Below are positions 1-64,000 of a stretch of DNA of 64,000 nucleotides, one piece after another (the stretch's first letter is position 1; every line of letters begins with the position of its first letter). Source of the stretch: Maribacter sp. HTCC2170 (lineage in GTDB: Bacteria > Bacteroidota > Bacteroidia > Flavobacteriales > Flavobacteriaceae); the NCBI RefSeq assembly GCF_000153165.2, contig NC_014472.1, positions 741,501-805,500 of the forward strand, read 5' to 3'. A program made the position numbers and the translations under genes. Under the pieces are notes generated by a model, which saw only the letters and a list, made by a program, of their open reading frames with translations, was not told the origin of the DNA and did not search any database.

Positions 1-2364
1 TTATTTTTCTAATATTGAATTCAACTCTATTTTTTCGTTCTTTGGAAGTTCAATTTCAACTTCTTTAGTACCATATTTTATTTTTATGCTTTTTGTTTTC
101 TTCGCTGTCAATCCTAGTTTCACAAGCTCGCCATCCTTCCATTCAATATCAACCTCAATATCACCTCTGGCTTTTATACCATTTATTTTACCGTTTTTCC
201 AATTAGCCGGGAGAGCCGGTAAAATTCTTAAAAAACCTTCATGGGATTGGAACAACAATTCTGGTACAGCGGCGGTGAATCCAAAATTCCCGTCAATTTG
301 AAAAGGTGGGTGCTCATCGAACATATTATCCGCAATTGATATCTCCAGAAACTTCCTTATATTTTCCTCCGCCGCATTACCATCCAAAAGGCGCGCATTG
401 AGATTTATCATCCAGGCCCTACTCCATCCAGTACCAGCACCACCATGTTCCAACCTATAATCAATGGTCTTCTTTGCAGCGGCAAAAGCTTCTGAATTGT
501 CAGCAGTTATTTCATCGCCAGGGTGCAAGGCATATAAATGAGACATATGTCGATGCCCTTTTTCTGGTTCATCATAGGGTTCGTTCCATTCCAATAATCT
601 ACCATCATCACCAACAACAATTCCAGGGAATAACTTCTCTCTTTTTGCTTTTACCTCTTTGGTAAATTCATCTTGAATTCCCAAAACCTTTGCCGCCTCT
701 AACACATTATCAAATACCTCAGCAATTATTTGGTGGCCCATGGCACTACCGAATGAAACTGCAGCAGAATTGCCATCTGCATTAAAATAAGAATTTTCGG
801 GGGAGGTTTCTGGTGATGAAACCCAAGCTTTACTGGTTTCATCCCAAACCAACCAATCCAAATAAAACTCTGATATCCCTTTTAAAACAGGGTATGCTCT
901 ATTCTTTAAAAATTCCTTATCTTCTGTATATCTGTAATGCTCCCAATAATGTTGGGCACACCATCCACCACCATGTACCCATGAACCCCAATAGGCCCGT
1001 TCAGCACGCATAAATGGTGTTGCCCATAAATCGGATGCATGATGGGCCATTGTACCTCTATTAATGCCGTATTGTTTTTTTGCAGTATTTTTTCCGCGCT
1101 CCAAAACCCTATCCAAGTATTCGAAAAAAGGTTGGTGAAGCTCGCTTAAATTGGCCACTTCCGCCGGCCAGTAATTCATTTGTAAATTAATGTTCAAGTG
1201 ATAATCCGCATTCCAAGGGGCAGTAATGTGCTCATTCCAAATACCTTGAAGATTTGCAGGGTTTGTTCCTTGACGAGAAGATGCGATTAGAAGATAACGA
1301 CCATATTTAAATAATTTTGCAGCCAAATCTGGATCATCATTCCCTTCCTTTATTCGCTGTAACCGGGCATCAATTGGAAGACTATCCAATTCCCTACCAC
1401 CCAAATCCAAACCTACTCGATTGTACAGTTCTTCATAGTCCTTTGTGTGATTTTTCAAAAGTGTCTTGAACGAAGAGTTATTGACTTTTTCCAAAGTCTC
1501 AAGGTTCTTCTTAGTGTAATTTTCTCCATGATAAAAAGAGGTGTTACCTACTAAATGAATCAGCACCGTTTTCACCCCCTTCAAAGTTAATTGCCCTTTA
1601 TCGGCAGTAACTGTTCCTCCTTCATTATGCACACGTAATCTAGTTTCAAACTTAACCCCATAATCCAATGGGAAAGACTTGGAATCTCTTTTACCACTGT
1701 ATTGAGTCACTACCCCTTTCATACTTATTTCAGATTCTGATGGATTTCTCGTAGTTACAGTTGCATTTCCATCATCAGTGGGCCTGTTCATTCGAAGTGT
1801 AAAATCCATGCCATCTGTAGCATCAGTGGATAGTTCAATGACCATAACATCATCAGGTTTTGAACTAAAAACCTTTTGAGAATAAGAATTTCCTCCTGAT
1901 TGGTACGCTGCGGTAATCAAAGCATCATTCAAATTTAAAGACCTCGTATAATTTTCGACCGACCTTTCATTTTCAAAATCTATATAGAGGTCTCCCATGG
2001 TTTGATGCGAACGAACAATGGTTTTATAGGAGAATTTTTCTACTATTAAGCTATCTACCTCACCGGTTTTACCCTCATTCAGTAAATTTCTAATCTCTTC
2101 TAAATCATCTGAATTGCCCCTATAATCTGGCCAATCTGCCTCGCCGGGCCACATTGAGTCCTCATTCAATTGAATTCGTTCATGATTGGGGTCCCCAAAT
2201 ACCATGGCCCCCAAACGACCGTTACCAACCGGTAAGGCCTGCATCCATTCCTTAGCAGGTTTGCCGTACCATAATTTATCCTCGTACTCAAAAGATTTTT
2301 CAGTACTACAGGAGGTCATCAATAAAATAAAAACTAGCCTAACAAGTATCTTTTTTGCTGTCAT
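1..2364 (-). CDS. GH95 family alpha-L-fucosidase, lipoprotein
   Basis: 787 residues, complete: the stop codon is the first three bases of the window. The N-terminus is a lipoprotein signal with lipobox LMTSC (Cys19), so the enzyme is probably anchored to the membrane or surface. The mature protein begins with the GH95 N-terminal beta domain (WYGKPAKEWMQALPVGNGRL, GAMVFG) and continues into the alpha/alpha-barrel part (NLQGIWNEHITAPWNADYH, NLQMNYWPAE, QIDGNFG). GH95 enzymes are inverting exo-alpha-L-fucosidases (alpha-1,2 activity is best known), and some members act on alpha-L-galactose. Last visible gene of the six-gene glycan operon, 19 bases after the esterase gene. Family assignment is strong; the exact linkage is unknown. 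Confidence 0.93.
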   Translation of the reverse strand: MTAKKILVRLVFILLMTSCSTEKSFEYEDKLWYGKPAKEWMQALPVGNGRLGAMVFGDPNHERIQLNEDSMWPGEADWPDYRGNSDDLEEIRNLLNEGKTGEVDSLIVEKFSYKTIVRSHQTMGDLYIDFENERSVENYTRSLNLNDALITAAYQSGGNSYSQKVFSSKPDDVMVIELSTDATDGMDFTLRMNRPTDDGNATVTTRNPSESEISMKGVVTQYSGKRDSKSFPLDYGVKFETRLRVHNEGGTVTADKGQLTLKGVKTVLIHLVGNTSFYHGENYTKKNLETLEKVNNSSFKTLLKNHTKDYEELYNRVGLDLGGRELDSLPIDARLQRIKEGNDDPDLAAKLFKYGRYLLIASSRQGTNPANLQGIWNEHITAPWNADYHLNINLQMNYWPAEVANLSELHQPFFEYLDRVLERGKNTAKKQYGINRGTMAHHASDLWATPFMRAERAYWGSWVHGGGWCAQHYWEHYRYTEDKEFLKNRAYPVLKGISEFYLDWLVWDETSKAWVSSPETSPENSYFNADGNSAAVSFGSAMGHQIIAEVFDNVLEAAKVLGIQDEFTKEVKAKREKLFPGIVVGDDGRLLEWNEPYDEPEKGHRHMSHLYALHPGDEITADNSEAFAAAKKTIDYRLEHGGAGTGWSRAWMINLNARLLDGNAAEENIRKFLEISIADNMFDEHPPFQIDGNFGFTAAVPELLFQSHEGFLRILPALPANWKNGKINGIKARGDIEVDIEWKDGELVKLGLTAKKTKSIKIKYGTKEVEIELPKNEKIELNSILEK

Positions 2365-2383
2365 GGTCGATTATTCATTATGA

Positions 2384-3790
2384 TTATTCAAATTTCCAAG
2401 AATCTGTTCTAAAAGCCGGTACCGGTAGTCCCTCGGTATTATATAAATTAGGCTCGGCAGTGTCAGTAAATGCAAATCTGACAGCTTTTGGATTTTTTAC
2501 ATTTTTGGCATAAACTACAATCGTATTTCCTTCGATTTTAGCTTTAGCGGAATAAAAAACCTTGTCTGTTCCGGCGACTTTGAAATTGGTCAATTTTTTT
2601 CCCTTTTTAATCAATCCGTTGTTGGCATGATCAAAAGACAAGATAATCTTGTTTCTATTGATTTTCATCGATTTATAAATGGGACCCGATTCCACTAACT
2701 TCCGAATACCGTAATCGTTGACCAATGCCCATAGCGCAAGCCTTTTACCAACTTCTTGCTTATTAATAGGGTGAATATTTTCCAAATTACCAATATCTGA
2801 GGTAACGGCCATTCCTGTTTTGGGAACATGTAGCATTGTTGTCAATTGGGCATCGCGAACAATAGCGGCATCAATAGCATCCATTTTTCCGTATTTAAAT
2901 GGAGCAATCTGCGCAAAATAAAATGAAAAATCCTTCCGCCATAGGTCTCTCCAAGACTTAATAAGTAAAGGAAATGATTTATAATATGAATTGGGGTTTT
3001 GTCTATTTGATTCCCCTTGATACCAAATACATCCTGCAATATTAAATTTTGATAAGGGATGAATCATTGCGTTATAGGCTAAGCCAGCATCATTGGGCCA
3101 CCATGGTTTTTCTTCTACCTTGGTCGCCGCTTTTTTTAATTCCATATCCCCATTGATTAGTTCTGACGGAATCCAAGTTTCTATTGGAGTACCTCCCCAA
3201 TTAGAACTAATCATTCCCATAGGAAAAGACAGCCTATCTTGAATATTCCTAGCAAAAAAATACGCCACAGAACTAAAGTCCTTCATTGTCTCCGGTGTAC
3301 ACTCCATCCATTTTCCAGGTGTGTTTTCTTGTGGAAATTTTGCCGTATGTTGATCGACTTGAAAAAATCGAATGTTAGGAAAATTCGCATTTTTAATCTC
3401 TTCCTCTGCATTTAATAAGCCATTGGTAGGAGTCCACTGCATGTTCGATTGACCAGAAGCTATCCAAACTTCCCCAATCAATACATTTTGGATCTCTATT
3501 GCCTCATGCCCTTCAATTTTAAGGGTAAATGGGCCTCCAGATTTTGGGGTTTTAATTTTCAACGACCAAGTACCCTGATAGGCTTCTGTTGTTACCCCCT
3601 CGTTATCCCAAGACCCAATAACGGTAATTTTTTCAGAGGTATGCGTCGTCCATCCCCAAATAGTGACTTCTGAATTTTGTTGTAACACCATATTATCTGA
3701 AAGTATCGAAGGAAGCCAAATTTTGGCAAGACTTTCTTGAACGAAACAAAGTGATACTACTACTAAAAAGAACTTAATTGATTTTTTCAT
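2384..3790 (-). CDS. SASA-type sialate O-acetylesterase-like protein
   Basis: 468 residues with a type I signal peptide (cleavage near SLA-K, residue 22). An N-terminal beta-sandwich (about 23-105) is followed by an SGNH-type esterase domain. The nucleophile block GQSNMQW has Ser at about residue 115, and the second block is WYQGESN. The family hydrolyses O-acetyl esters from sialic acids and, in environmental Bacteroidota, from other acetylated glycans. Its start overlaps the stop of the upstream sulfatase gene by four bases, which indicates translational coupling. In this operon it more likely deacetylates an acetylated fucose-rich polysaccharide than sialic acid, since no sialidase is present; that is inference. 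Confidence 0.9.
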   Translation of the reverse strand: MKKSIKFFLVVVSLCFVQESLAKIWLPSILSDNMVLQQNSEVTIWGWTTHTSEKITVIGSWDNEGVTTEAYQGTWSLKIKTPKSGGPFTLKIEGHEAIEIQNVLIGEVWIASGQSNMQWTPTNGLLNAEEEIKNANFPNIRFFQVDQHTAKFPQENTPGKWMECTPETMKDFSSVAYFFARNIQDRLSFPMGMISSNWGGTPIETWIPSELINGDMELKKAATKVEEKPWWPNDAGLAYNAMIHPLSKFNIAGCIWYQGESNRQNPNSYYKSFPLLIKSWRDLWRKDFSFYFAQIAPFKYGKMDAIDAAIVRDAQLTTMLHVPKTGMAVTSDIGNLENIHPINKQEVGKRLALWALVNDYGIRKLVESGPIYKSMKINRNKIILSFDHANNGLIKKGKKLTNFKVAGTDKVFYSAKAKIEGNTIVVYAKNVKNPKAVRFAFTDTAEPNLYNTEGLPVPAFRTDSWKFE

Positions 3791-5394
3791 TTTTCTAGAA
3801 TATTATTTCTTAATGCGGTTAGTTGATTCCATTCTTCATTACCAAAACCGTTTTCTTCATTGGTTTGCTTTTTTCCTGGAGTACTTCGACCGTCGTCAAT
3901 ATAGTCAAGCATAAGCTCACTAAGTTGGCCTTCAATATCAGGGTGGTGCCCAAATAAATTTGTTTGCTCAGAGGGGTCATTCGCCAAATCATACAATTGA
4001 AACTTTGGTAACTCCTCTATTCCCTCTGAATTAGGTTTGGGGTCGCTCCAACCACCAGACCCAGTACAAAAAATCATTTTCCAATTTGCCTTTCGCAAAG
4101 CAAAACTTCCATTGATCGAATGATGAACCGTCGCCTCACGTTTAAACTCTCTTTTATCCGTAGTATCCAAAAGCGGTAAGATTGAGAAACTATCCTCTCC
4201 TTGATTATCTAAAAGGTCAACATTAAGAATATCAGCGACTGTTGCCAATAAGTCCGTAGTACAAATTGTTTTATCCGACACAGAACCTGATTCAATTTTT
4301 GACGGCCATTTCACCACAAACGGAATCCTATGCCCTCCTTCATAAATATCAGCTTTGTGTCCTCTATAAATGGCGCTTGGATCATGACCTAAATCTCCTA
4401 AAATCTTAAAATCGGCCTGTGGAGAACAGCCATTGTCACTTGTAAAAATGACTATCGTATTTTCAGCTAAACCCTTTTGTTCTAGAACCTCAACCAATTG
4501 CCCCAGATAATCATCAATCATTACCACAAAATCCGCATATGGATTCAAATTACTTTTTCCTTGCCACTCCTCAGTTGGTAAAATGGGAGTATGTGGTGAT
4601 GGTAAAGCCAAGTATAAAAAGAATGGTTGTTCCTCAGCACCTTGTTCTTTAATAAAAGACATGGATTTTCTAAAAAAGTTAGGGGTTACCTCATCATGAA
4701 CAAAATCCGCAGCTGTTGGGCCTTCACGCCACCAGGTGTATTTTCCTTTATCGACAGTTACCGTATCAACTTTAGCAGTGGCCATTCCGTTTTCCACATA
4801 AACATAGGGTGCCATATCCAATGAACCTGAATGCCCATAGGCATAATCAAAACCTAAATCATTTGGGGTATTTGTAACAGGCTTTGTAAAATCAAGGTTT
4901 TCAAAATCTGTTGCATTCCAGCCTTCTCCACCATTATTGGTAGAATCCTTTATTGCCCAGTCCCAACCCAAATGCCATTTACCTATAAAACCGGTTTTGT
5001 AGCCATTATCACTTAAAAAGGAGGCAACTGTAGTTCTTGAATTCGGAATCAAAGCTTCCGATTTACCTGTTAAAACTCCACTTTTTATTGGACTGCGCCA
5101 ATTGTACCTCCCTGTTAATATACCATAACGCGTAGGTGTACAAACGGCTGAAGAAGTATGGGCATCAGTAAATTTCATACCATCTTTAGCTAAGTTATCT
5201 ATATTAGGGGTTTGTATTTTACCTTCTGCATTAAATGCACTTATATCGCCATAACCCAAATCATCTGCTAAAATGTAAACTATATTCGGCGGTTTCTGCT
5301 TTTTGACAATTTGTGTTTTTTCTGAACACCCTACAAGTAAGACTATACAAAAAATGGCAAAAACTACTGATCTAAACATTTGCATTACTTTCAT
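3787..5394 (-). CDS. S1 family sulfatase, lipoprotein
   Basis: 535 residues. The lipobox LLVGC places the acylated Cys at 23. The alkaline-phosphatase-like sulfatase core starts with PPNIVYILADDLGYGD (metal-binding Asp pair 44-45). It contains the formylglycine motif CTPTR, with Cys at 85 as the residue to be oxidised, followed by GILTGRY. Later blocks are GFIGKWHLG and FTSDNGC. Sulfatases of this type remove sulfate esters from carbohydrates in the periplasm or at the surface. The gene overlaps both neighbours by four bases. With fucosidases around it, a sulfated fucan is the likely substrate, but the S1 subfamily cannot be set by eye. A formylglycine-generating enzyme is needed in trans; none is in this window. 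Confidence 0.95.
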   Translation of the reverse strand: MKVMQMFRSVVFAIFCIVLLVGCSEKTQIVKKQKPPNIVYILADDLGYGDISAFNAEGKIQTPNIDNLAKDGMKFTDAHTSSAVCTPTRYGILTGRYNWRSPIKSGVLTGKSEALIPNSRTTVASFLSDNGYKTGFIGKWHLGWDWAIKDSTNNGGEGWNATDFENLDFTKPVTNTPNDLGFDYAYGHSGSLDMAPYVYVENGMATAKVDTVTVDKGKYTWWREGPTAADFVHDEVTPNFFRKSMSFIKEQGAEEQPFFLYLALPSPHTPILPTEEWQGKSNLNPYADFVVMIDDYLGQLVEVLEQKGLAENTIVIFTSDNGCSPQADFKILGDLGHDPSAIYRGHKADIYEGGHRIPFVVKWPSKIESGSVSDKTICTTDLLATVADILNVDLLDNQGEDSFSILPLLDTTDKREFKREATVHHSINGSFALRKANWKMIFCTGSGGWSDPKPNSEGIEELPKFQLYDLANDPSEQTNLFGHHPDIEGQLSELMLDYIDDGRSTPGKKQTNEENGFGNEEWNQLTALRNNILEK

Positions 5395-7748
5395 TTTGTT
5401 ATCAAGATAACGGATATTTCTTTTTGATTACGAATAACTTGCAAATTCAATTTCCCTTTCCAATTATTATTTTGAAAAGATTTCATTAAATCTTCAACTG
5501 TGGTTATTTCATCTTCTTCGCTCGATATTATGACATCATTAACCTTTAATTCTGAACGAGCAATAGTAGAATTCTCCTCTATTGATAAAATTAATACTCC
5601 AGCTGTATTGTCCAGCCCCGAAGCTGAACGTTCGGCCATGGTCTCAATGTTTTTTAAAACACTACCTAACCATTTGTATTCTGCTGAGCTATCACTTGAT
5701 ACCCCAAAAAATATCTTTGGAATTTCCGGGCTCTTTGCCAACATTTTAAGTGACTCATTTTTTACGCCATAGACATCCGTAGAAAAAGAATTAAACCCAA
5801 CTTCAATAGCTGGAGAATCATTGACTAAACTATAATTGCCAATTTTCGAATCGATGAATAAAGGATCTCCATAAATACTATGGACGTCAACACCTTTCTC
5901 CTGTGTTTTTAGCAATGTGGCCTTGTCTGGAAAGAAATTATAATCCACTTCTTTACCCCATCCCTGTAGTCGAATATCTTTATGTTCTGTAAAAACAATA
6001 TTTCTCATAAAAACATCTTTACTTTCTTTAAACCAAACATGTGGGTGAAAGCCATTGTTTACCAAAATATTATTTTCAGCTATTCGATTGAATCCTTCTC
6101 TAAATTTCAATCCTCCATTCAAACAAACATTGTTATAAATATGATAATTGGAGGAACCATCGTCCAAGTCTATATCCCAACCATGATCACATCGAAACCT
6201 ATTATTTCGAATTATTGTGGTGTGAATGGCATCCCATTTTGGCATTTCAGGATTATCAATAACCAGTTTATCTAACTCGTTCCTATTCGGGTGCCAAAAA
6301 CGATCTCTACCCCATGAATTGAAAGCCCCATGATCACCTGATTCCAAAACGGTATTGAAAACATCATTATAATCAATAATATGACCTCCCCATGTGCCAT
6401 CACCAATATTAATACCTGCTCTTGGCACATCATAAATACTATTATTACTTATGGTGATTTTCATTGCCATTGCAATCTGAACCCCTGCTGTTTGCTTCTC
6501 TACACGTCCAATTCTATGAATCAAGTTATTATCAACCAAAGAATTACTAGGGTACGAATTGGTTTTAGGCCCAACAATTGTATCCATCTCGCTTAATTCT
6601 ACATACTGCCCGTATTGAAAAGAAGGTGACCGAACAGCATTTGGGCTACCAACAAAACTAACCGCACTTGCTCCAATTTGATGAATATGATTGTTTGAGA
6701 TTATTGTACCTCGATTATAATTGCTCACAAAAATTGCATTACCGCCTAACTCTGTAAATTCACAATCATTAATAGAAACATTTTCTGTACCTTCTATAAA
6801 TACCGCCGCCCCTCGATACATCATCCAATCACTTCGCAATAACGGTTCATACTTCTCCATTACTGTTCTTTGGGCATGTTCAAAACGAATACCTTCAATT
6901 ACTACATTTTCAACTGGGTTTTCTTCAGAACCAACTATTTCGAACAAATGCTTTTGCCGAACCACTTCAAACTCTGCCTTCTTTAAATCGGTACCAGCTA
7001 TCGGCCAGTAATATAATCTTGAAGACTCTTTATCTAAATACCATTCTCCAGCGGTATCCAATTCCTCAAATACGTTTTCGACCATTCTATAGGTTGCATG
7101 CATTTCAGAAGGTCTGTTATTTTGGTGCCCTCCTTTGAGAATCAGTCCGCCATCTTCATCAACACCTGAAACTTCAAAATGAAAACCACCCCATTCTCCT
7201 CTGTGCATAGCATGAACAATTGCACCTTTAGGATTTGCCCATGTATTCACCCTTTCTTTTGAAATTGCGTCCGCGGCATGTCCCTGCCAATGACCTCCTA
7301 GCTCGCTATAATTTGGATATCTCGCCAAAATTTGCATTTTTCCATCCACAAACAGTTGATCAAAACCTACATCTTTAGTCACATTTGCAACCCATATCTC
7401 ATCATCATGCTTTTCCCATACTATATCAATTTTTTCTGAACCCTTAACACTTGTCTTGTCACTCCCAGCCCCAATAATTTTCAATGGACCCAGATTCGCC
7501 GATATCACAATCGGAGAGAACAACCTGTGATCACCTGCCAATAAATGCAAGGTTATCAAATCATCATAACCTTCTTCTCTTAACAGGTTCACTTTGTCTA
7601 TTCCCTCTTTAATTGAATTAAAAACCGGATTCTTATTTGCTTGGGAAGTGTTGACCCCAGATGGAGCAATATAAATATCATTTATTTGAGGAGAGCAACC
7701 TACCAATGTAACGAAAAACAGTACTAAAATGAAAGATAAATTTTTCAT
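5391..7748 (-). CDS. GH141-like right-handed beta-helix protein with C-terminal PDZ domain, lipoprotein
   Basis: 785 residues with lipobox TLVGC (Cys18). The N-terminus (IYIAPSG, then a block reading IKEGIDKVNLLREEG) and a long run of Asn-rich repeats such as NVVIEGIRFEHAQ, NVSINDCEFTELGGNAIF and TIISNNHIHQIGASAV are typical of right-handed parallel beta-helices. Overall layout resembles GH141, whose characterised members act as alpha-L-fucosidase or xylanase. The last 110 or so residues look like a PDZ domain (TAGVLILSIEENSTIARSEL, KVNDVII, then a beta-strand tail). PDZ on a glycosidase is unusual and may mediate docking. It sits between the GH29 and sulfatase genes. The helix fold is secure; the GH141 label is moderately secure; it could instead be a lyase-like fold without known activity. 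Confidence 0.75.
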   Translation of the reverse strand: MKNLSFILVLFFVTLVGCSPQINDIYIAPSGVNTSQANKNPVFNSIKEGIDKVNLLREEGYDDLITLHLLAGDHRLFSPIVISANLGPLKIIGAGSDKTSVKGSEKIDIVWEKHDDEIWVANVTKDVGFDQLFVDGKMQILARYPNYSELGGHWQGHAADAISKERVNTWANPKGAIVHAMHRGEWGGFHFEVSGVDEDGGLILKGGHQNNRPSEMHATYRMVENVFEELDTAGEWYLDKESSRLYYWPIAGTDLKKAEFEVVRQKHLFEIVGSEENPVENVVIEGIRFEHAQRTVMEKYEPLLRSDWMMYRGAAVFIEGTENVSINDCEFTELGGNAIFVSNYNRGTIISNNHIHQIGASAVSFVGSPNAVRSPSFQYGQYVELSEMDTIVGPKTNSYPSNSLVDNNLIHRIGRVEKQTAGVQIAMAMKITISNNSIYDVPRAGINIGDGTWGGHIIDYNDVFNTVLESGDHGAFNSWGRDRFWHPNRNELDKLVIDNPEMPKWDAIHTTIIRNNRFRCDHGWDIDLDDGSSNYHIYNNVCLNGGLKFREGFNRIAENNILVNNGFHPHVWFKESKDVFMRNIVFTEHKDIRLQGWGKEVDYNFFPDKATLLKTQEKGVDVHSIYGDPLFIDSKIGNYSLVNDSPAIEVGFNSFSTDVYGVKNESLKMLAKSPEIPKIFFGVSSDSSAEYKWLGSVLKNIETMAERSASGLDNTAGVLILSIEENSTIARSELKVNDVIISSEEDEITTVEDLMKSFQNNNWKGKLNLQVIRNQKEISVILITK

Positions 7749-7781
7749 GGTTATTCTATTTATGTCTTTCTAGGTCCAGTA

Positions 7782-10016
7782 TTACTTCACTAAAAAATCT
7801 AATTCTGCAATAGCCGCTGACGTATCGCTTCCTGCAATTACCTTAGATGCTATTTTAATGTATCTGGTTGTAATAGTATTATTAAATTGATGCGTCCTAG
7901 CAACCGGGTCGTTAATTAAATTACCAAATTCAAAAACATCAAAAGGCTTCCAAGATTTCCCATCGTCGCTTACTAAAAGTTCACCTTGTTCAATCATTCC
8001 TTCGCCATTCTCTTTTTGTGGAGTATATACAAATCCGTTAAGTGTATACTTTTTTCCTAAATCGATTGAGACATAGTGCTTTTTACTATCCGATTTTGAT
8101 TTCCAATACGTATTTTCATCCTCATCAAAAACATGATTGCCTTGATGCTCTTTTAAATTACTGTCTGTATCAATAAGTTTCCAATCTTTTTTGAGAATAC
8201 CTAACCTTCTGGACGTTTCACTGCCAGAAACATTCTTAATAAAGGCTCTTGCTTTTACCTCACCAAAATCTAATCTGAAAGGAGATTCAAATGAAGACGA
8301 TTCCTTTGATGGTTCGCTTCCATTTGTGGTATACCTGATTTCCAAACCGTAAGACAGATTACCCCCATTACCCTGTCCGTGAGGTTTCCATCCAAACACA
8401 TGTTTTTTTGGCTGAATACTTACTTCTCCTTCAATAGTTCTTGTAATACTTAATTGTGGTGGGCGGGTATTATAATAAAATGCAGAAACAACAGAAATTG
8501 CTGGACTTAATCGTGATTCTGAAATTCTAATTCGGAATTTATTGGAAGTTATCTCAGGAAAACGCAAAATTCGCTTATACCCAATATTAGTGGCCGTAGC
8601 CACTTCTTGCCAAGAATTATTTAGCCATGCATCAATGGCATGCTTTTCAACCCTTTCACTATGTGTGAAAATTGCCTCTTGTAGGACCAAACGATTAATT
8701 GTAATTGCTTCGTTCAGTGTAATTTCGATTTCTTTCTGTTCACTGTCCAAAAGCTCAAAAGTATCCGTATTTGTATCCAATACATTTTTTGGCCCCGATG
8801 CACCTCTAAACAAATCGGTAGTGTACGTTTCATTAATACGCTCACCAACTTCTTGCAAAACACGAACATCTTCAGGTGAAAATCTACCTACTCTATTTGG
8901 TGGAATGTTCAATAAAAAGGTAGAGTTACCCCCTACTGAACGCTCATAGATATCAAAAATATCATCTACGCTTCTTGTTTTCTGCGAAGTATCATCTCTA
9001 TAAAACCATCCTTCCCGAATCGAAGTATTTGTTTCAGCCTGTTGATAGTGTAAATATTTAGCGTTATATAATTTTTCCCTACTACCTATATCCTTGCTGG
9101 TAATATCAGCAAAACTGTTCATTTCGAGCGGATTTTCCTGATAAGGAACAATATTCCACTCCGTATTTCTTGTACCACCAGATTCGTTACCACACCATCT
9201 AATATCCTGTTTACCAAAGACAACGGCTTCTGGCGCTAAGGTAGAAATCAACTCTTTCCAGGCTATATAATTATATTTTTGCCCTCCTTTACGTTTTGGG
9301 TGTGCCCCATCAAACCATACTTCGTGAATTGGGCCATACTCAGTCAGCAATTCGAACAACTGATTTAAGAAATACTCATTATAATCATCGACGTTAAATG
9401 TAAATTTTGTTTTGTTTTCAAAAGGGCGCCCTTCAATTGGTCTAGGAATAACTCGATCAGAATAAGTACTTAAATTCCCATATAACCCTTCTTTGTTTTC
9501 AATTTGATATAGATCGGCCGGCGATAAATAAACCCCCAACTTTAACCCATACTTTTTACAAGAAGCAGAAAGTTCTTTTAAAATATCGCCTTTCCCGTCC
9601 TGAAAAGGTGTTGACATTATACCATGTTTAGTATAACGACTCTGCCAGAGCACAAAACCATCATGATGTTTAACAGTGATAACGACCATTTTCATTTGGG
9701 CTGCTTTCATTGCTTTGCACCACTGATCGGTATCCAATTCTTCCAGATTGAAAATTTTTGGATCTTCCATTCCGTTACCCCATTCCATTCTGGTAAACGT
9801 ATTGGGGCCAAAATGAATAAACGCTATAAACTCATTCTTTAAGGCATTATATTGATTTGCTGTGGGCACAATATGTGCCGCTTTATATATAATGGAATCA
9901 TTCGTATCATCATTGTCAATTGAACTGGTTGAAGTGGTAATCGGTAATTGTCTTGTAGACATATTGCAAGACACTAATGTCAAGGCTAAACTGATAAAAC
10001 AAAGGAGTTTTTTCAT
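7782..10016 (-). CDS. GH29 alpha-L-fucosidase with discoidin-like domains, lipoprotein
   Basis: 744 residues, lipobox LVSC (Cys17). The catalytic TIM barrel spans about 60-380, with FIHFG at 66-70, KHHDGF at 116-121 and HEVWFDG, where Asp236 is the expected nucleophile. The C-terminal half carries an F5/8 type C-like domain (about 400-520), a chitobiase-type beta domain (about 540-610, ITRTIEGEVSIQPKKHVFG) and a second F5/8-like domain (about 630-744, YWKSKSDSKKHYVSIDLGKK). This layout is typical of GH29 subfamily B enzymes, which prefer alpha-1,3/1,4-linked fucose in branched contexts. It is nine bases downstream of another GH29 gene and clearly co-transcribed. The two GH29 enzymes are too different to be a recent duplication. 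Confidence 0.93.
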   Translation of the reverse strand: MKKLLCFISLALTLVSCNMSTRQLPITTSTSSIDNDDTNDSIIYKAAHIVPTANQYNALKNEFIAFIHFGPNTFTRMEWGNGMEDPKIFNLEELDTDQWCKAMKAAQMKMVVITVKHHDGFVLWQSRYTKHGIMSTPFQDGKGDILKELSASCKKYGLKLGVYLSPADLYQIENKEGLYGNLSTYSDRVIPRPIEGRPFENKTKFTFNVDDYNEYFLNQLFELLTEYGPIHEVWFDGAHPKRKGGQKYNYIAWKELISTLAPEAVVFGKQDIRWCGNESGGTRNTEWNIVPYQENPLEMNSFADITSKDIGSREKLYNAKYLHYQQAETNTSIREGWFYRDDTSQKTRSVDDIFDIYERSVGGNSTFLLNIPPNRVGRFSPEDVRVLQEVGERINETYTTDLFRGASGPKNVLDTNTDTFELLDSEQKEIEITLNEAITINRLVLQEAIFTHSERVEKHAIDAWLNNSWQEVATATNIGYKRILRFPEITSNKFRIRISESRLSPAISVVSAFYYNTRPPQLSITRTIEGEVSIQPKKHVFGWKPHGQGNGGNLSYGLEIRYTTNGSEPSKESSSFESPFRLDFGEVKARAFIKNVSGSETSRRLGILKKDWKLIDTDSNLKEHQGNHVFDEDENTYWKSKSDSKKHYVSIDLGKKYTLNGFVYTPQKENGEGMIEQGELLVSDDGKSWKPFDVFEFGNLINDPVARTHQFNNTITTRYIKIASKVIAGSDTSAAIAELDFLVK

Positions 10017-10025
10017 TTTTTTTAA

Positions 10026-11507
10026 TCATTCTTTGGTTATTTTAAAAACATAAGCGTAGTCCAATCCAGGCTGAATTTTATTTGGGTCGTAGGTGGAACC
10101 TTCCAAAACAATATTATTTCCCTGTTGTTTCCAGTTAATCGTCTCTCCAGTCGCCAACAAGGTAATAAGAGAGCTTTTATTCAACACGACATTTTCTAAA
10201 ACAATTTCTTTATCTGACCATCTGGGGACAATAGCATAATAAGCACTGTTAGTCTGAGTGAAGAATACCTCTTTTACCGCATATCCTGGTTCGGGATCAA
10301 CAGTTTGTTTTAATATAAAGTCACCGCCTAAATAGTGCTGTTTTGGTTTGAAATTTCGTTCACCTTCAGACCACTGAAAAGAACTATTCCAAGGAGTGGT
10401 ATTGTAAATGGCCTCCCCATTAACTCTTAACCACTTACCCATTTGTTTTAACCTTTCTTGCATTATTACCGGGATTCTACCTCGAGAATCAGGACCAATG
10501 TCCAGCAATAAATTACCACCCGTACTAACAATATTTACTAGCATCAAAACCAATGCTTTAGGAGTGTTATAATCCTCACTATCTTCATTTTGGTTGTACC
10601 CAAATGAGAACCCCATTCCTCTGCATTCTTCCCAAGGTTTTTCAAATTCAGGTGCTTCAGATTCATATTCTGTTGTAAAATAACCTCCATGCTTTTTTCG
10701 AACACCTTTTCCCCAGCGATCGTTTACAACCACCGTATTTTTTATCTTGGATTCGTTGAACAACCAAGCCAAAAATTCTTTCGACTTCCATTTTTCGGCT
10801 TCCATATCCCATTCCCCGTCTGCCCAAAGGATGTCCGGTTGGTAATTTTGAACTAAATCTTTTACTTGAGGCAGAAAATGTTCATCTACAAAACGTTCCT
10901 TGTCATTTTGCCACCAAGGGTGATACCATTCGTATAATGAATAATACAAGCCCATCTTAATTCCCTTCTTCTTAACTGCATTTGACAATTCTCCAACCAA
11001 ATCTTTTTTAGACCCAACTTCCATACTATTCCATGCAAATCCTCGATCATTGGCTTCTTTGTTTGGCCATAATGTAAAACCATCATGATGTTTTGAAGTA
11101 AGAACCACATATTTTGCACCAGCTTCTTCAAACAAACTTGCCCATTTATCTGGTTCGAACAAATCTGCTTTGAACATTTCCCCAAATTTGTAATAGTCAA
11201 AATTCTTACCGTATGTCTTATGATGATACTTGGTAACCTCATCTCCTTTAAAATCTCCATTTCCAAAAAGAGCCTCGCTTTGCAACCAGTATTGATACCA
11301 TTCAGAATAAGTGCCTTTGGGCGACCACGCAGGAACCGAATATGGGCCCCAATGAATAAATATTCCAAACTTGGCTCCTCCGAACCAATTCGGAACCGAT
11401 CTGGAGTCAATTGATTCCCAGGTGGGTTGATATTGTTTTTGGGTCTGAGCCACACCTGAATAAACTATGCATAGAAATACGAAGAGAATTGTAACTTTTT
11501 TGAGCAT
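10026..11507 (-). CDS. GH29 alpha-L-fucosidase, secreted (subfamily A-like)
   Basis: 493 residues with a type I signal peptide ending near SGVAQ (residue 21). The retaining GH29 barrel has WFGGAKFGIFIHWG, SKHHDGFTLW and DILWADGEWD, where Asp230 is the predicted nucleophile. A C-terminal beta domain (about 375-490) follows, as in most family members. It lacks the extra carbohydrate-binding domains of its neighbour, consistent with the broader-specificity subfamily A. First gene of the six-gene leftward operon, so its upstream region (11508-11766) should hold the operon promoter. It would release alpha-L-fucose in the periplasm. Confidence 0.94.
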   Translation of the reverse strand: MLKKVTILFVFLCIVYSGVAQTQKQYQPTWESIDSRSVPNWFGGAKFGIFIHWGPYSVPAWSPKGTYSEWYQYWLQSEALFGNGDFKGDEVTKYHHKTYGKNFDYYKFGEMFKADLFEPDKWASLFEEAGAKYVVLTSKHHDGFTLWPNKEANDRGFAWNSMEVGSKKDLVGELSNAVKKKGIKMGLYYSLYEWYHPWWQNDKERFVDEHFLPQVKDLVQNYQPDILWADGEWDMEAEKWKSKEFLAWLFNESKIKNTVVVNDRWGKGVRKKHGGYFTTEYESEAPEFEKPWEECRGMGFSFGYNQNEDSEDYNTPKALVLMLVNIVSTGGNLLLDIGPDSRGRIPVIMQERLKQMGKWLRVNGEAIYNTTPWNSSFQWSEGERNFKPKQHYLGGDFILKQTVDPEPGYAVKEVFFTQTNSAYYAIVPRWSDKEIVLENVVLNKSSLITLLATGETINWKQQGNNIVLEGSTYDPNKIQPGLDYAYVFKITKE

Positions 11508-11527
11508 AACCTTTAATCTTAGTGTAT

Positions 11528-11535
11528 CAAATTTA
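11528..11535 (-). promoter_or_regulatory. Possible -7 element of the fucosidase operon
   Basis: On the minus strand the sequence reads TAAATTTG, a perfect fit to the Bacteroidota -7 consensus TAnnTTTG, about 20 bases upstream of the first GH29 start codon. The nearest TTG that could serve as the -33 element is 26 bases further upstream, longer than the usual 17-23, so the pairing is weak. The rest of 11508-11766 holds no reading frame; the only other structure seen is a short inverted repeat (TTCGAT at 11694-11699 and ATCGAA at 11707-11712). Confidence 0.35.
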
Positions 11536-11766
11536 CCTTCAGAAAGATTAAATTGCTACCACAAAATTTATTATTACCGATACTTTTTTTGCCCTTTTTG
11601 ATTGTAGTTATTCAATCATGGACAATAATCTTCATAGATTTACCACGAATGGGCAATACAATTCTAAGTATCTTTAGGGACTAAAAAGTAGGTTTCGATA
11701 TTAAAAATCGAAGTTTCTATTCAACTCACGTTTTCTTTACAAATTATTAAATTTAGGCTACCTACA

Positions 11767-13152
11767 ATGTATACGATTGTTGACATAGAAACCACCGGAA
11801 ATGGAATAAAAGGCAACAAGATTACAGAAATATCGATTTTTAAGTATGATGGATATGATATTATAGATGAATTTACCTCATTGGTTAATCCTGAATGTGA
11901 AATCCCCTATTTCATTACTGGGCTGACAGGGATAGACAATGACTTGGTTCGTGATGCTCCCAAATTGATTGAAATTTCTCATAAGATTTTAGAAATAACC
12001 AAAGACACCATTTTTGTGGCCCATAGTGTTGGTTTTGATTATGGAGTTATCAAAAATGAGTTGAAAACCATTGGCCTTGATTTTACTCGAAAAAAGTTGT
12101 GCACGGTGCGATTGTCCAGAAAACTGATACCCGGTTATAATTCATACAGCCTTGGAAAAATATGCTCTGCCCTAAAAATTCCTTTGACCGATAGGCATAG
12201 GGCAAGGGGCGATGCCCATGCAACCACCTTATTATTCCAAAAATTATTACGGGCTAAAGATGCCGATGCCGTATTCAAAAAATTTCTGAACGCCCGTTCA
12301 CAGGAAACCACTCTCCCACCAAGTTTACCCAAACAAACCTATGATAACCTTCCCACAGTTCCTGGCATATATTATTTTAAAAATGAAAAAGGGAAGATAA
12401 TTTATGTTGGCAAGGCGATAAATATCAAGAAAAGGGTATTGAGTCATTTCTATGATAAAGCAACCAAAGAAATTCAAATGTGTGAGGAAACAACGGATAT
12501 TGATTACGAACTATCCGGCAGTGACCTCGTAGCACTTTTAATGGAATCCGCGGCAATAAAGCACCATTACCCCGAATATAACCGGGCCCAAAAAAGAAAT
12601 GTTCAGCGCTATGGTATTTTCACTTATGAGGACAGAAATGGGATTATGCATTTGGCATTCAATAAAATAAAGATGGCACCAAATCCTGTTGCTATCTTAT
12701 ATAACACCACAGATTGCCGATTGTATCTCGAAGAAATATGTAAGTCATTTTCGCTCTGTGCTAAATTTTGCCACCTCCAAGAAAATGTAACGACATGTTC
12801 TCATTACAGAATAAAACAATGCGATGGTATTTGCAGGGGCATCGAAACTTCAGAAGTTTATAATAACAAGGTAAATATGGCCCTTTCTTATATAAAAGAT
12901 TCAAATGAAAATTTTATCATTCAGGAAAAGGGAAGAAGTTTTATTGAAAGTGCATTTGTAATGGTCAAAAATGGAATCTACGTTGGATATGGCTTTATTG
13001 ATAAGGAAGTCCAAATAAACACTAATGAAGATTTAGAAGCCTATTTAATACCCCAAAAAAACACATTGGAAACTGAACGTATCATTAAGTCATTTGTAAC
13101 AAGAAATCCCAACAAGTTGCAAGAAGGTGTTGAGGAACTAACATTCGAATGA
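11767..13152 (+). CDS. DEDDh exonuclease fused to a UvrC/Cho-type GIY-YIG nuclease domain
   Basis: 461 residues. The N-terminal 170 residues are a DnaQ-like 3'-5' exonuclease: DIETTG gives Asp6 and Glu8, HSVGFDYGVIKNE supplies the middle motif, and HRARGDAHATT the His/Asp motif. From about residue 195 a GIY-YIG endonuclease domain follows (PGIYYFKNEKGKIIYVGKA, NIKKRVLSHF), as in the N-terminal half of UvrC and in Cho. The remaining region has several Cys residues and no helix-hairpin-helix tail. Similar fusions are annotated as DNA polymerase III epsilon-like proteins in Bacteroidota and are presumed repair nucleases. It stands alone, divergent from the sugar operon. Domain calls are strong; the biological role is inferred. 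Confidence 0.88.
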   Translation: MYTIVDIETTGNGIKGNKITEISIFKYDGYDIIDEFTSLVNPECEIPYFITGLTGIDNDLVRDAPKLIEISHKILEITKDTIFVAHSVGFDYGVIKNELKTIGLDFTRKKLCTVRLSRKLIPGYNSYSLGKICSALKIPLTDRHRARGDAHATTLLFQKLLRAKDADAVFKKFLNARSQETTLPPSLPKQTYDNLPTVPGIYYFKNEKGKIIYVGKAINIKKRVLSHFYDKATKEIQMCEETTDIDYELSGSDLVALLMESAAIKHHYPEYNRAQKRNVQRYGIFTYEDRNGIMHLAFNKIKMAPNPVAILYNTTDCRLYLEEICKSFSLCAKFCHLQENVTTCSHYRIKQCDGICRGIETSEVYNNKVNMALSYIKDSNENFIIQEKGRSFIESAFVMVKNGIYVGYGFIDKEVQINTNEDLEAYLIPQKNTLETERIIKSFVTRNPNKLQEGVEELTFE

Positions 13153-13267
13153 ATCCTGTGCATAGAGTATTTGCAAATCGCCATGCTATGAAAAACCTAG
13201 GCAATAGAAAATCGTTTCTTAATTAGAAGATTTCTTATAGTCCAATGTAAAAAATGCCGCCTAAGAT

Positions 13268-13399
13268 TTAGCTATCTTTTTTCTTACCACTATTCATGAG
13301 CATTAATAATGCCACGACCAATGCTACGCACACCGCGGCAAAAACACCAATCATTATAATTCCGTTGCCCCAATTCACTAAAGGTAGTATGTATGCCAT
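13268..13399 (-). CDS. 43-residue single-pass membrane peptide
   Basis: A short reading frame starts at ATG 13397-13399 and ends with TAA at 13268-13270. The peptide begins MAYILPLVNWGNGIIMIGVF, continues with a hydrophobic stretch (AAVCVALVVALLMLM) and ends NSGKKKDS, so it has one clear transmembrane helix and a positively charged tail. This is the form of real small membrane proteins rather than a chance frame. It lies about 100 bases downstream of the DUF2892 gene on the same strand and may be co-transcribed with it. I do not recognise a family. Confidence rests on its composition and position only. Confidence 0.6.
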   Translation of the reverse strand: MAYILPLVNWGNGIIMIGVFAAVCVALVVALLMLMNSGKKKDS

Positions 13400-13498
13400 T
13401 GTATTGAATATTTAATCAAAGTGTAAAAATAAAATGTCTTAAAACTTCAAAATATGATAAAAGTCAGGTAACGTTAATACCGCAGCCATAAAACGAAG

Positions 13499-13708
13499 CT
13501 AATCCTTCTTTCTTCTACAACTGTTTATTCCGAACATACCATATAAAGGACAAAAACCTACCAAACTGGTAATTACAAAAATAGCTGATGCTGTTAAAAG
13601 AATATAAGCCGAAGTACCACTTACAACCTCAAAATAAACTAAAAGTCCAGCAACTATTGCCAAAACAACCCTTATTATTTTGTCCAAACCTCCCATATTT
13701 TTTTTCAT
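13499..13708 (-). CDS. DUF2892 (YgaP-type) small membrane protein
   Basis: 69 residues. The opening MKKNMGGLDKIIRVVLA matches the DUF2892 signature (N-terminal MG-x-x-D-x-x-x-R block), and two hydrophobic helices follow with the conserved FCPLYGMFGI block before a basic tail (SCRRKKD). In other bacteria this membrane segment is often fused to or encoded beside rhodanese domains, as in YgaP, and it occurs in sulfide and thiosulfate gene groups. Here it lies just downstream of the MBL/rhodanese gene on the same strand, which fits that association. The molecular function is not established. Confidence 0.88.
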   Translation of the reverse strand: MKKNMGGLDKIIRVVLAIVAGLLVYFEVVSGTSAYILLTASAIFVITSLVGFCPLYGMFGINSCRRKKD

Positions 13709-13819
13709 GCCTAATCGGTTTTGTTAACTAATCATTAAATAAAATGTAATCATCTAAACAATTATCGTAAAGAATCAAGGACTATAATCAAACCTCTATT
13801 TTAAAACCAATTTCTCTCT

Positions 13820-15229
13820 CTACAAAGTAGTAGGGCAGACATAATTGGTAACTTCAATCCCAGCAGTTTTGATTGCCTTGAACCCTTCGGCGACATCAAT
13901 AAAATTATGGATTCCTCTACTCTTCAAAATTGATGCTGCAATAACAGATCGATAGCCCCCTGCACAATGCACCAAAAATTCTTGCTCTTTAGGGAATTCT
14001 GCAAGGTGCTTGTTTATAACATCCAGTGGAGTATTTAGAGCATCAATAACATGTTCAGATTTGTACTCACTTTCTTTGCGAACATCAAAGACTGATATTC
14101 CTTTCTTATTAATTTGTTCCTTCACTTCTGTCGCAGACAACGAAGTAATAGTATCATCTTCCTTACCCGCTTCTTTCCAAGAGTCAAATCCTCCTTTTAA
14201 ATATCCCAAAGTACCATCAAAGCCAACGCGAGAAAGTCTTATGACCGTTTCATTTTCTTTACCTGTAGGTGCGACCAATAAAATGGGTTGTTTTACATCA
14301 GCGATCAATGCCCCCACCCAAGGAGCAAAATCACCGTTTAATCCAATAAAAATTGAACGCGGAATGTGCCCTTTTACAAATTCATTTTGATGTCGTACAT
14401 CCAAGACCAAAGCCCCAGTTTCATTAGCTACAGCTTCAAAAGCTTCAGGAGACAAAGCAACATTACCTCTTTTTAGCACATCATCTATATCCTCATAACC
14501 CTCTTTGTTCATCTTCACATTCAATGGAAAATATTTTGGTGGAGGTAACAGACCTTCGGTAACCTCATCTATAAATTCCTGCCTCGTCATATCCGTACGA
14601 AGCGCATAATTCATTTTCTTTTGATTACCCAAGGTATCAACTGTTTCTTTCATCATATTCTTACCACAAGCCGATCCAGCACCATGCGCGGGATAAACAA
14701 TGATATCATTGGCCAAAGGCATTATTTTGGTGCGAAGACTATCAAACAATATTCCGGCTAAATCTTCCTGAGTCATATTTGCAGCTTTTTGAGCCAAATC
14801 CGGCCTTCCAACATCTCCCAAGAACAAAGTATCACCGGAAAATATTGCATGATCTTTACCCTCTTCATCTTTAAGAAGATAAGTCGTACTTTCCATGGTA
14901 TGACCTGGCGTATGCAATACCTTAATGGTTAGTTCCCCAAGTTTAAATTCTTGATTATCTTCTGCAATAATTGCCTCAAAGGATGGGTTAGCTGTTGGCC
15001 CATAAATAATAGGGGCACCTGTTTGCCTGGATAAGGTAACATGACCACTCACGAAATCAGCATGAAAATGTGTTTCAAAAATATACTTGATTTTGGCATT
15101 ATCAGTTCTAGCGCGTTCAATATAGGGCTCCACTTCCCGTAATGGATCAATAATGGCTACTTCCCCATTACTTTCAATATAATAAGCTCCCTGGGCAAGG
15201 CACCCCGTATAAATCTGTTCTATGTTCAT
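13820..15229 (-). CDS. Persulfide dioxygenase-like MBL hydrolase fused to two rhodanese domains
   Basis: 469 residues from the start MNIEQIYTG at 15229; an in-frame ATG exists at 15286, but its extra 19 residues (MLIYKYLYP...) do not fit the family. The metallo-beta-lactamase domain (about 1-240) has ETHFHADFVSGH, HTPGHTMEST, FSGDTLF and YPAHGAG. This arrangement resembles ETHE1/PDO-type persulfide dioxygenases, which oxidise glutathione persulfide to sulfite. Two rhodanese domains follow. The first (LDVRHQNEFVKGH) lacks the active-site Cys at its loop (LLVAPTGKE). The second (FDVRKESEYKSEH, HCAGGYRS) keeps it. The gene follows the SulP transporter by 63 bases and precedes the DUF2892 gene. 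A sulfide-detoxification role is likely. Confidence 0.88.
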   Translation of the reverse strand: MNIEQIYTGCLAQGAYYIESNGEVAIIDPLREVEPYIERARTDNAKIKYIFETHFHADFVSGHVTLSRQTGAPIIYGPTANPSFEAIIAEDNQEFKLGELTIKVLHTPGHTMESTTYLLKDEEGKDHAIFSGDTLFLGDVGRPDLAQKAANMTQEDLAGILFDSLRTKIMPLANDIIVYPAHGAGSACGKNMMKETVDTLGNQKKMNYALRTDMTRQEFIDEVTEGLLPPPKYFPLNVKMNKEGYEDIDDVLKRGNVALSPEAFEAVANETGALVLDVRHQNEFVKGHIPRSIFIGLNGDFAPWVGALIADVKQPILLVAPTGKENETVIRLSRVGFDGTLGYLKGGFDSWKEAGKEDDTITSLSATEVKEQINKKGISVFDVRKESEYKSEHVIDALNTPLDVINKHLAEFPKEQEFLVHCAGGYRSVIAASILKSRGIHNFIDVAEGFKAIKTAGIEVTNYVCPTTL

Positions 15230-15292
15230 ATTCTTCTTCTGTATAAATATTGTAATTATAGGATATAAGTATTTATAAATCAGCAATAATAT

Positions 15293-17020
15293 TTACCACA
15301 ATTTTTTGCTCTGATGAGCAATCTTTTCACGAAAATCGGGAATATTAGCTGGATCATCAAAATGGGCAACTGCCTCCTTGGTCCTTACAAAAAGAAAATC
15401 CTTATCCAAAGCATCAATAATTCCACTACTAAAAATAATATCCCTGGTAGGGCCAATTGCACCGGCTATATAAAATCTTAGATCGTGATCATGTAATTCG
15501 TTAATAACTGAAATCAACATATTCGCAGCAGTTGAGTCTATATAGTTCACCGCTTCGGCATTTAATATAACGCCTTTTAAACCATTCCCTTTGGCATTAA
15601 CCTCTTTCATTAAATGGGACTTAAAATAACTTTTGTTTCCGAAATATAATTGAGAGTCAAATCTTAATATGAGTAAATCCTCCCGTTTCTCAATTTCATC
15701 GCCAAACCGCTCTATATTCTTATAATATTCGGATCCTTTTACCTTTCCCAATACAGCAAAATGAGGTTTTGAAGTACGATATACCATCAAGAGTAATGAA
15801 AAAAGAACGCCAATTAGTACACCTTCCTTAATTCCAATAAACAAAGTAATCAAGAAAGTAAGCACTAAAACGATAAACTCATCTTTACGAAATTTCCATA
15901 ATGTTCTGGGGTACTCAAAATCTATCAAGCCAAATACAGAGACCATTATTATACTTGCTAGAATTGCCTTTGGTAAAAAATAGAACAGCGGAGTCAAAAA
16001 CAATAAAGTAACCACTACCGTAATAACACTGAACAACGCATAAAGATTTGTCTTGCCACCGACATCACCGCTAATTGCCGAACGGGAAAAACTTGCTGTA
16101 ACGGGATACGATTGAAAAAAAGAACCAACGATATTGGAACTCCCGAGTGCAATAAGTTCCTGGTTTGCATCTATGGTCTCCTCGTTGTTCTTTTCTTCGA
16201 TGGCTTTTCCTATTGAAATAGCCTCAAGGTAACCCACCAGTGCTAAAGTCAAAGCAATTGGCCAAAGATCCATTACATTCTGAAAACTAAAATCAGGGAC
16301 TTGAAAATTTGGCAACCCATTTGGTATCTCGCCTACAATTTTAATGCCTAAATGCTGAAGTTCAAGAAAATAGACACTTAGAATCCCCAAAACAACTACT
16401 AACAGAATAGAGGGTATTTTTCTGTTAACTTTTTTTAGAAGAACAATGATAAGTATGCCGATAATGCCGATAGCAAAATCATATATGTTAGTTTCGACGA
16501 GCTTGTCAAAAACATTAAGCACAAGTTGATGGAACTTATTACTTTTTTCAATATCAGCACCCAACAAATGCTTTATTTGACTGAACATAATAATAAGTGC
16601 TGCACCGGAAGTAAAACCGCTAATCACAGGTTTAGACAGAAAATTCACCAAAAACCCCATTCTAAACAGACCAAAAAGCAGTTGTATGGCACCAACCATA
16701 AATGCCAAAAAAATTGCTATTGCAATGTAATTCTCAATGCCTGTAATAGCCAAGGTACCTAACCCGGCAGCAACCAACAAAGAATCCATCGCAACAGGGC
16801 CAACGGCCAATTGTCTTGAAGTACCTAAAAACAAATAAACCAATATAGGAAAAACAGAAGCGTACAAACCATATACGGGTGGTAACCCAGCAATCATGGC
16901 ATACGCCATGCCTTGCGGAACAAGAATGATTCCAACAGTAAGACCTGCTATCAAATCCTTTAAAAGGAAGCTTTTATTGTATTTGGACAACCAATCTTGA
17001 AATGGGAAAAAATTTCGCAT
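15293..17020 (-). CDS. SulP family anion transporter with STAS domain
   Basis: 575 residues with many hydrophobic helices. The N-terminus carries the SulP signature (DLIAGLTVGIILVPQGMAYA, GLPPVYGLYAS), and a middle conserved block reads LGSSNIVGSFFQSYPVTASF. The C-terminal 130 residues are a STAS domain (LLILRFDSQLYFGNKSYF, VNYIDSTAANML). SulP carriers move sulfate, bicarbonate or other anions across the inner membrane; the substrate cannot be read from sequence. It lies upstream of the persulfide-dioxygenase-like gene, suggesting sulfate or sulfite traffic. On the minus strand TAAATTTG sits only a few bases before its ATG, too close for a standard leader. Confidence 0.93.
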   Translation of the reverse strand: MRNFFPFQDWLSKYNKSFLLKDLIAGLTVGIILVPQGMAYAMIAGLPPVYGLYASVFPILVYLFLGTSRQLAVGPVAMDSLLVAAGLGTLAITGIENYIAIAIFLAFMVGAIQLLFGLFRMGFLVNFLSKPVISGFTSGAALIIMFSQIKHLLGADIEKSNKFHQLVLNVFDKLVETNIYDFAIGIIGILIIVLLKKVNRKIPSILLVVVLGILSVYFLELQHLGIKIVGEIPNGLPNFQVPDFSFQNVMDLWPIALTLALVGYLEAISIGKAIEEKNNEETIDANQELIALGSSNIVGSFFQSYPVTASFSRSAISGDVGGKTNLYALFSVITVVVTLLFLTPLFYFLPKAILASIIMVSVFGLIDFEYPRTLWKFRKDEFIVLVLTFLITLFIGIKEGVLIGVLFSLLLMVYRTSKPHFAVLGKVKGSEYYKNIERFGDEIEKREDLLILRFDSQLYFGNKSYFKSHLMKEVNAKGNGLKGVILNAEAVNYIDSTAANMLISVINELHDHDLRFYIAGAIGPTRDIIFSSGIIDALDKDFLFVRTKEAVAHFDDPANIPDFREKIAHQSKKLW

Positions 17021-17049
17021 TGGTCAAATTTACGCAAATCAAGCAGGAA

Positions 17050-18228
17050 TTAATGAATATTTCCACCCACAGAAAGTCCGCTTGGCACTTTTTCAGGAAT
17101 CGACTTATCAAAATCATCATCGTTCAATGTATTCAAAAAAGAAATTATCAACGACATTTCTTTGACACTAAGCTCTAATTCACGAACAAACGGGTCAAAC
17201 TTTTCTTTTGGAACCAGAGGGTTTCTGCTTTTTCCGTTGGCTATATCTTCATAGAACTCCAACACTCTTTTCAAAGTCTTTAGGCTACCATTATGCATAT
17301 ATGGCGCAGTATATCTTAGATTTCTCAAAGATGGTGTCCTAAACCCAAAACTATCCTTTACACCCGCATCTGGCAACTCTAATTTACTGTTTTGGGGAAC
17401 TCCAAGGACATGAACTTTATAGTCAGAGAACATGGGACCATTATGACAGTTTACACAACCTACTTTTTTGAAAAGCTCAAAGCCTTCTTTCTCAGAAATG
17501 AGAATAGCATCATTATCCCCTCGCATAAATTGATCAAAGCGCGAATTATTTGTTATTAAACTACGCTCAAATGCCGCAATAGCCTTTCCTAGATTTTCAA
17601 TTGAAATATTAGCATCCCCGAAAGCAGTATTGAACAATTCTCTATATTCAGGAATTTGATTCAACCTACTAACTACTTCTTCCAAAATCTCAGATTCAGA
17701 AAACCCGTGACCTCGCATTTCTTCAAAGGCCTTTATTGGCTCCAAAGCCTGTTTCTCTAGGCTCTTAACCCGGTCATCCCAAAACATTGGAGCATCTCCA
17801 GGATTATACTTGTTATATGTATTTATTCCGTTAAACGCCGTATTAATAATGGTTTGCGCGTTTCTTTTAACAAATGGTATATCGTTTGGAGAATTGAATT
17901 TTCGTTTGCTCCCAAAACCTTTCGCATTCGCACCGATTGAAATATCCAAAAACTCGGCATAACCAGTACTAGGGTGATGACAAGTGGCACAAGCCACATC
18001 TTTATTTCCTGAAAGAATTGGATCAAAAAACAATAATCGCCCAAGTTCAATTTTTTCAAACGAATTCACATTGCCTTTTGGGTCCATTACCTGTTTTGGC
18101 AGGGCCGATATAGTAGTAGAAACCTTTTTAACGGGCTTATTGGATATTTTTTTAGTTTTTGAATCAGAACATCCCAATAAACTGAACACTGAAACAAATA
18201 ACAATATGAATAAAAGTAAACTTCTCAT
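17050..18228 (-). CDS. Diheme cytochrome c peroxidase (CcpA/MauG family), lipoprotein
   Basis: 392 residues; lipobox SLLGC (Cys20). Two c-type heme sites are visible: CATCH at 80-84 and CVNCH at about 258-262. Family blocks include LGRLLFFDPILSGN, FRTPSLRNLRYTAPYMHNG and the late SFLNTLND. Bacterial diheme peroxidases reduce periplasmic hydrogen peroxide with electrons from small cytochromes; MauG relatives modify proteins instead. The gene ends 29 bases before the SulP gene on the same strand. Motif-level evidence is strong for the family; peroxidase activity itself is inferred. Confidence 0.93.
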   Translation of the reverse strand: MRSLLLFILLFVSVFSLLGCSDSKTKKISNKPVKKVSTTISALPKQVMDPKGNVNSFEKIELGRLLFFDPILSGNKDVACATCHHPSTGYAEFLDISIGANAKGFGSKRKFNSPNDIPFVKRNAQTIINTAFNGINTYNKYNPGDAPMFWDDRVKSLEKQALEPIKAFEEMRGHGFSESEILEEVVSRLNQIPEYRELFNTAFGDANISIENLGKAIAAFERSLITNNSRFDQFMRGDNDAILISEKEGFELFKKVGCVNCHNGPMFSDYKVHVLGVPQNSKLELPDAGVKDSFGFRTPSLRNLRYTAPYMHNGSLKTLKRVLEFYEDIANGKSRNPLVPKEKFDPFVRELELSVKEMSLIISFLNTLNDDDFDKSIPEKVPSGLSVGGNIH

Positions 18229-18306
18229 TTCATTCGTTATTTGCTGTTCTTTTTCATCTTATTGCTATAAAAATATAATTTAAATTCATAAGTCCATTAA
18301 ACTCGT

Positions 18307-20127
18307 CTAGTTCAAATGGGCGCTCAACTCAGTTAACTTTCCAATCTCAACATGTAAAAGCTGCAACTTTTTTCTATTACTATTCAAATCACCCAATATA
18401 ATGGCATTGGTCTCTTTGAATAGTTCTTTTGATGTATTGAACAACGACTCGTAATAACTTATACCTTCATTAAGGTTTTTAGCAAAATTGTTTAAGTAAT
18501 TCTCTTGCTTTTTACTAATTGTGTCCTTAACCTCATCTATTTTATTTTTTAAAAAATCAACGTAGATTGAGAGTTCTTTGACAAACATATTTGGACGGTC
18601 CAATCTTGTAATTACATTCGCCCGACCATAAATATGATCTGTAATCTCTTTAAGGCTCATTGAGCTCGAAAAATATGCCATATTGGGTCCTGGACATACT
18701 GAAACACCAGTACCCTCTACCCTTGTATCAAGGTCATTGACCAAAAGTGCTGAAGTTCCTAAACCTACACAAATACAGGATTTGTCCACTATCTTATTAA
18801 ACTCCTCGTCATATTTTTCTGGAGCATACTCTGTCTCATTTAATTCTTTGATTTTCAAATGCTGATATTGACGGGATGCAACACATATTGCCTTATCTGT
18901 AAATTCAGTGTTCAACGAAACAAATTTACGCGGGCATGAACTGCCTGGCCTATCTTTATCAATCAAGGCCTTTTTTTCATCATCTTTTGTATTGCCTTTG
19001 AGGCTATTGAACGGCACCCCAAGTGGTGATATATTACTTAAATATAAATCTTCCTCTTTGGCGCCCATCAATTTTTCCATTGTCGGATCATCAACCGTCG
19101 TGGCTTCCGGCACCAGAAGAAATGGCGTTCCCCATCCTACCGAATCCAGGTCATAAGTATCAATTAAAAATTGATGTTCCTCAGCTGTACCTACACCACC
19201 TTGAGCCGTGATTTTTAAAGGTAGTAAAGAGCTAGGCACCGTTTTATTCTTACTAGTCAAGGCTTGTTCCAATACTGTAAATGTAGATGTAATCAACTCT
19301 TCTCTTTTTTCTTTGAATTCTTCAAGGACAGGCCCTAAAAGATAACCGTCGGTCGCAAAAGCATGTCCTCCACAATTCAATCCTGACTCCACTCGATATT
19401 CAGACACCCAAATACCTTTTTTTGCCAAAAATTTCCCTTGAATCGAAGCTGATCGGTAATCACTAACCTTGAGAACAACTTTTTTCTTAATAAAACCATT
19501 CTCGTCGGGAAAAAAGTCATCAAATTTCTCTAAAAAACCATATAGACGAGGATTCATTCCGGCAGAAAGAATAACTGAAGAACATAAATCACTTTCAGCA
19601 TAACCCCTTAAAGCGGCATGGGCATCATTATACTCAGATGGTAATTTTTCACCTTTGAAATAATTTGCCTTATCAACCTTGGTCATAATATTCACATCAA
19701 TACTACCAAGTGACAAATTCTCCTTTATCCAATTACCAGCTTCGTTGATGTTCAAGAACTTCTCACTTAAGTTTTTGAACTCCTTTTTTATAGTGGTCCC
19801 ATCTGGTAACATATTAAGATAATCCTTAACCTCTTTACCTGTATTTAGGGCAGAATTCTTTAATTCATCAAACTTTTTTTCGGCCAGTGAATTGATAAGG
19901 TTGAGATACGATGTGATTCTCTTGGCCCTAAAATCTTCTATTTTATCAGTGATTTCCTTATATGGAATTTCGTGAACCTCACAATACATTTTTCTCAACT
20001 TCTCGAGAAGAATGTCATCGACCAAAGAAATCACAGAATCCATGCCATACTGTGCAACTTTTAAAGGGGTATCAACTGTAAACCCAATTCCCATGACCGG
20101 AATATGGAATGAATGTGTTTTCGTCAT
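18307..20127 (-). CDS. Divergent nitronate-monooxygenase-like (FMN TIM-barrel) protein with helical C-terminus
   Basis: 606 residues, no signal peptide. I do not recognise a named family, but several blocks resemble nitronate monooxygenase / PfaD-type FMN barrels. The start PVMGIGFTVDTPLKVAQYGM recalls their N-terminal glycine-rich motif. The middle YRVESGLNCGGHAFAT recalls the catalytic GG-H region. ITAQGGVGTAEEH followed by GWGTPFLLVPEAT recalls the phosphate-binding GGIGT ... G-T-x-F segment. Insertions (about 30-150) and a helical, coiled-coil-prone end (about 510-600) make it much longer than the usual 320-370 residues. It is preceded by a perfect 14-bp palindrome. Fold assignment is inference; substrate unknown. 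Confidence 0.6.
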   Translation of the reverse strand: MTKTHSFHIPVMGIGFTVDTPLKVAQYGMDSVISLVDDILLEKLRKMYCEVHEIPYKEITDKIEDFRAKRITSYLNLINSLAEKKFDELKNSALNTGKEVKDYLNMLPDGTTIKKEFKNLSEKFLNINEAGNWIKENLSLGSIDVNIMTKVDKANYFKGEKLPSEYNDAHAALRGYAESDLCSSVILSAGMNPRLYGFLEKFDDFFPDENGFIKKKVVLKVSDYRSASIQGKFLAKKGIWVSEYRVESGLNCGGHAFATDGYLLGPVLEEFKEKREELITSTFTVLEQALTSKNKTVPSSLLPLKITAQGGVGTAEEHQFLIDTYDLDSVGWGTPFLLVPEATTVDDPTMEKLMGAKEEDLYLSNISPLGVPFNSLKGNTKDDEKKALIDKDRPGSSCPRKFVSLNTEFTDKAICVASRQYQHLKIKELNETEYAPEKYDEEFNKIVDKSCICVGLGTSALLVNDLDTRVEGTGVSVCPGPNMAYFSSSMSLKEITDHIYGRANVITRLDRPNMFVKELSIYVDFLKNKIDEVKDTISKKQENYLNNFAKNLNEGISYYESLFNTSKELFKETNAIILGDLNSNRKKLQLLHVEIGKLTELSAHLN

Positions 20128-20219
20128 AATTGTACTATGTAACTGATTGTTTTGTTTAGTGCTAGGTTTCGAACAGAGCCGAAAAACCTCAAAACTAAAC
20201 TCTTAATCTGGGAGAAAAT

Positions 20220-20233
20220 ATGACAATTGTCAT
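20220..20233. promoter_or_regulatory. Perfect 14-bp palindrome, candidate operator
   Basis: ATGACAATTGTCAT is an exact inverted repeat in the gap between the acetyltransferase gene and the downstream 606-residue oxidoreductase-like gene. On the minus strand a TAGTTTTG element (fit to TAnnTTTG) lies about 30-40 bases closer to the gene, so the palindrome would sit near or just above the -33 region of that promoter. This is a typical place for a dimeric regulator, but none is encoded nearby. Confidence 0.4.
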
Positions 20234-20240
20234 GCATTGG

Positions 20241-20696
20241 TCAAACACCAAGTGTTTTTTTGAAGCAAACACTATTATCTATTCCGGTATATTGGCCATA
20301 ATTGGGAATTTGCATATAACCATTTTTGACGTATAATTTAATGGCTTCAGGCTGCCTTTTCCCTGTTTCCAGAACACAACCTTCATATGACATCTCTAAG
20401 GCCCAAGTCTCAAGTTCAGTAAGAATTTTAGTTGCCAATCCTTTTCCTCTATTTTCTGGAATGGTGTACATACGTTTCACCTCCATTGTAGAATTATCAA
20501 ATTCTTTTATTGCTCCACATCCTAAAGGTTTTTGATTTTCATAAAGTACCACGACATGTTGAATGACGTCAATATTATTGAATTTATCGTAAAAAGCATG
20601 TTCCTCTTTGTCACGTTCAGCCAACTCGCCGTCCAAGCGTTTTACAAGACTTACAAAATCTTGATTTTGAGAATTTGTCCTGATTACCTCAATCAT
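20241..20696 (-). CDS. GNAT family N-acetyltransferase
   Basis: 151 residues. The acetyl-CoA pyrophosphate loop motif is visible as PENRGKGLATKIL (NRGKGLA), followed by a helix and the strand YEGCVLETG, then KLYVKNGY, a normal GNAT ending. The family transfers acetyl groups to amines of metabolites, antibiotics or proteins; the substrate here is unknown. The start follows the DinB-like gene's stop by two bases, so the two are almost certainly co-transcribed. Confidence 0.92.
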   Translation of the reverse strand: MIEVIRTNSQNQDFVSLVKRLDGELAERDKEEHAFYDKFNNIDVIQHVVVLYENQKPLGCGAIKEFDNSTMEVKRMYTIPENRGKGLATKILTELETWALEMSYEGCVLETGKRQPEAIKLYVKNGYMQIPNYGQYTGIDNSVCFKKTLGV

Positions 20697-20698
20697 TT

Positions 20699-21289
20699 TT
20701 AATCCCTCACTTTTCCTGCAAGCAAACTAACCTTCGAATTGAACGGATTACCAGCCGCGCGCCGCATCATAACAATTTGTCCTGCATGCCAAACTGCGTC
20801 TTCAATTGGACCATTCAAATGATTCCAAAAAGGGAATTCAGACTGACCGTTTTTTCTTAAAAATATAATTTTATGATCGCTTAAATCTTTTGTCGCTTTG
20901 AACAAATCACTAGCAATCTTAAAATTTTCAAGTGTTCTTTTTCGCTTTTCTTCAATTGATAATTCTTCACGTTCAGCGGTAAAGTCAGTTGGCTCTTTTT
21001 TTGCTGAATTAACAATGGTTCTAGAAAGGCCATATACGTGATCCATCGTCTGTTCAATTGTTCTACCATCCTCACTAGGCTTGTACTGCATATTTTCCTG
21101 GGTTAAGCCTTCCGTGGCCCAATAATACCTAAAACCAAGTCCATCTATCATTCGAGAAACCACAGTGCCTGGTGTATAAGATTCTGGAACTTCAGGAATG
21201 ACGGCATATGGGAGCGGGTCTTTCATAGATTCTTGTGCTAGGATTGAACTTGTGATAAATAACAGAATAACATTAATATAAGCTTTCAT
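20699..21289 (-). CDS. Exported DinB-like four-helix protein
   Basis: 196 residues with a signal peptide ending near ILAQE (residue 19). The rest resembles the DinB/YfiT four-helix metal-binding fold: an early IEQTMDHVYG provides one His, and DAVWHAGQIVMMRR provides the late His of the usual three-His site, along with PFWNHLNG. DinB-like proteins include thiol transferases that use bacillithiol or mycothiol, but most are uncharacterised, and an exported member is less common. It lies in a tight run of leftward genes (gap of 34 bases above, two below). Confidence 0.78.
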   Translation of the reverse strand: MKAYINVILLFITSSILAQESMKDPLPYAVIPEVPESYTPGTVVSRMIDGLGFRYYWATEGLTQENMQYKPSEDGRTIEQTMDHVYGLSRTIVNSAKKEPTDFTAEREELSIEEKRKRTLENFKIASDLFKATKDLSDHKIIFLRKNGQSEFPFWNHLNGPIEDAVWHAGQIVMMRRAAGNPFNSKVSLLAGKVRD

Positions 21290-21323
21290 TTAGCCTTTTT
21301 TTTTTAAAATTCATAGTAGGTTA

Positions 21324-22100
21324 CTATTGTGGTAGAATTTCAACTTTGAATTGGGCACTACCCTCTTTCAAAAACATGAATCCCTCATTTAGTTTTTTTT
21401 GCTTCACCTTATATGGATAGAAAGTAATTGGTTCTATACAGATCATATTGTCAACCTCTGTCCACAACATAAAGTTACCAAATCCTGCTGTTCTTATTTG
21501 CAATCTTTTTGCATCCTGCAAAAAAAGGTCTTCACACTCGTCTAAACACAATGCTCGACTACCAACCGAAAGCACTTGTTCCAAGTTTATTCTCTGTTTT
21601 TTTGTCTCGACAAACGAATCCTTTGCATACAATTTAAAAGCAGGATGATAGCCCAACATGAAAGGCATATCTTCATCTCCGAAAATCTCAAATGTTATTA
21701 CCAAGCCTTTCTTAGAAAGTTCAAATCTTTTTTCAAACTTAAAATCATAGGGCCAAGATAATTCTTCAACCAATGATTTATCAGGATATTTTGAATTCAC
21801 CACCTTGCTGCTGGCAAAATACTCTTTCGCAAAAACTGCATGCTTATTCGAGACTTGTACCAATTCATAATCAAGTTCCCTCAAAAGCCCATGTTGGTCT
21901 TGAACAGCTGTGCCTTTCAGAGTTGCAACTTGATAATCAGCCTCGGCGGTTGGGCCTATTATAGGAAACATCTCGGTATCTGAGTTTCGCCATCCTAAGC
22001 TCCCTTTTTGATGAATATACTCATGGTCATCTACCACATAACCAAGCAACTCACCTTTATCAATCCTGACGGTTTGGTTTTCGCAATTTAGAATGACCAT
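21324..22100 (-). CDS. Aldose 1-epimerase family protein
   Basis: 258 residues, cytoplasmic. It is of the short galactose-mutarotase-like (YeaD/LacX) type: an N-terminal block VVDDHEYIHQKGSLGW, the active-site region MLGYHPAFKLY with its His, and CIEPITFYP near the end with the Glu expected to act as base. These enzymes interconvert alpha and beta anomers of sugars. The gene starts two bases after the end of the M20 peptidase gene, so it is co-transcribed with it. The sugar is unknown; the fucosidase operon is too far away to link them. Confidence 0.88.
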   Translation of the reverse strand: MVILNCENQTVRIDKGELLGYVVDDHEYIHQKGSLGWRNSDTEMFPIIGPTAEADYQVATLKGTAVQDQHGLLRELDYELVQVSNKHAVFAKEYFASSKVVNSKYPDKSLVEELSWPYDFKFEKRFELSKKGLVITFEIFGDEDMPFMLGYHPAFKLYAKDSFVETKKQRINLEQVLSVGSRALCLDECEDLFLQDAKRLQIRTAGFGNFMLWTEVDNMICIEPITFYPYKVKQKKLNEGFMFLKEGSAQFKVEILPQ

Positions 22101-22102
22101 TC

Positions 22103-23398
22103 TTATTGATTAATTAGTCTATAAATAAGTACTGCTGTTCGCTTGGTCAAAGACTCAATGGTATTCAAGTTGACCGTTTCTTCTGGAGTATGGGCTCCCG
22201 AGCCCATGGTGCCCAAACCATCTAAACAATCAACATAGGCGGCGACGAATGAAGTATCGGCCGCTCCTCTTTTTCCCGGGTCATAAGCAATTACCTCTCC
22301 TTGGGATAAATCCAAACTAACTTGGTTCAACTGTTTAAGTAAGCTTTTGTTTCCGTCTGTTGGCCCCATTGCCGGATAACTATCCGTGAATTTAATGCTA
22401 GCGGAAGTGTTTGGAAGATTATTTTTAACTATTTCACGCATTCTATTTCTTGCATCTTCTTTCTGTTCTTCTGATATAAAACGTAATCCCCCTTTTACGA
22501 TGGCATTTTGAGCAACTACGTTGCTTTTTCCGAAAGCAGAAGCATTTCCTGTTTTAATGTCATAATCCAAGAATGTACCGCCCATTAAAATTCCTGGATT
22601 AAAGGTCAAGAACTCTTCGCCTTTAACATTGGTATAGAATTCGTTCAAAATTCTGGACATCTCGAATATGGCGCCAGCACCAACACTTTCACTAAATATA
22701 CCCGAGGAGTGTGCGCGTTTCCCTTTTACCTCAACTTCCCAACCCGAGGCCCCCCGTCGGGCTACCGTTGCATAATTAAAACCGGTCGAAGTTTCGAAAC
22801 CTAAGGCAATGTCGCTCCTTTTTGCAGCATTGACCAAATCCCCTCTACTGGTTTTCAAAGGTTTACCCGTACTTTCTTCATCACCTGTGTAAGCCACAAT
22901 AATTTGTGCATCATCTAGCAACCCATTTTCACGTAAAGCTTTTAATGCATAAAGCACGATGATGTTACCCCCCTTCATATCATTTCCCCCTGGAGCATGG
23001 GCAATACTGTCATTGACCATTTTAAAAGTTTGGAAAGGACTATTCTCTTCAAAAACAGTATCAAGATGACCAATAAGCAATAACTTTTTTCCTTTACCGC
23101 CCTTAATCTCTGCAAACAAATGTCCCGCTCTATTCATTTCGGCAGGCATATCAATCCATTTAGTTTCAAAATTTATTGATTGAAACTCCTTGGCAAATAC
23201 CTCTCCGACCTCTTTAACACCTTTGGTATTTAAAGTGCCACTATTAATATTCACAGTCTTTTCTAATAATGTAATGGCATCGGCATTGTTCTTTGCAACG
23301 ATTTTCACTAATTTCTTCTCAACTCTTGTCAGTTTTTGAGCAGTAATATGGAATGAAGAAAAAAATAGAATGAGGAAAATAAAAAATCTAATATTCAT
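22103..23398 (-). CDS. M20/M25/M40 family metallopeptidase, exported
   Basis: 431 residues with a signal peptide (cleavage near HITAQ, residue 20). Di-zinc ligand blocks of the M20 family are present: IGHLDTVF (His), PGGNDMKGG (Asp), YTGDEESTG (catalytic Glu and ligand Glu) and GSGAHTPEE (late His). A dimerisation domain (about 205-330) lies between. The overall shape is of the carboxypeptidase G2 / glutamate carboxypeptidase group, acting on C-terminal residues of small peptides in the periplasm. Flanked at two bases by the epimerase gene. Confidence 0.92.
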   Translation of the reverse strand: MNIRFFIFLILFFSSFHITAQKLTRVEKKLVKIVAKNNADAITLLEKTVNINSGTLNTKGVKEVGEVFAKEFQSINFETKWIDMPAEMNRAGHLFAEIKGGKGKKLLLIGHLDTVFEENSPFQTFKMVNDSIAHAPGGNDMKGGNIIVLYALKALRENGLLDDAQIIVAYTGDEESTGKPLKTSRGDLVNAAKRSDIALGFETSTGFNYATVARRGASGWEVEVKGKRAHSSGIFSESVGAGAIFEMSRILNEFYTNVKGEEFLTFNPGILMGGTFLDYDIKTGNASAFGKSNVVAQNAIVKGGLRFISEEQKEDARNRMREIVKNNLPNTSASIKFTDSYPAMGPTDGNKSLLKQLNQVSLDLSQGEVIAYDPGKRGAADTSFVAAYVDCLDGLGTMGSGAHTPEETVNLNTIESLTKRTAVLIYRLINQ

Positions 23399-23419
23399 GT
23401 AAAAAATAATTATTTGAAA

Positions 23420-24814
23420 TTATAAAGCTTCAATGGAACCATCTAACCACCACAGGCGATTATCGATCCACGTTCTTAAATAGTCAACTTCATCACTGTA
23501 ACTCGCCCCTACATAATTATTGGGCCAAACATATGTGCCGAAAATATTCCATTTTTGAAAATTTGATTCAATGGCATTTGTAGTCTCCAAATTGGCTACA
23601 TATGAATCGACCTTGTTGTGAATATTACCATCAGCCAATATACCGGATCTAAGCGCTGTCCATCGTGCTTTCAATTGTGAAACAAACTCAGGATCTTGCA
23701 ATAATCTATCCCACCAGAAAGGCACCTGCCAAAAGTCCCCTGGGCAGCGTTCATTAAATCTATATGCCCACACTTGCGTTGACCCCCCGCTGCAATAATC
23801 TGCATTGCCAAAAGCCAAGTTAAAATCCCAAATCGGCCCCATTCTAAGTTTTTCATTCTTATCCTTGTGCAAATAAGTACTTAAACGGTATCCATCTACA
23901 TTATTCGAAAGCTCATTCAGAATGAAAAAATCTATAAAACTTGCTACATCAATATAGGAGCTATAACCAAGTGTGGGATCAGTAAATGTATCAGCCGCCA
24001 AGGCATTTTCAAACCCTAAAACATAATCGGTAATATATGCTCTCTGTTCGCTGGTAATTTCATCCGGTTTTGGATATGCATATTGATATACTATGGTTTG
24101 ACCAGAATTACCACTTAATGGGGCATGTGGAGATATAAATGAATTCATTGAACTTAGACCACTACCGGCACCAGTTGATTTATCGATCTTTAATATGTAT
24201 CCTCCAGTAAGCTCTTCACCTAAATTATCATCTATTTTCAACTTACTTATATCTAACCTAACACTATCACGCTTTATTTTTTCCATTAACACGTAAACTC
24301 CCTGATAATCATCATTTATAGATACATCAGTAAATTTTGTTCTACTTGCATACATGCCAAAATCTCTGGCCAAATCGAATATAAGTTTATTCCTCACAAG
24401 TGATTTATCACTAAATGGGCCATGAAGTATCCAATCTTCTTCTTCAGGAAAACCCATCAATGCAACATCTAAATCTTCGTTGCTGGCGTCACGTGTTTCA
24501 AAACCGTATGATTTTTTAGGGAAGAAAAACTGAGAAGAAGAACCCCTAATTTCAATAGCGATATTGCCATCAAAGGTTATTGTGCCATCCTCTGTAATCG
24601 TCATTAAAGCATCAATTTTGGGCTCATCAACAATTGAACCGCCAAGCGTATTAATTGAAACGGACGGAAGTCTATCGCCATCAGGGATTTCAGTTTCTTT
24701 ATCAGGATCAACGGAAATGTTACCATCATCATTGCTACAGCCAACAATCAATGTCGTAAATAAAACAAGTAATAAGCGATATTGAATTTTAAACATTTGG
24801 AACTTATAATTCAT
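23420..24814 (-). CDS. CotH-like kinase family lipoprotein
   Basis: 464 residues from the ATG at 24814; ATGs at 24856 and 24796 are in frame too, and the latter gives the shortest lipoprotein signal (MFKIQYRLLLVLFTTLIVGC). The body has CotH features: IEIRGSSSQFFFPKKSYGFE, LHGPFSDKSLVRNKLIFDL, GVYVLMEKIKRD, and the Asp-bearing MGPIWDFNLAFGN. CotH proteins are atypical kinases that phosphorylate proteins, first described on spore coats. In Bacteroidota they are often exported lipoproteins with unknown targets. Stop lies 21 bases before the peptidase start. Start choice is uncertain; family call is firm. Confidence 0.87.
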   Translation of the reverse strand: MNYKFQMFKIQYRLLLVLFTTLIVGCSNDDGNISVDPDKETEIPDGDRLPSVSINTLGGSIVDEPKIDALMTITEDGTITFDGNIAIEIRGSSSQFFFPKKSYGFETRDASNEDLDVALMGFPEEEDWILHGPFSDKSLVRNKLIFDLARDFGMYASRTKFTDVSINDDYQGVYVLMEKIKRDSVRLDISKLKIDDNLGEELTGGYILKIDKSTGAGSGLSSMNSFISPHAPLSGNSGQTIVYQYAYPKPDEITSEQRAYITDYVLGFENALAADTFTDPTLGYSSYIDVASFIDFFILNELSNNVDGYRLSTYLHKDKNEKLRMGPIWDFNLAFGNADYCSGGSTQVWAYRFNERCPGDFWQVPFWWDRLLQDPEFVSQLKARWTALRSGILADGNIHNKVDSYVANLETTNAIESNFQKWNIFGTYVWPNNYVGASYSDEVDYLRTWIDNRLWWLDGSIEAL

Positions 24815-24891
24815 CGAAAAACAATTTTTTCCGAAGATACCAAATCTATTCTTCATTTTAAATTACACTGTACTTGATTATCCACCCTTAA

Positions 24892-26130
24892 TCATTCAAA
24901 CTTAATAGCTTTAACAGGGTTTATTTTGGTAATAATATAAGAAGGTACAAGAAGCATTAATAAACACAAGGCCAATACACCAAGATTCAGAAAAAGAATA
25001 GTTGGAAGATCAATATGCACAGGAATATATTCTATATAGTATTCTTTAGGATTCGGAAACTTAAGAATACGATATTTTTGCTGAGCCCAAATAAAACCTA
25101 ACCCCAATAGATTGCCCCAAAATAAGCCAACAGCAATCAAATACGCAGCATTGTACAAAAAAACCTTTCGAATACTCCAATTCGCAGAACCTAAGGCTTT
25201 TAAAATACCTATCATTTGGGTACGTTCAAGGATAAGCACCAATAAGGCAGTAATCATATTAATACCACCTACAATAATCATTATACCTATAATGAGTGCA
25301 ATATTAAAGTCAAATAAATTTATCCACTCAAAAATTTTATAATATTTATTTACCACTGTCTGTGTATCTAAATTGGATAAAATCTTACCATAGATTTCTT
25401 GGCTTATCTGATCAATATCATCATAACCATTTAAAAAGACCTCAAAATTACCCACTTGATCTTGTTCCCATTTGTTCATTCGTTGCACATGCCGAATATC
25501 AACAAATGCAAATACACCATCAATCTCCTCAAAACCACTATCATAAATACCAACTAATTTAAATCTTCGCTGATTTGGTTTCAAGGGATCTTCTTCTTTT
25601 GGAAAAAAAGCAGAAAAAGAATCCCCGGTCTTCAATTGCAACCGATTGGCCATTAACTGTGAAAGCACGACTTCAGTATTTAAGTCACCCGAATAATCTG
25701 GCAATTCGCCAACCACTAAATACTCTTCGAAAACTTTCCAATTGTAATCTTTGCCCACACCCTTGGCAATAAAACCCTCAAAAGTATCTTCTGTTCTTAT
25801 GATTCCGGCTTTTGAAGCGACTGCCTGAATATGGTCAACACCCTCTACAATATTGAAATTAGGATAAAACTCTTGCTCTTTTGAAACGGGAACTACAGAT
25901 ACATCTGAAGTATTGTTATCATAATTGTAAATTTGGATATGCCCATTAAAAGCTGCTACTTTTTCACGTATTTTATGCTTTAAACCAACACCCGTTGCAA
26001 TAGCAATCAACATCATAAAAACACTGATAGCAATAGCCGCTATAGCAATTTTTATTATTGGTGCGGATATGCTAATTTTATGCGCCGCACCCTTGATGAG
26101 TCGTTTGGCTATAAAATATTCTAAATTCAA
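24892..26130 (-). CDS. FtsX-like ABC transporter permease of the LolC/LolE type
   Basis: 412 residues with four transmembrane helices: one after residue 20, then three in the last 170 residues, with a large periplasmic domain between (about 50-260). The start NLEYFIAKRLI and the loop ILKALGSANWSIRKVFL are typical of lipoprotein-releasing LolC/E subunits. The apparent start codon is TTG at 26128-26130; no ATG lies in frame nearby. The start codon is only three bases from the ATG of the divergent muramidase gene, so the promoters must lie inside each other's coding regions. No LolD ATPase is adjacent. Confidence 0.88.
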   Translation of the reverse strand: MNLEYFIAKRLIKGAAHKISISAPIIKIAIAAIAISVFMMLIAIATGVGLKHKIREKVAAFNGHIQIYNYDNNTSDVSVVPVSKEQEFYPNFNIVEGVDHIQAVASKAGIIRTEDTFEGFIAKGVGKDYNWKVFEEYLVVGELPDYSGDLNTEVVLSQLMANRLQLKTGDSFSAFFPKEEDPLKPNQRRFKLVGIYDSGFEEIDGVFAFVDIRHVQRMNKWEQDQVGNFEVFLNGYDDIDQISQEIYGKILSNLDTQTVVNKYYKIFEWINLFDFNIALIIGIMIIVGGINMITALLVLILERTQMIGILKALGSANWSIRKVFLYNAAYLIAVGLFWGNLLGLGFIWAQQKYRILKFPNPKEYYIEYIPVHIDLPTILFLNLGVLALCLLMLLVPSYIITKINPVKAIKFE

Positions 26131-26133
26131 ATT

Positions 26134-27375
26134 ATGGCGTTTTTATCCAGTTTCAAAAGTACAGTTTTCTTATGGGTTTTAGTAATGTCAGGCTGTGGAA
26201 ACAGTGAAAAACAATCTAAAAAAACAGAAGGTTCTGAAATTGATAAAATTTCATTGGAAGAAAAAAAACCTATAAAAGTAGGTGCCAATAGAACTGAGGA
26301 GTATCTAAATTTACTAAAAGGAAAAAAAGTAGGAATCGTTGGGAACCAGACCAGTGTTATTTATAAAACCAATAAAAATTATACCCATCTGGTAGATTCG
26401 TTATTAAGTTTAAAGATTGACATTATAAAAGTGTTTGCTCCAGAACATGGGTTTCGTGGTCAAGCCGATGCAGGTGAAAAGGTTAAAGATGGTGTTGACA
26501 CCAAAACAGGACTGCCCCTAATTTCACTTTATGGAAAAAACAGAAAGCCTTCAAAGGAACTTTTGAAAGGCTTGGATGTTGTTTTATTTGATATACAGGA
26601 TGTAGGCGTCCGATTTTACACCTATATCGCTACGCTTCAATTGGTCATGGAAGCCTGCGCGGATAATAATATTCCCGTAATCGTATTGGACAGACCCAAT
26701 CCCAACGGTCATTATGTTGATGGACCAACCATGGAAAAGGAACATACAGGCTTTTTAGGAATGACCACTATACCCCTTGTGTACGGAATGACAATAGGGG
26801 AATATGCACAAATGATAAATACCGAAGGGTGGTTAGCAAATGAAGTTAAAGCAAACCTTACGGTGATTAAATTGAAAAATTACACTCATGATTCTGAATA
26901 CAGTATTGCTTTAAGACCCTCGCCCAATTTACCCAGTGACACGGCCATTAATTTATATCCAAGTTTAGGATTATTTGAAGGAACCAATATCAATGCCGGT
27001 AGGGGTACCGAATTTCAATTTCAACGGTACGGCGCATCGTTTTTAGATAGTATCCAATACAGTTTTAAATATTCCCCAAAACCAAATTTTGGTTCTAAAA
27101 GTCCTAAAGAAAATGGGCAGTTGTGCTATGGAAAAGATTTGTCCAAATTTCCTAAAATGAACGAAGTTTCTCTAAAATGGATAATTGATGCTTATGAAAA
27201 TGCCCATGATAAATCTAAGGTTTTCAATACTAGTGGGTTTACCAAACATGCAGGAACCGAAAAATTACAGCAACAAATCGAAGCTGGACTTTCTGAAAAT
27301 GAAATAAAAAAAACTTGGCAAGCCGATTTGAAGCGATTTATGAAAATAAGAGCAAAGTATCTGCTATATAATTAA
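26134..27375 (+). CDS. DUF1343 / NamZ-like exo-beta-N-acetylmuramidase (GH171), lipoprotein
   Basis: 413 residues with a lipobox VMSGC (Cys21). The remaining protein matches DUF1343: GKKVGIVGNQTSV, KVFAPEHGFRGQADAGEKV, VLFDIQDVGVRFYTYI, VLDRPNPNG and LRPSPNLPSD. NamZ of Bacillus subtilis, a member of the same family (GH171), releases terminal N-acetylmuramic acid from peptidoglycan fragments; here a similar recycling role is inferred. The gene faces the LolC/E-like permease with three bases between start codons. Confidence 0.9.
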   Translation: MAFLSSFKSTVFLWVLVMSGCGNSEKQSKKTEGSEIDKISLEEKKPIKVGANRTEEYLNLLKGKKVGIVGNQTSVIYKTNKNYTHLVDSLLSLKIDIIKVFAPEHGFRGQADAGEKVKDGVDTKTGLPLISLYGKNRKPSKELLKGLDVVLFDIQDVGVRFYTYIATLQLVMEACADNNIPVIVLDRPNPNGHYVDGPTMEKEHTGFLGMTTIPLVYGMTIGEYAQMINTEGWLANEVKANLTVIKLKNYTHDSEYSIALRPSPNLPSDTAINLYPSLGLFEGTNINAGRGTEFQFQRYGASFLDSIQYSFKYSPKPNFGSKSPKENGQLCYGKDLSKFPKMNEVSLKWIIDAYENAHDKSKVFNTSGFTKHAGTEKLQQQIEAGLSENEIKKTWQADLKRFMKIRAKYLLYN

Positions 27376-27390
27376 AGCAGGTTTTATTCA

Positions 27391-27882
27391 TTATTTGAGC
27401 CTTTTTTTCATTTCCTCAACAATGTTAAAAGCCGCAGGACAAATAGCGACATTCTTCATGGTTAGACCACTTATTTGCTGAAATTTTTTCCTGTCGGTAT
27501 GTGGAAATTCACGACAAGCCTTTGGCCTTACATCATATATGGAGCAATAATTATCAGTACCCAAAAAAGTACAGGGGACTTGCTGAAGCACATAGTCGTT
27601 ATCCTCATCAATTTTTAAGTATTCTTTTATAAACTGTTGAGGTTTTAATCTAAAATGTTTGGAAATTCTCTCAACATCGGCATTCGTAAAAAGAGGTCCC
27701 GTGGTTTTACAACAATTTGCGCAAGTAAGACAATTTGTTTTTTCAAATTCATTGTCATGTAATTCCTGCATTACATAATCTATGTTCTTCGGTGGTTTCT
27801 TTTTTAGTCTAGTGAAAAACTTCTTGTTTTCATTCTTTTTTTCTGCTGCTTTTTTAGGAAGTTGTTTTAGAATTTCATTCAT
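27391..27882 (-). CDS. YkgJ family cysteine cluster protein
   Basis: 163 residues, cytoplasmic, basic N-terminus. The family Cys pattern is present: CLTCANCC near residue 56, then a later pair CTFLGTDNYCSIYDVRPKAC and a Cys close to the end. Such clusters probably bind zinc or an iron-sulfur centre; the function is unknown. The start overlaps the stop of the preceding DUF2059-like gene by eight bases. Confidence 0.9.
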   Translation of the reverse strand: MNEILKQLPKKAAEKKNENKKFFTRLKKKPPKNIDYVMQELHDNEFEKTNCLTCANCCKTTGPLFTNADVERISKHFRLKPQQFIKEYLKIDEDNDYVLQQVPCTFLGTDNYCSIYDVRPKACREFPHTDRKKFQQISGLTMKNVAICPAAFNIVEEMKKRLK

Positions 27883-28396
27883 TCTTCAACAGATTTAAAG
27901 ATGACATGTAGAGGTTTCTGCTCCAAACTTCAGAAACCTTGGATACTTCTTGGCTCAAAATTTCTTGCTTCGCATTGATTTTTTTTCCAATCTCCGAAAT
28001 ATAAAAAACTTTAAGTTCGGACTTATGGGTCTCGGTCATTTTAGTACGATCCTTTATTAACAAGGTTCCAGCTTCAGTCTTATAAAAAGTCAACATTCTG
28101 TTGATTTCACTTTTGGTGAAATTTGACTCATAGATGGGAATTAATAAATGCTTCATTTTTTTCAATTCCTTACTTCTATTTTCTTTCAAGTATTTCCATT
28201 TATGCGCATTTCCCTTATTTTCCGGATAATGGCCACTCAATATTTTTATCAGTTCAGCATAGGCATATTCATATTGCAACATTGTACCATTACTATCCAA
28301 ATATTTGGATACATCTTCCGAATAACCTGATTCTTGCCCCGTAATTGTTAGTGGTAAAAATAGTAAGCAACATAAAATCTTCTTGAGGTTATTCAT
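27875..28396 (-). CDS. DUF2059-like exported protein
   Basis: 173 residues with a signal peptide ending near ITGQ (residue 20). The C-terminal half has the DUF2059 pattern (IPIYESNFTKSEINRMLTFY followed by KTEAGTLL), which in other proteins reads as a helix, an F-T/S-E-E stretch and an FY-x-T-x-x-G block. Function is unknown. It overlaps the YkgJ gene by eight bases, and they form a two-gene unit. Its start is 63 bases from that of the divergent methyltransferase gene. Confidence 0.75.
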   Translation of the reverse strand: MNNLKKILCCLLFLPLTITGQESGYSEDVSKYLDSNGTMLQYEYAYAELIKILSGHYPENKGNAHKWKYLKENRSKELKKMKHLLIPIYESNFTKSEINRMLTFYKTEAGTLLIKDRTKMTETHKSELKVFYISEIGKKINAKQEILSQEVSKVSEVWSRNLYMSSLNLLKNE

Positions 28397-28459
28397 CTAC
28401 AGTTTTTTATAACGAGGTAAAAACCCCACTTTTGCACGCAAAGTACAAATTCTTAGGAT

Positions 28460-29164
28460 ATGGATGTATTCGGAAAGGCTTTATGGGATTACGAAAATGG
28501 CAAGTATTCCGATGATATTATCACTATTTCTTCCTTAGATGAACAAGATACTATTCCTCTAACTTATCTTTTTAGAGCATATGAAGAAATGCCCCCAATT
28601 GAACAAGAAGCCTTAAAACTATGTAAAGGAAGTATCTTGGATATTGGATGTGGAGCCGGTAATCATAGCCTTTATTTACAAAATAAAAATAAGACAGTCA
28701 CTGCCCTGGACAGTTCTAACGGAGCTATTAGGACTTGTATTCAAAGAGGGATTAAATCAACTAAAAACTGTACAATCCTCGATTTTAACGGCGAAAGGTT
28801 TGATACTTTATTGATGCTCATGAACGGTGTTGGCATAGTTGGAAAACTATCATTGCTCAAGTCATATTTAAGTCATTTTAAATCATTACTAAAACCTCAA
28901 GGTCAAATAATCTTGGACTCTAGCGATATTATTTATATGTTCGAAGAAGATGAGGACGGGGGCCATTGGGTTCCCAACAATGTCTCATATTATGGGGAAG
29001 TACAGTTTACCATGCAATACAAAGGTGAGAAAGGCTCGCCTTTTGATTGGTTATACCTTGATTACAACACATTACAGAATGCCGCAAATGATAGCGGATT
29101 CGTATGTGAACTTGTAAGCCAAGGGGAACATTACGACTATTTAGCCAGATTGACGCACAAATAA
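28460..29164 (+). CDS. Class I SAM-dependent methyltransferase
   Basis: 234 residues. The SAM-binding motif I is plain (ILDIGCGAGNHSLYL), followed by the acidic end of strand beta2 (VTALDSS) and the expected motif around MLMNGVGIVG; an acceptor-binding strand comes near residue 145 (QIILDSSD). No signal peptide, so cytoplasmic. The methyl acceptor cannot be predicted. It is transcribed rightward, divergent from the DUF2059-like pair and 54 bases ahead of the metalloprotease gene. Confidence 0.9.
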   Translation: MDVFGKALWDYENGKYSDDIITISSLDEQDTIPLTYLFRAYEEMPPIEQEALKLCKGSILDIGCGAGNHSLYLQNKNKTVTALDSSNGAIRTCIQRGIKSTKNCTILDFNGERFDTLLMLMNGVGIVGKLSLLKSYLSHFKSLLKPQGQIILDSSDIIYMFEEDEDGGHWVPNNVSYYGEVQFTMQYKGEKGSPFDWLYLDYNTLQNAANDSGFVCELVSQGEHYDYLARLTHK

Positions 29165-29218
29165 TAATAGTAGGTATGTTTTTTGCGTTATCTTTTTACA
29201 TTTTACAATAAAAGAGCC

Positions 29219-30016
29219 ATGAAAAAACGTATTTGGGTAGTGTTGCTGTTATTTTTGGGTATAGTACTCGGTTGTTCAAAAAACTCGAACGATGACCCCA
29301 AACAAAGTGCGGTTGATAAAACAGCAAACTTAAAAGCCACAGGCTCCTCTGCAAACGATATTCTGTCGAACACAAATTTTGATAAACTACAAATTGAAAT
29401 AGCATATGTTGACGGTTTTAGACCTACGACAAGTGCTATGACAGATTTTGTCAACTTTTTAGAGACCCATTCATTCAAACAAAATATAGAACTCATTTAC
29501 AAGGAATTACCTTCACCAAACGAAGCTAAGTTAACACTAGATGAAATTGTTGAATTAGAGGATAAGAACAGAACCATTTATAATGATGGCAGCACTCTGG
29601 CAATCTATATTTATTTTGCAGATGCTCCTTCCGAAGACGATAAGGAAGAAGAAGATTTAGTGACCTTGGGAGCTGTGTACCTAAATACTTCTATGGTTAT
29701 TTATGAGGATACAATTCGCACTTTGGCCAGTAAAAGCAATCTGATCTCGGTTGGCGATGTAGAGACGGCTACACTTAACCATGAATTTGGGCATTTGTTA
29801 GGGCTTGTAGACCTTGGCTCAACTCCTGTTAACGGCCATGAAGATGTAGATTCTGAAAACCATTGCAATGTTGAGGGTTGCCTAATGAGAGCTGAATTAC
29901 AATTTGGCGCAGGAATGAAAAAAATGCTTGAAAAAAGAGCTTCCAAAGGATTCGCCGATGCACCTGGACTGGATCCTGAGTGCATATTGGACCTTCAAAC
30001 CAATGGCGGCAGGTAA
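29219..30016 (+). CDS. Zinc metalloprotease lipoprotein (HExGHxxGxxD)
   Basis: 265 residues from the ATG at 29219; an upstream in-frame ATG at 29183 adds 12 residues that spoil the lipoprotein signal. The lipobox VLGC has Cys19. The only clear motif is NHEFGHLLGLVDLG, with His188, Glu189, His192 and, in third-ligand position, Asp198. An Asp third ligand is known from snapalysin-type enzymes, whereas most metzincins have His. The following segment has Cys residues (NHCNVEGCLMR) with a Met that may form a Met-turn. Flavobacterial homologues are annotated as membrane metalloproteases. The substrate is unknown. Confidence 0.8.
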   Translation: MKKRIWVVLLLFLGIVLGCSKNSNDDPKQSAVDKTANLKATGSSANDILSNTNFDKLQIEIAYVDGFRPTTSAMTDFVNFLETHSFKQNIELIYKELPSPNEAKLTLDEIVELEDKNRTIYNDGSTLAIYIYFADAPSEDDKEEEDLVTLGAVYLNTSMVIYEDTIRTLASKSNLISVGDVETATLNHEFGHLLGLVDLGSTPVNGHEDVDSENHCNVEGCLMRAELQFGAGMKKMLEKRASKGFADAPGLDPECILDLQTNGGR

Positions 30017-30019
30017 TAG

Positions 30020-30652
30020 CTAAGGAATATTCAAATATTTATGAGTCTGCAATGATACTTTCCATTTAGGGTTCTTCATTACATACTCAACTATCATTGG
30101 CACAACCTTATCACGAACACTCCATTCTGGCTGCAAATACAAAATACAATTCTTGCCTACCTGAGCTGCCTGTTCTTCTGCAAAAATCAAATCATGTTTA
30201 TTATAGACAATTACTTTGAGCTCGTGGGCCTTTTCATATATAAGACCAGACGGAAGTTTGTTCTTTTTTGGAGAGAGACAGATCCAATCCCAATCACCAG
30301 TAAGTTTATAAGCTCCAGAAGTCTCTATATGAGTATTTATATTTTTTGATTTCAACGCCTGCGTTAAAGGCCCCATGTCCCAAGTTAGGGGTTCACCCCC
30401 AGTTACAACAATGGTATCTGAATAAACGGCGGCATTAACTACAATACTTTTTATGTCTGTAGGCGGATGTGTCTCTGCATCCCAACTTTCTTTTACATCG
30501 CACCAGTGACACCCTACGTCGCAACCACCAACCCTTACAAAGTATGCAGCCGTACCTTTATGGTAACCTTCCCCTTGAATGGTATAAAATTCTTCCATTA
30601 ACGGAAGCATCAATCCTTTGTCTACCAATGCTAAAACTTCCTCATTTGCCAT
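30020..30652 (-). CDS. queE: 7-carboxy-7-deazaguanine synthase QueE
   Basis: 210 residues. Radical SAM enzyme with Cys44, Cys48 and Cys51 (GGCDVGCHWCD), following EEFYTIQGEGYHKG, the typical QueE substrate-binding start. GGEP and the late strand signatures ETSGAY and LSPKKNK also match. QueE converts carboxytetrahydropterin to carboxy-deazaguanine, the ring-contracting step on the way to preQ0 and queuosine. Other que genes are not in the window. It ends four bases from the metalloprotease gene, convergent with it. Confidence 0.93.
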   Translation of the reverse strand: MANEEVLALVDKGLMLPLMEEFYTIQGEGYHKGTAAYFVRVGGCDVGCHWCDVKESWDAETHPPTDIKSIVVNAAVYSDTIVVTGGEPLTWDMGPLTQALKSKNINTHIETSGAYKLTGDWDWICLSPKKNKLPSGLIYEKAHELKVIVYNKHDLIFAEEQAAQVGKNCILYLQPEWSVRDKVVPMIVEYVMKNPKWKVSLQTHKYLNIP

Positions 30653-30726
30653 TTGGCAAAGATAGTACTTAGTATTCGTTTTATTGTTGCCTAAAAATGC
30701 CCTATTTTTATCAAAAATTAGACCTC

Positions 30727-32235
30727 ATGAGCTCCAAAGAAGAATTTTTCGCACATATAGAAAAAGGGTATACCACAAAGGGCGATTTCATAACAATGGG
30801 CGCTGCAATGTTAGATGGTGAAGCCGTTAGCAATGCGCTTGTAAAAGTCCCCCTAAAAACCCTAAATCGTCATGGCTTGATCGCGGGTGCTACAGGGACA
30901 GGTAAAACAAAGACCCTTCAGATTATTGCAGAAAATTTATCTGATAAAGGAATTCCGGTATTGCTTATGGACCTCAAAGGTGATTTAAGTGGTATTGCAG
31001 AACCTAGTCCAGGCCATCCTAAAATTGATGAGCGTCATGAGAAAATAGGGATCCCTTTTGAGCCGAAGAATTTTCCGGTGGAAATACTTTCACTGTCGGA
31101 ACAAGACGGGGTGAAATTGAGGGCTACGGTTTCAGAATTTGGACCAGTTTTACTATCAAGAATTCTTGATCTGACAGAAACTCAAGAAGGAATCGTCGCT
31201 GTGGTCTTCAAGTATTGTGATGATAATAAGCTACCTCTATTAGATCTTAAAGATTTTAAAAAAGTACTTCAATACGCAACAGGAACTGGCAAAAAGGAAT
31301 TCACTAAGGATTATGGGCGAATTTCAACCAGTTCTACTGGAACCATCTTAAGAAAAATCATTGAAATGGAACAACAAGGAGCAGATTTGTTCTTTGGTGA
31401 AAAATCTTTTGAGGTTGATGACCTTACCAGAATTGATGAAAATGGTAGAGGATATATAAACATCATTCGTCTTACCGACATTCAAGACCGTCCTAAGTTA
31501 TTCTCAACTTTTATGTTGAGCCTTTTGGCCGAAATATATTCAACATTCCCTGAACAAGGTGACAGTGATAAACCTGAACTGATATTATTCATTGATGAGG
31601 CACATTTAATATTCAAAGAAGCCTCGAGAGCGTTGTTGGATCAAATTGAAAGTATTGTAAAATTAATACGTTCTAAGGGTATTGGATTGTATTTCGTTAC
31701 CCAAAACCCAACCGATGTTCCCAATGAAGTACTCGCACAATTAGGGCTTAAAGTTCAGCACGCGTTGAGGGCATTTACCGCCCGGGACAGAAAAGCTATT
31801 AAATTGACCGCTGAGAACTATCCGCTTTCAGATTATTATGACACCAAAGAAGTATTGACATCTCTAGGAATAGGTGAGGCATTGATTTCGGCTTTGGACG
31901 AAAAAGGCCGCCCCACTCCTTTGGCAGCTACATTGTTACGTGCTCCAATGAGCCGCATGGATGTTCTTACCGATAGTGAGCTAAGGTCTGTAATTAAAAG
32001 CTCTAATCTCGTAGGCAAATACAATAAAGTCATTGATAGGGAAAGTGCTTATGAAATTCTCAATGAAAAAATAGAGAAAGCTGAAAAAGAGGCTGAAAAA
32101 GAACGGAATAAACCAAAAAGTAGAAAAAGAACATCCTCTCGAAGAAGTACAAGACAAAATCCAGTCATCAAGGTATTAACTAGTGCCACCTTCATAAGAG
32201 GTGTTTTAGGAGTATTAAAAAAAGTAATGCGATAA
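30727..32235 (+). CDS. HerA-like ATPase, DUF853 (YjgR) family
   Basis: 502 residues from ATG at 30727, which gives the family start MSSKEEFFAHIEKGY; an ATG 30 bases earlier would add MPYFYQKLDL. The P-loop is GATGTGKT (about 54-61) and Walker B is LILFIDEAHLIF. Characteristic blocks follow: LMDLKGDLSGIAEP and SKGIGLYFVTQNPTDVPNEV. The last 60 residues are lysine/arginine-rich (KSRKRTSSRRSTRQ), a possible nucleic-acid-binding tail. Family members resemble the HerA hexameric DNA translocase, but no NurA nuclease is adjacent. A lipoprotein gene follows after five bases. Confidence 0.92.
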   Translation: MSSKEEFFAHIEKGYTTKGDFITMGAAMLDGEAVSNALVKVPLKTLNRHGLIAGATGTGKTKTLQIIAENLSDKGIPVLLMDLKGDLSGIAEPSPGHPKIDERHEKIGIPFEPKNFPVEILSLSEQDGVKLRATVSEFGPVLLSRILDLTETQEGIVAVVFKYCDDNKLPLLDLKDFKKVLQYATGTGKKEFTKDYGRISTSSTGTILRKIIEMEQQGADLFFGEKSFEVDDLTRIDENGRGYINIIRLTDIQDRPKLFSTFMLSLLAEIYSTFPEQGDSDKPELILFIDEAHLIFKEASRALLDQIESIVKLIRSKGIGLYFVTQNPTDVPNEVLAQLGLKVQHALRAFTARDRKAIKLTAENYPLSDYYDTKEVLTSLGIGEALISALDEKGRPTPLAATLLRAPMSRMDVLTDSELRSVIKSSNLVGKYNKVIDRESAYEILNEKIEKAEKEAEKERNKPKSRKRTSSRRSTRQNPVIKVLTSATFIRGVLGVLKKVMR

Positions 32236-32240
32236 TAAAT

Positions 32241-32795
32241 ATGAAGAAGGTATATGCGGTTATAGCGGTATTTGCTATTGCTTTATTGACTCAATGTAGT
32301 AAAGAAAAAGACACAACTTTTTTGATTACCAACAACAGCGTTGGTAAACTTGACAAAATAAGTTTAGTGCGGGATCTGGAGGTAATCTACGATCAAGATT
32401 CGATTGTAAAAGATACAATGAAGCTGGCCTTGGGTTTTGGAGCCAGAAGCATAAATGTCTATGAGAAAAGTGGCAGTCATCTTTTGACCTTAACACCAAG
32501 TACAGATAGTATTCCCAAAGTGCAGAATGTTAGGATTAATGATTCAAGGTTCAAAACAGAAAAAGGGGTAGGTTTAAACAGTACGTTTAAGGATATCAAA
32601 GAAAAATACTCAATAAAAAAAATCATAACATCGATTAACAATATTGTAATCTTCGTTAAGGATTCTGACGTGTATTTTACGATTGACAAGAGTGAATTAC
32701 CGGCAAGTCTTCGCTATGTTTCAAGTCCAAGTATAGATGCCGTTCAAGTACCGGATGAGGCGAAAATAAAATATTTGATGGTTGGTTGGGATTAA
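32241..32795 (+). CDS. Conserved-looking hypothetical lipoprotein
   Basis: 184 residues with lipobox LLTQC (Cys19). The rest is beta-rich, with no recognised motif: strands such as TTFLITNNSVGKLD, a short loop, then NIVIFVKDSDVYFTID. It follows the HerA-like ATPase after five bases and probably shares its transcript, but a functional link is not obvious. It ends with a run MVGWD. I do not recognise the family. Confidence 0.75.
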   Translation: MKKVYAVIAVFAIALLTQCSKEKDTTFLITNNSVGKLDKISLVRDLEVIYDQDSIVKDTMKLALGFGARSINVYEKSGSHLLTLTPSTDSIPKVQNVRINDSRFKTEKGVGLNSTFKDIKEKYSIKKIITSINNIVIFVKDSDVYFTIDKSELPASLRYVSSPSIDAVQVPDEAKIKYLMVGWD

Positions 32796-32799
32796 CCAA

Positions 32800-33228
32800 C
32801 TAAATGCTTTGCTTGTAGTTTTTCCTGTTTCTCATGATTACATCACTATAGTCGTTGACCCATTCAGTAAGTTCAATCAATTTTTGCAGGTAGGAATGGC
32901 CAAAATCTGTAAGTCCATATTCAACGCGTACAGGAACCTCGGGATACATCTTCCTAAAAATATAACCATCAGCCTCTAAGTTTTTTAAGCGTTCACTCAG
33001 AACTTTGCTTGAAATACCATACACATATTTCTTTAACTTATTGAAACGTATTACTGGAAAATAACCCAAATACAGGATTATGAGAATACTCCACTTATCA
33101 GAAGCCAAGGCCATAACATCCCTAATTGGACAATATTCTTCAAATTTTGGATCAAGATGTCCAAACATTTTTTTTATTTTTTTTGCAACCTTAACCTTTT
33201 GATTCTCAGTGATAGTTTCCATTTGCAT
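32800..33228 (-). CDS. HxlR family winged-helix transcriptional regulator
   Basis: 142 residues. The HxlR start (CPIRDVMALASDKWSILIIL) and winged-helix core (FNKLKKYVYGISSKVLSERL, LEADGYIFRKMYPEVPVRVEY) are typical. Single Cys in the expected CP position might sense thiols, as in other HxlR proteins, but that is inference. It is divergent from the alpha/beta hydrolase gene and separated from it by 99 bases with three palindromes, so it likely controls that gene and itself. Confidence 0.93.
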   Translation of the reverse strand: MQMETITENQKVKVAKKIKKMFGHLDPKFEEYCPIRDVMALASDKWSILIILYLGYFPVIRFNKLKKYVYGISSKVLSERLKNLEADGYIFRKMYPEVPVRVEYGLTDFGHSYLQKLIELTEWVNDYSDVIMRNRKNYKQSI

Positions 33229-33327
33229 ACCTTGTGACCTTTTTTACACCTAACAAAAAATTGGTGTAATATTCTTATTTTTGGTATTAATTTAATACTA
33301 AGTTACAAAAAGTAACTTCATTATAAA
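33229..33327. promoter_or_regulatory. Divergent intergenic region with three palindromes, candidate HxlR operators
   Basis: Three inverted repeats stand in 99 bases. TTACACC (33244-33250) pairs with GGTGTAA (33263-33269). GTATTAA-T-TTAATAC (33284-33298) is a perfect 15-base palindrome. AGTTAC (33301-33306) pairs with GTAACT (33312-33317). A TATTTTTG -7-like element (33276-33283) facing the hydrolase lies between the first two. The arrangement suggests repressor or activator sites, and the adjacent HxlR gene is the obvious candidate regulator. Confidence 0.55.
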
Positions 33328-34167
33328 ATGAAAAGAACACTTAACAAATTAGTTCCACTGGCTTTCGGGGCCTTTTTTAACCTAATCGCCCTCTTTTCAA
33401 GAAAACAAGCTGCAAAAAAAGCCTTTAATCTATTTTGCACTCCTAGAAAAGGAAAAGTAAGACCGGAGCAACAAGAATTCCTTGAACAAGCCAAAAGTCA
33501 AAGGATAAAGGTTAAAGATTTAGAGTTACAGGCCTACGAATGGAAAGGCTCTAATGAAACTGTTCTGCTTTTACATGGTTGGGAAAGCAATGCTTTTCGA
33601 TGGAGAAACCTAATATCATACTTGAATAATGAGGACTACAACATCGTAGCTTTTGACGCCCCTGCCCATGGTAATTCTACAGGTACAATTCTAAATGTAC
33701 CGTTATATACCGAATGTACTGAGGCAATCGTTGATTACTATAAACCTCAAATAGTAATCGGACATTCCGTTGGTGGTATGAACACATTGTATCACCATGA
33801 AAAATATCCCAATGACCAGATAAAAAAAATAGTAACGATTGGATCACCTTCCAAGCTTCAGGATATAATGGAACACTATCAACAGCTACTAAAATTCAAC
33901 GATAGTGTTTTTAGTGCACTAGATGACTATTTCAAAGATTATTTCGGATTTAGAATACATGAGTTTTCCACTTCAACATTTACGGGGCATTTATCAAAAA
34001 GAGGGCTTGTAATTCATGATGAGGAAGATAGCATTGCTCCTTTCAAAGCTTCTGAAAGTGTACATGCAAACTGGGAGAATAGCACTTTTTACAAAACCAA
34101 GGGGTTAGGCCATTCTATGCATCAAGGCAATGTGAATCTAGAGATAATGAGGTTTCTTAAATCATAG
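33328..34167 (+). CDS. Alpha/beta hydrolase
   Basis: 279 residues. The family blocks are [14 protein letters not shown] (oxyanion region), FDAPAHGNS, and [11 protein letters not shown], whose Ser is the nucleophile. The acid and His are likely in [10 protein letters not shown] and GLGHSMHQG. No signal peptide, though the N-terminal 25 residues are hydrophobic and may anchor it. The gene faces HxlR and is followed 31 bases later by a glyoxalase-like gene, suggesting a stress or xenobiotic-linked unit. Confidence 0.9.
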
Positions 34168-34198
34168 AAAAGATCTACTTTTAAGCAAACTTTCAGTT

Positions 34199-34621
34199 AT
34201 GCCAGAAGTATCTCCTTTTCACATTGCCATTCCTGTTCACAATCTATCTGAATGCCGTAAATTTTATGGTGAAATTCTTGGCTGCGAAGAAGGTCGAAGT
34301 AGCGATCATTGGGTAGATTTTAATCTGTTCGGACATCAATTGGTGATACATTATAAACCAAAAACCAACGAAGAACTGCACACGAACCCTGTAGACGGAA
34401 AAAACGTTCCTGTACCTCATTATGGTGTGGTTCTGCCATGGGACACCTTTCAAACTTTTTCAACCGAGTTGAAGTCTAAAGGAATCAATTTCGTAATTGA
34501 GCCATATATAAGATTTGAGGGCCAAGTAGGGGAACAAGCCACAATGTTCTTTCTAGATCCTGCAGGAAACGCATTGGAATTCAAAGCTTTCAAAGATATG
34601 GGGCAATTATTTGCCAAATAA
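34199..34621 (+). CDS. VOC/glyoxalase family protein
   Basis: 140 residues, cytoplasmic. The beta-alpha-beta-beta-beta unit of the VOC superfamily is visible: [20 protein letters not shown] with a likely metal-binding His, then [11 protein letters not shown] and the C-terminal [13 protein letters not shown], where Glu is the typical late ligand. Substrate is unknown. It follows the alpha/beta hydrolase gene and lies one base from the convergent aldo/keto reductase stop codon. Confidence 0.9.
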
Positions 34622-34622
34622 G

Positions 34623-35594
34623 TTATTGAGACCATACAGTTGGCACCCTATCCCATCTATGCCCTCTCAATTTTTCGAATAATGCTTCTGAAATACCTTT
34701 ACCATCGCTTATAGCAGTATTGGCCAAAACATTACGTTCTTTTCGCATACCGGGAATCATGGTGCTTACCGCTTTATTCATTGTGATAAAACGTAAAGCC
34801 ATTTCGGCCATTGTCATTCCTTCAGGAATTAACGGTCGTAAGGCATCGGCCTTTTCAACACTTGAATTTAAATTTTCTGGAACAAAATAAGTACCCCTCC
34901 AATCACCTTCGGGGAAAGTGGTTTCTTTAGTTATATTTCCTGTTAAAGTGCCTTCATCAAAAGGAACCCTTCCAATCACGGCAATATCCATTTCATTACA
35001 CAAGGGAAATAGTTTGTCTTCTGGAGCTTGGTCAAAAATATTATAGATAACCTGAACCGCATCCAACATTCCAGTTTTAAGGGCCTCAATGCCATTTTCT
35101 GGTTCCCAACGATTCATACTTATACCCATAGAAGCTATTTTTCCTGCCTCCTTTAATTCCTCAATTGCTCGCTGCCATTCTTCCCTTTCTGTCCACACAT
35201 CGTCCCAAGTATGCAATTGCATCAAATCTATCTGTTCCAAACCTAAATTCTGCAAAGTTTTATCGGTGTACTCAATAATATGCCCAATGGGATAAGAATC
35301 TTCAAATTTATATTCGGGTTTTGCAGGCCATTTAAAATTCTTAGGCGGAATTTTACTTGCGGTATACAATTTTTTGTTGACATGTCTACGTACTAATTGC
35401 CCTAACAATTTCTCACTGTGACCCTCACCATAACCCCAGGCAGTATCGAAAAAATTAACTCCATTTTCAACAGCTAAATCAAGTGATTTTGCGGATTGCA
35501 CATCATCAGACTCTTTCCATCCACCCATGCCCCACATACCATAACCAATTTCGCTTACCTGCCAATCTGTTCTTCCGAACCGTCTATAAATCAT
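34623..35594 (-). CDS. Aldo/keto reductase
   Basis: 323 residues from ATG at 35594, where MIYRRFGRTDWQVSEIGYGM gives the standard AKR beginning; a longer frame to 35696 overlaps the neighbouring small gene and does not fit the family. The barrel includes NFFDTAWGYGEGHSEKLLG (Asp and Tyr of the tetrad), the Lys region YTASKIPP, and LMQLHTWDD. The NADPH-binding end is MIPGMRKERNVLAN. It reduces aldehydes or ketones; substrate unknown. Last gene of an apparent three-gene unit with a small membrane protein and an esterase. Confidence 0.92.
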   Translation of the reverse strand: MIYRRFGRTDWQVSEIGYGMWGMGGWKESDDVQSAKSLDLAVENGVNFFDTAWGYGEGHSEKLLGQLVRRHVNKKLYTASKIPPKNFKWPAKPEYKFEDSYPIGHIIEYTDKTLQNLGLEQIDLMQLHTWDDVWTEREEWQRAIEELKEAGKIASMGISMNRWEPENGIEALKTGMLDAVQVIYNIFDQAPEDKLFPLCNEMDIAVIGRVPFDEGTLTGNITKETTFPEGDWRGTYFVPENLNSSVEKADALRPLIPEGMTMAEMALRFITMNKAVSTMIPGMRKERNVLANTAISDGKGISEALFEKLRGHRWDRVPTVWSQ

Positions 35595-35595
35595 A

Positions 35596-35784
35596 CTAAT
35601 TTTTTTTATTCCTAAACTTCTCTCTAAACCAAATAAATACACCATAAAGAAGTCCAAATACCACGCCTTCAAGAATTTCTCGAAGAATAATATCATTCGT
35701 ATACTCCTTCTCCAATATCAATGAAATCCCAACATAGAGTATCACTGCAGCCAATACTTGTAATACCAATCTTTTAATACTCAT
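35596..35784 (-). CDS. 62-residue two-helix membrane protein
   Basis: Start is taken as ATG at 35784 (MSIKRLVLQVL); an ATG at 35817 inside the esterase gene adds 11 residues. Two hydrophobic helices (VLAAVILYVGISLIL and EGVVFGLLYGVFIWF) with a charged loop between them and a basic tail (REKFRNKKN). No recognised family. It lies four bases after the esterase stop and one base from the AKR start, so the three genes are likely co-transcribed. Confidence 0.65.
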   Translation of the reverse strand: MSIKRLVLQVLAAVILYVGISLILEKEYTNDIILREILEGVVFGLLYGVFIWFREKFRNKKN

Positions 35785-35788
35785 ATAT

Positions 35789-36646
35789 TTAATATTGATG
35801 AAATGCCTGTGAAACAAACTCTAAGACCTTGGGCAAAGACTCTCTCCAGTAGGTCCAACTATGGGCCCCATTACGAACGCGATATTCATGTGGAATATCT
35901 TTCTTTTTCATAGCAATATGTACCAAACTATTACCTTCAAACAAGAAATCGTCATCTCCACAATCTATATACCAACGAACAGATTTTATTTTCTCAACAG
36001 CAACACTTTCTACTAGATTGAGCGCATCGTAATTTTTCATATAAGATTTTATTTCAGCATCTGTATATTTTTCACCTCTTCTTTCACCTTGCCGTTTCAT
36101 GTTTTCTTTAGTCAAAGGGCCAACGTAAGCGCTTAAAGGGCAAGCTGAGGAAAACAGTTCCGGGTGTCGAAGTGCATACATAAAGGATCCTCCTCCTCCC
36201 ATTGAAAGTCCCGCTACTGCACGATATTTTTTTTCACTTTTGATACGATATTTCTTTTCCACATGAGGCATAAATTCCTCAAAGAAAAAATCTTCATATT
36301 TCCAATCACCTACATTGAAATACCCCATACGACCAGTATCGGCATCTGGCATTACAATTATCATAGGCGTTGCAGTGCCGTCTTTTATCGCATTATCAGT
36401 AATTCTCAACACCTCGCCGAACTGTACCCAACCCGTGTGGTCGTCAGTCGCTCCATGCAACAAATACATAACTGGGTAACTACGTTCCGAAGTTTCATAA
36501 TCCGGAGGAAGGTACACAGCATACTTTCTTTCACCATCCAATATTTTACTGGTCATTGACAAATTATCGTACACCTTGCCTGTCTGTGCCAAACAGGATA
36601 TTAAAAACCCAAAAATGAAAGTTAGCGTAAAGAGTAATTTTCTCAT
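35789..36646 (-). CDS. Exported esterase (putative esterase / esterase D family)
   Basis: 285 residues with a signal peptide ending near CLAQTG (residue 21). The serine-hydrolase core is visible: YPVMYLLHGATDDHTGWVQ, then GLSMGGGGSFMYALRHPEL with Ser nucleophile, DCGDDDFLFE with the acid and GAHSWTYW with the His. Family members include feruloyl and acetylxylan esterases, as well as S-formylglutathione hydrolase. Since it is exported and the organism degrades glycans, carbohydrate ester cleavage is plausible. First gene of its three-gene unit. Confidence 0.9.
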   Translation of the reverse strand: MRKLLFTLTFIFGFLISCLAQTGKVYDNLSMTSKILDGERKYAVYLPPDYETSERSYPVMYLLHGATDDHTGWVQFGEVLRITDNAIKDGTATPMIIVMPDADTGRMGYFNVGDWKYEDFFFEEFMPHVEKKYRIKSEKKYRAVAGLSMGGGGSFMYALRHPELFSSACPLSAYVGPLTKENMKRQGERRGEKYTDAEIKSYMKNYDALNLVESVAVEKIKSVRWYIDCGDDDFLFEGNSLVHIAMKKKDIPHEYRVRNGAHSWTYWRESLPKVLEFVSQAFHQY

Positions 36647-36664
36647 ATATTAATGATTGTTATA

Positions 36665-36679
36665 TTCTTAATTTAAGAA
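36665..36679. promoter_or_regulatory. 15-base palindrome upstream of the esterase gene
   Basis: TTCTTAA-T-TTAAGAA is an exact inverted repeat located 19 bases before the esterase start codon. It could be an operator or an AT-rich promoter part; no TAnnTTTG element is clear next to it. Confidence 0.35.
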
Positions 36680-36760
36680 CATACAAGTTAATGAAATGTG
36701 CTCAGAAATTTGAGTTATATTCTTGCAAAGAATACGCAAATCTTGAAATATTTGAAGTAG

Positions 36761-37384
36761 TTATCCTATTGCAAAACCTCTTTTGCGCACCCAAAAGAAT
36801 GCGAAGATCATATTAGGCACCCAGCAAAGCCATGCTACAATTCGGTAGGCGATGGCAAAATCCTCGAAAATAATGTTCAAAATGGGCAACCAAATTCTCA
36901 AGGTCACGGCTGCAAAACAGGCGGCATAGGAGTAGATCATAAAACCTTTATGTAAAGTAATATCCTTATTTCGGACTGCTGTATATGCCTTAATTGTAGT
37001 GAAGAGCCATAATAATCCCAAACAAATAAAACCAAGGGAGGCGATAATCCCACCTGTTGCATAGAATGCAATATACACCCCACAAATTCCGCTTATCAGA
37101 ACGGAAATAATGTACAGTTTACCAACATTCCTGTGCATTTTCAGATTGACTTTTCTTAGTTTTTTACTGAATTGCGCCCAACCGATAAAAAGCGCCAATC
37201 CCCCGAGTAAAATATGCCCGTAAAACCCAATATTCCATAGTGTATTTGCAAGCAATTCAGGTGATTTAGAGCCTAAAAGCCCAAACTGTCTGTCAATAAA
37301 AAAATAAATAAGCGGATATAATCCTACTGCTACCGCCAATACCACAAATACCAGCCAAGAAACCTTATTGGACTTATTCTTCAT
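36761..37384 (-). CDS. DUF2306 membrane protein
   Basis: 207 residues with about six hydrophobic helices. Recognisable features of DUF2306 are the HILLGGLALFIGWAQF segment, LHKGFMIYSYAACFAAVTLR with a His and an Arg in helices, and KMHRNVGKLYIISV with another His. The conserved helix-borne His residues hint at heme or metal binding, but the function is unknown. It lies six bases upstream of the start-to-end spaced esterase gene at 37391, on the same strand. Confidence 0.85.
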   Translation of the reverse strand: MKNKSNKVSWLVFVVLAVAVGLYPLIYFFIDRQFGLLGSKSPELLANTLWNIGFYGHILLGGLALFIGWAQFSKKLRKVNLKMHRNVGKLYIISVLISGICGVYIAFYATGGIIASLGFICLGLLWLFTTIKAYTAVRNKDITLHKGFMIYSYAACFAAVTLRIWLPILNIIFEDFAIAYRIVAWLCWVPNMIFAFFWVRKRGFAIG

Positions 37385-37390
37385 TTCCTA

Positions 37391-39121
37391 CTATTTATAT
37401 CTCCAACTTGTTAAATCTGCCCCTTTGGGTGCGCTTTCTGCTATACGCTTCATTATTTTTGGAACATACATTGAATTATAACGCATTCGACTTATGGCGT
37501 TGGGTTGGTCTGGGTCACCATTCCAACAATGTTCGTCCCTATCACCATAAGTGACCTCACCACCATAATACGGCTCAGTGGTACTCTCTAAAAAGTCTTC
37601 CATTAAATAAACCGCATTATTAAGGTAATAGTTGTCCATATCGCCACAATAGATATGTATTTTTCCTTTTAGATTATCGCCTAACTTATCCCAATCCCTT
37701 TCTAAAATATGTCTTAAATCAAAATTCTCTTTCCAATATTCAGCGACTTTATGGTCAATATCCCCGCTCATTTTATCCCAAAGTCGTACAGGATAACCAT
37801 CTTCCCCTTGAGGAGAATAGGTTGCTTCCCATATATCCCATTGTTGTCCAGATCTAGATTTGTCGCCCAGCACCAATTCCAAATGATTACCCTGTCGCAA
37901 TGTAGATTGAATTTGCCCCAGATAATCACGGTGTGATGGAACTTCAAGCTTTTTATGACCGCTATCGTAATAATAGGCATTCTCATCCTCATAAATATTA
38001 GTAAGGCAATATGCCCTAAAATCTATTGGGTCGGGACAAGCCGCAAAGCAACCATTGTATTCTTCAGGGTATTTGACCTGTACGGCCAATGCTTCCCAAC
38101 CACCTGTTGAACCACCATATAAAAAACGTGACCACCCTTCTCCCATTCCTCGAAATTGCTTCTCAATCTCTGGAATCAATTCGTAAGTAATGGCGTCACC
38201 ATAGGGTCCTTGGCTGGCAGAATTAACTGCATAAGAATCATCATAATACGGAGTAGGGTGTTGAATCTCAATAATCAGGAACCTCGGAAAATCAGGTTCA
38301 TTCCATCGTTTATAAAAATCGTATGATTCCTGCTCCTGGATTATGTTATAACCTTCCATACTAAAACGAGCCGAGTACTCTGGTTTCATATTTGGATCAG
38401 GTGGTGTGGTTCTAAAACCGCCAAAATCTGATGGAAAATGACCATGAAAAACCATCAAAGGATATTTGGCCTCAGGATGCTCATTAAACCCTTTGGGCAA
38501 TAACACATGTGCGCCCAAGAATACATCCCTACCCCAAAACTCCGATAGTTTTTCTGATTTAACTTTTATGTGTTTTATCCACTCAGTATCCTTGGGTTCT
38601 TCTATTGGTGGAATTGCCTCATCCATAACAACCTCTACATTATGAATACCGCTTTCAGTTACTGTAATCTTGAATGGTTTGCTGTACAAGTTTCCAGGCG
38701 ACCTGTTCCATTGTTGCCCTTCGCCATTATCCATTGGCAATTTCACCGTATGACCGGTAGAAAGGTCAAAGGTTTCGTAAACATGCAATAAGGCCTGTAC
38801 ATTATACTCTCCCGGAGGCACATCTTTGAGTGATGCATATGGATAACCAAATACTGAATCGTCAAAAGTTATAGATTCTCCAGCTTTCATATTATCTACA
38901 TTCATTCCAAAAATCAGTTGGGTGTTTAATCCATCATTAATTTGAAAACGCGGTTCCTTTTCGTCATTATTGGACAACATTAATAGTAGGCGCCCATCTA
39001 ATTCCTCTACATTCACACTTTCTGAGAAAGAAATGGCAATACTGTTCTGGTTTTTGGTTGGGGTATTGCAACCATATATACATAGCAAACAAAAAAGGGA
39101 AATAAGTATGAGGTTTTTCAT
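37391..39121 (-). CDS. Large alpha/beta hydrolase, putative esterase, lipoprotein
   Basis: 576 residues, lipobox IYGC (Cys18). The first 190 residues form a beta-sandwich-like module (ISFSESVNVEELDGRLLLML ... GIHNVEVVMDE). The hydrolase domain then has PLMVFHGHFPSDFGGFR and RFLYGGSTGGWEALAV, where Ser in GGSTGG is the likely nucleophile; the His may be in DEHCWNG. It resembles large putative esterases of Bacteroidota, acting on unknown esters. Stop is six bases before the DUF2306 start, so they are probably co-transcribed. Confidence 0.75.
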   Translation of the reverse strand: MKNLILISLFCLLCIYGCNTPTKNQNSIAISFSESVNVEELDGRLLLMLSNNDEKEPRFQINDGLNTQLIFGMNVDNMKAGESITFDDSVFGYPYASLKDVPPGEYNVQALLHVYETFDLSTGHTVKLPMDNGEGQQWNRSPGNLYSKPFKITVTESGIHNVEVVMDEAIPPIEEPKDTEWIKHIKVKSEKLSEFWGRDVFLGAHVLLPKGFNEHPEAKYPLMVFHGHFPSDFGGFRTTPPDPNMKPEYSARFSMEGYNIIQEQESYDFYKRWNEPDFPRFLIIEIQHPTPYYDDSYAVNSASQGPYGDAITYELIPEIEKQFRGMGEGWSRFLYGGSTGGWEALAVQVKYPEEYNGCFAACPDPIDFRAYCLTNIYEDENAYYYDSGHKKLEVPSHRDYLGQIQSTLRQGNHLELVLGDKSRSGQQWDIWEATYSPQGEDGYPVRLWDKMSGDIDHKVAEYWKENFDLRHILERDWDKLGDNLKGKIHIYCGDMDNYYLNNAVYLMEDFLESTTEPYYGGEVTYGDRDEHCWNGDPDQPNAISRMRYNSMYVPKIMKRIAESAPKGADLTSWRYK

Positions 39122-39262
39122 GTTGAAGGTTGATTATCTACAAAAGGTACTGAATTGCAGGCAATCAATCAAACCTCACGTCTGTATACAGGTAACATTT
39201 TCAACTTTTTGACGTTATTTAGATAGCATAACATGGTAATAATACCTACTAAATTACCACCT

Positions 39263-39403
39263 ATGAAGAAGTTATTTTTTATTGGAATACTACTTTACGC
39301 GATAATCTGTATGAGCAGTTGTGATTATGATGATAGTAATGATTTGGATGTAATTACACCCAATGATAGTATTGAAGCCAAGATGATACTGGAAGACTAT
39401 TGA
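39263..39403 (+). CDS. 46-residue lipoprotein
   Basis: A short frame runs from ATG at 39263 to TGA at 39403. It starts with MKKLFFIGILLYAIICMSSC, a complete lipoprotein signal with Cys20, and leaves a 26-residue acidic mature part (DYDDSNDLDVITPND, then SIEAKMILEDY). This signal arrangement is unlikely by chance. It is divergent from the esterase gene and converges on folD, ending two bases before the folD stop. The mature peptide has no recognised family. Confidence 0.65.
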   Translation: MKKLFFIGILLYAIICMSSCDYDDSNDLDVITPNDSIEAKMILEDY

Positions 39404-39405
39404 CC

Positions 39406-40290
39406 TTACGCCCTACTTCTATGACGTTCTCTCGCCAATAAAGTATTCTTAAGTAACATGGCAATGGTCATTGGACCAACACCTCCTGGAACTGGCGTAA
39501 TAAAAGAGGCTTTTTTGCTTACATTTTCAAAATCTACATCACCGGTAATATAGTATCCTCTTTCTCGAGTTTCATCTGGTACACGGGTAATACCCACATC
39601 AATAATAACGGCATCGTCCTTGACCATTTCAGCCTTTAAAAATTTAGGCACACCCAATGCCGATATGATAATATCTGCCTGAGAAGTAATTTGCGTGATA
39701 TTCTTGGTACGGCTATGGGTTAAGGTGACAGTTGAGTTGCCTGGGAATCCTTTACGGCCCATAAGAATACTCATAGGTCTACCAACAATATGGCTTCTAC
39801 CGATAACTACGGTATGCTTCCCCTGGGTTTCTACCCCGTATCTTTCAATAAGTTCCAAAATTCCAAATGGGGTCGCTGGTATGAATGTACTCATGTCCAA
39901 CGCCATTTTGCCAAAATTCGTAGGATGAAAACCATCAACATCTTTATCAGGATCAACGGCCATAAGTACTTTTTGCGTATCAATCTGGTCAGGTAATGGC
40001 AATTGTACTATAAACCCATCAATATCATCATTTTGGTTCAACTCTTCAATTTTATTAAGTAACTCTACCTCCGAAGTGGTGTTAGGCATTTGAACCAAGG
40101 TAGATTCAAATCCAACACGCTCACAAGAACGAACTTTGCTACCTACGTAGGTAAGGCTAGCGCCATCATTACCCACAATAATTGCAGCCAAATGAGGAAC
40201 TTTTTCCCCGTTTTCCTTCATCTTGGTCACTTCTAAAGCAATTTCCTCTTTTATTTCGTTGGAAACCTTTTTCCCGTCTAGAATTGTCAT
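39406..40290 (-). CDS. folD: Methylenetetrahydrofolate dehydrogenase / cyclohydrolase FolD
   Basis: 294 residues, the normal length. Family signatures are clear: YVGSKVRSCERVGF (catalytic Lys in the Y-x-x-x-K pattern), DGFIVQLPLPDQID, and the NADP-binding VVIGRSHIVGRPM followed by DVDGFHP earlier in the chain. The end PGGVGPMTIAMLL is highly conserved. The enzyme interconverts 5,10-methylene-, methenyl- and 10-formyl-tetrahydrofolate in the cytoplasm. It follows ffh on the same strand with a 41-base gap. Confidence 0.97.
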   Translation of the reverse strand: MTILDGKKVSNEIKEEIALEVTKMKENGEKVPHLAAIIVGNDGASLTYVGSKVRSCERVGFESTLVQMPNTTSEVELLNKIEELNQNDDIDGFIVQLPLPDQIDTQKVLMAVDPDKDVDGFHPTNFGKMALDMSTFIPATPFGILELIERYGVETQGKHTVVIGRSHIVGRPMSILMGRKGFPGNSTVTLTHSRTKNITQITSQADIIISALGVPKFLKAEMVKDDAVIIDVGITRVPDETRERGYYITGDVDFENVSKKASFITPVPGGVGPMTIAMLLKNTLLARERHRSRA

Positions 40291-40331
40291 GTGTCTAATG
40301 ATTTATTATGGTTGTTGCTTTACTTAAAAAA

Positions 40332-41672
40332 TTATGGTCGCATACCTTTCATGCCACCCATCATTTGCATCATCTTTTTACCGCCACCGCCTTGCATCAT
40401 TTTCATCATTTTACCCATTTGGTCAAATTGTTTTAGAAGCTGATTTACCTCTGGAACATCACGACCACTGCCTTTTGCAATTCGTTTTTTACGACTAGCG
40501 TTCAATTTAGAAGGGTTTGAGCGCTCATCAGGTGTCATAGAATGAATGATGGCCTCAATATGTTTGAAAGCGTCATCATCTATGTCAAGTCCTTTTAAAG
40601 CTTTACCCGCTCCTGGAATCATGCCCATAAGATCCTTGATGTTACCCATCTTTTTAATTTGTTGGATCTGGTTCAAGAAATCATCAAAACCAAATTTATT
40701 CTTGGCGATTTTCTTTTGGATTTTGCGGGCTTCCTCTTCATCAAACTGCTCTTGGGCCCTTTCAACAAGAGATATAACATCTCCCATTCCTAAAATACGT
40801 TCAGCCATTCTTGATGGATGGAACACATCAATGGCCTCCATCTTCTCACCAGTACCAATGAATTTAATCGGCTTATCTACAACTGATTTAATTGAAATAG
40901 CAGCACCACCACGTGTATCACCATCTAATTTGGTTAATATAACCCCATCAAAATTCAAGACGTCATTAAAGGCTTTAGCAGTATTCACTGCGTCCTGCCC
41001 TGTCATGGAATCGACAACAAACAACGTTTCCTGTGGTTTAACCGCACCATGAATGTTCGATATTTCGGTCATCATCTTTTCATCCACAGCAAGTCGACCA
41101 GCGGTATCTATAATTACCACATTATGCCCATTTGCCTTTGCATGTGCCACACCTGCTTGCGCCAACGAAACAGGATCGTTATTTTCCCTGTCGGAATAAA
41201 CCTCAATACCTATTTGGTCACCAACAACGTGTAACTGATCAATCGCAGCTGGGCGATAAACATCACAGGCAACCAATAATGGTTTCTTTGATTTTTTTGT
41301 CTTAAGAAAATTGGCCAATTTACCTGAGAACGTGGTTTTACCAGAACCCTGTAAACCAGACATCAGAATCACTGAAGGAGTGCCTGAAAGGTCAATACCT
41401 TCGGTTTCACCTCCCATTAGCTGGGTTAGTTCATCTTTTACAATTTTGACCATTAATTGGCCTGGTTGTAAAGAAGTCAATACATTATGGCCCAAAGCTT
41501 TCTCTTTTACCCTATTGGTAAATTCTTTGGCTATCTTAAAGTTAACATCAGCATCCAATAAAGCCCTACGGACTTCTTTGGTCGTTTCAGCAACATTTAT
41601 TTCGGTAATCTGCCCATGTCCTTTTAGGACGTGCAGTGCTTTATCTAGCTTTTCGCTTAAATTATCAAACAT
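40332..41672 (-). CDS. ffh: Signal recognition particle protein Ffh
   Basis: 446 residues. The N-domain helical bundle (about 1-95) precedes the NG GTPase core: P-loop GLQGSGKTTF near 106-114, DTAGRLAVDE, TKLDGDTRGGA and GTGEKMEAIDVF. The M domain follows and ends in a methionine-rich tail (MMKMMQGGGGKKMMQMMGG), which binds signal sequences. Ffh with 4.5S RNA targets membrane and secreted proteins to FtsY and SecYEG. The 4.5S RNA gene is not in the window as far as I can see. Confidence 0.97.
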   Translation of the reverse strand: MFDNLSEKLDKALHVLKGHGQITEINVAETTKEVRRALLDADVNFKIAKEFTNRVKEKALGHNVLTSLQPGQLMVKIVKDELTQLMGGETEGIDLSGTPSVILMSGLQGSGKTTFSGKLANFLKTKKSKKPLLVACDVYRPAAIDQLHVVGDQIGIEVYSDRENNDPVSLAQAGVAHAKANGHNVVIIDTAGRLAVDEKMMTEISNIHGAVKPQETLFVVDSMTGQDAVNTAKAFNDVLNFDGVILTKLDGDTRGGAAISIKSVVDKPIKFIGTGEKMEAIDVFHPSRMAERILGMGDVISLVERAQEQFDEEEARKIQKKIAKNKFGFDDFLNQIQQIKKMGNIKDLMGMIPGAGKALKGLDIDDDAFKHIEAIIHSMTPDERSNPSKLNASRKKRIAKGSGRDVPEVNQLLKQFDQMGKMMKMMQGGGGKKMMQMMGGMKGMRP

Positions 41673-41804
41673 ATTCTTGCATTGTTAGCGGAGGTTTGCA
41701 AAGTAAAGAAATATAGTGTCCATAGGCAAGTGAGTGTTAATAAGAATCGTTGATTGTTGAGTTTTGTTAAACCTATAAACTTTTTCTTCATTTTAATAAA
41801 AACA

Positions 41805-41835
41805 AAAAAGCACCCATTTAAAATGAATGCTTTTT
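41805..41835 (-). terminator. Rho-independent terminator after the 150-residue lipoprotein gene
   Basis: AAAAAGCA pairs with TGCTTTTT around a 2x2 internal loop and a short inner stem. On the minus strand the hairpin is followed by a T-rich stretch (revcomp of the A-rich DNA at 41795-41809). It sits 24 bases beyond the stop of the lipoprotein gene and well before ffh. The 41673-41859 gap otherwise contains no reading frame. Confidence 0.7.
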
Positions 41836-41859
41836 CAAGGGTTGTGGGGCAAAAAAGGG

Positions 41860-42312
41860 TTATATTTTTTCGAAAGTCAAATAATCAGTGCTACTATCCT
41901 CTGTGCTTACATCGATAAGTTCAATTTTTGAACTTGAGTATTTCTTTATTTCCCAATCATCTGCAAGCTCCTCAAAAATATCTGGGGTTGTAAAGAATAT
42001 ATTGAAATCCAACTCGTCATTATCTGTAGATTTCAAAGACCAAGCACCAGATACCGAAGTACTCCCATCTGTAGCTCCTAAAGTACCATCATTGTTGAAT
42101 GTGAAATTGAAGCCTTCATAATTGATGGTTTCATTAGAGCCAGCATCTGAATAATCAGTTATTTTCCAATCACCAGATTCAACTGCCGTCTTAATTTTAG
42201 ACATATCAGCCGATGTAATCTCTTGTTCAACTTCTGTTTCATCCTTATCACATGAAATTATTAATCCCATGCTCAGTATGGCAAATGCCATAAACATTAT
42301 TCTTTTTTTCAT
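41860..42312 (-). CDS. Lipocalin-like lipoprotein, single-unit relative of the 587-residue neighbour
   Basis: 150 residues with lipobox LIISC (Cys21). The mature part is one beta-rich module: GDWKITDYSDAGSNETINYE, FTFNNDGTLGATDG, VSGAWSLKSTDNDELDF, and an ending TDYLTFEKI. This pattern (a W-x-I/L start, an F-x-x-DG block, a G-x-W strand, an F-E-K-I end) matches each of the three C-terminal units of the next gene upstream, whose chain ends DHLIFEKI. A common origin is therefore likely. Function unknown; lipocalin-like is a description, not an assignment. Confidence 0.75.
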   Translation of the reverse strand: MKKRIMFMAFAILSMGLIISCDKDETEVEQEITSADMSKIKTAVESGDWKITDYSDAGSNETINYEGFNFTFNNDGTLGATDGSTSVSGAWSLKSTDNDELDFNIFFTTPDIFEELADDWEIKKYSSSKIELIDVSTEDSSTDYLTFEKI

Positions 42313-42374
42313 AGGTTAGAATTTAGGGGTATTAAAAAAGACCCCCAACACAAATTGCATTGGGAATCAATATA

Positions 42375-44138
42375 TTATATCTTCTCAAAAATCAAATGGT
42401 CATAGCCGCCATAGCGATTTTCGTGCTTTAATTCTATTCGATTTTCTTCAACCTCTAGAATTTTATAGTCATTGCTAAGAGGTTGGAAATTACTTCCAGG
42501 CTCGAACCTAATTATCATTTCCAATTTTTCATCACTATTTCTATACACATACCATTTGCCAGTACTAATCTCTTGCATGTCCTGATCTAGAACGGTAATC
42601 GCACCATCTGTACTGAACTTATAAATGAAACCACCATAAGCTTCAACCATTGGATCCTCATTTTGATTGAACAAAGCTAATTCCCATTCGGTTTCATTGA
42701 ACAACCCTCTAATCCAAGTTACATCTTCGTCGTTATCGTCATTATCACAATTTCTTTCAAGAACCAACTCATAATCTGTTCCGGGTATTGAGAATTTTAG
42801 TCTATCATCTCTTAAGTCAGACAATGGCCATTCAAAACTAACACCAGGCTCTTCTCCCATAGTTATTGCCATTACCAAACGTCCTTGCTCATTTGTGGTT
42901 ATCTCCCAAGTACCTTGAGATACAATATCTCCACTACTCAATGTAACAACACCTTCTGGTTCGAAATTGAATTCAAATCCTAACAACCTTTTGATTTCCT
43001 GACCTTCGTTGAACACTCTCTTTATTATCCAACTACATTCAGTTAACACTTCTCTCAGTGTGTTTGGATCATCATTAATAATATCACAACCTCTGTGCAT
43101 TATAATACGGTTTCCGTCATCACCATAAATCTTGATTCTACCTTCACCCAATTCATAAACAAACCATTCTAAAGTAAAATCAACCAAGTCATCAAACTCC
43201 ATCTTCAACATTACTTTATGCTCTGCTACTCTAGTAGACCATGTTCCATTCAATTCATTACCCTCGCGGTCAACAACCTTAACTGCACCATCTTCGGTGA
43301 AATTCATCACGTAATCAATATATTGGTCTGTCTGTAATTGATTATCTCTTTTAACCTCATGAATTAACCACGGGCACTCAACCAAATACTCTTCTAATCT
43401 TTCTTGGGTAAAGTCATCATCGTTATGATCATTATCATCATCTTCATCACATAACTCTTTCGCATTTTCTATTGCCGCAGCCATTTCAGCATTTGAATTA
43501 ACCACCATTTCAGTATCATCATACAATTTCAGAGTTACAGGAAAATCCATACTTATCAGGTCATCCTTGTCAAGTCCCGCAAAAAATCTTCTAAGATCTT
43601 TATCACTCTCAACAATAATATTCCCTGTTTCTTCATTATTAAGATCAAAAGTGTACATCGTAATAGGATATACAAAATCTATACACTCAATATCGTCATC
43701 ATCACCACCTTCTTTACAATCCTGGGCCAGTTCACGTAAATCCTCAATACCATTAATGGTTACTTCGGCATAATCTGCCATAGTGATTGTTATTGGGAAA
43801 ATAATGTCTAAAACATCCTCATCATCTTCCAAAGCATCAAAAATCTCCTCGATCATATCAAGATTCTCTATTGAATTAATTGTTAATTCAACTCCGTTTA
43901 CGTTAACCGTATATGGAAAATTGATGTTGAAACAACTTGATTCATCAACTATATTGTCAAATGACCCATCATTAGAGCATGTATCCTCTATCAACTTGGC
44001 AGTTGATGAACTTGCATTTATCGCTTGTTCTTGGGCCTCATCCTCAGGTAATTTCTCAAACTCATCCTGACAAGAAGTGAATGTTAATGCCATTACCAGT
44101 AGGCTAGAGTAAAATGTGTAACTAAAAAACTTTTTCAT
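42375..44138 (-). CDS. Acidic multi-repeat lipoprotein of unknown function
   Basis: 587 residues, lipobox FTSC (Cys23). Four short repeats fill residues 70-230, each with a (F/Y)P-(I/V/Y)-T strand, a second strand and a helix: INFPYTVNVNGVEL, IIFPITITMADYAEV, FVYPITMYTFDL and MDFPVTLKLYDDTEM. A very acidic linker follows (CDEDDDNDHNDDD). Three lipocalin-like units of about 100 residues complete the protein (249-351, 363-464, 478-587), each starting like CPWLIH, CSWIIK or TEWELA and containing a G-T/K-W strand. Acidic Cys-containing spacers separate the units. It is divergent from the ECF sigma gene with 109 bases between start codons, and co-directional with the single-unit lipoprotein. I do not recognise a family. 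Confidence 0.75.
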   Translation of the reverse strand: MKKFFSYTFYSSLLVMALTFTSCQDEFEKLPEDEAQEQAINASSSTAKLIEDTCSNDGSFDNIVDESSCFNINFPYTVNVNGVELTINSIENLDMIEEIFDALEDDEDVLDIIFPITITMADYAEVTINGIEDLRELAQDCKEGGDDDDIECIDFVYPITMYTFDLNNEETGNIIVESDKDLRRFFAGLDKDDLISMDFPVTLKLYDDTEMVVNSNAEMAAAIENAKELCDEDDDNDHNDDDFTQERLEEYLVECPWLIHEVKRDNQLQTDQYIDYVMNFTEDGAVKVVDREGNELNGTWSTRVAEHKVMLKMEFDDLVDFTLEWFVYELGEGRIKIYGDDGNRIIMHRGCDIINDDPNTLREVLTECSWIIKRVFNEGQEIKRLLGFEFNFEPEGVVTLSSGDIVSQGTWEITTNEQGRLVMAITMGEEPGVSFEWPLSDLRDDRLKFSIPGTDYELVLERNCDNDDNDEDVTWIRGLFNETEWELALFNQNEDPMVEAYGGFIYKFSTDGAITVLDQDMQEISTGKWYVYRNSDEKLEMIIRFEPGSNFQPLSNDYKILEVEENRIELKHENRYGGYDHLIFEKI

Positions 44139-44222
44139 AACGATTTGGATTTTTTTTGTTCGTATGACTTTAAAACAACCAACTTTAAAAATACCCTACC
44201 CCGTTATTTCATTTTTTTCAAA

Positions 44223-44230
44223 TATCTTTG
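44223..44230 (+). promoter_or_regulatory. Candidate -7 element of the sigma/FecR/receptor operon
   Basis: TATCTTTG fits the TAnnTTTG consensus and lies 18 bases before the TTG start of the sigma gene. No good TTG is found 17-23 bases upstream, so the promoter may be of a different class, or be recognised by its own ECF factor. A GGAG follows immediately (44230-44233) and may act as ribosome binding site for the TTG start. Confidence 0.35.
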
Positions 44231-44247
44231 GAGTAAAACCAATCTAA

Positions 44248-44760
44248 TTGAACTCCAATACTCAGGACAACGTATGTGAAGAAGAGGTATATAGCAATCT
44301 CTTCAGGGCTAATTCCAAAACGGTTTTTAACTATATATATTATAAATTCGGTAATGAAGAAAAGGCGAATGATGCGGTGCAAGAGGCCTTTGTAAAACTT
44401 TGGGAGAACTGCGCGAAGGTTACGCCAGAAAAAGCCAAGGCATACGTTTATACTATAGCGAACAATCTATACCTTAATGTAATAAAGGCCGAGAAAGTAC
44501 GATTAAAACATGCCGATAAAGTAAATACAACCAATTTTGAGTCCCCAGAATTTTTAATGGAGGAAAACGAATTCAAGAAAAAATTGGACGACGCGTTGAA
44601 CGCACTTCCTGAAAACCAACGAACTACCTTCTTGTTAAATAGAATCGACGGAAAGAAATATGCCCAGATTGCAGAAATGGAAGGGGTAAGCGTAAAAGCG
44701 ATTGAAAAGCGTATGCATTTGGCGCTTAAAACGCTACGCGAACAAATAGATGGAATTTAA
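44248..44760 (+). CDS. ECF (FecI-like) RNA polymerase sigma factor
   Basis: 170 residues. The start is a TTG codon, since a stop codon (TAA at 44245-44247) lies directly before it and no ATG follows for a long distance. Region 2 is visible in FNYIYYKFGNEEKANDAVQE with AFVKLWENC, and region 4 in LPENQRTTFLLNRIDGKKYA with a helix-turn-helix (IAEMEGVSVKAIEKRMHLAL). Such factors guide RNA polymerase to a small set of promoters, usually those of adjacent receptors, and are held by FecR. It is first in an operon with fecR and a TonB receptor, with 51 bases before the FecR start codon. Confidence 0.93.
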   Translation: MNSNTQDNVCEEEVYSNLFRANSKTVFNYIYYKFGNEEKANDAVQEAFVKLWENCAKVTPEKAKAYVYTIANNLYLNVIKAEKVRLKHADKVNTTNFESPEFLMEENEFKKKLDDALNALPENQRTTFLLNRIDGKKYAQIAEMEGVSVKAIEKRMHLALKTLREQIDGI

Positions 44761-44811
44761 AAGTAGGGTTTTTTTAATTTGAATTGTTATTAAGATATAA
44801 AGCTAGAAATC

Positions 44812-45723
44812 ATGCAAGAAAATTACTTGGCTAAATGGCTCAATAACGAACTCACAGAGGCTGAACTCGCAGAATTCAAGAAATCTGACGAGTACACTTC
44901 TTATAAACGAATTCGAGAGACCTCCAGTACTTTGGAAGGGCCTGATTTTAATATAGAAAATGCTCTAGAGGCTGTTAAAAATAAACGGGTTCTACAGGAG
45001 GATAAAGTGATTCAATTGAAACCTTTTAAAAGGTTCTTAAGAGTGGCTGCTGCTGTAACACTTATTATGGTGGGCTCTTATTTTTATCTGAATACTTTGA
45101 ACGAAAATATTGCTACCCAATATGCTGAAAATAAAGAGGTAGTACTCCCAGATGCATCGGAGATTCTTTTAAATGCCGAATCACAAATATCCTATAGCGA
45201 AAAGAAATGGGATGAAGAAAGAAATGTTTCTTTGGAAGGAGAGGCTTTTTTCAAAGTGGCCAAAGGAAAACGATTTACAGTATCCACAGATCATGGAGAT
45301 GTGGTGGTGTTGGGAACCCAGTTCAATGTTGAAAATAGAGAAGGTTATTTTGAGGTTACTTGTTATGAAGGATTGGTAAGTGTAACCTTCAACAATGAAG
45401 AAACCAAACTACCAGCCGGGACTTCTTTCTTGGCAATCGATGGTAAAGTAATAGATACTGACAAACCGAATGCGGAGACACCATCATGGATGAACAATGA
45501 AAGTTCTTTCAAGAGTATTCCTTTAAAATATGTCCTTGATGAATTTCAGAGACAGCACAACATTAAGGTTGAAACACAAAATATTAGTATTAATACATTA
45601 TTTACAGGCACTTTTAGCAACACAAATACAGAATTGGCGTTACAAAGTATTAGTGTTCCTTCTCAAATAAAGTTTAAATTAGAAGGAAATAAAGTGTTGT
45701 TCTATGCCCAAGAAACGCCATAA
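44812..45723 (+). CDS. FecR family anti-sigma factor
   Basis: 303 residues. A short cytoplasmic N-terminus (about 1-74) leads to one transmembrane helix (FLRVAAAVTLIMVGSYFYL). The periplasmic FecR domain follows (VVLPDASEILLNAESQISYS, VSLEGEAFFKVAKGKRFTV, VLGTQFNVENREG). The last 70 residues form a DUF4974-like end (IPLKYVLDEFQRQHNIKVE, LFTGTFSNTNTELALQSIS). It should bind the upstream sigma factor and respond to the receptor encoded next, whose start overlaps its end by 20 bases. This tight coupling supports one signalling unit. Confidence 0.92.
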   Translation: MQENYLAKWLNNELTEAELAEFKKSDEYTSYKRIRETSSTLEGPDFNIENALEAVKNKRVLQEDKVIQLKPFKRFLRVAAAVTLIMVGSYFYLNTLNENIATQYAENKEVVLPDASEILLNAESQISYSEKKWDEERNVSLEGEAFFKVAKGKRFTVSTDHGDVVVLGTQFNVENREGYFEVTCYEGLVSVTFNNEETKLPAGTSFLAIDGKVIDTDKPNAETPSWMNNESSFKSIPLKYVLDEFQRQHNIKVETQNISINTLFTGTFSNTNTELALQSISVPSQIKFKLEGNKVLFYAQETP

Positions 45724-48274
45724 GCAATTCTTAATTGTTTTATCTTTTCTGTTACTATCGTTTTACCCAAAAAACATAATAGCACAGGAAGACGTTGGTG
45801 ATTCCCAAAACCTAGTCACTTACCTTCAAATATTGGAGCAACGTTTTGAAATAAAGTTTTCTTTTGTTGATGAGGACATTGATAAAATTAACATCGTTAT
45901 TCCTGAAAATCAGAACCTACAGGAAATTCTATTGAATCTGCAGGAACAAACGCAGATTAAAATTCAAAAACTTAATACTCGCTATTATACCCTGACTAAA
46001 AGCACTACGGTGGATATTTGCGCAACGGTTCTTGATAATTTCAAAGAAAATACGGTAAATGGTTCAACCATAGAGGTGCTGGGAAGTTCTGTTGCAGGTA
46101 TAACCGATGAAAATGGAGCTTTCAATTTTGAGAATATTCCAAGAGATGCAATCATTCAAATCAAACATATAGGCTTTAAACCTTTGTTCATTGCCGCCAA
46201 AGAATTGACAGGGGCCAACCCATGCAAAACACTTCTGCTGGATGAAAAATTTGAGCAATTGGAAGAGGTTATTGTACATCAGTTCTTGACAACCGGTTTA
46301 AGCAAAGAACCGGATGCAAGTATTCAACTACAAACCAATGACTTTGGTATACTTCCAGGGTTAATTGAACCAGATGTATTACAAACCATTCAGGCACTAC
46401 CAGGAATAAAAAGTATTGATGAAACTGTATCCAATATCAACATTCGTGGCGGAACCAATGACCAAAATCTTATTCTTTGGGACGGCATCAGAATGTACCA
46501 GTCAGGTCATTTTTTTGGTCTGATTTCTGCCTTTAATCCCTACCTGACCGAAAAGGTTACCTTAATTAAAAATGGTACTAGCGCAGAATATGGCGGTGGA
46601 GTCAGTGGTATTCTTGATATTAAAACCAATAATCAAATTACCGATTATTTAGCTGGTGGAGCAGGATTTAACTTGATTAACGGAGATATATATGGGCAGG
46701 TACCTATTGCGCATAATGCAGCATTTCAGTTTTCAGGAAGAAGATCGTTAACCGATTTTTTCAATACCCCAACCTACGATGAATTTTTTAAAAGAGCATT
46801 TCAAGATACTCAAATCAAAGGCGGGACCGGGCAGTCGGATGAAATCAACAGAACGGAAGATTTTTATTTCTACGATTTTACGGGTAAACTTTTATATGAC
46901 ATAAATGAAAATCATAAAATCAGGGTCAGTTTTATCAATATCAACAATCATCTTGATTACACAGAACAAAACATAACTTCATTACGTGAAACCAACAGCA
47001 GGTTAAACCAAACAAATCTTTCTATAGGAGGAAGCTTAGAAAGCAATTGGAGTGATGTTTTCTCAACAAAGATCAACACATATTACACCCATTATGACCT
47101 TGATTCGGAGAACACCACGGTGAATTCTCCCCAAATCCTATCGCAGGAAAACGAAGTAATAGAAACCGCGCTTGTTTTGAATACACGGTTTCAACTAAGT
47201 GATGCGTTACATTGGTTAAATGGTTACAACTTAAGAGAAACAGGAGTGTTCAATTTTTCAGAAGTTAGTCAACCTCCTTATTTTAATAAAATTAAAAACG
47301 TTTTGCGCTCACATTCGGTTTTTTCAGAAGTGGAATATAGGTCCCCAGACGAAAAGCTTTTTGCAAGAGGAGGAGCTCGCGTAAACTATGTTGAAAATCT
47401 TGACACTTTCAGTGAATATATTGTTGAACCTCGCTTAAATGTCAATTATGAGCTATCCCAAGATTTTAATATTGAATTGCAAGGGGAGTTTAAAAGTCAA
47501 TCCACGCATCAAGTTGTAGATTTAGAACAGAATTTTTTAGGAATTGAAAAACGTAGATGGTACATCGCCGACCCAGAAAACGCACTAGTACCTTTGCCAA
47601 TTACAAAAAGCAAACAAGGTTCAATTGGCTTAAATTATGACCATCACAGCCTATATGTTGGGGCTGAGGCGTTTTATAAACAAGTCAATGGAATTAGTGC
47701 CCGAACCCAAGGATTCCAAAGCAAAGATCAATTCAATGAAGAAATCGGCAGTTATGATGTGAAAGGAATCGAGTTTCTGATTAATAAAAAAACAGCAGAT
47801 TATAGCGCATGGTTAAGTTATACCTACAACGTTAATAATTATACTTTTGATGATGTTGTTCCCAGTACATTTCCCAACAATCTAGATGTTAGGCATACGC
47901 TTACTTTTGCAGGTAATTACACCTATAATGATTTTAGAATTGGTGTCGGGTTAAATTATAGGAGCGGAAAGCCATTTACCAAACCTGAGGAAAACAATCC
48001 GGTTAACACTAATTTCTTTCCTAGTAGAATTACTTTTCAAGAACCAAATAGCAGCCGATTGCCCGAATTCTTAAGAGTTGACACCTCAGCCTTGTATGAT
48101 TTTGACCTCCTTCCTAAAATTAAGGCGACAGTAGGTGTATCAATACTGAATGTCACAAATCGTAAAAACATTCTCAACACGTATTACCGTCTAAATAGTA
48201 ATGACGAAGTTGAAACGGTAGAGAGTGTTTCTTTAGGTCTAACACCCAATTTTAGTTTTAGACTGAAATTTTAA
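45704..48274 (+). CDS. TonB-dependent outer-membrane receptor with N-terminal STN and carboxypeptidase-like domains
   Basis: 856 residues with a signal peptide ending near IIAQED (residue 28). Next comes a secretin/TonB short N-terminal (STN) domain (about 35-100, YLQILEQRFEIKFSF), the domain through which such receptors contact FecR, then a carboxypeptidase-regulatory-like domain (about 105-190). The plug follows (LPGIKSIDETVSNINIRGGT, NLILWDGIRMY, AEYGGGVSGILDIKTN), and the rest is a beta-barrel of the usual length, ending in Phe (FRLKF). There is no SusD-like partner, so it is FecA-like rather than a SusC glycan importer. The ligand is unknown. Confidence 0.92.
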   Translation: MPKKRHKQFLIVLSFLLLSFYPKNIIAQEDVGDSQNLVTYLQILEQRFEIKFSFVDEDIDKINIVIPENQNLQEILLNLQEQTQIKIQKLNTRYYTLTKSTTVDICATVLDNFKENTVNGSTIEVLGSSVAGITDENGAFNFENIPRDAIIQIKHIGFKPLFIAAKELTGANPCKTLLLDEKFEQLEEVIVHQFLTTGLSKEPDASIQLQTNDFGILPGLIEPDVLQTIQALPGIKSIDETVSNINIRGGTNDQNLILWDGIRMYQSGHFFGLISAFNPYLTEKVTLIKNGTSAEYGGGVSGILDIKTNNQITDYLAGGAGFNLINGDIYGQVPIAHNAAFQFSGRRSLTDFFNTPTYDEFFKRAFQDTQIKGGTGQSDEINRTEDFYFYDFTGKLLYDINENHKIRVSFININNHLDYTEQNITSLRETNSRLNQTNLSIGGSLESNWSDVFSTKINTYYTHYDLDSENTTVNSPQILSQENEVIETALVLNTRFQLSDALHWLNGYNLRETGVFNFSEVSQPPYFNKIKNVLRSHSVFSEVEYRSPDEKLFARGGARVNYVENLDTFSEYIVEPRLNVNYELSQDFNIELQGEFKSQSTHQVVDLEQNFLGIEKRRWYIADPENALVPLPITKSKQGSIGLNYDHHSLYVGAEAFYKQVNGISARTQGFQSKDQFNEEIGSYDVKGIEFLINKKTADYSAWLSYTYNVNNYTFDDVVPSTFPNNLDVRHTLTFAGNYTYNDFRIGVGLNYRSGKPFTKPEENNPVNTNFFPSRITFQEPNSSRLPEFLRVDTSALYDFDLLPKIKATVGVSILNVTNRKNILNTYYRLNSNDEVETVESVSLGLTPNFSFRLKF

Positions 48275-48408
48275 AATTAGTCACTCTATTAATTCTACTT
48301 CTTTTCCTACTATATCGAACATAGTGAGGATTATTCTGGTTGAACAAGACAATATTTTAACGTTTTAAAAGTTAATATAATCAACCCAAACCAACCTACG
48401 TTTTTAGA

Positions 48409-50343
48409 ATGAAAACTTCTTATTCCTTCATTTGTTCAGCGCTTTTAATTATTACAAATATAACTGCACAAAAAAGTGTTAACCCAACTGAAGAACACAT
48501 AGCCCATGCCGAGTTATTGAGCTCAATCTATCCCGATGATGAGATTCTTATTCTCAACAGTAATGAAAACATAACCTTTGATTACAATAAATCAGATAAT
48601 CTTGTGGAGGTGAACCAGAAACTCAACGAGGAATTAATGAATATTGTGCCAAGGTCAGACATTCAGAAATATGTCATGTACGACAACACAACCAAAATCA
48701 AAAATTTTAGCACAAAGCTCAGAAATGGTAAGCCAAAATATTTTGCGGTAAAAGATGAATTTTATGAAAGTGGTGACATTTTTTATCATGATGCCCGGGT
48801 CAAATACATGAATATTGACTTTCCTGTCAAAGGGTACAAATACAAATACAACCTTGAAAAAGAATATAGCGATATAAAGTACTTTACTAAAATCGCCTTT
48901 AATAATGAATACCCTATTCTAGAAAAGAAAGTATCATTTTATATCCCTGATTGGTTACAATTGAAAGTAATGGAATTTAATCTTGAAGGATATGAAATCA
49001 ATAAAGAAGAAAAATACGACGAAAAGAAAAAAGCCACTGAGTATACGTATACCATAAAAAACATGCCTGCTTTTCCAACAGAAAAGAATGCCCCAGGACC
49101 ATCACACTATCAACCACATGTTCTAGTAATTGCCAAATCAATGACCAAGGACGAAAACAAGGTAAACTTGTTTCCTGAAACCCAACAATTATACGATTGG
49201 TACAAATCTTTGGTTGATAGTATGGAAGATGATACAGCTGTCCTAAAAAGTAAAGTCGATGAACTTACCGAAGATGCCAAGACAGATGATGAGAAAATCA
49301 AAAATATCTACTACTGGGTTCAGGACAATATAAGATATATAGCTTTTGAAGATGGTATTGCCGGTTTTAAACCCGATGAATCACAGAATGTATTTACCAA
49401 ACGTTATGGTGATTGTAAAGGTATGGCCAATCTCACTAAAAAAATGCTGGTTCTCGCGGGTTTTGATGCCAGATTAACTTGGATTGGCACTAAGAGAATC
49501 GCCTATGACTATTCTATCCCAAGTTTAGCTGTAGACAATCACATGATTTGTTCACTTATTGACAACGGAAAAACATATTTCTTAGATAGCACAGAAAAAT
49601 ATAACTCCTTTGGTGAATATGCTGAACGCATTCAAGGAAGACCAGTTTTAATAGAAAATGGTGATGAGTATATTTTAGATAACATCCCCAATGGGATTGC
49701 TTCCAAGAATAAGGAAATTACAAACTATGACTTTGAGATTTCCGATGATAAAATTATCGGAACGGTAAATAAGACCTATCAGGGAGAAAGCAGGTCGCAC
49801 TTTTTACATAGCTATAATTCAATCAAGACAAACAAAAAAGAGAACGCTCTTAATGCCTATTTGAGTAAAGCGGATAAAAATTGTCAAGTCACTGATGTCA
49901 ATACAACAGACTTGGAAAATAGGGACAATGATATAACTATTGATTATTCTATTTCTTTGGACAATAAAATCTCTTCTTTTGATGACGAGGTTTACATTGA
50001 TTTGGAATACGGGAATCATTTTAAAGATTTGGACCTTTCCGAAAGAGAACTTGATTTGGAGTTCCCGTATAAAACACACGTTGAGTATAACACTACATTA
50101 AAAATTCCGAACGGCTATAGTATAAAAGAGATTCCTGAAGATTTCAATGTACAAACTGAAGATTTCAACATTTCAATAACAATTATCAAAAAGAACAATA
50201 CTCTTGAGTATAACAAAAAGTTTGTATTAAATAAGGCAGCGATTACCAAAACTAATTTTGAGAAATGGAATTCAGCCGTCAAACAACTGAACAATATCTA
50301 CCAAGAACAAGTGATACTTATCAAAAACAATAATACCAAATAA
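48409..50343 (+). CDS. DUF3857 / transglutaminase-like exported protein with intact triad
   Basis: 644 residues with a signal peptide (cleavage near ITAQK, residue 21). The N-terminal part (about 50-250) is a DUF3857-type beta domain. The transglutaminase-like core is at about 290-400, with Cys336 in YGDCKGMAN, His378 in VDNHMICSL and Asp393 in YFLDSTEK. This is the expected Cys-His-Asp order, so peptidase, transamidase or amidase chemistry is possible. A C-terminal beta domain (about 430-630) follows. It is 134 bases after the TonB receptor, on the same strand, and 11 bases before a paralogue. The natural substrate is unknown. Confidence 0.88.
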   Translation: MKTSYSFICSALLIITNITAQKSVNPTEEHIAHAELLSSIYPDDEILILNSNENITFDYNKSDNLVEVNQKLNEELMNIVPRSDIQKYVMYDNTTKIKNFSTKLRNGKPKYFAVKDEFYESGDIFYHDARVKYMNIDFPVKGYKYKYNLEKEYSDIKYFTKIAFNNEYPILEKKVSFYIPDWLQLKVMEFNLEGYEINKEEKYDEKKKATEYTYTIKNMPAFPTEKNAPGPSHYQPHVLVIAKSMTKDENKVNLFPETQQLYDWYKSLVDSMEDDTAVLKSKVDELTEDAKTDDEKIKNIYYWVQDNIRYIAFEDGIAGFKPDESQNVFTKRYGDCKGMANLTKKMLVLAGFDARLTWIGTKRIAYDYSIPSLAVDNHMICSLIDNGKTYFLDSTEKYNSFGEYAERIQGRPVLIENGDEYILDNIPNGIASKNKEITNYDFEISDDKIIGTVNKTYQGESRSHFLHSYNSIKTNKKENALNAYLSKADKNCQVTDVNTTDLENRDNDITIDYSISLDNKISSFDDEVYIDLEYGNHFKDLDLSERELDLEFPYKTHVEYNTTLKIPNGYSIKEIPEDFNVQTEDFNISITIIKKNNTLEYNKKFVLNKAAITKTNFEKWNSAVKQLNNIYQEQVILIKNNNTK

Positions 50344-50354
50344 ACAACCTAAAC

Positions 50355-52550
50355 ATGATCAACAAAGAATCAATAATTTGCCTGTTCGTTAGTTTATGCA
50401 CATTTTCGATTGTTGCACAATCCAAAAAGGAAATTGAGATAAAAGAGATCTTCTGGGGTGCAAACGACACCCAAAAAGAAAATGCAGATATACCATCAAA
50501 ATGGCAAGATCAGTCGGCCGTTATTCTTTATAAGGAGTACTTCTATGATTACCACAAATTTGCCAAGCAGGTAGATTATGTACACTCATTTAGAAAACGA
50601 ATTATGCTATTGGATAAAGCGGCTATTGACGATCATTCTGAATTTTCATTCACCAAAAGATTGAGGGCTAGAAAAGGTTGGGGAAGAAGAGGCACCAACT
50701 ATGTAGGGGTAAAAATCATAAAACCAGATGGTTCTGAAAAAGAAATTGAGATTGATGAAGAAGCGGTCAGGGCCGATGATGAATATAAATTGGCTATATC
50801 CGGATTAGAGGAAGGTGATATATTAGATTATTACATCTATAGCATAGAACCCTTTAAACAAAAATACGGGTACACTTTTGAACCCATAACACGAACCATA
50901 AGCGATGAATACCCTATTAAAGAGATGGTATTGAAATTCAACACCGAAAATGATTTTTTCATCAATTTCAACAGCTATAACGGTGCTCCCGAGCTTGCCG
51001 AAATAAAGACTGACAAAAGAAATGACAGAAGGTATACACTTAAGGCAGAAAACATAGATAAGAACGATTTCCCATTTTGGTATTATCCTCAAATAGAATT
51101 ACCCTATTACAAGTTTCAAGTAACTTTTGCACGCAGAGGAAGTCATGAGAACAGAATTTTCGATTTCATTTCCGAAGATGAAGATGTAATCAAAAAGGTG
51201 GTGTCAAAAGAAGACGTTCTAGAGCTTTACCATGATCACTGGGATTATGACGCGAAGAACTCAAGATTCAGGGAATTAGACAAGTTTTTTGAAGGTCATA
51301 ACCTTTCTGAAGAAGAAAAGATAAAACAGGCGTACTATTATTTTAGACATTTTTACCTCACTCAATTCATAGAGCGATCGGTCTATGCCCAAACCGAGAT
51401 CATTCCTAACATGGTCTATGGCAGCACTGCTTATGATGACCATTTTGATGCATTTGAGAATACCTCATTGATGGCTGAATACTTAGATAGGCATGAAATA
51501 AAATTTGACCGTATTCTTGCTGTCCCAAGGTATGAAGGCACCATAAAGGACGTTCTTTTTAAAAGTGAAATCTCGACTTTTTTAGAAGTTCATGTAAACG
51601 GAAAAACATTATATGTTCCACCATTGTCGCAACATTCCGATATTGATGAGCTAGCGTATAAGTTTGAAAATACCGAAGTCTATGCCCTTAACAAGATTGA
51701 TGGCAAAAACAAGTTGAACAACATTAAGACAGTCTCAACCAGAAAAACCTCTTTTGAAGATAATGGCACTGTAGATAACGCTATAATTACCCTCAATGAA
51801 GATTTTAGTGGTTTCAAGGTTGAAAAAAACGTGGCCTACAAGGGGAACAGCAAAAGTTCTGCCCAAGAAGACCTACTTTATTATTTTGACTATATAAATG
51901 AAGACTATAAGAAATTCAACAACCAAAACTATATAGACAAACAGGTAAAAAAGAAAAAACGAAAAGACCAAATCCAGAAAGAGTCACATGCGTTAATTTC
52001 CAAACTGAAGAAAAGGCAAGGGGAATCTATAAAAAAACAGACTGAAAAAGAGTACGATTTGACTATAGACGAACATACGTATGAAATTTTGGAAACGGGT
52101 AGATATGGTCACGAAAGTCCGTTAGTAACTAAAGAGTATTTTACCATTGAAAACCAATTGGTAAAAAAAGCAGGAAAGAACTATATTTTTGAAGTTGGGA
52201 GATTAGTCGGCGGCCAAGTTAGTTTAACAGAGAAAGAAAAAGCACGTACAAATAACGTTTACATGTACTCGCCAAGGTCTTTTGAAAACACCATTGAATT
52301 GAAAATTCCTATTGGATATTCTGTTGGAGGTCTTGACAAATTGAATGTGAATATTGAAAATGCCTCTGGTGGATTCATTAGTTCTGCCAAAATCGAAGGT
52401 GACGTATTAAAAATTCATACTCGTAAGCACTACAAAAATTATTTTGAACCAAATGCAAACTGGCCTCAAATAGTAGATTTTCTTGAAGCCGCCTACCAAT
52501 TCACACAAGAAAAGATAATTTTCAAAAAGGGTAAATCAACAGCTAAATAA
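50355..52550 (+). CDS. DUF3857 / transglutaminase-like paralogue lacking the catalytic triad
   Basis: 731 residues with a signal peptide ending near IVAQSK (residue 22). The N-terminal DUF3857 domain (about 55-265) is well preserved, with LEEGDILDYYIYSIEP. In the transglutaminase-like part the triad is lost: the Cys position falls in FENTSLM (about residue 368-369, no Cys), the His position in ISTFLEVHV, and the Asp position in YVPPLS. It is longer than the first copy, with an added basic, charged stretch (KKKKRKDQIQKESHA). Start is 11 bases after the active copy. It may be a non-catalytic partner or scaffold. A strong terminator follows. Confidence 0.85.
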   Translation: MINKESIICLFVSLCTFSIVAQSKKEIEIKEIFWGANDTQKENADIPSKWQDQSAVILYKEYFYDYHKFAKQVDYVHSFRKRIMLLDKAAIDDHSEFSFTKRLRARKGWGRRGTNYVGVKIIKPDGSEKEIEIDEEAVRADDEYKLAISGLEEGDILDYYIYSIEPFKQKYGYTFEPITRTISDEYPIKEMVLKFNTENDFFINFNSYNGAPELAEIKTDKRNDRRYTLKAENIDKNDFPFWYYPQIELPYYKFQVTFARRGSHENRIFDFISEDEDVIKKVVSKEDVLELYHDHWDYDAKNSRFRELDKFFEGHNLSEEEKIKQAYYYFRHFYLTQFIERSVYAQTEIIPNMVYGSTAYDDHFDAFENTSLMAEYLDRHEIKFDRILAVPRYEGTIKDVLFKSEISTFLEVHVNGKTLYVPPLSQHSDIDELAYKFENTEVYALNKIDGKNKLNNIKTVSTRKTSFEDNGTVDNAIITLNEDFSGFKVEKNVAYKGNSKSSAQEDLLYYFDYINEDYKKFNNQNYIDKQVKKKKRKDQIQKESHALISKLKKRQGESIKKQTEKEYDLTIDEHTYEILETGRYGHESPLVTKEYFTIENQLVKKAGKNYIFEVGRLVGGQVSLTEKEKARTNNVYMYSPRSFENTIELKIPIGYSVGGLDKLNVNIENASGGFISSAKIEGDVLKIHTRKHYKNYFEPNANWPQIVDFLEAAYQFTQEKIIFKKGKSTAK

Positions 52551-52573
52551 TAAGCTTAAAAGTAATAGCGACT

Positions 52574-52610
52574 AACCTCAGAAGTTAATCTACTTGTGAG
52601 GTTTTTTATT
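52574..52610 (+). terminator. Rho-independent terminator after the DUF3857 pair
   Basis: AACCTCA pairs with TGAGGTT, and inside this, after one G-G mismatch, AAGT pairs with ACTT. A T-run (TTTTTT from 52602) follows the stem. It lies 24 bases past the stop of the second DUF3857 gene, so this is the likely end of the operon. Confidence 0.8.
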
Positions 52611-52618
52611 TCAAATAA

Positions 52619-53641
52619 CTAATTGCCACACATTCCTGTAGTCTTAACCTTCATCACCGTAAACTTATTATGAATCGTATTGAGCAATGAATATTGATCA
52701 AATGAATCTTGACCAAGCTCCCAAATCATAATACCACCTGTTCTCTTTACTGCCAATTCCACTTTCCTTTCTATAGTAGATCTTCCATTATAGTACCGCT
52801 GTGTAGATTCATCTAAGTCGGCAAACTCAGTGCTCTCTTCAATCATTTGCCCATAAGTGAATGACACAACTTCTTGATTGGTAAAATCGTATCCATAGAA
52901 AGGAACTCCAAGTGTTAGTCTATCGGAGTTTATATTTTGAGAGCTATTCCAAAAGTCAATCCCATTCTCAGCAAAATCATAAGAGCTATGCTGGCCAGGA
53001 TTATTAGCGTTCCATGGCCCTGTGCCATCATAAGCCATAATATTTATAAAATCGAACGCGGCAAGCGCTGCATCGTTAATATGTTCAAATCGCGTATTAT
53101 TTGGTAGTGCAGCAGTTAGAAGTTTATCTTCTTTTTTCAATGCCTGATTTAATGTCAAAATAAAATTACTGTATCCAATAGTAACATGACTCCATTCTAA
53201 ATCTACATCAACCCCATCCAAATCATTTAACAATACATAGTCTATTATTTTATCAACAAGGGTGCTTGTTTTGGTATTATCATCAACAAACGAAGACCAA
53301 TTTATTTCTTGCTCGACAGAGAGGCTGCCACCTGCGAGAGAAATAAAAATGAGGATATCCCCATTTCTGCTCCGAGCGTCATTCACCACATCATTTATGC
53401 TTTCTGGAACAATAAGGTTACCTTCATTATCAGGGTTTGCAAAGGCCAGGTTAAGATGGGTTAATTTGCAATAATCAATTTTGTTACTATTAAAAAAACG
53501 ATAGTAGGGCAAATACCCAACAACTCTTTTCTCCCCATTGTTTTCATAAATAATGGAATCCTCTGTTGATGAGTCAGAACAGGCTCCTGCCCAAACTATA
53601 GTACATAGAGCAAGTCTTTTGAAGAATTTTATCAAAAACAT
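52619..53641 (-). CDS. GH18 family (chitinase-like) lipoprotein
   Basis: 340 residues with lipobox AGAC (Cys21). The TIM barrel shows the GH18 signature DLDGVDVDLEW, where Glu149 is the expected acid, with the preceding Asp residues also in place. Blocks KLTHLNLAFANPDNEGN (beta2), FINIMAYDGTGPWNANN and LGVPFYGYDF complete the family pattern. GH18 includes chitinases and endo-beta-N-acetylglucosaminidases; with no chitin-binding domain, its substrate is undecided. The gene is convergent with the DUF3857 pair and 29 bases downstream of argS. Confidence 0.9.
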   Translation of the reverse strand: MFLIKFFKRLALCTIVWAGACSDSSTEDSIIYENNGEKRVVGYLPYYRFFNSNKIDYCKLTHLNLAFANPDNEGNLIVPESINDVVNDARSRNGDILIFISLAGGSLSVEQEINWSSFVDDNTKTSTLVDKIIDYVLLNDLDGVDVDLEWSHVTIGYSNFILTLNQALKKEDKLLTAALPNNTRFEHINDAALAAFDFINIMAYDGTGPWNANNPGQHSSYDFAENGIDFWNSSQNINSDRLTLGVPFYGYDFTNQEVVSFTYGQMIEESTEFADLDESTQRYYNGRSTIERKVELAVKRTGGIMIWELGQDSFDQYSLLNTIHNKFTVMKVKTTGMCGN

Positions 53642-53669
53642 ATAAACTCATTTCCCTATTTAACCAATT

Positions 53670-55457
53670 CTACATCCTCTCAGGAACTTGAATCCCCAGC
53701 AATAAAAATGCAGACTGGATCACTTCACCCACTTTTTTCGAAAGTTGTACTCTAAAAACTTTCTTTTGCTCAACAGATTCGCCCAAAATTGATACCTGCT
53801 GATAAAAAGAATTAAACTCCTTTACCAAATCATACGTATAATTTGCGATGAGAGCTGGACTATAATTTTCTGCCGCCAATTGAATGGTTTCAGGAAAAGC
53901 TTGAACCTGTTTTAATAACTCTTTCTCCTTGGAATGTAATTCCATAGCAGGTTCAACCTCGGAATCCCAAACATTCGCTATCTCGTCCCCTTTGCGAAGT
54001 ATAGATTGTATTCTGGCGTATGTGTATTGAATAAATGGCCCTGTATTCCCTTGAAAATCAACCGACTCTTCAGGGTCAAAAAGAATTCTTTTTTTAGGGT
54101 CCACTTTCAATATATAATATTTCAAAGCTCCTAAGCCAATCATCTTAAATAATCCTTGTTTCTCTGTAACAGAATAGTCATCCAATTTCCCTAATTCTTC
54201 TGAGATTTTGGCCGCTGTTTCTGACATATCAATCATTAAATCATCAGCATCCACAACAGTACCTTCCCTACTCTTCATTTTACCACTGGGCAAATCAACC
54301 ATTCCATAACTTAAATGATGTAAACGCTCTGCCCATGTAAAACCGAGTTTTTTCAAAATCAGAAAAAGCACTTTAAAATGATAATCCTGTTCATTTCCGA
54401 CCGTATAGACCATACCTGTGATATCAGAATAATCCTTTACTCGTTGTATTGCCGTACCAATATCTTGGGTCATATATACTGCCGTACCATCTGATCGCAG
54501 TACAATTTTCTCATCAAGGCCTTCATCGGTCAAATCAATCCAAACGCTGCCATCCTCCTTTTTGTAAAAAACACCTTTTTCTAATCCACTTGCTACAACA
54601 TCCTTTCCTAAAAGATAAGTGTCACTCTCGTAATAAAGTTTATCAAAATCAACGCCAAGGTTCTTGTACGTCTCATCAAAACCTTTATAAACCCATCCGT
54701 TCATGGTTTTCCAAAGACCTACAACCTCATCATCGCTAGCTTCCCATTTTCGTAGCATTGATTGAGCTTCCAACAAAATAGGGGCTTCTTTTTCTGCTTG
54801 TTTCTTTTCAACTCCTTTCGAGACCATTTCTTCGATTTCAGCTTTATAAGCCTTATCAAATGCGACATAGTAATTACCAACAAGTTTATCGCCCTTTAAT
54901 CCAGTATTTTGAGGTGTTTCGCCTTTTCCAAATTTCTGCCAAGCCAGCATACTTTTACATATATGAATACCCCTATCATTGATGATTTGGGTTTTATATA
55001 CCTTTTTACCTGCTGCCTTCAAAATTTCGGCAACTGAGTAACCTAATAGATTATTACGAATATGACCTAAGTGCAGTGGCTTGTTGGTATTGGGAGAGGA
55101 ATATTCCACCATTACGGCTTCCTTACCTGCATTAGCTCTATAGCCAAAATTTTTAATTTTTTTTATGGATTTAAAAAACTCAATGTAGTGTGAATCACTG
55201 ATTACAATATTCAAAAACCCTTTCACCACATTGAAACCTGATACATCCTCAACATGTTCCATTAGGTATTCACCTATTTGATTTCCTAATACCGCAGGGT
55301 TGCCTTTGACAAATCGTAGCATCGGAAAAACAACAACCGTAATATCCCCTTCAAAGTCCTTTCTGGTAGGCTGAAACTCAACAGTTGGCAAATCAACTTT
55401 GTATACTGTAGAAATTGCTTCTTTTACCTTAGTGGTTAGGATTTCTTGAATGCTCAT
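53670..55457 (-). CDS. argS: Arginyl-tRNA synthetase
   Basis: 595 residues, class I synthetase. The ATP-binding HIGH motif is HLGH (129-132) within SSPNTNKPLHLGHIRNN. The KMSKS-like loop reads KMKSREG. The additional N-terminal domain (about 1-100) and the C-terminal anticodon-binding domain with the family's DALRC region (about 455-595) are present. It charges tRNA-Arg with arginine. It is followed downstream by a GH18 gene and preceded by two arginine-deiminase-superfamily genes, which may reflect an arginine-related neighbourhood. Confidence 0.96.
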   Translation of the reverse strand: MSIQEILTTKVKEAISTVYKVDLPTVEFQPTRKDFEGDITVVVFPMLRFVKGNPAVLGNQIGEYLMEHVEDVSGFNVVKGFLNIVISDSHYIEFFKSIKKIKNFGYRANAGKEAVMVEYSSPNTNKPLHLGHIRNNLLGYSVAEILKAAGKKVYKTQIINDRGIHICKSMLAWQKFGKGETPQNTGLKGDKLVGNYYVAFDKAYKAEIEEMVSKGVEKKQAEKEAPILLEAQSMLRKWEASDDEVVGLWKTMNGWVYKGFDETYKNLGVDFDKLYYESDTYLLGKDVVASGLEKGVFYKKEDGSVWIDLTDEGLDEKIVLRSDGTAVYMTQDIGTAIQRVKDYSDITGMVYTVGNEQDYHFKVLFLILKKLGFTWAERLHHLSYGMVDLPSGKMKSREGTVVDADDLMIDMSETAAKISEELGKLDDYSVTEKQGLFKMIGLGALKYYILKVDPKKRILFDPEESVDFQGNTGPFIQYTYARIQSILRKGDEIANVWDSEVEPAMELHSKEKELLKQVQAFPETIQLAAENYSPALIANYTYDLVKEFNSFYQQVSILGESVEQKKVFRVQLSKKVGEVIQSAFLLLGIQVPERM

Positions 55458-55576
55458 TGGGCTGTAATTTAAGCTGCAAAACTAAACATTTTTTATGCTT
55501 TAAGACCTATTGCCCACATTTACTTAAACCCCTATTTGGGTGTTAGACATTACACGAAAACAAACACGATAGCTTC

Positions 55577-56506
55577 TTAGGCCTTTGGCAAGAATACTTC
55601 AGCCATCATACAGCGGGCACTACCACCTCCACAGGTTTCTATTGTATCCAATGAACTATGTATTATTTCACAGTGTTTCTCAAAGGCCTTAATTTGTTTA
55701 AAATCCAAACTATTGAATGCAGCGCTGCTCATTGCCAAAAACCGCTTGTCATTGGCTCCCAGGACCTGTAACATATTCCCTGCAAAATGATGCATCTGAT
55801 CTTCGGTGATTTCAATAATCTCCTTACCATCTTTCCTTAGGTGTTCAACGACACTCTTGCGTTCTTTTTTGTCATCAATAGAACCTAAACAAATCACAGC
55901 AAATTCCTCACCCAAAGCCATCATCACATTTGTGTGATAAATTGGTAATCTCTGCCCATCAACTGTTTGATTGGCTGTAAATATTACGGGAAAACAATTA
56001 AAATCCTCACAAAACTCAATGATCAACTCCTCATGAGCCCTATCTGACAGCGCACAGTATACTTTTTGATGTATGCGATCCATAAGAATACTACCTGTAC
56101 CCTCTAAAAACAAACCTTCTTCCTCCGCCGAAGTATAATCTACAACATCTTTGATGATAAACCCTTCGTCTTCCAATATTTCAAGAATATCCTCACGCCT
56201 TTCATTTCTTCTGTTCTCAGCGAACATAGGGTAAATACCAACCGTACCGCTAGCGTGAAAAGAAATCCAATTATTAGGGAAAATAGAATCGGGAGTATCT
56301 GGCACTTGGGTATCATCAATTACAATTACATTAACACCTTTGCTTCGTAATGCGTCAACAAACGCATCAAACTCCTCTTGTGCCTTTTCATTGACAGATT
56401 TTGCTTTCAAATCTATCTCCTCCATAAAATAATTGTTCACTGCAGTCTGTTCGTTCATACGAAAGTTCACAGGGCGAATCATTAATATTGTATTTGTAAT
56501 CTGCAT
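55577..56506 (-). CDS. ctlX: CtlX-like citrulline/arginine deiminase-superfamily protein
   Basis: 309 residues. The start TILMIRPVNFRMNEQTAVN and an end CGGGSARCMMAEVFLP (catalytic Cys) match CtlX of the guanidino-group-modifying superfamily; FLEGTGSILMDR, YHTNVMMALGE and the HHFAGNML block hold the expected Asp, Glu and His. CtlX was described in Francisella as a citrulline-ureidase-like enzyme, and its role in Bacteroidota is open. A promoter with TTTG-N22-TACATTTG lies directly upstream, overlapped by an inverted repeat. Followed by argS after 119 bases. Confidence 0.85.
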   Translation of the reverse strand: MQITNTILMIRPVNFRMNEQTAVNNYFMEEIDLKAKSVNEKAQEEFDAFVDALRSKGVNVIVIDDTQVPDTPDSIFPNNWISFHASGTVGIYPMFAENRRNERREDILEILEDEGFIIKDVVDYTSAEEEGLFLEGTGSILMDRIHQKVYCALSDRAHEELIIEFCEDFNCFPVIFTANQTVDGQRLPIYHTNVMMALGEEFAVICLGSIDDKKERKSVVEHLRKDGKEIIEITEDQMHHFAGNMLQVLGANDKRFLAMSSAAFNSLDFKQIKAFEKHCEIIHSSLDTIETCGGGSARCMMAEVFLPKA

Positions 56507-56526
56507 AGGTTTTCTGAAATTTTGGG

Positions 56527-56560
56527 CAAATGTAATTTTTTGCTTTAGATTTTTGACAAA
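56527..56560 (-). promoter_or_regulatory. Promoter of ctlX
   Basis: On the minus strand TTTG (56557-56560) is followed, after a 22-base spacer, by TACATTTG (56527-56534), a match to the Bacteroidota TTG-N17-23-TAnnTTTG consensus. Transcription would start near 56520, about 14 bases before the ctlX ATG. Confidence 0.65.
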
Positions 56561-56572
56561 AATGCGTCAAAA
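56551..56572. promoter_or_regulatory. Inverted repeat overlapping the ctlX -33 element
   Basis: TTTTGAC (56551-56557) and GTCAAAA (56566-56572) are exact inverse copies separated by eight bases, and the left arm overlaps the -33 box of the ctlX promoter. This is the geometry of a repressor site. The regulator is unknown, but arginine metabolism is the obvious theme. Confidence 0.45.
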
Positions 56573-56598
56573 GTCAAATTAGCCGGCATAAATGGGTC

Positions 56599-57513
56599 TT
56601 ACTCACGAATCAGAGGCATCGTACTACAACGTAAAAGACCTCCTTGCTTAGAAATCTCAGAATATGGAATTTCCTCTACAACAAAACCTTGTTCCCTGAG
56701 CCAAGTGTTCAAACGCGTAAAATTGCGCTCAGAAACTACGACATTTGGTGCTATCGAAAACACATTACTGCACATCTGATACATTTCATCAGCGGTGATT
56801 TCAAACACATTCTCTTGACCAAAATAATTCAACAACCACTCGTATTCTTCCTCGACCAAAAATCCATTCTTATGCATAATGGCCTTATTTGTTCCAATTG
56901 GCTGAAAACAACAGTCTAAATGCAAGGCATTTTCTTTTGCGTTGGTGATTGATTTTCTCAATTCAAATGACTTAACAATCTTTTTCGGAAACATTTTTTT
57001 GATATACTCAACTCCCTGCCAATTAGTTCTTGCGGTAATATAATCTGGATAATCCTTACCAGTATAGGTTCCAATAAAAATATGGTCATTCCATGGCATC
57101 ACGTCTCCACCTTCTATATGCACTTCGTCAGGTGGATATAAAATCTTCTCGGGATCAATTCTGTCCAACACATGAAGTATTGCCTCAAACTCTTCCTCCC
57201 GATCTGGCAGTATATTCGCTTTGATCAATTTATCATCTATTACAAAAGCAATATCCCTAGAAAATATCTGATTACAATCGCTCAATACTTCTGGTCTAAA
57301 AACATCAACACCATGCTTTTCAAACACCTCAGCAAATGCCTCCATTTCATTAATCATATCTTCCTCTGCAGGATATGTACCAGCCAATATATGCTCCAAT
57401 GATTTAGGATCGTAAGCCTCTTCAGGTAAAGGCATACCACCACTTTCTTTTGCAGTGCCTAGCACAACAGCTTTCAACTTTGATGTTTCGTCATTTATAT
57501 TTAGATGCAGCAT
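56599..57513 (-). CDS. Arginine deiminase / amidinotransferase family protein
   Basis: 304 residues from ATG at 57513. A TTG at 57528 is in frame but lies inside the promoter's -7 element, so it is rejected. The guanidino-modifying fold shows HIEGGDVMPWNDHIF (Asp), NALHLDCCFQPIG (His) and a final catalytic-Cys block, QGGLLRCSTMPLIRE. This is the layout of dimethylarginine dimethylaminohydrolase, arginine deiminase and glycine amidinotransferase relatives. Which reaction it performs is not clear by eye. It lies 92 bases upstream of ctlX, and both act on arginine-like compounds. Confidence 0.85.
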   Translation of the reverse strand: MLHLNINDETSKLKAVVLGTAKESGGMPLPEEAYDPKSLEHILAGTYPAEEDMINEMEAFAEVFEKHGVDVFRPEVLSDCNQIFSRDIAFVIDDKLIKANILPDREEEFEAILHVLDRIDPEKILYPPDEVHIEGGDVMPWNDHIFIGTYTGKDYPDYITARTNWQGVEYIKKMFPKKIVKSFELRKSITNAKENALHLDCCFQPIGTNKAIMHKNGFLVEEEYEWLLNYFGQENVFEITADEMYQMCSNVFSIAPNVVVSERNFTRLNTWLREQGFVVEEIPYSEISKQGGLLRCSTMPLIRE

Positions 57514-57525
57514 ATACTTTTTGCG

Positions 57526-57533
57526 CAAATATA
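57526..57533 (-). promoter_or_regulatory. -7 element for the amidinotransferase-family gene
   Basis: TATATTTG on the minus strand lies 13 bases before the ATG at 57513. A -33 TTG is not evident. Its position means the transcript starts near 57519, downstream of the alternative TTG codon. Confidence 0.5.
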
Positions 57534-57559
57534 TGAATTCAGTTTTGTAGATAATAAAA

Positions 57560-57592
57560 AACCACCTTTTTCTAAAATTGAAAAAAGTGGTT
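57560..57592 (-). terminator. Rho-independent terminator of gltA
   Basis: AACCAC and GTGGTT, continued by TTTTTC and GAAAAA across a C/A mismatch, form a stable stem. On the minus strand it is followed by a T-rich stretch (GTGGTTTTTTATT). It stands 27 bases past the stop of the citrate synthase gene. Confidence 0.8.
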
Positions 57593-57618
57593 GATTACTG
57601 TTTAGTTATTTGAACTTG

Positions 57619-58902
57619 TTACCTTTTGTTCAAAGGAACAAAAGGTCTTGTAGTTTCGCCAATGAATACTTGTCTTGGGCGACCAATCGGCTCATTTCTC
57701 AAGCGCATTTCCCTCCAGTGAGCCATCCATCCTGGTAATCGACCCATAGCGAACATCACTGTAAACATTTCTACTGGTATACCCAATGCGCGATAAATAA
57801 TTCCAGAATAAAAATCTACGTTGGGATATAGTTTTCTTTCAACAAAATATGGATCTTCCAAAGCTACTTTTTCCAATCCTTTGGCTACTTCCAAAATTGG
57901 ATCATCAACTCCTAAATCTTCCAATACTTCATCAGCAGCTTTCTTGATTATTCTTGCTCTTGGATCAAAATTCTTGTAAACCCTATGCCCAAAGCCCATT
58001 AATCTAAAAGGATCGCTCTTGTCCTTTGCCTTCGCCATATACTTTTCCGTGTCACCACCATCTTCAGCAATAGCTTCCAACATTTCTAAAACAGCCTGAT
58101 TGGCTCCACCATGTAACGGGCCCCAAAGCGCTGAGATACCAGCTGATAATGAAACAAACAATCCTGCATGGGAAGAACCTGTAATACGCACTGTCGAAGT
58201 AGAACAATTTTGTTCATGATCAGCGTGCAATATCAATAACTTGTCAAGAGCATCAATTACAATTTTGTTTTTTTCATATTCCTTGTTCGGCTTTTTGAAC
58301 ATCATTTTATGTAGGTTCTCTACATAACCTAAACTATCATCGCCATAATCCAAAGGCAAACCTTTTTTCTTACGCATGGTCCAAGCCACCAATACAGGGA
58401 ATTTACCCAATATCCTCACCATAGCATGGTACATTTCTTTTTCAGATGAAACATTTACAGAAGTTGGATTAAAGGCAATTAAAGCACTGGTCAATGAAGA
58501 CAACACTCCCATTGGGTGTGCAGACTTAGGAAAACCATCTAAAATTTTCTTCATTTCTTCATCTACATGGGATTCAGCCTTAATATCATTATGAAAAGAA
58601 GTCAATTGTTCTTTATTGGGTAGTTCTCCAAAAATCAGCAAATAAACAACTTCTAAAAAATCAGCCTTTTCAGCCAATTCTTCTATTGAATATCCACGGT
58701 ACCTCAACATTCCTTTTTCACCATCTAAAAATGTAATGGCACTTTCGCAAGAGCCTGTATTTTTATACCCAGGATCTATAGTAATCATACCCGTGGTAGA
58801 CCTCAATGTTTTTATATCAATGGCCAGTTCATCTTCTGAACCTTTTATTACAGGAAATTCATATTTTTTACCGTTATACTCTAGAGTTGCTTTATCTGAC
58901 AT
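57619..58902 (-). CDS. gltA: Citrate synthase (type II)
   Basis: 427 residues, the length of hexameric type II enzymes. Catalytic blocks are visible: LLILHADHEQNCSTSTVR (His), WGPLHGGANQAVLEML (His) and DPFRLMGFGHRVYKNFDPRA (His/Arg); the catalytic Asp lies at NVDFYSGII. It condenses oxaloacetate and acetyl-CoA into citrate, the first step of the TCA cycle. It has its own promoter (58934-58964) and terminator. The order rplQ, carA, eno, glgA, gltA is close to that of other Flavobacteriaceae. Confidence 0.97.
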   Translation of the reverse strand: MSDKATLEYNGKKYEFPVIKGSEDELAIDIKTLRSTTGMITIDPGYKNTGSCESAITFLDGEKGMLRYRGYSIEELAEKADFLEVVYLLIFGELPNKEQLTSFHNDIKAESHVDEEMKKILDGFPKSAHPMGVLSSLTSALIAFNPTSVNVSSEKEMYHAMVRILGKFPVLVAWTMRKKKGLPLDYGDDSLGYVENLHKMMFKKPNKEYEKNKIVIDALDKLLILHADHEQNCSTSTVRITGSSHAGLFVSLSAGISALWGPLHGGANQAVLEMLEAIAEDGGDTEKYMAKAKDKSDPFRLMGFGHRVYKNFDPRARIIKKAADEVLEDLGVDDPILEVAKGLEKVALEDPYFVERKLYPNVDFYSGIIYRALGIPVEMFTVMFAMGRLPGWMAHWREMRLRNEPIGRPRQVFIGETTRPFVPLNKR

Positions 58903-58933
58903 TTGTATATTTTACTTGGATTATGGTGAAAGA

Positions 58934-58964
58934 CAAATTTAAGAAAAACCCATCATTTTAACAA
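58934..58964 (-). promoter_or_regulatory. Promoter of gltA
   Basis: The minus strand carries TTG (58962-58964), a 20-base spacer and TAAATTTG (58934-58941), an ideal Bacteroidota promoter. The start point would lie near 58927, giving a leader of about 25 bases. Confidence 0.75.
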
Positions 58965-59009
58965 TTTTGCTGTAGTAATGACAAGTCATTTATAATCAAT
59001 CTATTTTGC

Positions 59010-60554
59010 TTAAGAACTGAAGGAATACAACTGCTTATAATATGCATCAACAGACTTCTTCCAAGTAAAACGCATTTTCTTCGCATTCCCCTGGATTTTT
59101 TTCCATTTGGGCTTATCATTTTTATAAATATCTAAGATCAGGTCAAATGAGGTTGTCATGTTTTTGATCTTCTCCTCATAAGTTGCCCCATCAAAACTGA
59201 ATCCAGTTTTCATATGTTCCACTGTATCTTTTAAACCTCCTGTATGGTGCACCAAACATGGTACTCCATTACGCATTGCCAACATTTGACTTATTCCACA
59301 GGGCTCAAAAAGGCTTGGCATAAAATAAAGATCTGATTCAAGGTACATTGAATCAATCAAACTTTCTGATTGACCATTAGTAAAAATGAAGTTTTTATTC
59401 TCATAACTGATCTTCCTAAATAAATCTTCATATTCCGGGGCACCAGTACCTAAGAGCATAAAAATACCGTTTACCTTATCCAGCTTCTTTAGAATTTCAA
59501 CAAATGCATCGGGCGAACGTTTAATAAAATAGAATTTCTGCTCCGTTAGACGCGCCACGCTTGATGCAATAAAACTGGGTCTGCCCTCTATTATGTACTT
59601 AATTATTTTTTCTCCTGTGTGGGCCAAAAAATCTGATTTGTACTTTTTAGTCTCATCTTGTAACCATTGAAACAATGCTAATACCGTATTACGATAAATC
59701 ATCCCCGTGGATTCCTCATTAATATTTGAATAATTACTTCCGTTCAAAATACCAAACAACCTTCCTTCATTGGCTGCTTTTTGCAAGTCCTTTTCGAGAC
59801 CCTCCCCACCAATGAATTCAGGCGGTTCACTGGGCAGGAGTACATCCTCCATATAAGAAGGTGAAACTGTGTGAACAGCATCGGCGTACCGTATACCTAC
59901 GGCCATTAAATTAATACAGTCTTGATATCGATAATCCATCAACCCTTTGGAATCAAAGGGAATATCAGGAAACCAATTCCGTACAGAGGCATAATTGTTT
60001 TCTAAAGGTCTTATCCCCTGAATTGCAAGATTATGTATGCTATATACAAACCTCATCTTCCTTAGGGATTTATACTTAGGATGAAAAGTTTTCAAGAACA
60101 ATAATAAGCTAGAATGCCAATCGTGCATATGCACAATATCAAGCTTACCAAACTCACCATGTTTAATTGCCTCGGCTACCGCTGTACAGAATATGACATA
60201 CTTCACAAAATCAGTAAAAAATGGCTCAACCGGATTATCGTGGTAAATCTTTGCTATTTCACCTCCCTCAATTTCAGGATGATGAATCACATAATGATGA
60301 ACGTTTTTGAATTCTTTTTTGGGAATAACCTCATACAGTTCTGCCGTATAGGTAGTACCTCTTAATCCAAAATTCAATTTGGCCTTGAGTATACCTCCTT
60401 TATGTAGTCTTGAATATGCAGGAACTACTACATGGACCTTATCCCCTCTTTCAGATATCTGTCTCGGCACATCCCGAACAACATCGCCCATACCTCCTGC
60501 TTTACAATTGTACAATCCATCATTTTCAGCAGCAACAAAAAGAAAGTTATTCAT
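59010..60554 (-). CDS. glgA: Glycogen/starch synthase family GT5 glycosyltransferase
   Basis: 514 residues, cytoplasmic. The N-terminal ADP-glucose-binding region has AAENDGLYNCKAGGMGDVVRD, the K-x-GG motif of GT5. The N-terminal domain also has DIVHMHDWHSSL and VYSIHNLAIQGI. The C-terminal Rossmann domain includes LFEPCGISQMLAMRNGVPCLVH, the typical E-x7-E-like region, with HTGGLKDTVE. It would extend alpha-1,4-glucan using a nucleotide-glucose donor. Family members in Bacteroidota sometimes use UDP-glucose. No branching enzyme is beside it. Its own promoter lies above eno's terminator. Confidence 0.9.
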   Translation of the reverse strand: MNNFLFVAAENDGLYNCKAGGMGDVVRDVPRQISERGDKVHVVVPAYSRLHKGGILKAKLNFGLRGTTYTAELYEVIPKKEFKNVHHYVIHHPEIEGGEIAKIYHDNPVEPFFTDFVKYVIFCTAVAEAIKHGEFGKLDIVHMHDWHSSLLLFLKTFHPKYKSLRKMRFVYSIHNLAIQGIRPLENNYASVRNWFPDIPFDSKGLMDYRYQDCINLMAVGIRYADAVHTVSPSYMEDVLLPSEPPEFIGGEGLEKDLQKAANEGRLFGILNGSNYSNINEESTGMIYRNTVLALFQWLQDETKKYKSDFLAHTGEKIIKYIIEGRPSFIASSVARLTEQKFYFIKRSPDAFVEILKKLDKVNGIFMLLGTGAPEYEDLFRKISYENKNFIFTNGQSESLIDSMYLESDLYFMPSLFEPCGISQMLAMRNGVPCLVHHTGGLKDTVEHMKTGFSFDGATYEEKIKNMTTSFDLILDIYKNDKPKWKKIQGNAKKMRFTWKKSVDAYYKQLYSFSS

Positions 60555-60591
60555 TTAGGTGTATTAATTTGATTAGTAATCGGTTGGTCTA

Positions 60592-60623
60592 AAAAGGTAA
60601 GTAAAGTTTAGCTCAGAGCCAAA
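60592..60623 (-). promoter_or_regulatory. Probable promoter of the glycogen synthase gene
   Basis: The minus strand has TTTG (60620-60623), a 20-base spacer, then TACCTTTT (60592-60599), which is one mismatch from TAnnTTTG. It abuts the enolase terminator. The start point would be near 60585. Confidence 0.5.
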
Positions 60624-60648
60624 AAAAGCCTTTCAAAGAAAGGCTTTT
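60624..60648 (-). terminator. Rho-independent terminator of eno
   Basis: AAAAGCCTTT and AAAGGCTTTT form a perfect 10-bp stem around the 5-base loop CAAAG. On the minus strand it is followed by a T-run. It is 16 bases past the enolase stop codon. Confidence 0.85.
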
Positions 60649-60663
60649 GCAAAGGTTCAAATC

Positions 60664-62037
<1,374 letters not shown>

Positions 62038-62058
62038 TCACATTAAATTTGTGATAAT

Positions 62059-63186
62059 CTAAACTTTGACTTTCTGGTTTGCGGAATTCTTGATCAAATT
62101 TAAAAACTCATCAAAAAGATACTCAGAATCGTGCGGTCCAGGACTTGCTTCAGGATGGTATTGTACAGAAAAAACATCTTTATTCTTCAACCTAATACCT
62201 GCAACAGTATTGTCATTTAAATGAACATGTGTTATCTCTATATCAGGATTAGCTTCAGTCTCTTCCCTATTAATTGCAAAACCATGGTTCTGAGAAGTAA
62301 TTTCACCCTTTCCAGTTTTTAGATTCATAATTGGGTGATTTATTCCTCTATGCCCATTATGCATTTTATAGGTAGATACCCCATTGGCCAATGCGATAAC
62401 TTGGTGGCCCAAACATATTCCAAAAAGAGGCTTATCACTGCTAATGATATCCTTTGCAGTATTTATCGAAGCATTCAATGGTTCTGGATCCCCAGGCCCG
62501 TTCGAAATAAAATAACCATCAGGATTCCATTCTTGCATTTCATCAAATGTAGCATTGTAAGGGAAAACCTTAATGTAACAATCTCTTTTGGCAATATTTC
62601 GAAGAATATTCAATTTTATACCAATGTCAAGAGCTGACACTTTATAAGTTGCATTCTCTTCCCCATAATAGTACGGTTCTTTTGTAGATACCTTAGAAGC
62701 AAGTTCTAAACCTTTCATACTAGGTAGCTTCGCTAATTCAGTTTTTAGATTTTCAATGTTGTCCACATCAGTAGAAATAACCGCATTCATAGCTCCATTA
62801 TCTCTTATATAAGACACCAAAGCCCGTGTATCAACATCTGAAATTGCGAGCGTATTGCTTTTATTCAAAAAATCCAATAAGCTTGAATCGGCATCAGGTC
62901 GTGAATATTCATAACTAAAATTCTTGCAAATTAATCCAGCAATTTTTACTGTTTGTGATTCAACCTCACCTTCATTGGTCCCATAGTTCCCAATATGTGC
63001 GTTTGTAGCAACCATTAATTGCCCAAAATAGGACGGGTCTGTAAAAATCTCCTGGTACCCGGTCATACCAGTATTGAAACATACCTCACCAAATGATGTC
63101 CCCTCTTTTCCGCCTACAGCTTTACCATAGAAAATTGTGCCGTCAGCTAGTAAAAGAACGGCACGTTTTTTAGATTGATACTTCAT
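62059..63186 (-). CDS. carA: Carbamoyl-phosphate synthase small subunit
   Basis: 375 residues. The N-terminal domain has FYGKAVGGKEGTSFGEVCFN followed by TGMTGYQEIFTDPS. The C-terminal class I glutamine amidotransferase has FISNGPGDPE, the nucleophile block FGICLGHQVIALANG (Cys) and the His-Glu pair in FSVQYHPEASPGP. It supplies ammonia from glutamine for carbamoyl phosphate, used for arginine and pyrimidines. The large subunit carB is not in the window. Confidence 0.97.
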   Translation of the reverse strand: MKYQSKKRAVLLLADGTIFYGKAVGGKEGTSFGEVCFNTGMTGYQEIFTDPSYFGQLMVATNAHIGNYGTNEGEVESQTVKIAGLICKNFSYEYSRPDADSSLLDFLNKSNTLAISDVDTRALVSYIRDNGAMNAVISTDVDNIENLKTELAKLPSMKGLELASKVSTKEPYYYGEENATYKVSALDIGIKLNILRNIAKRDCYIKVFPYNATFDEMQEWNPDGYFISNGPGDPEPLNASINTAKDIISSDKPLFGICLGHQVIALANGVSTYKMHNGHRGINHPIMNLKTGKGEITSQNHGFAINREETEANPDIEITHVHLNDNTVAGIRLKNKDVFSVQYHPEASPGPHDSEYLFDEFLNLIKNSANQKVKV

Positions 63187-63227
63187 ATTCTATTCTCAAT
63201 AATTAAATTTCACAAATAAACATAAAA

Positions 63228-63255
63228 AAAGGATAAACTGTAAAGCTTATCCTTT
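63228..63255 (-). terminator. Rho-independent terminator of rplQ
   Basis: AAAGGATAA pairs with TTATCCTTT around a 10-base loop. On the minus strand a T-run follows (reverse of the A-run at 63223-63230). It is 27 bases beyond the rplQ stop codon and before carA. Confidence 0.8.
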
Positions 63256-63281
63256 CGTAAATATTATTAGTTAATAACATT

Positions 63282-63785
63282 TTATTCTTCTGAATCATCT
63301 GATTTACTATCAGCCACAGCTACTGGTGGAGTTTCTGTTTTTGCACCACCACCTCTTCTACTTCGTCTTGTCGTTTTCTTCTTAGGCTTATCAGCGTTAT
63401 AAATCTCATTAAAGTCAACCAACTCGATCATTGCCATATCGGCGTTATCCCCAAGTCTATTTCCTAATTTAATGATTCTTGTATAACCACCTGGTCTATC
63501 ACCAACTTTTTCAGAAACTGCACTGAACAACTCAGTGACAGCATATTTGTTTCTTAAATATTTGAAAACTATACGTCTGTTGTGTGTGCCCTTTTCAGCT
63601 GTCTGATTGTTAGCTGCCTTAGACTTTGTTATCAATGGCTCAACAAACTGCTTTAAGGCTTTTGCCTTGGCAACAGTAGTGTTTATTCTTTTATGCTCTA
63701 TAAGAGAAGAAGCCATATTTGCCAACATAGCTTTTCTATGTGCAGCTTTTCTTCCTAAATGATTAACTTTTTTTCCGTGTCTCAT
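63282..63785 (-). CDS. rplQ: 50S ribosomal protein L17
   Basis: 167 residues. The start [20 protein letters not shown] is the L17 signature, and the conserved core runs to about residue 125. The C-terminal end is an extra basic/Ser-rich extension ([17 protein letters not shown], then an acidic end), common in Bacteroidota. It is part of the large ribosomal subunit near the exit tunnel. It lies 66 bases after rpoA, as in most bacteria. Confidence 0.97.
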
Positions 63786-63851
63786 TATTCAATTTTATCA
63801 TCTTGCTACCAAATCCCAAAAATTACCTTTAGGAGAGCAAAATATGATTAT

Positions 63852-64000
63852 TTAATCTTTGTCTAATTTATATTTTGAAAGATCCATTCCGAAGCTCAAT
63901 CCTTTGTTGATCACCAACTCTTCAAGTTCAGTTAAGGATTTCTTTCCAAAGTTTCTGAACTTCATCAAGTCATTTTTATTGAATGAAACCAAGTCTCCCA
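63852..64000 (-). CDS. rpoA: RNA polymerase alpha subunit, C-terminal end (partial)
   Basis: Only the last 48 or so codons are in the window; the gene runs beyond position 64000. The visible peptide ([19 protein letters not shown], then [18 protein letters not shown] and SKYKLDKD) is the alpha C-terminal domain with its helix-hairpin-helix, which contacts promoter DNA and activators. The stop codon is at 63852-63854. Confidence 0.95.

Follow-up and report, generated by a model that had tools for sequence, protein, structure and literature searches.

A Lipoprotein, ECF Sigma Factor, FecR and TonB-Dependent Receptor Module of Flavobacteriaceae and Its Predicted Outer-Membrane Regulon

The described systems closest to the locus reported here are FecI-FecR-FecA and Pseudomonas FpvA and FoxA, which have an ECF sigma factor, a FecR anti-sigma factor and a TonB-dependent receptor (TBDR) with a signalling-type N-terminus. 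The sigmaE (RpoE) envelope stress response, whose control uses RseA and its proteases, includes small RNAs. Surface-linked anti-sigma control, a likeness to the module below, occurs in the same phylum, and potempin E and BACUNI_01346 are examples of lipocalin-like proteins in Bacteroidetes. Among the SusCD/PUS loci, PUSIII of F. johnsoniae combines sigma, FecR and receptor genes with a lipoprotein, which is likened to a polygalacturonase (PMC8115612).

The window analysed here is a 64,000-nt stretch of Maribacter sp. HTCC2170 (NC_014472.1, positions 741,501-805,500, forward strand); feature coordinates are window positions (Table 1). As in FecI-FecR-FecA, the receptor is predicted to be under sigma control, judging from a promoter-like motif before the fecR-receptor pair. 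However, fecR and the receptor gene overlap and share this putative sigma-read promoter, the sigma gene seems to have a promoter of the housekeeping type, a lipoprotein of an unnamed family is constant, no transport gene was identified as a constant module neighbour, and the predicted regulon includes a small RNA and small membrane proteins. Like sigmaE, the ECF sigma factor of the module has a small RNA and envelope proteins among its predicted targets, but the promoter differs, the RNA has no Rfam match at the gathering score, and a receptor and FecR stand where sigmaE has RseA and its proteases. The locus resembles PUS loci in pairing sigma, FecR and receptor genes with a lipoprotein (hereafter LP), but LP gives no SusD match and, unlike the PUSIII lipoprotein, consists of beta-beta-alpha units and lipocalin-like barrels. 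Our literature search, largely confined to papers outside subscription, found no description of a unit of LP, sigma factor, FecR and TBDR.

Table 1 Features of the locus in window coordinates
Feature	Position	Strand	Remarks
Small lipoprotein	41860-42312	-	One lipocalin-like unit; optional module member
LP (large lipoprotein)	42375-44138	-	Surface-type lipoprotein; predicted main output
Predicted ECF-sigma promoter of LP	44171-44199	-	GTAGGGTATTTTTAAAGTTGGTTGTTTTA
Housekeeping-type -7 box before sigma gene	44223-44230	+	TATCTTTG, fits TAnnTTTG
ECF sigma factor (Bacteroidetes, FecI-like)	44248-44760	+	TTG start; Pfam and TIGR matches
Second predicted ECF-sigma promoter	44763-44791	+	20 nt upstream of fecR start codon
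FecR-type anti-sigma factor	44812-45723	+	Pfam matches; single membrane span by eye
TonB-dependent receptor (TBDR)	45704-48274	+	N-terminal signalling-type domain, carboxypeptidase-regulatory-like domain, plug, barrel
First exported DUF3857 protein	48409-50343	+	Cys336 kept
Second exported DUF3857 protein	50355-52550	+	Cysteines at residues 9 and 15 alone

Four genes that stay together

The seven ORFs named in an earlier sequence-only reading of this DNA were all found at the positions given, as was the 20-base overlap between fecR and the receptor gene (45704-45723). In a tally of fecR/receptor pairs, with starts chosen as the longest ORF, 36 pairs overlap by 20 nt and the others by different lengths. 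No tRNA or Rfam family was found within the 64-kb window. The sigma factor matches Sigma70_r2 and Sigma70 r4_2 above the Pfam cut-offs and TIGR02937 above its cut-off; TIGR02985 reaches 119.7 bits, below its cut-off of 126.4. FecR and FecR_C are above the Pfam cut-offs in the FecR protein.

In the receptor, Plug is above the Pfam cut-off and CarbopepD_reg_2 falls just below it (32.0 versus 32.2 bits). Plug was present in 22/22 receptors compared; at E up to 1, FecR_C was matched in 20 (best 1e-6) and STN in 5 (best 6e-4), the FecR_C match of the window receptor being weak (E 0.13, residues 35-92). The N-terminal signalling-type region is kept in every unsplit receptor of the alignment. In the structure model, residues 34-98 form a small alpha/beta domain, and the best Foldseek matches of the receptor model include FpvA, FoxA and FecA. 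No second module was seen in the genome of the window; other matches to the receptor show 25-31% identity over parts of the query.

LP lies divergent beside the sigma gene in 70 of the 80 loci picked by receptor alone, and 8 of the other 10 run into a contig end. Starting from LP, a sigma gene is near in 47 of the 48 top-scoring loci, at least 7 of which come from genomes already sampled. The LP domain was found in 226/299 sampled Flavobacteriaceae genomes, so that roughly three in four of them carry the lipoprotein partner of the sigma factor. Two loci (L064 and L066) keep the four genes together in altered order. In a further locus, L124, fecR and the receptor gene are present along with an intact motif, and neither a sigma gene nor LP is visible. 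Some genomes have more than one module, and L043 and L051 each hold two within one stretch. In linkage and in a common promoter-like motif, LP, the ECF sigma factor, FecR and the TBDR are a real unit; this part of the earlier one-system proposal stands, and the transglutaminase-like pair that it also included does not belong.

We consider that the unit is probably a surface-signalling system of the FecI/FecR/FecA type with a small outer-membrane regulon as its output. The main alternative is an ordinary nutrient-uptake locus, in which the receptor imports a ligand, LP captures it at the surface, and the sigma factor boosts uptake when the ligand is present, with the small RNA and the small proteins as side branches. 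The gene kinds are those of Fec-type and PUS loci, and small ligands are often bound by lipocalin-like barrels. LP and the receptor barrel also diverge together, which speaks for the surface-signalling unit as well: their divergences remain correlated once ffh, folD and argS are taken into account (partial r of 0.57 and 0.62; 60 loci, with L043, L051 and loci lacking any of the seven genes omitted and shared ancestry uncorrected), and argS itself correlates with the barrel (0.31) and FecR (0.28). A low-phosphate-induced cluster of F. johnsoniae likewise contains sigma, FecR, TBDT and lipoprotein genes, according to PMC8115612. However, the genes found constantly next to the four are argS (67 of the 80 loci), ffh (65) and folD (65), followed by unnamed families in 43 and 37 loci. 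Moreover, it is a small RNA and tiny membrane proteins, not metabolic genes, that the predicted regulon holds; the exceptions, limited to some relatives, are a glycosyltransferase gene and an iron-sulphur gene. Uptake as the main function is possible but doubtful.

A promoter-like motif and its predicted targets

The motif GTAGGGT-N13-GTTGTTWTA occurs upstream of LP and fecR. At 14/19 or better it is present in 88/101 LP and 84/105 fecR upstream regions, compared with 2/104 for the sigma gene, 0/106 for the TBDR, 0/82 each for ffh and folD, 0/69 for argS and 12/704 for other ORFs; module sites had supplied the pattern that was later applied to other regions. In the window, the LP site shows 0 mismatches to the first pattern, which was derived from that same site, and the fecR site shows 3 mismatches to the first pattern and 1 to the refined one. 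The -35 variant (GTAGGGT, GTAGGAA or TCAGGAG) differs by module and tends to be shared by both sites of a module. Across the 110 modules having both sites, base 6 agrees within the module in 98% and base 7 in 95%, against 69% and 66% in permuted pairs, shared ancestry being uncorrected.

We infer that the neighbouring sigma factor reads this motif. Alternatively, another regulator or several ECF sigma factors might read it, the neighbouring one being just one of them. Cross-reading could occur in the genomes that have more than one module, and one ECF-type motif may serve several sigma factors, as noted in PMC9723704. Since the -35 variant follows the module and the motif adjoins the sigma gene in most modules, we regard this as distinctly unlikely.

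The sigma gene itself appears to have a promoter of another kind. The TATCTTTG element is conserved in the intergenic alignment (99 stretches, of which 12 were dropped by length and 3 as duplicates) and fits the housekeeping -7 box consensus TAnnTTTG given in PMC9723704. TAnnTTTG alone is unenriched in the window (72 found versus 88 expected).

With the refined pattern at 2 mismatches, the genome of the window has five sites: before LP, before fecR, before a candidate small RNA of about 105 nt, and before two ORFs for tiny membrane proteins. When 3 mismatches were allowed to the first, stricter-letter pattern, this genome gave 6 sites versus 14 in the reversed control. Two additional sites appear in this way, G000:C1:1654032 within an ORF and 3566700 before an iron-sulphur gene. 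Among the sites outside the module (40 stretches, the genus site G008:C3:28867 being set aside), 7 lie within ORFs and several stand before lone genes that turned up just once; these are probably chance.

The small-RNA candidate is a conserved element. Its model gave 29 matches, of which 20 have E below 1e-4 and all of these carry the motif at 16/19 or better; 3 of the 20 are from genomes whose motif-found copy helped build the model. The other 9 are weak and have neither motif nor core. Nothing in Rfam came near the gathering score. A peptide gene was considered and rejected: by eye, the ATG frames end at differing short lengths, so the RNA is noncoding as far as seen. Searching 10 genomes with the reverse-complemented RNA core, at up to 3 mismatches, gave 12 matches in 9 of them; by coordinates, the 7 with 0-1 mismatch are the RNA gene itself, and no antisense target is claimed from the other 5. 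For the 55-aa membrane protein, 16 of the 22 matches have the motif at 15/19 or better (2 of the 16 being seeds) and 6 do not; for the 30-aa protein, 6 of the 11 matches are without it at this threshold. These sites suggest that the same sigma switch also controls the small RNA and the two tiny membrane proteins, whose expression is predicted from sequence.

In the surface-signalling reading, since the sigma gene seems to have its own housekeeping-type promoter, the sigma factor would be made at all times and held by FecR. Engagement of the receptor by a ligand or a surface state would make the N-terminal signalling domain of the receptor act on FecR, and the sigma factor would be released. 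Free sigma factor would then read the GTAGGGT-type promoters and raise LP, with fecR and the receptor also raised as feedback. It would further raise the small RNA and, in the genus of the window, the 55-aa and roughly 30-aa membrane proteins. LP would be the main effector and might serve the receptor or the outer membrane as a partner, a capture protein or a shield.

Few flavobacterial ECF sigma factors have assigned promoters, and the module adds a base-level promoter prediction with a small set of predicted targets. F. psychrophilum is reported to have seven ECF sigma factors and one ECF-type motif (PMC9723704).

Structure and possible role of LP

A repeat unit had been claimed to be common to both lipoproteins, and LP residues 466-587 indeed match the small one (E 1.7e-5, 23% identity). 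The N-terminal part of LP, with four beta-beta-alpha units, had gone unmentioned. LP has a lipobox followed by C-QDEFE and is probably exposed on the cell surface. In the model, the beta-beta-alpha units are followed by an acidic linker and three lipocalin-like barrels at the C-terminus.

The N-domain of the window protein has no match to any Pfam or NCBIfam family, and its profile gave unconvincing matches to solved structures (E 0.01 and up). Pfam PB1 was matched by 6 of 26 members (best 6e-5), and membership was not accepted. SusD is absent from the Pfam matches of LP, the small lipoprotein and 26 N-domain relatives. The barrels superpose on potempin E and BACUNI_01346 (Z 10.8 and 11.2; rmsd 2.6 and 2.4 Å), but each of these matches one barrel and LP has three behind its own N-domain. 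The top structural match of the LP model is Vibrio ToxS (Z 11.7). Since the VIA-align rows cover mostly LP residues 243-418, the N-domain fold was barely tested. The shared barrel fold and the modelled structure reveal no role for LP.

Of the 70 receptor-chosen loci that have LP, BLAST detects the small lipoprotein in 12; with a gap of 62 nt, its gene is probably cotranscribed with LP. LP had been proposed as a ligand or sensor, which it may be; the motif before LP points to an output of the sigma factor.

Sensing and repair of the outer membrane in flavobacteria are, to our knowledge, little understood, and the module is a candidate outer-membrane response system in this group. It also supplies an RNA outside Rfam families and a lipoprotein domain outside Pfam and NCBIfam families. 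A broader reading takes the receptor as a reader of surface state, perhaps of LP reaching the cell outside, and not as a nutrient importer. In response, the sigma factor would raise LP and the receptor, together with the tiny membrane proteins and a small RNA acting to trim envelope mRNAs. The module would then be a general outer-membrane homeostasis response of Flavobacteriaceae, a receptor-built counterpart of sigmaE and its small RNAs. Such a role is conceivable, though we think it rather improbable.

The neighbouring DUF3857 pair

The full earlier proposal, in which the transglutaminase-like pair, the lipoproteins and the receptor form one surface system, is highly improbable: the genes adjoin in the window and the pair is by the receptor in two loci, directly in L123 and across one intervening gene in L132, but it was not seen in the other 78 of the 80 receptor-chosen loci or in any of 36 further loci (at least 1.5 kb being visible behind the receptor in 74/80 and 25/36). 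The earlier reading had named separation of the genes in most relatives as refuting its proposal, and for these two genes that is what was seen. The two closest relatives of the pair (50% identity, also paired) sit away from the LP modules in their genomes. No motif site is near the pair: with up to 3 mismatches allowed, the window has sites before LP and before fecR alone. Since linkage fails, the pair occurs elsewhere on its own and a motif site is lacking, the DUF3857 pair is outside the module and represents neighbours to exclude from the system.

Among the Pfam matches of the pair, Transglut_core and DUF3858 are above the cut-offs, and DUF3857 falls below its own in both proteins. The description of one as active-looking and the other as not agrees with their residues: in the first, Cys336 and the later DNH and FLDST stretches would fit a transglutaminase-like triad, and the second has its only cysteines at residues 9 and 15.

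Linkage of the four module genes

The open reading frames (ORFs), gene order and 20-base overlap between fecR and the receptor gene described in the sequence-only reading were confirmed by our ORF reading, and domain searches backed the gene names. A query with the large lipoprotein (LP) against 60 relatives gave matches in 28, its own genome counted, and LP was present in 35 of the 36 stretches drawn around such matches. The divergent ECF sigma factor gene is the next gene to LP in 25 of the 36. Among the ten LP-holding stretches lacking an adjoining divergent sigma gene, L049, L052, and L054 are cut, L057, L061, and L062 carry LP and sigma divergently with other ORFs intervening, L064 and L066 retain all four genes (LP, sigma, fecR, and TonB-dependent receptor) in altered order, and L063 and L067 have weak LP matches with no module seen in the stretch.

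To avoid LP-based choice, loci were also selected with the receptor only; this search brought up at least 573 relatives, and the analysis used the 80 best. LP is present in 70 of these 80 loci, and the divergent sigma gene adjoins it in each of the 70. In eight of the ten loci without LP, the contig end is reached upstream. One of these eight has an unrelated exported-protein ORF at the expected sigma position, followed by the contig end (L095:2-1039). In a ninth locus, about 7.6 kb is inserted between sigma and fecR (L074:455-8105), with an intact copy of the promoter motif described below remaining before fecR at 8056; because of this insertion, LP would lie beyond the examined stretch. The tenth, from a Robiginitalea metagenome-assembled genome, carries fecR and the receptor gene with a perfect motif and no visible sigma or LP (L124:7486-9020), reflecting either loss or misassembly. 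Another 48 LP loci with top scores were examined, at least seven from genomes already counted, and 47 showed a sigma gene; in the exception, L158, the stretch ends within a second LP gene.

Many LP modules are set between ffh-folD on one side and argS on the other. Apart from the four genes, these are the neighbours that stay constant (argS in 67, ffh in 65, and folD in 65 of the 80 loci), the next commonest neighbour families reaching 43 and 37, and several genomes hold extra module copies at unrelated places. The LP N-domain was found in 226 of 299 sampled family genomes, covering 163 of 203 genera; in a phylum sample of 296 genomes, 30 had it, of which 26 belong to the family. Our literature search found no paper on the LP-sigma-FecR-receptor unit.

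The two exported, transglutaminase-like DUF3857 proteins encoded downstream had been proposed to belong to the same system, which was not borne out. The pair adjoins the receptor gene in L123 and is separated from it by one gene in L132 (2 of 80 receptor-chosen loci), and it was beside the receptor in none of the 36 LP-chosen loci; sequence beyond the receptor extended for at least 1.5 kb in 74 of the 80 and 25 of the 36, respectively. When 60 genomes were searched, the first DUF3857 protein had its two closest relatives (50%) on contigs different from those of the LP modules of their genomes, each adjoined by a relative of the second. The pair is most simply read as an independent unit that may have landed beside the module. 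Between the pair and argS, the window encodes a lipoprotein-like GH18 protein (52619-53641; Glyco_hydro_18, E 1.4e-33), which does not show in the gene maps drawn from the 36 LP-chosen and 80 receptor-chosen loci.

Features of LP and the receptor

In LP, a lipobox precedes Cys-Gln-Asp-Glu-Phe-Glu. Across 101 LP rows, QEEFE (33) and QDEFE (13) are the commonest residues at +2 to +6, and at least two of these residues are acidic in 84 of the 101, with the regular expression placing the cysteine wrongly in some rows. SDDFE has been derived as the surface export signal of F. johnsoniae (PMC5080379). Given this signal and the acidic stretch of LP, LP is likely exposed at the cell surface. The predicted LP structure (mean pLDDT 85.7) has four beta-beta-alpha units between roughly residues 70 and 230, followed by three barrels to the C-terminal end, which superpose on lipocalin-like proteins (Z of about 11). 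The invariant columns of a 26-member alignment fall in the lipobox and the N-domain, and the N-domain of the window LP matches no Pfam or NCBIfam family.

The receptor model (mean pLDDT 79.0) comprises an N-terminal alpha/beta domain, a carboxypeptidase-regulatory-like domain, which is absent from several relatives, a plug, and a barrel. The best solved structures in a Foldseek search were TonB-dependent transporters, with FpvA at the top. Among 22 receptors searched against Pfam (E up to 1), FecR_C touches 20 and STN five.

Pairwise distances over 60 loci were compared by partial correlation given ffh, folD, and argS. The barrel correlates with the N- and C-terminal parts of LP (0.57 and 0.62), and sigma with FecR (0.85); conditioned on the remaining controls, argS gave 0.31 with the barrel and 0.28 with FecR, and LP with either argS or folD gave 0.10-0.15. 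Since the distances are not independent, these correlations are at most compatible with joint function.

A promoter-like motif before LP and fecR

Alignment of 84 distinct LP-sigma intergenic stretches revealed two conserved elements. The element facing sigma, TATCTTTG, fits TAnnTTTG, the flavobacterial housekeeping promoter box (PMC9723704). The element facing LP, GTAGGGT-N13-GTTGTTTTA, is repeated about 20 nt ahead of the fecR start in most loci. The motif was scored in 200-nt upstream stretches (for LP, plus 90 nt inside the gene) at a threshold of at least 14 of 19 bases; the two locus sets share some genomes, so here and in the co-variation analysis below each set of identical upstream stretches or identical sigma tails entered as a single case. 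It was found before LP in 88/101 stretches and fecR in 84/105; before sigma in 2/104, the receptor gene in 0/106, and the small lipoprotein gene sharing the LP repeat in 0/22; and before ffh (0/82), folD (0/82), argS (0/69), and other ORFs (12/704). The reversed pattern matched 2/101 LP upstream stretches and base shuffles 0/101.

A loose form of the motif stands on both sides in 110 of 129 modules. In these 110, positions 6 and 7 are identical between the two sites in 98% and 95%, versus 69% and 66% when permuted; at most spacer positions, agreement is no higher than permuted. Such co-variation is what one sigma factor reading both sites would leave, and is inflated by kinship among modules.

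Predicted regulon and candidate small RNA

With up to three mismatches, the first pattern gave six sites in the own genome and 14 for the reversed control; weak matches there are meaningless because the control exceeds the signal. A refined pattern built from module sites (up to two mismatches) matched 71 sites across the 12 genus genomes, including about two per genome from the module itself, versus 16 for the reversed control. The own genome has five such sites, versus two for the control.

Motif sites in the own genome (G000, contig C1) and features behind them
Feature	Location	Strand	Remark
Motif sites	LP; fecR; G000:C1:3811063; 2841372; 511665		refined pattern, up to 2 mismatches
Candidate RNA gene, about 105 nt	L154:3950-4092 = G000:C1:3810949-3811091		own ECF-type motif and terminator; outside window
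55-aa hydrophobic ORF	G000:C1:2841130-2841294	-	behind motif (2841372); outside window
30-aa hydrophobic ORF	G000:C1:511732-511818	+	behind motif (511665); outside window

The 55-aa ORF, with one hydrophobic stretch, has relatives in 21 of 149 family genomes, and 16 of its 22 matches, two of them seeds, carry the motif at 15/19 or better. The 30-aa ORF has 11 matches in eight of 149 genomes, five with the motif (two seeds); relatives that lack the motif lie nearby in genome G009. A family-2 glycosyltransferase gene (Pfam on one copy) has a site in six genus genomes and none in the own genome; the site lies about 170 nt upstream in L255, L265, L269, L271, L282, and L232. An iron-sulphur gene, named by eye, has a site in two genus genomes and a poorer one in the own genome. 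In one genome each (L234, L278), motifs with 0 and 1 mismatch lie about 60-100 nt before other predicted lipoprotein genes.

The site at 3811063 has counterparts in all 12 genus genomes, the own included, and in G012. The candidate RNA is an intergenic stretch that, in the own genome, starts 7 nt past the motif. It has a terminator hairpin and the conserved core TTCATGTGTTTAGGTTGG, which varies slightly in some rows. In genomes of the genus, a GMP-synthase-like gene (identified by eye) follows it, and another gene is convergent to it. A covariance model gave 29 matches, spread over 28 of the 149 family genomes. Each of the 20 with E <1e-4 preserves the core, a few of them with single changes, and carries the motif at 16/19 or better, 14 within 60 nt and six past a longer 5' part (400-nt stretch); three of the 20 (G000, G009, G012) were found via the motif and used in the model. 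All 20 genomes are also LP-positive. The nine weaker matches have neither core nor motif. By eye, terminator stems differ in sequence between genera and keep complementarity; the 13-sequence alignment alone has one pair changed on both sides. The longer 5' part occurs in six relatives, and several have an extra hairpin-like insert. Sigma-dependent small RNAs have been described elsewhere (PMC11005410, PMC12249550).

The module most resembles Fec-type surface signalling. It goes beyond that type in its constant pairing with a lipoprotein, its promoter read-out, and a small predicted regulon. The predicted regulon members that can be named appear to be mostly envelope proteins or an RNA. We favour surface sensing with an outer-membrane output, triggered by a nutrient or a surface fault. 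Elsewhere in the window, a run of exported and lipoprotein genes (1-11507, minus strand) may, judged by eye, be a glycan-use or sulfatase cluster.
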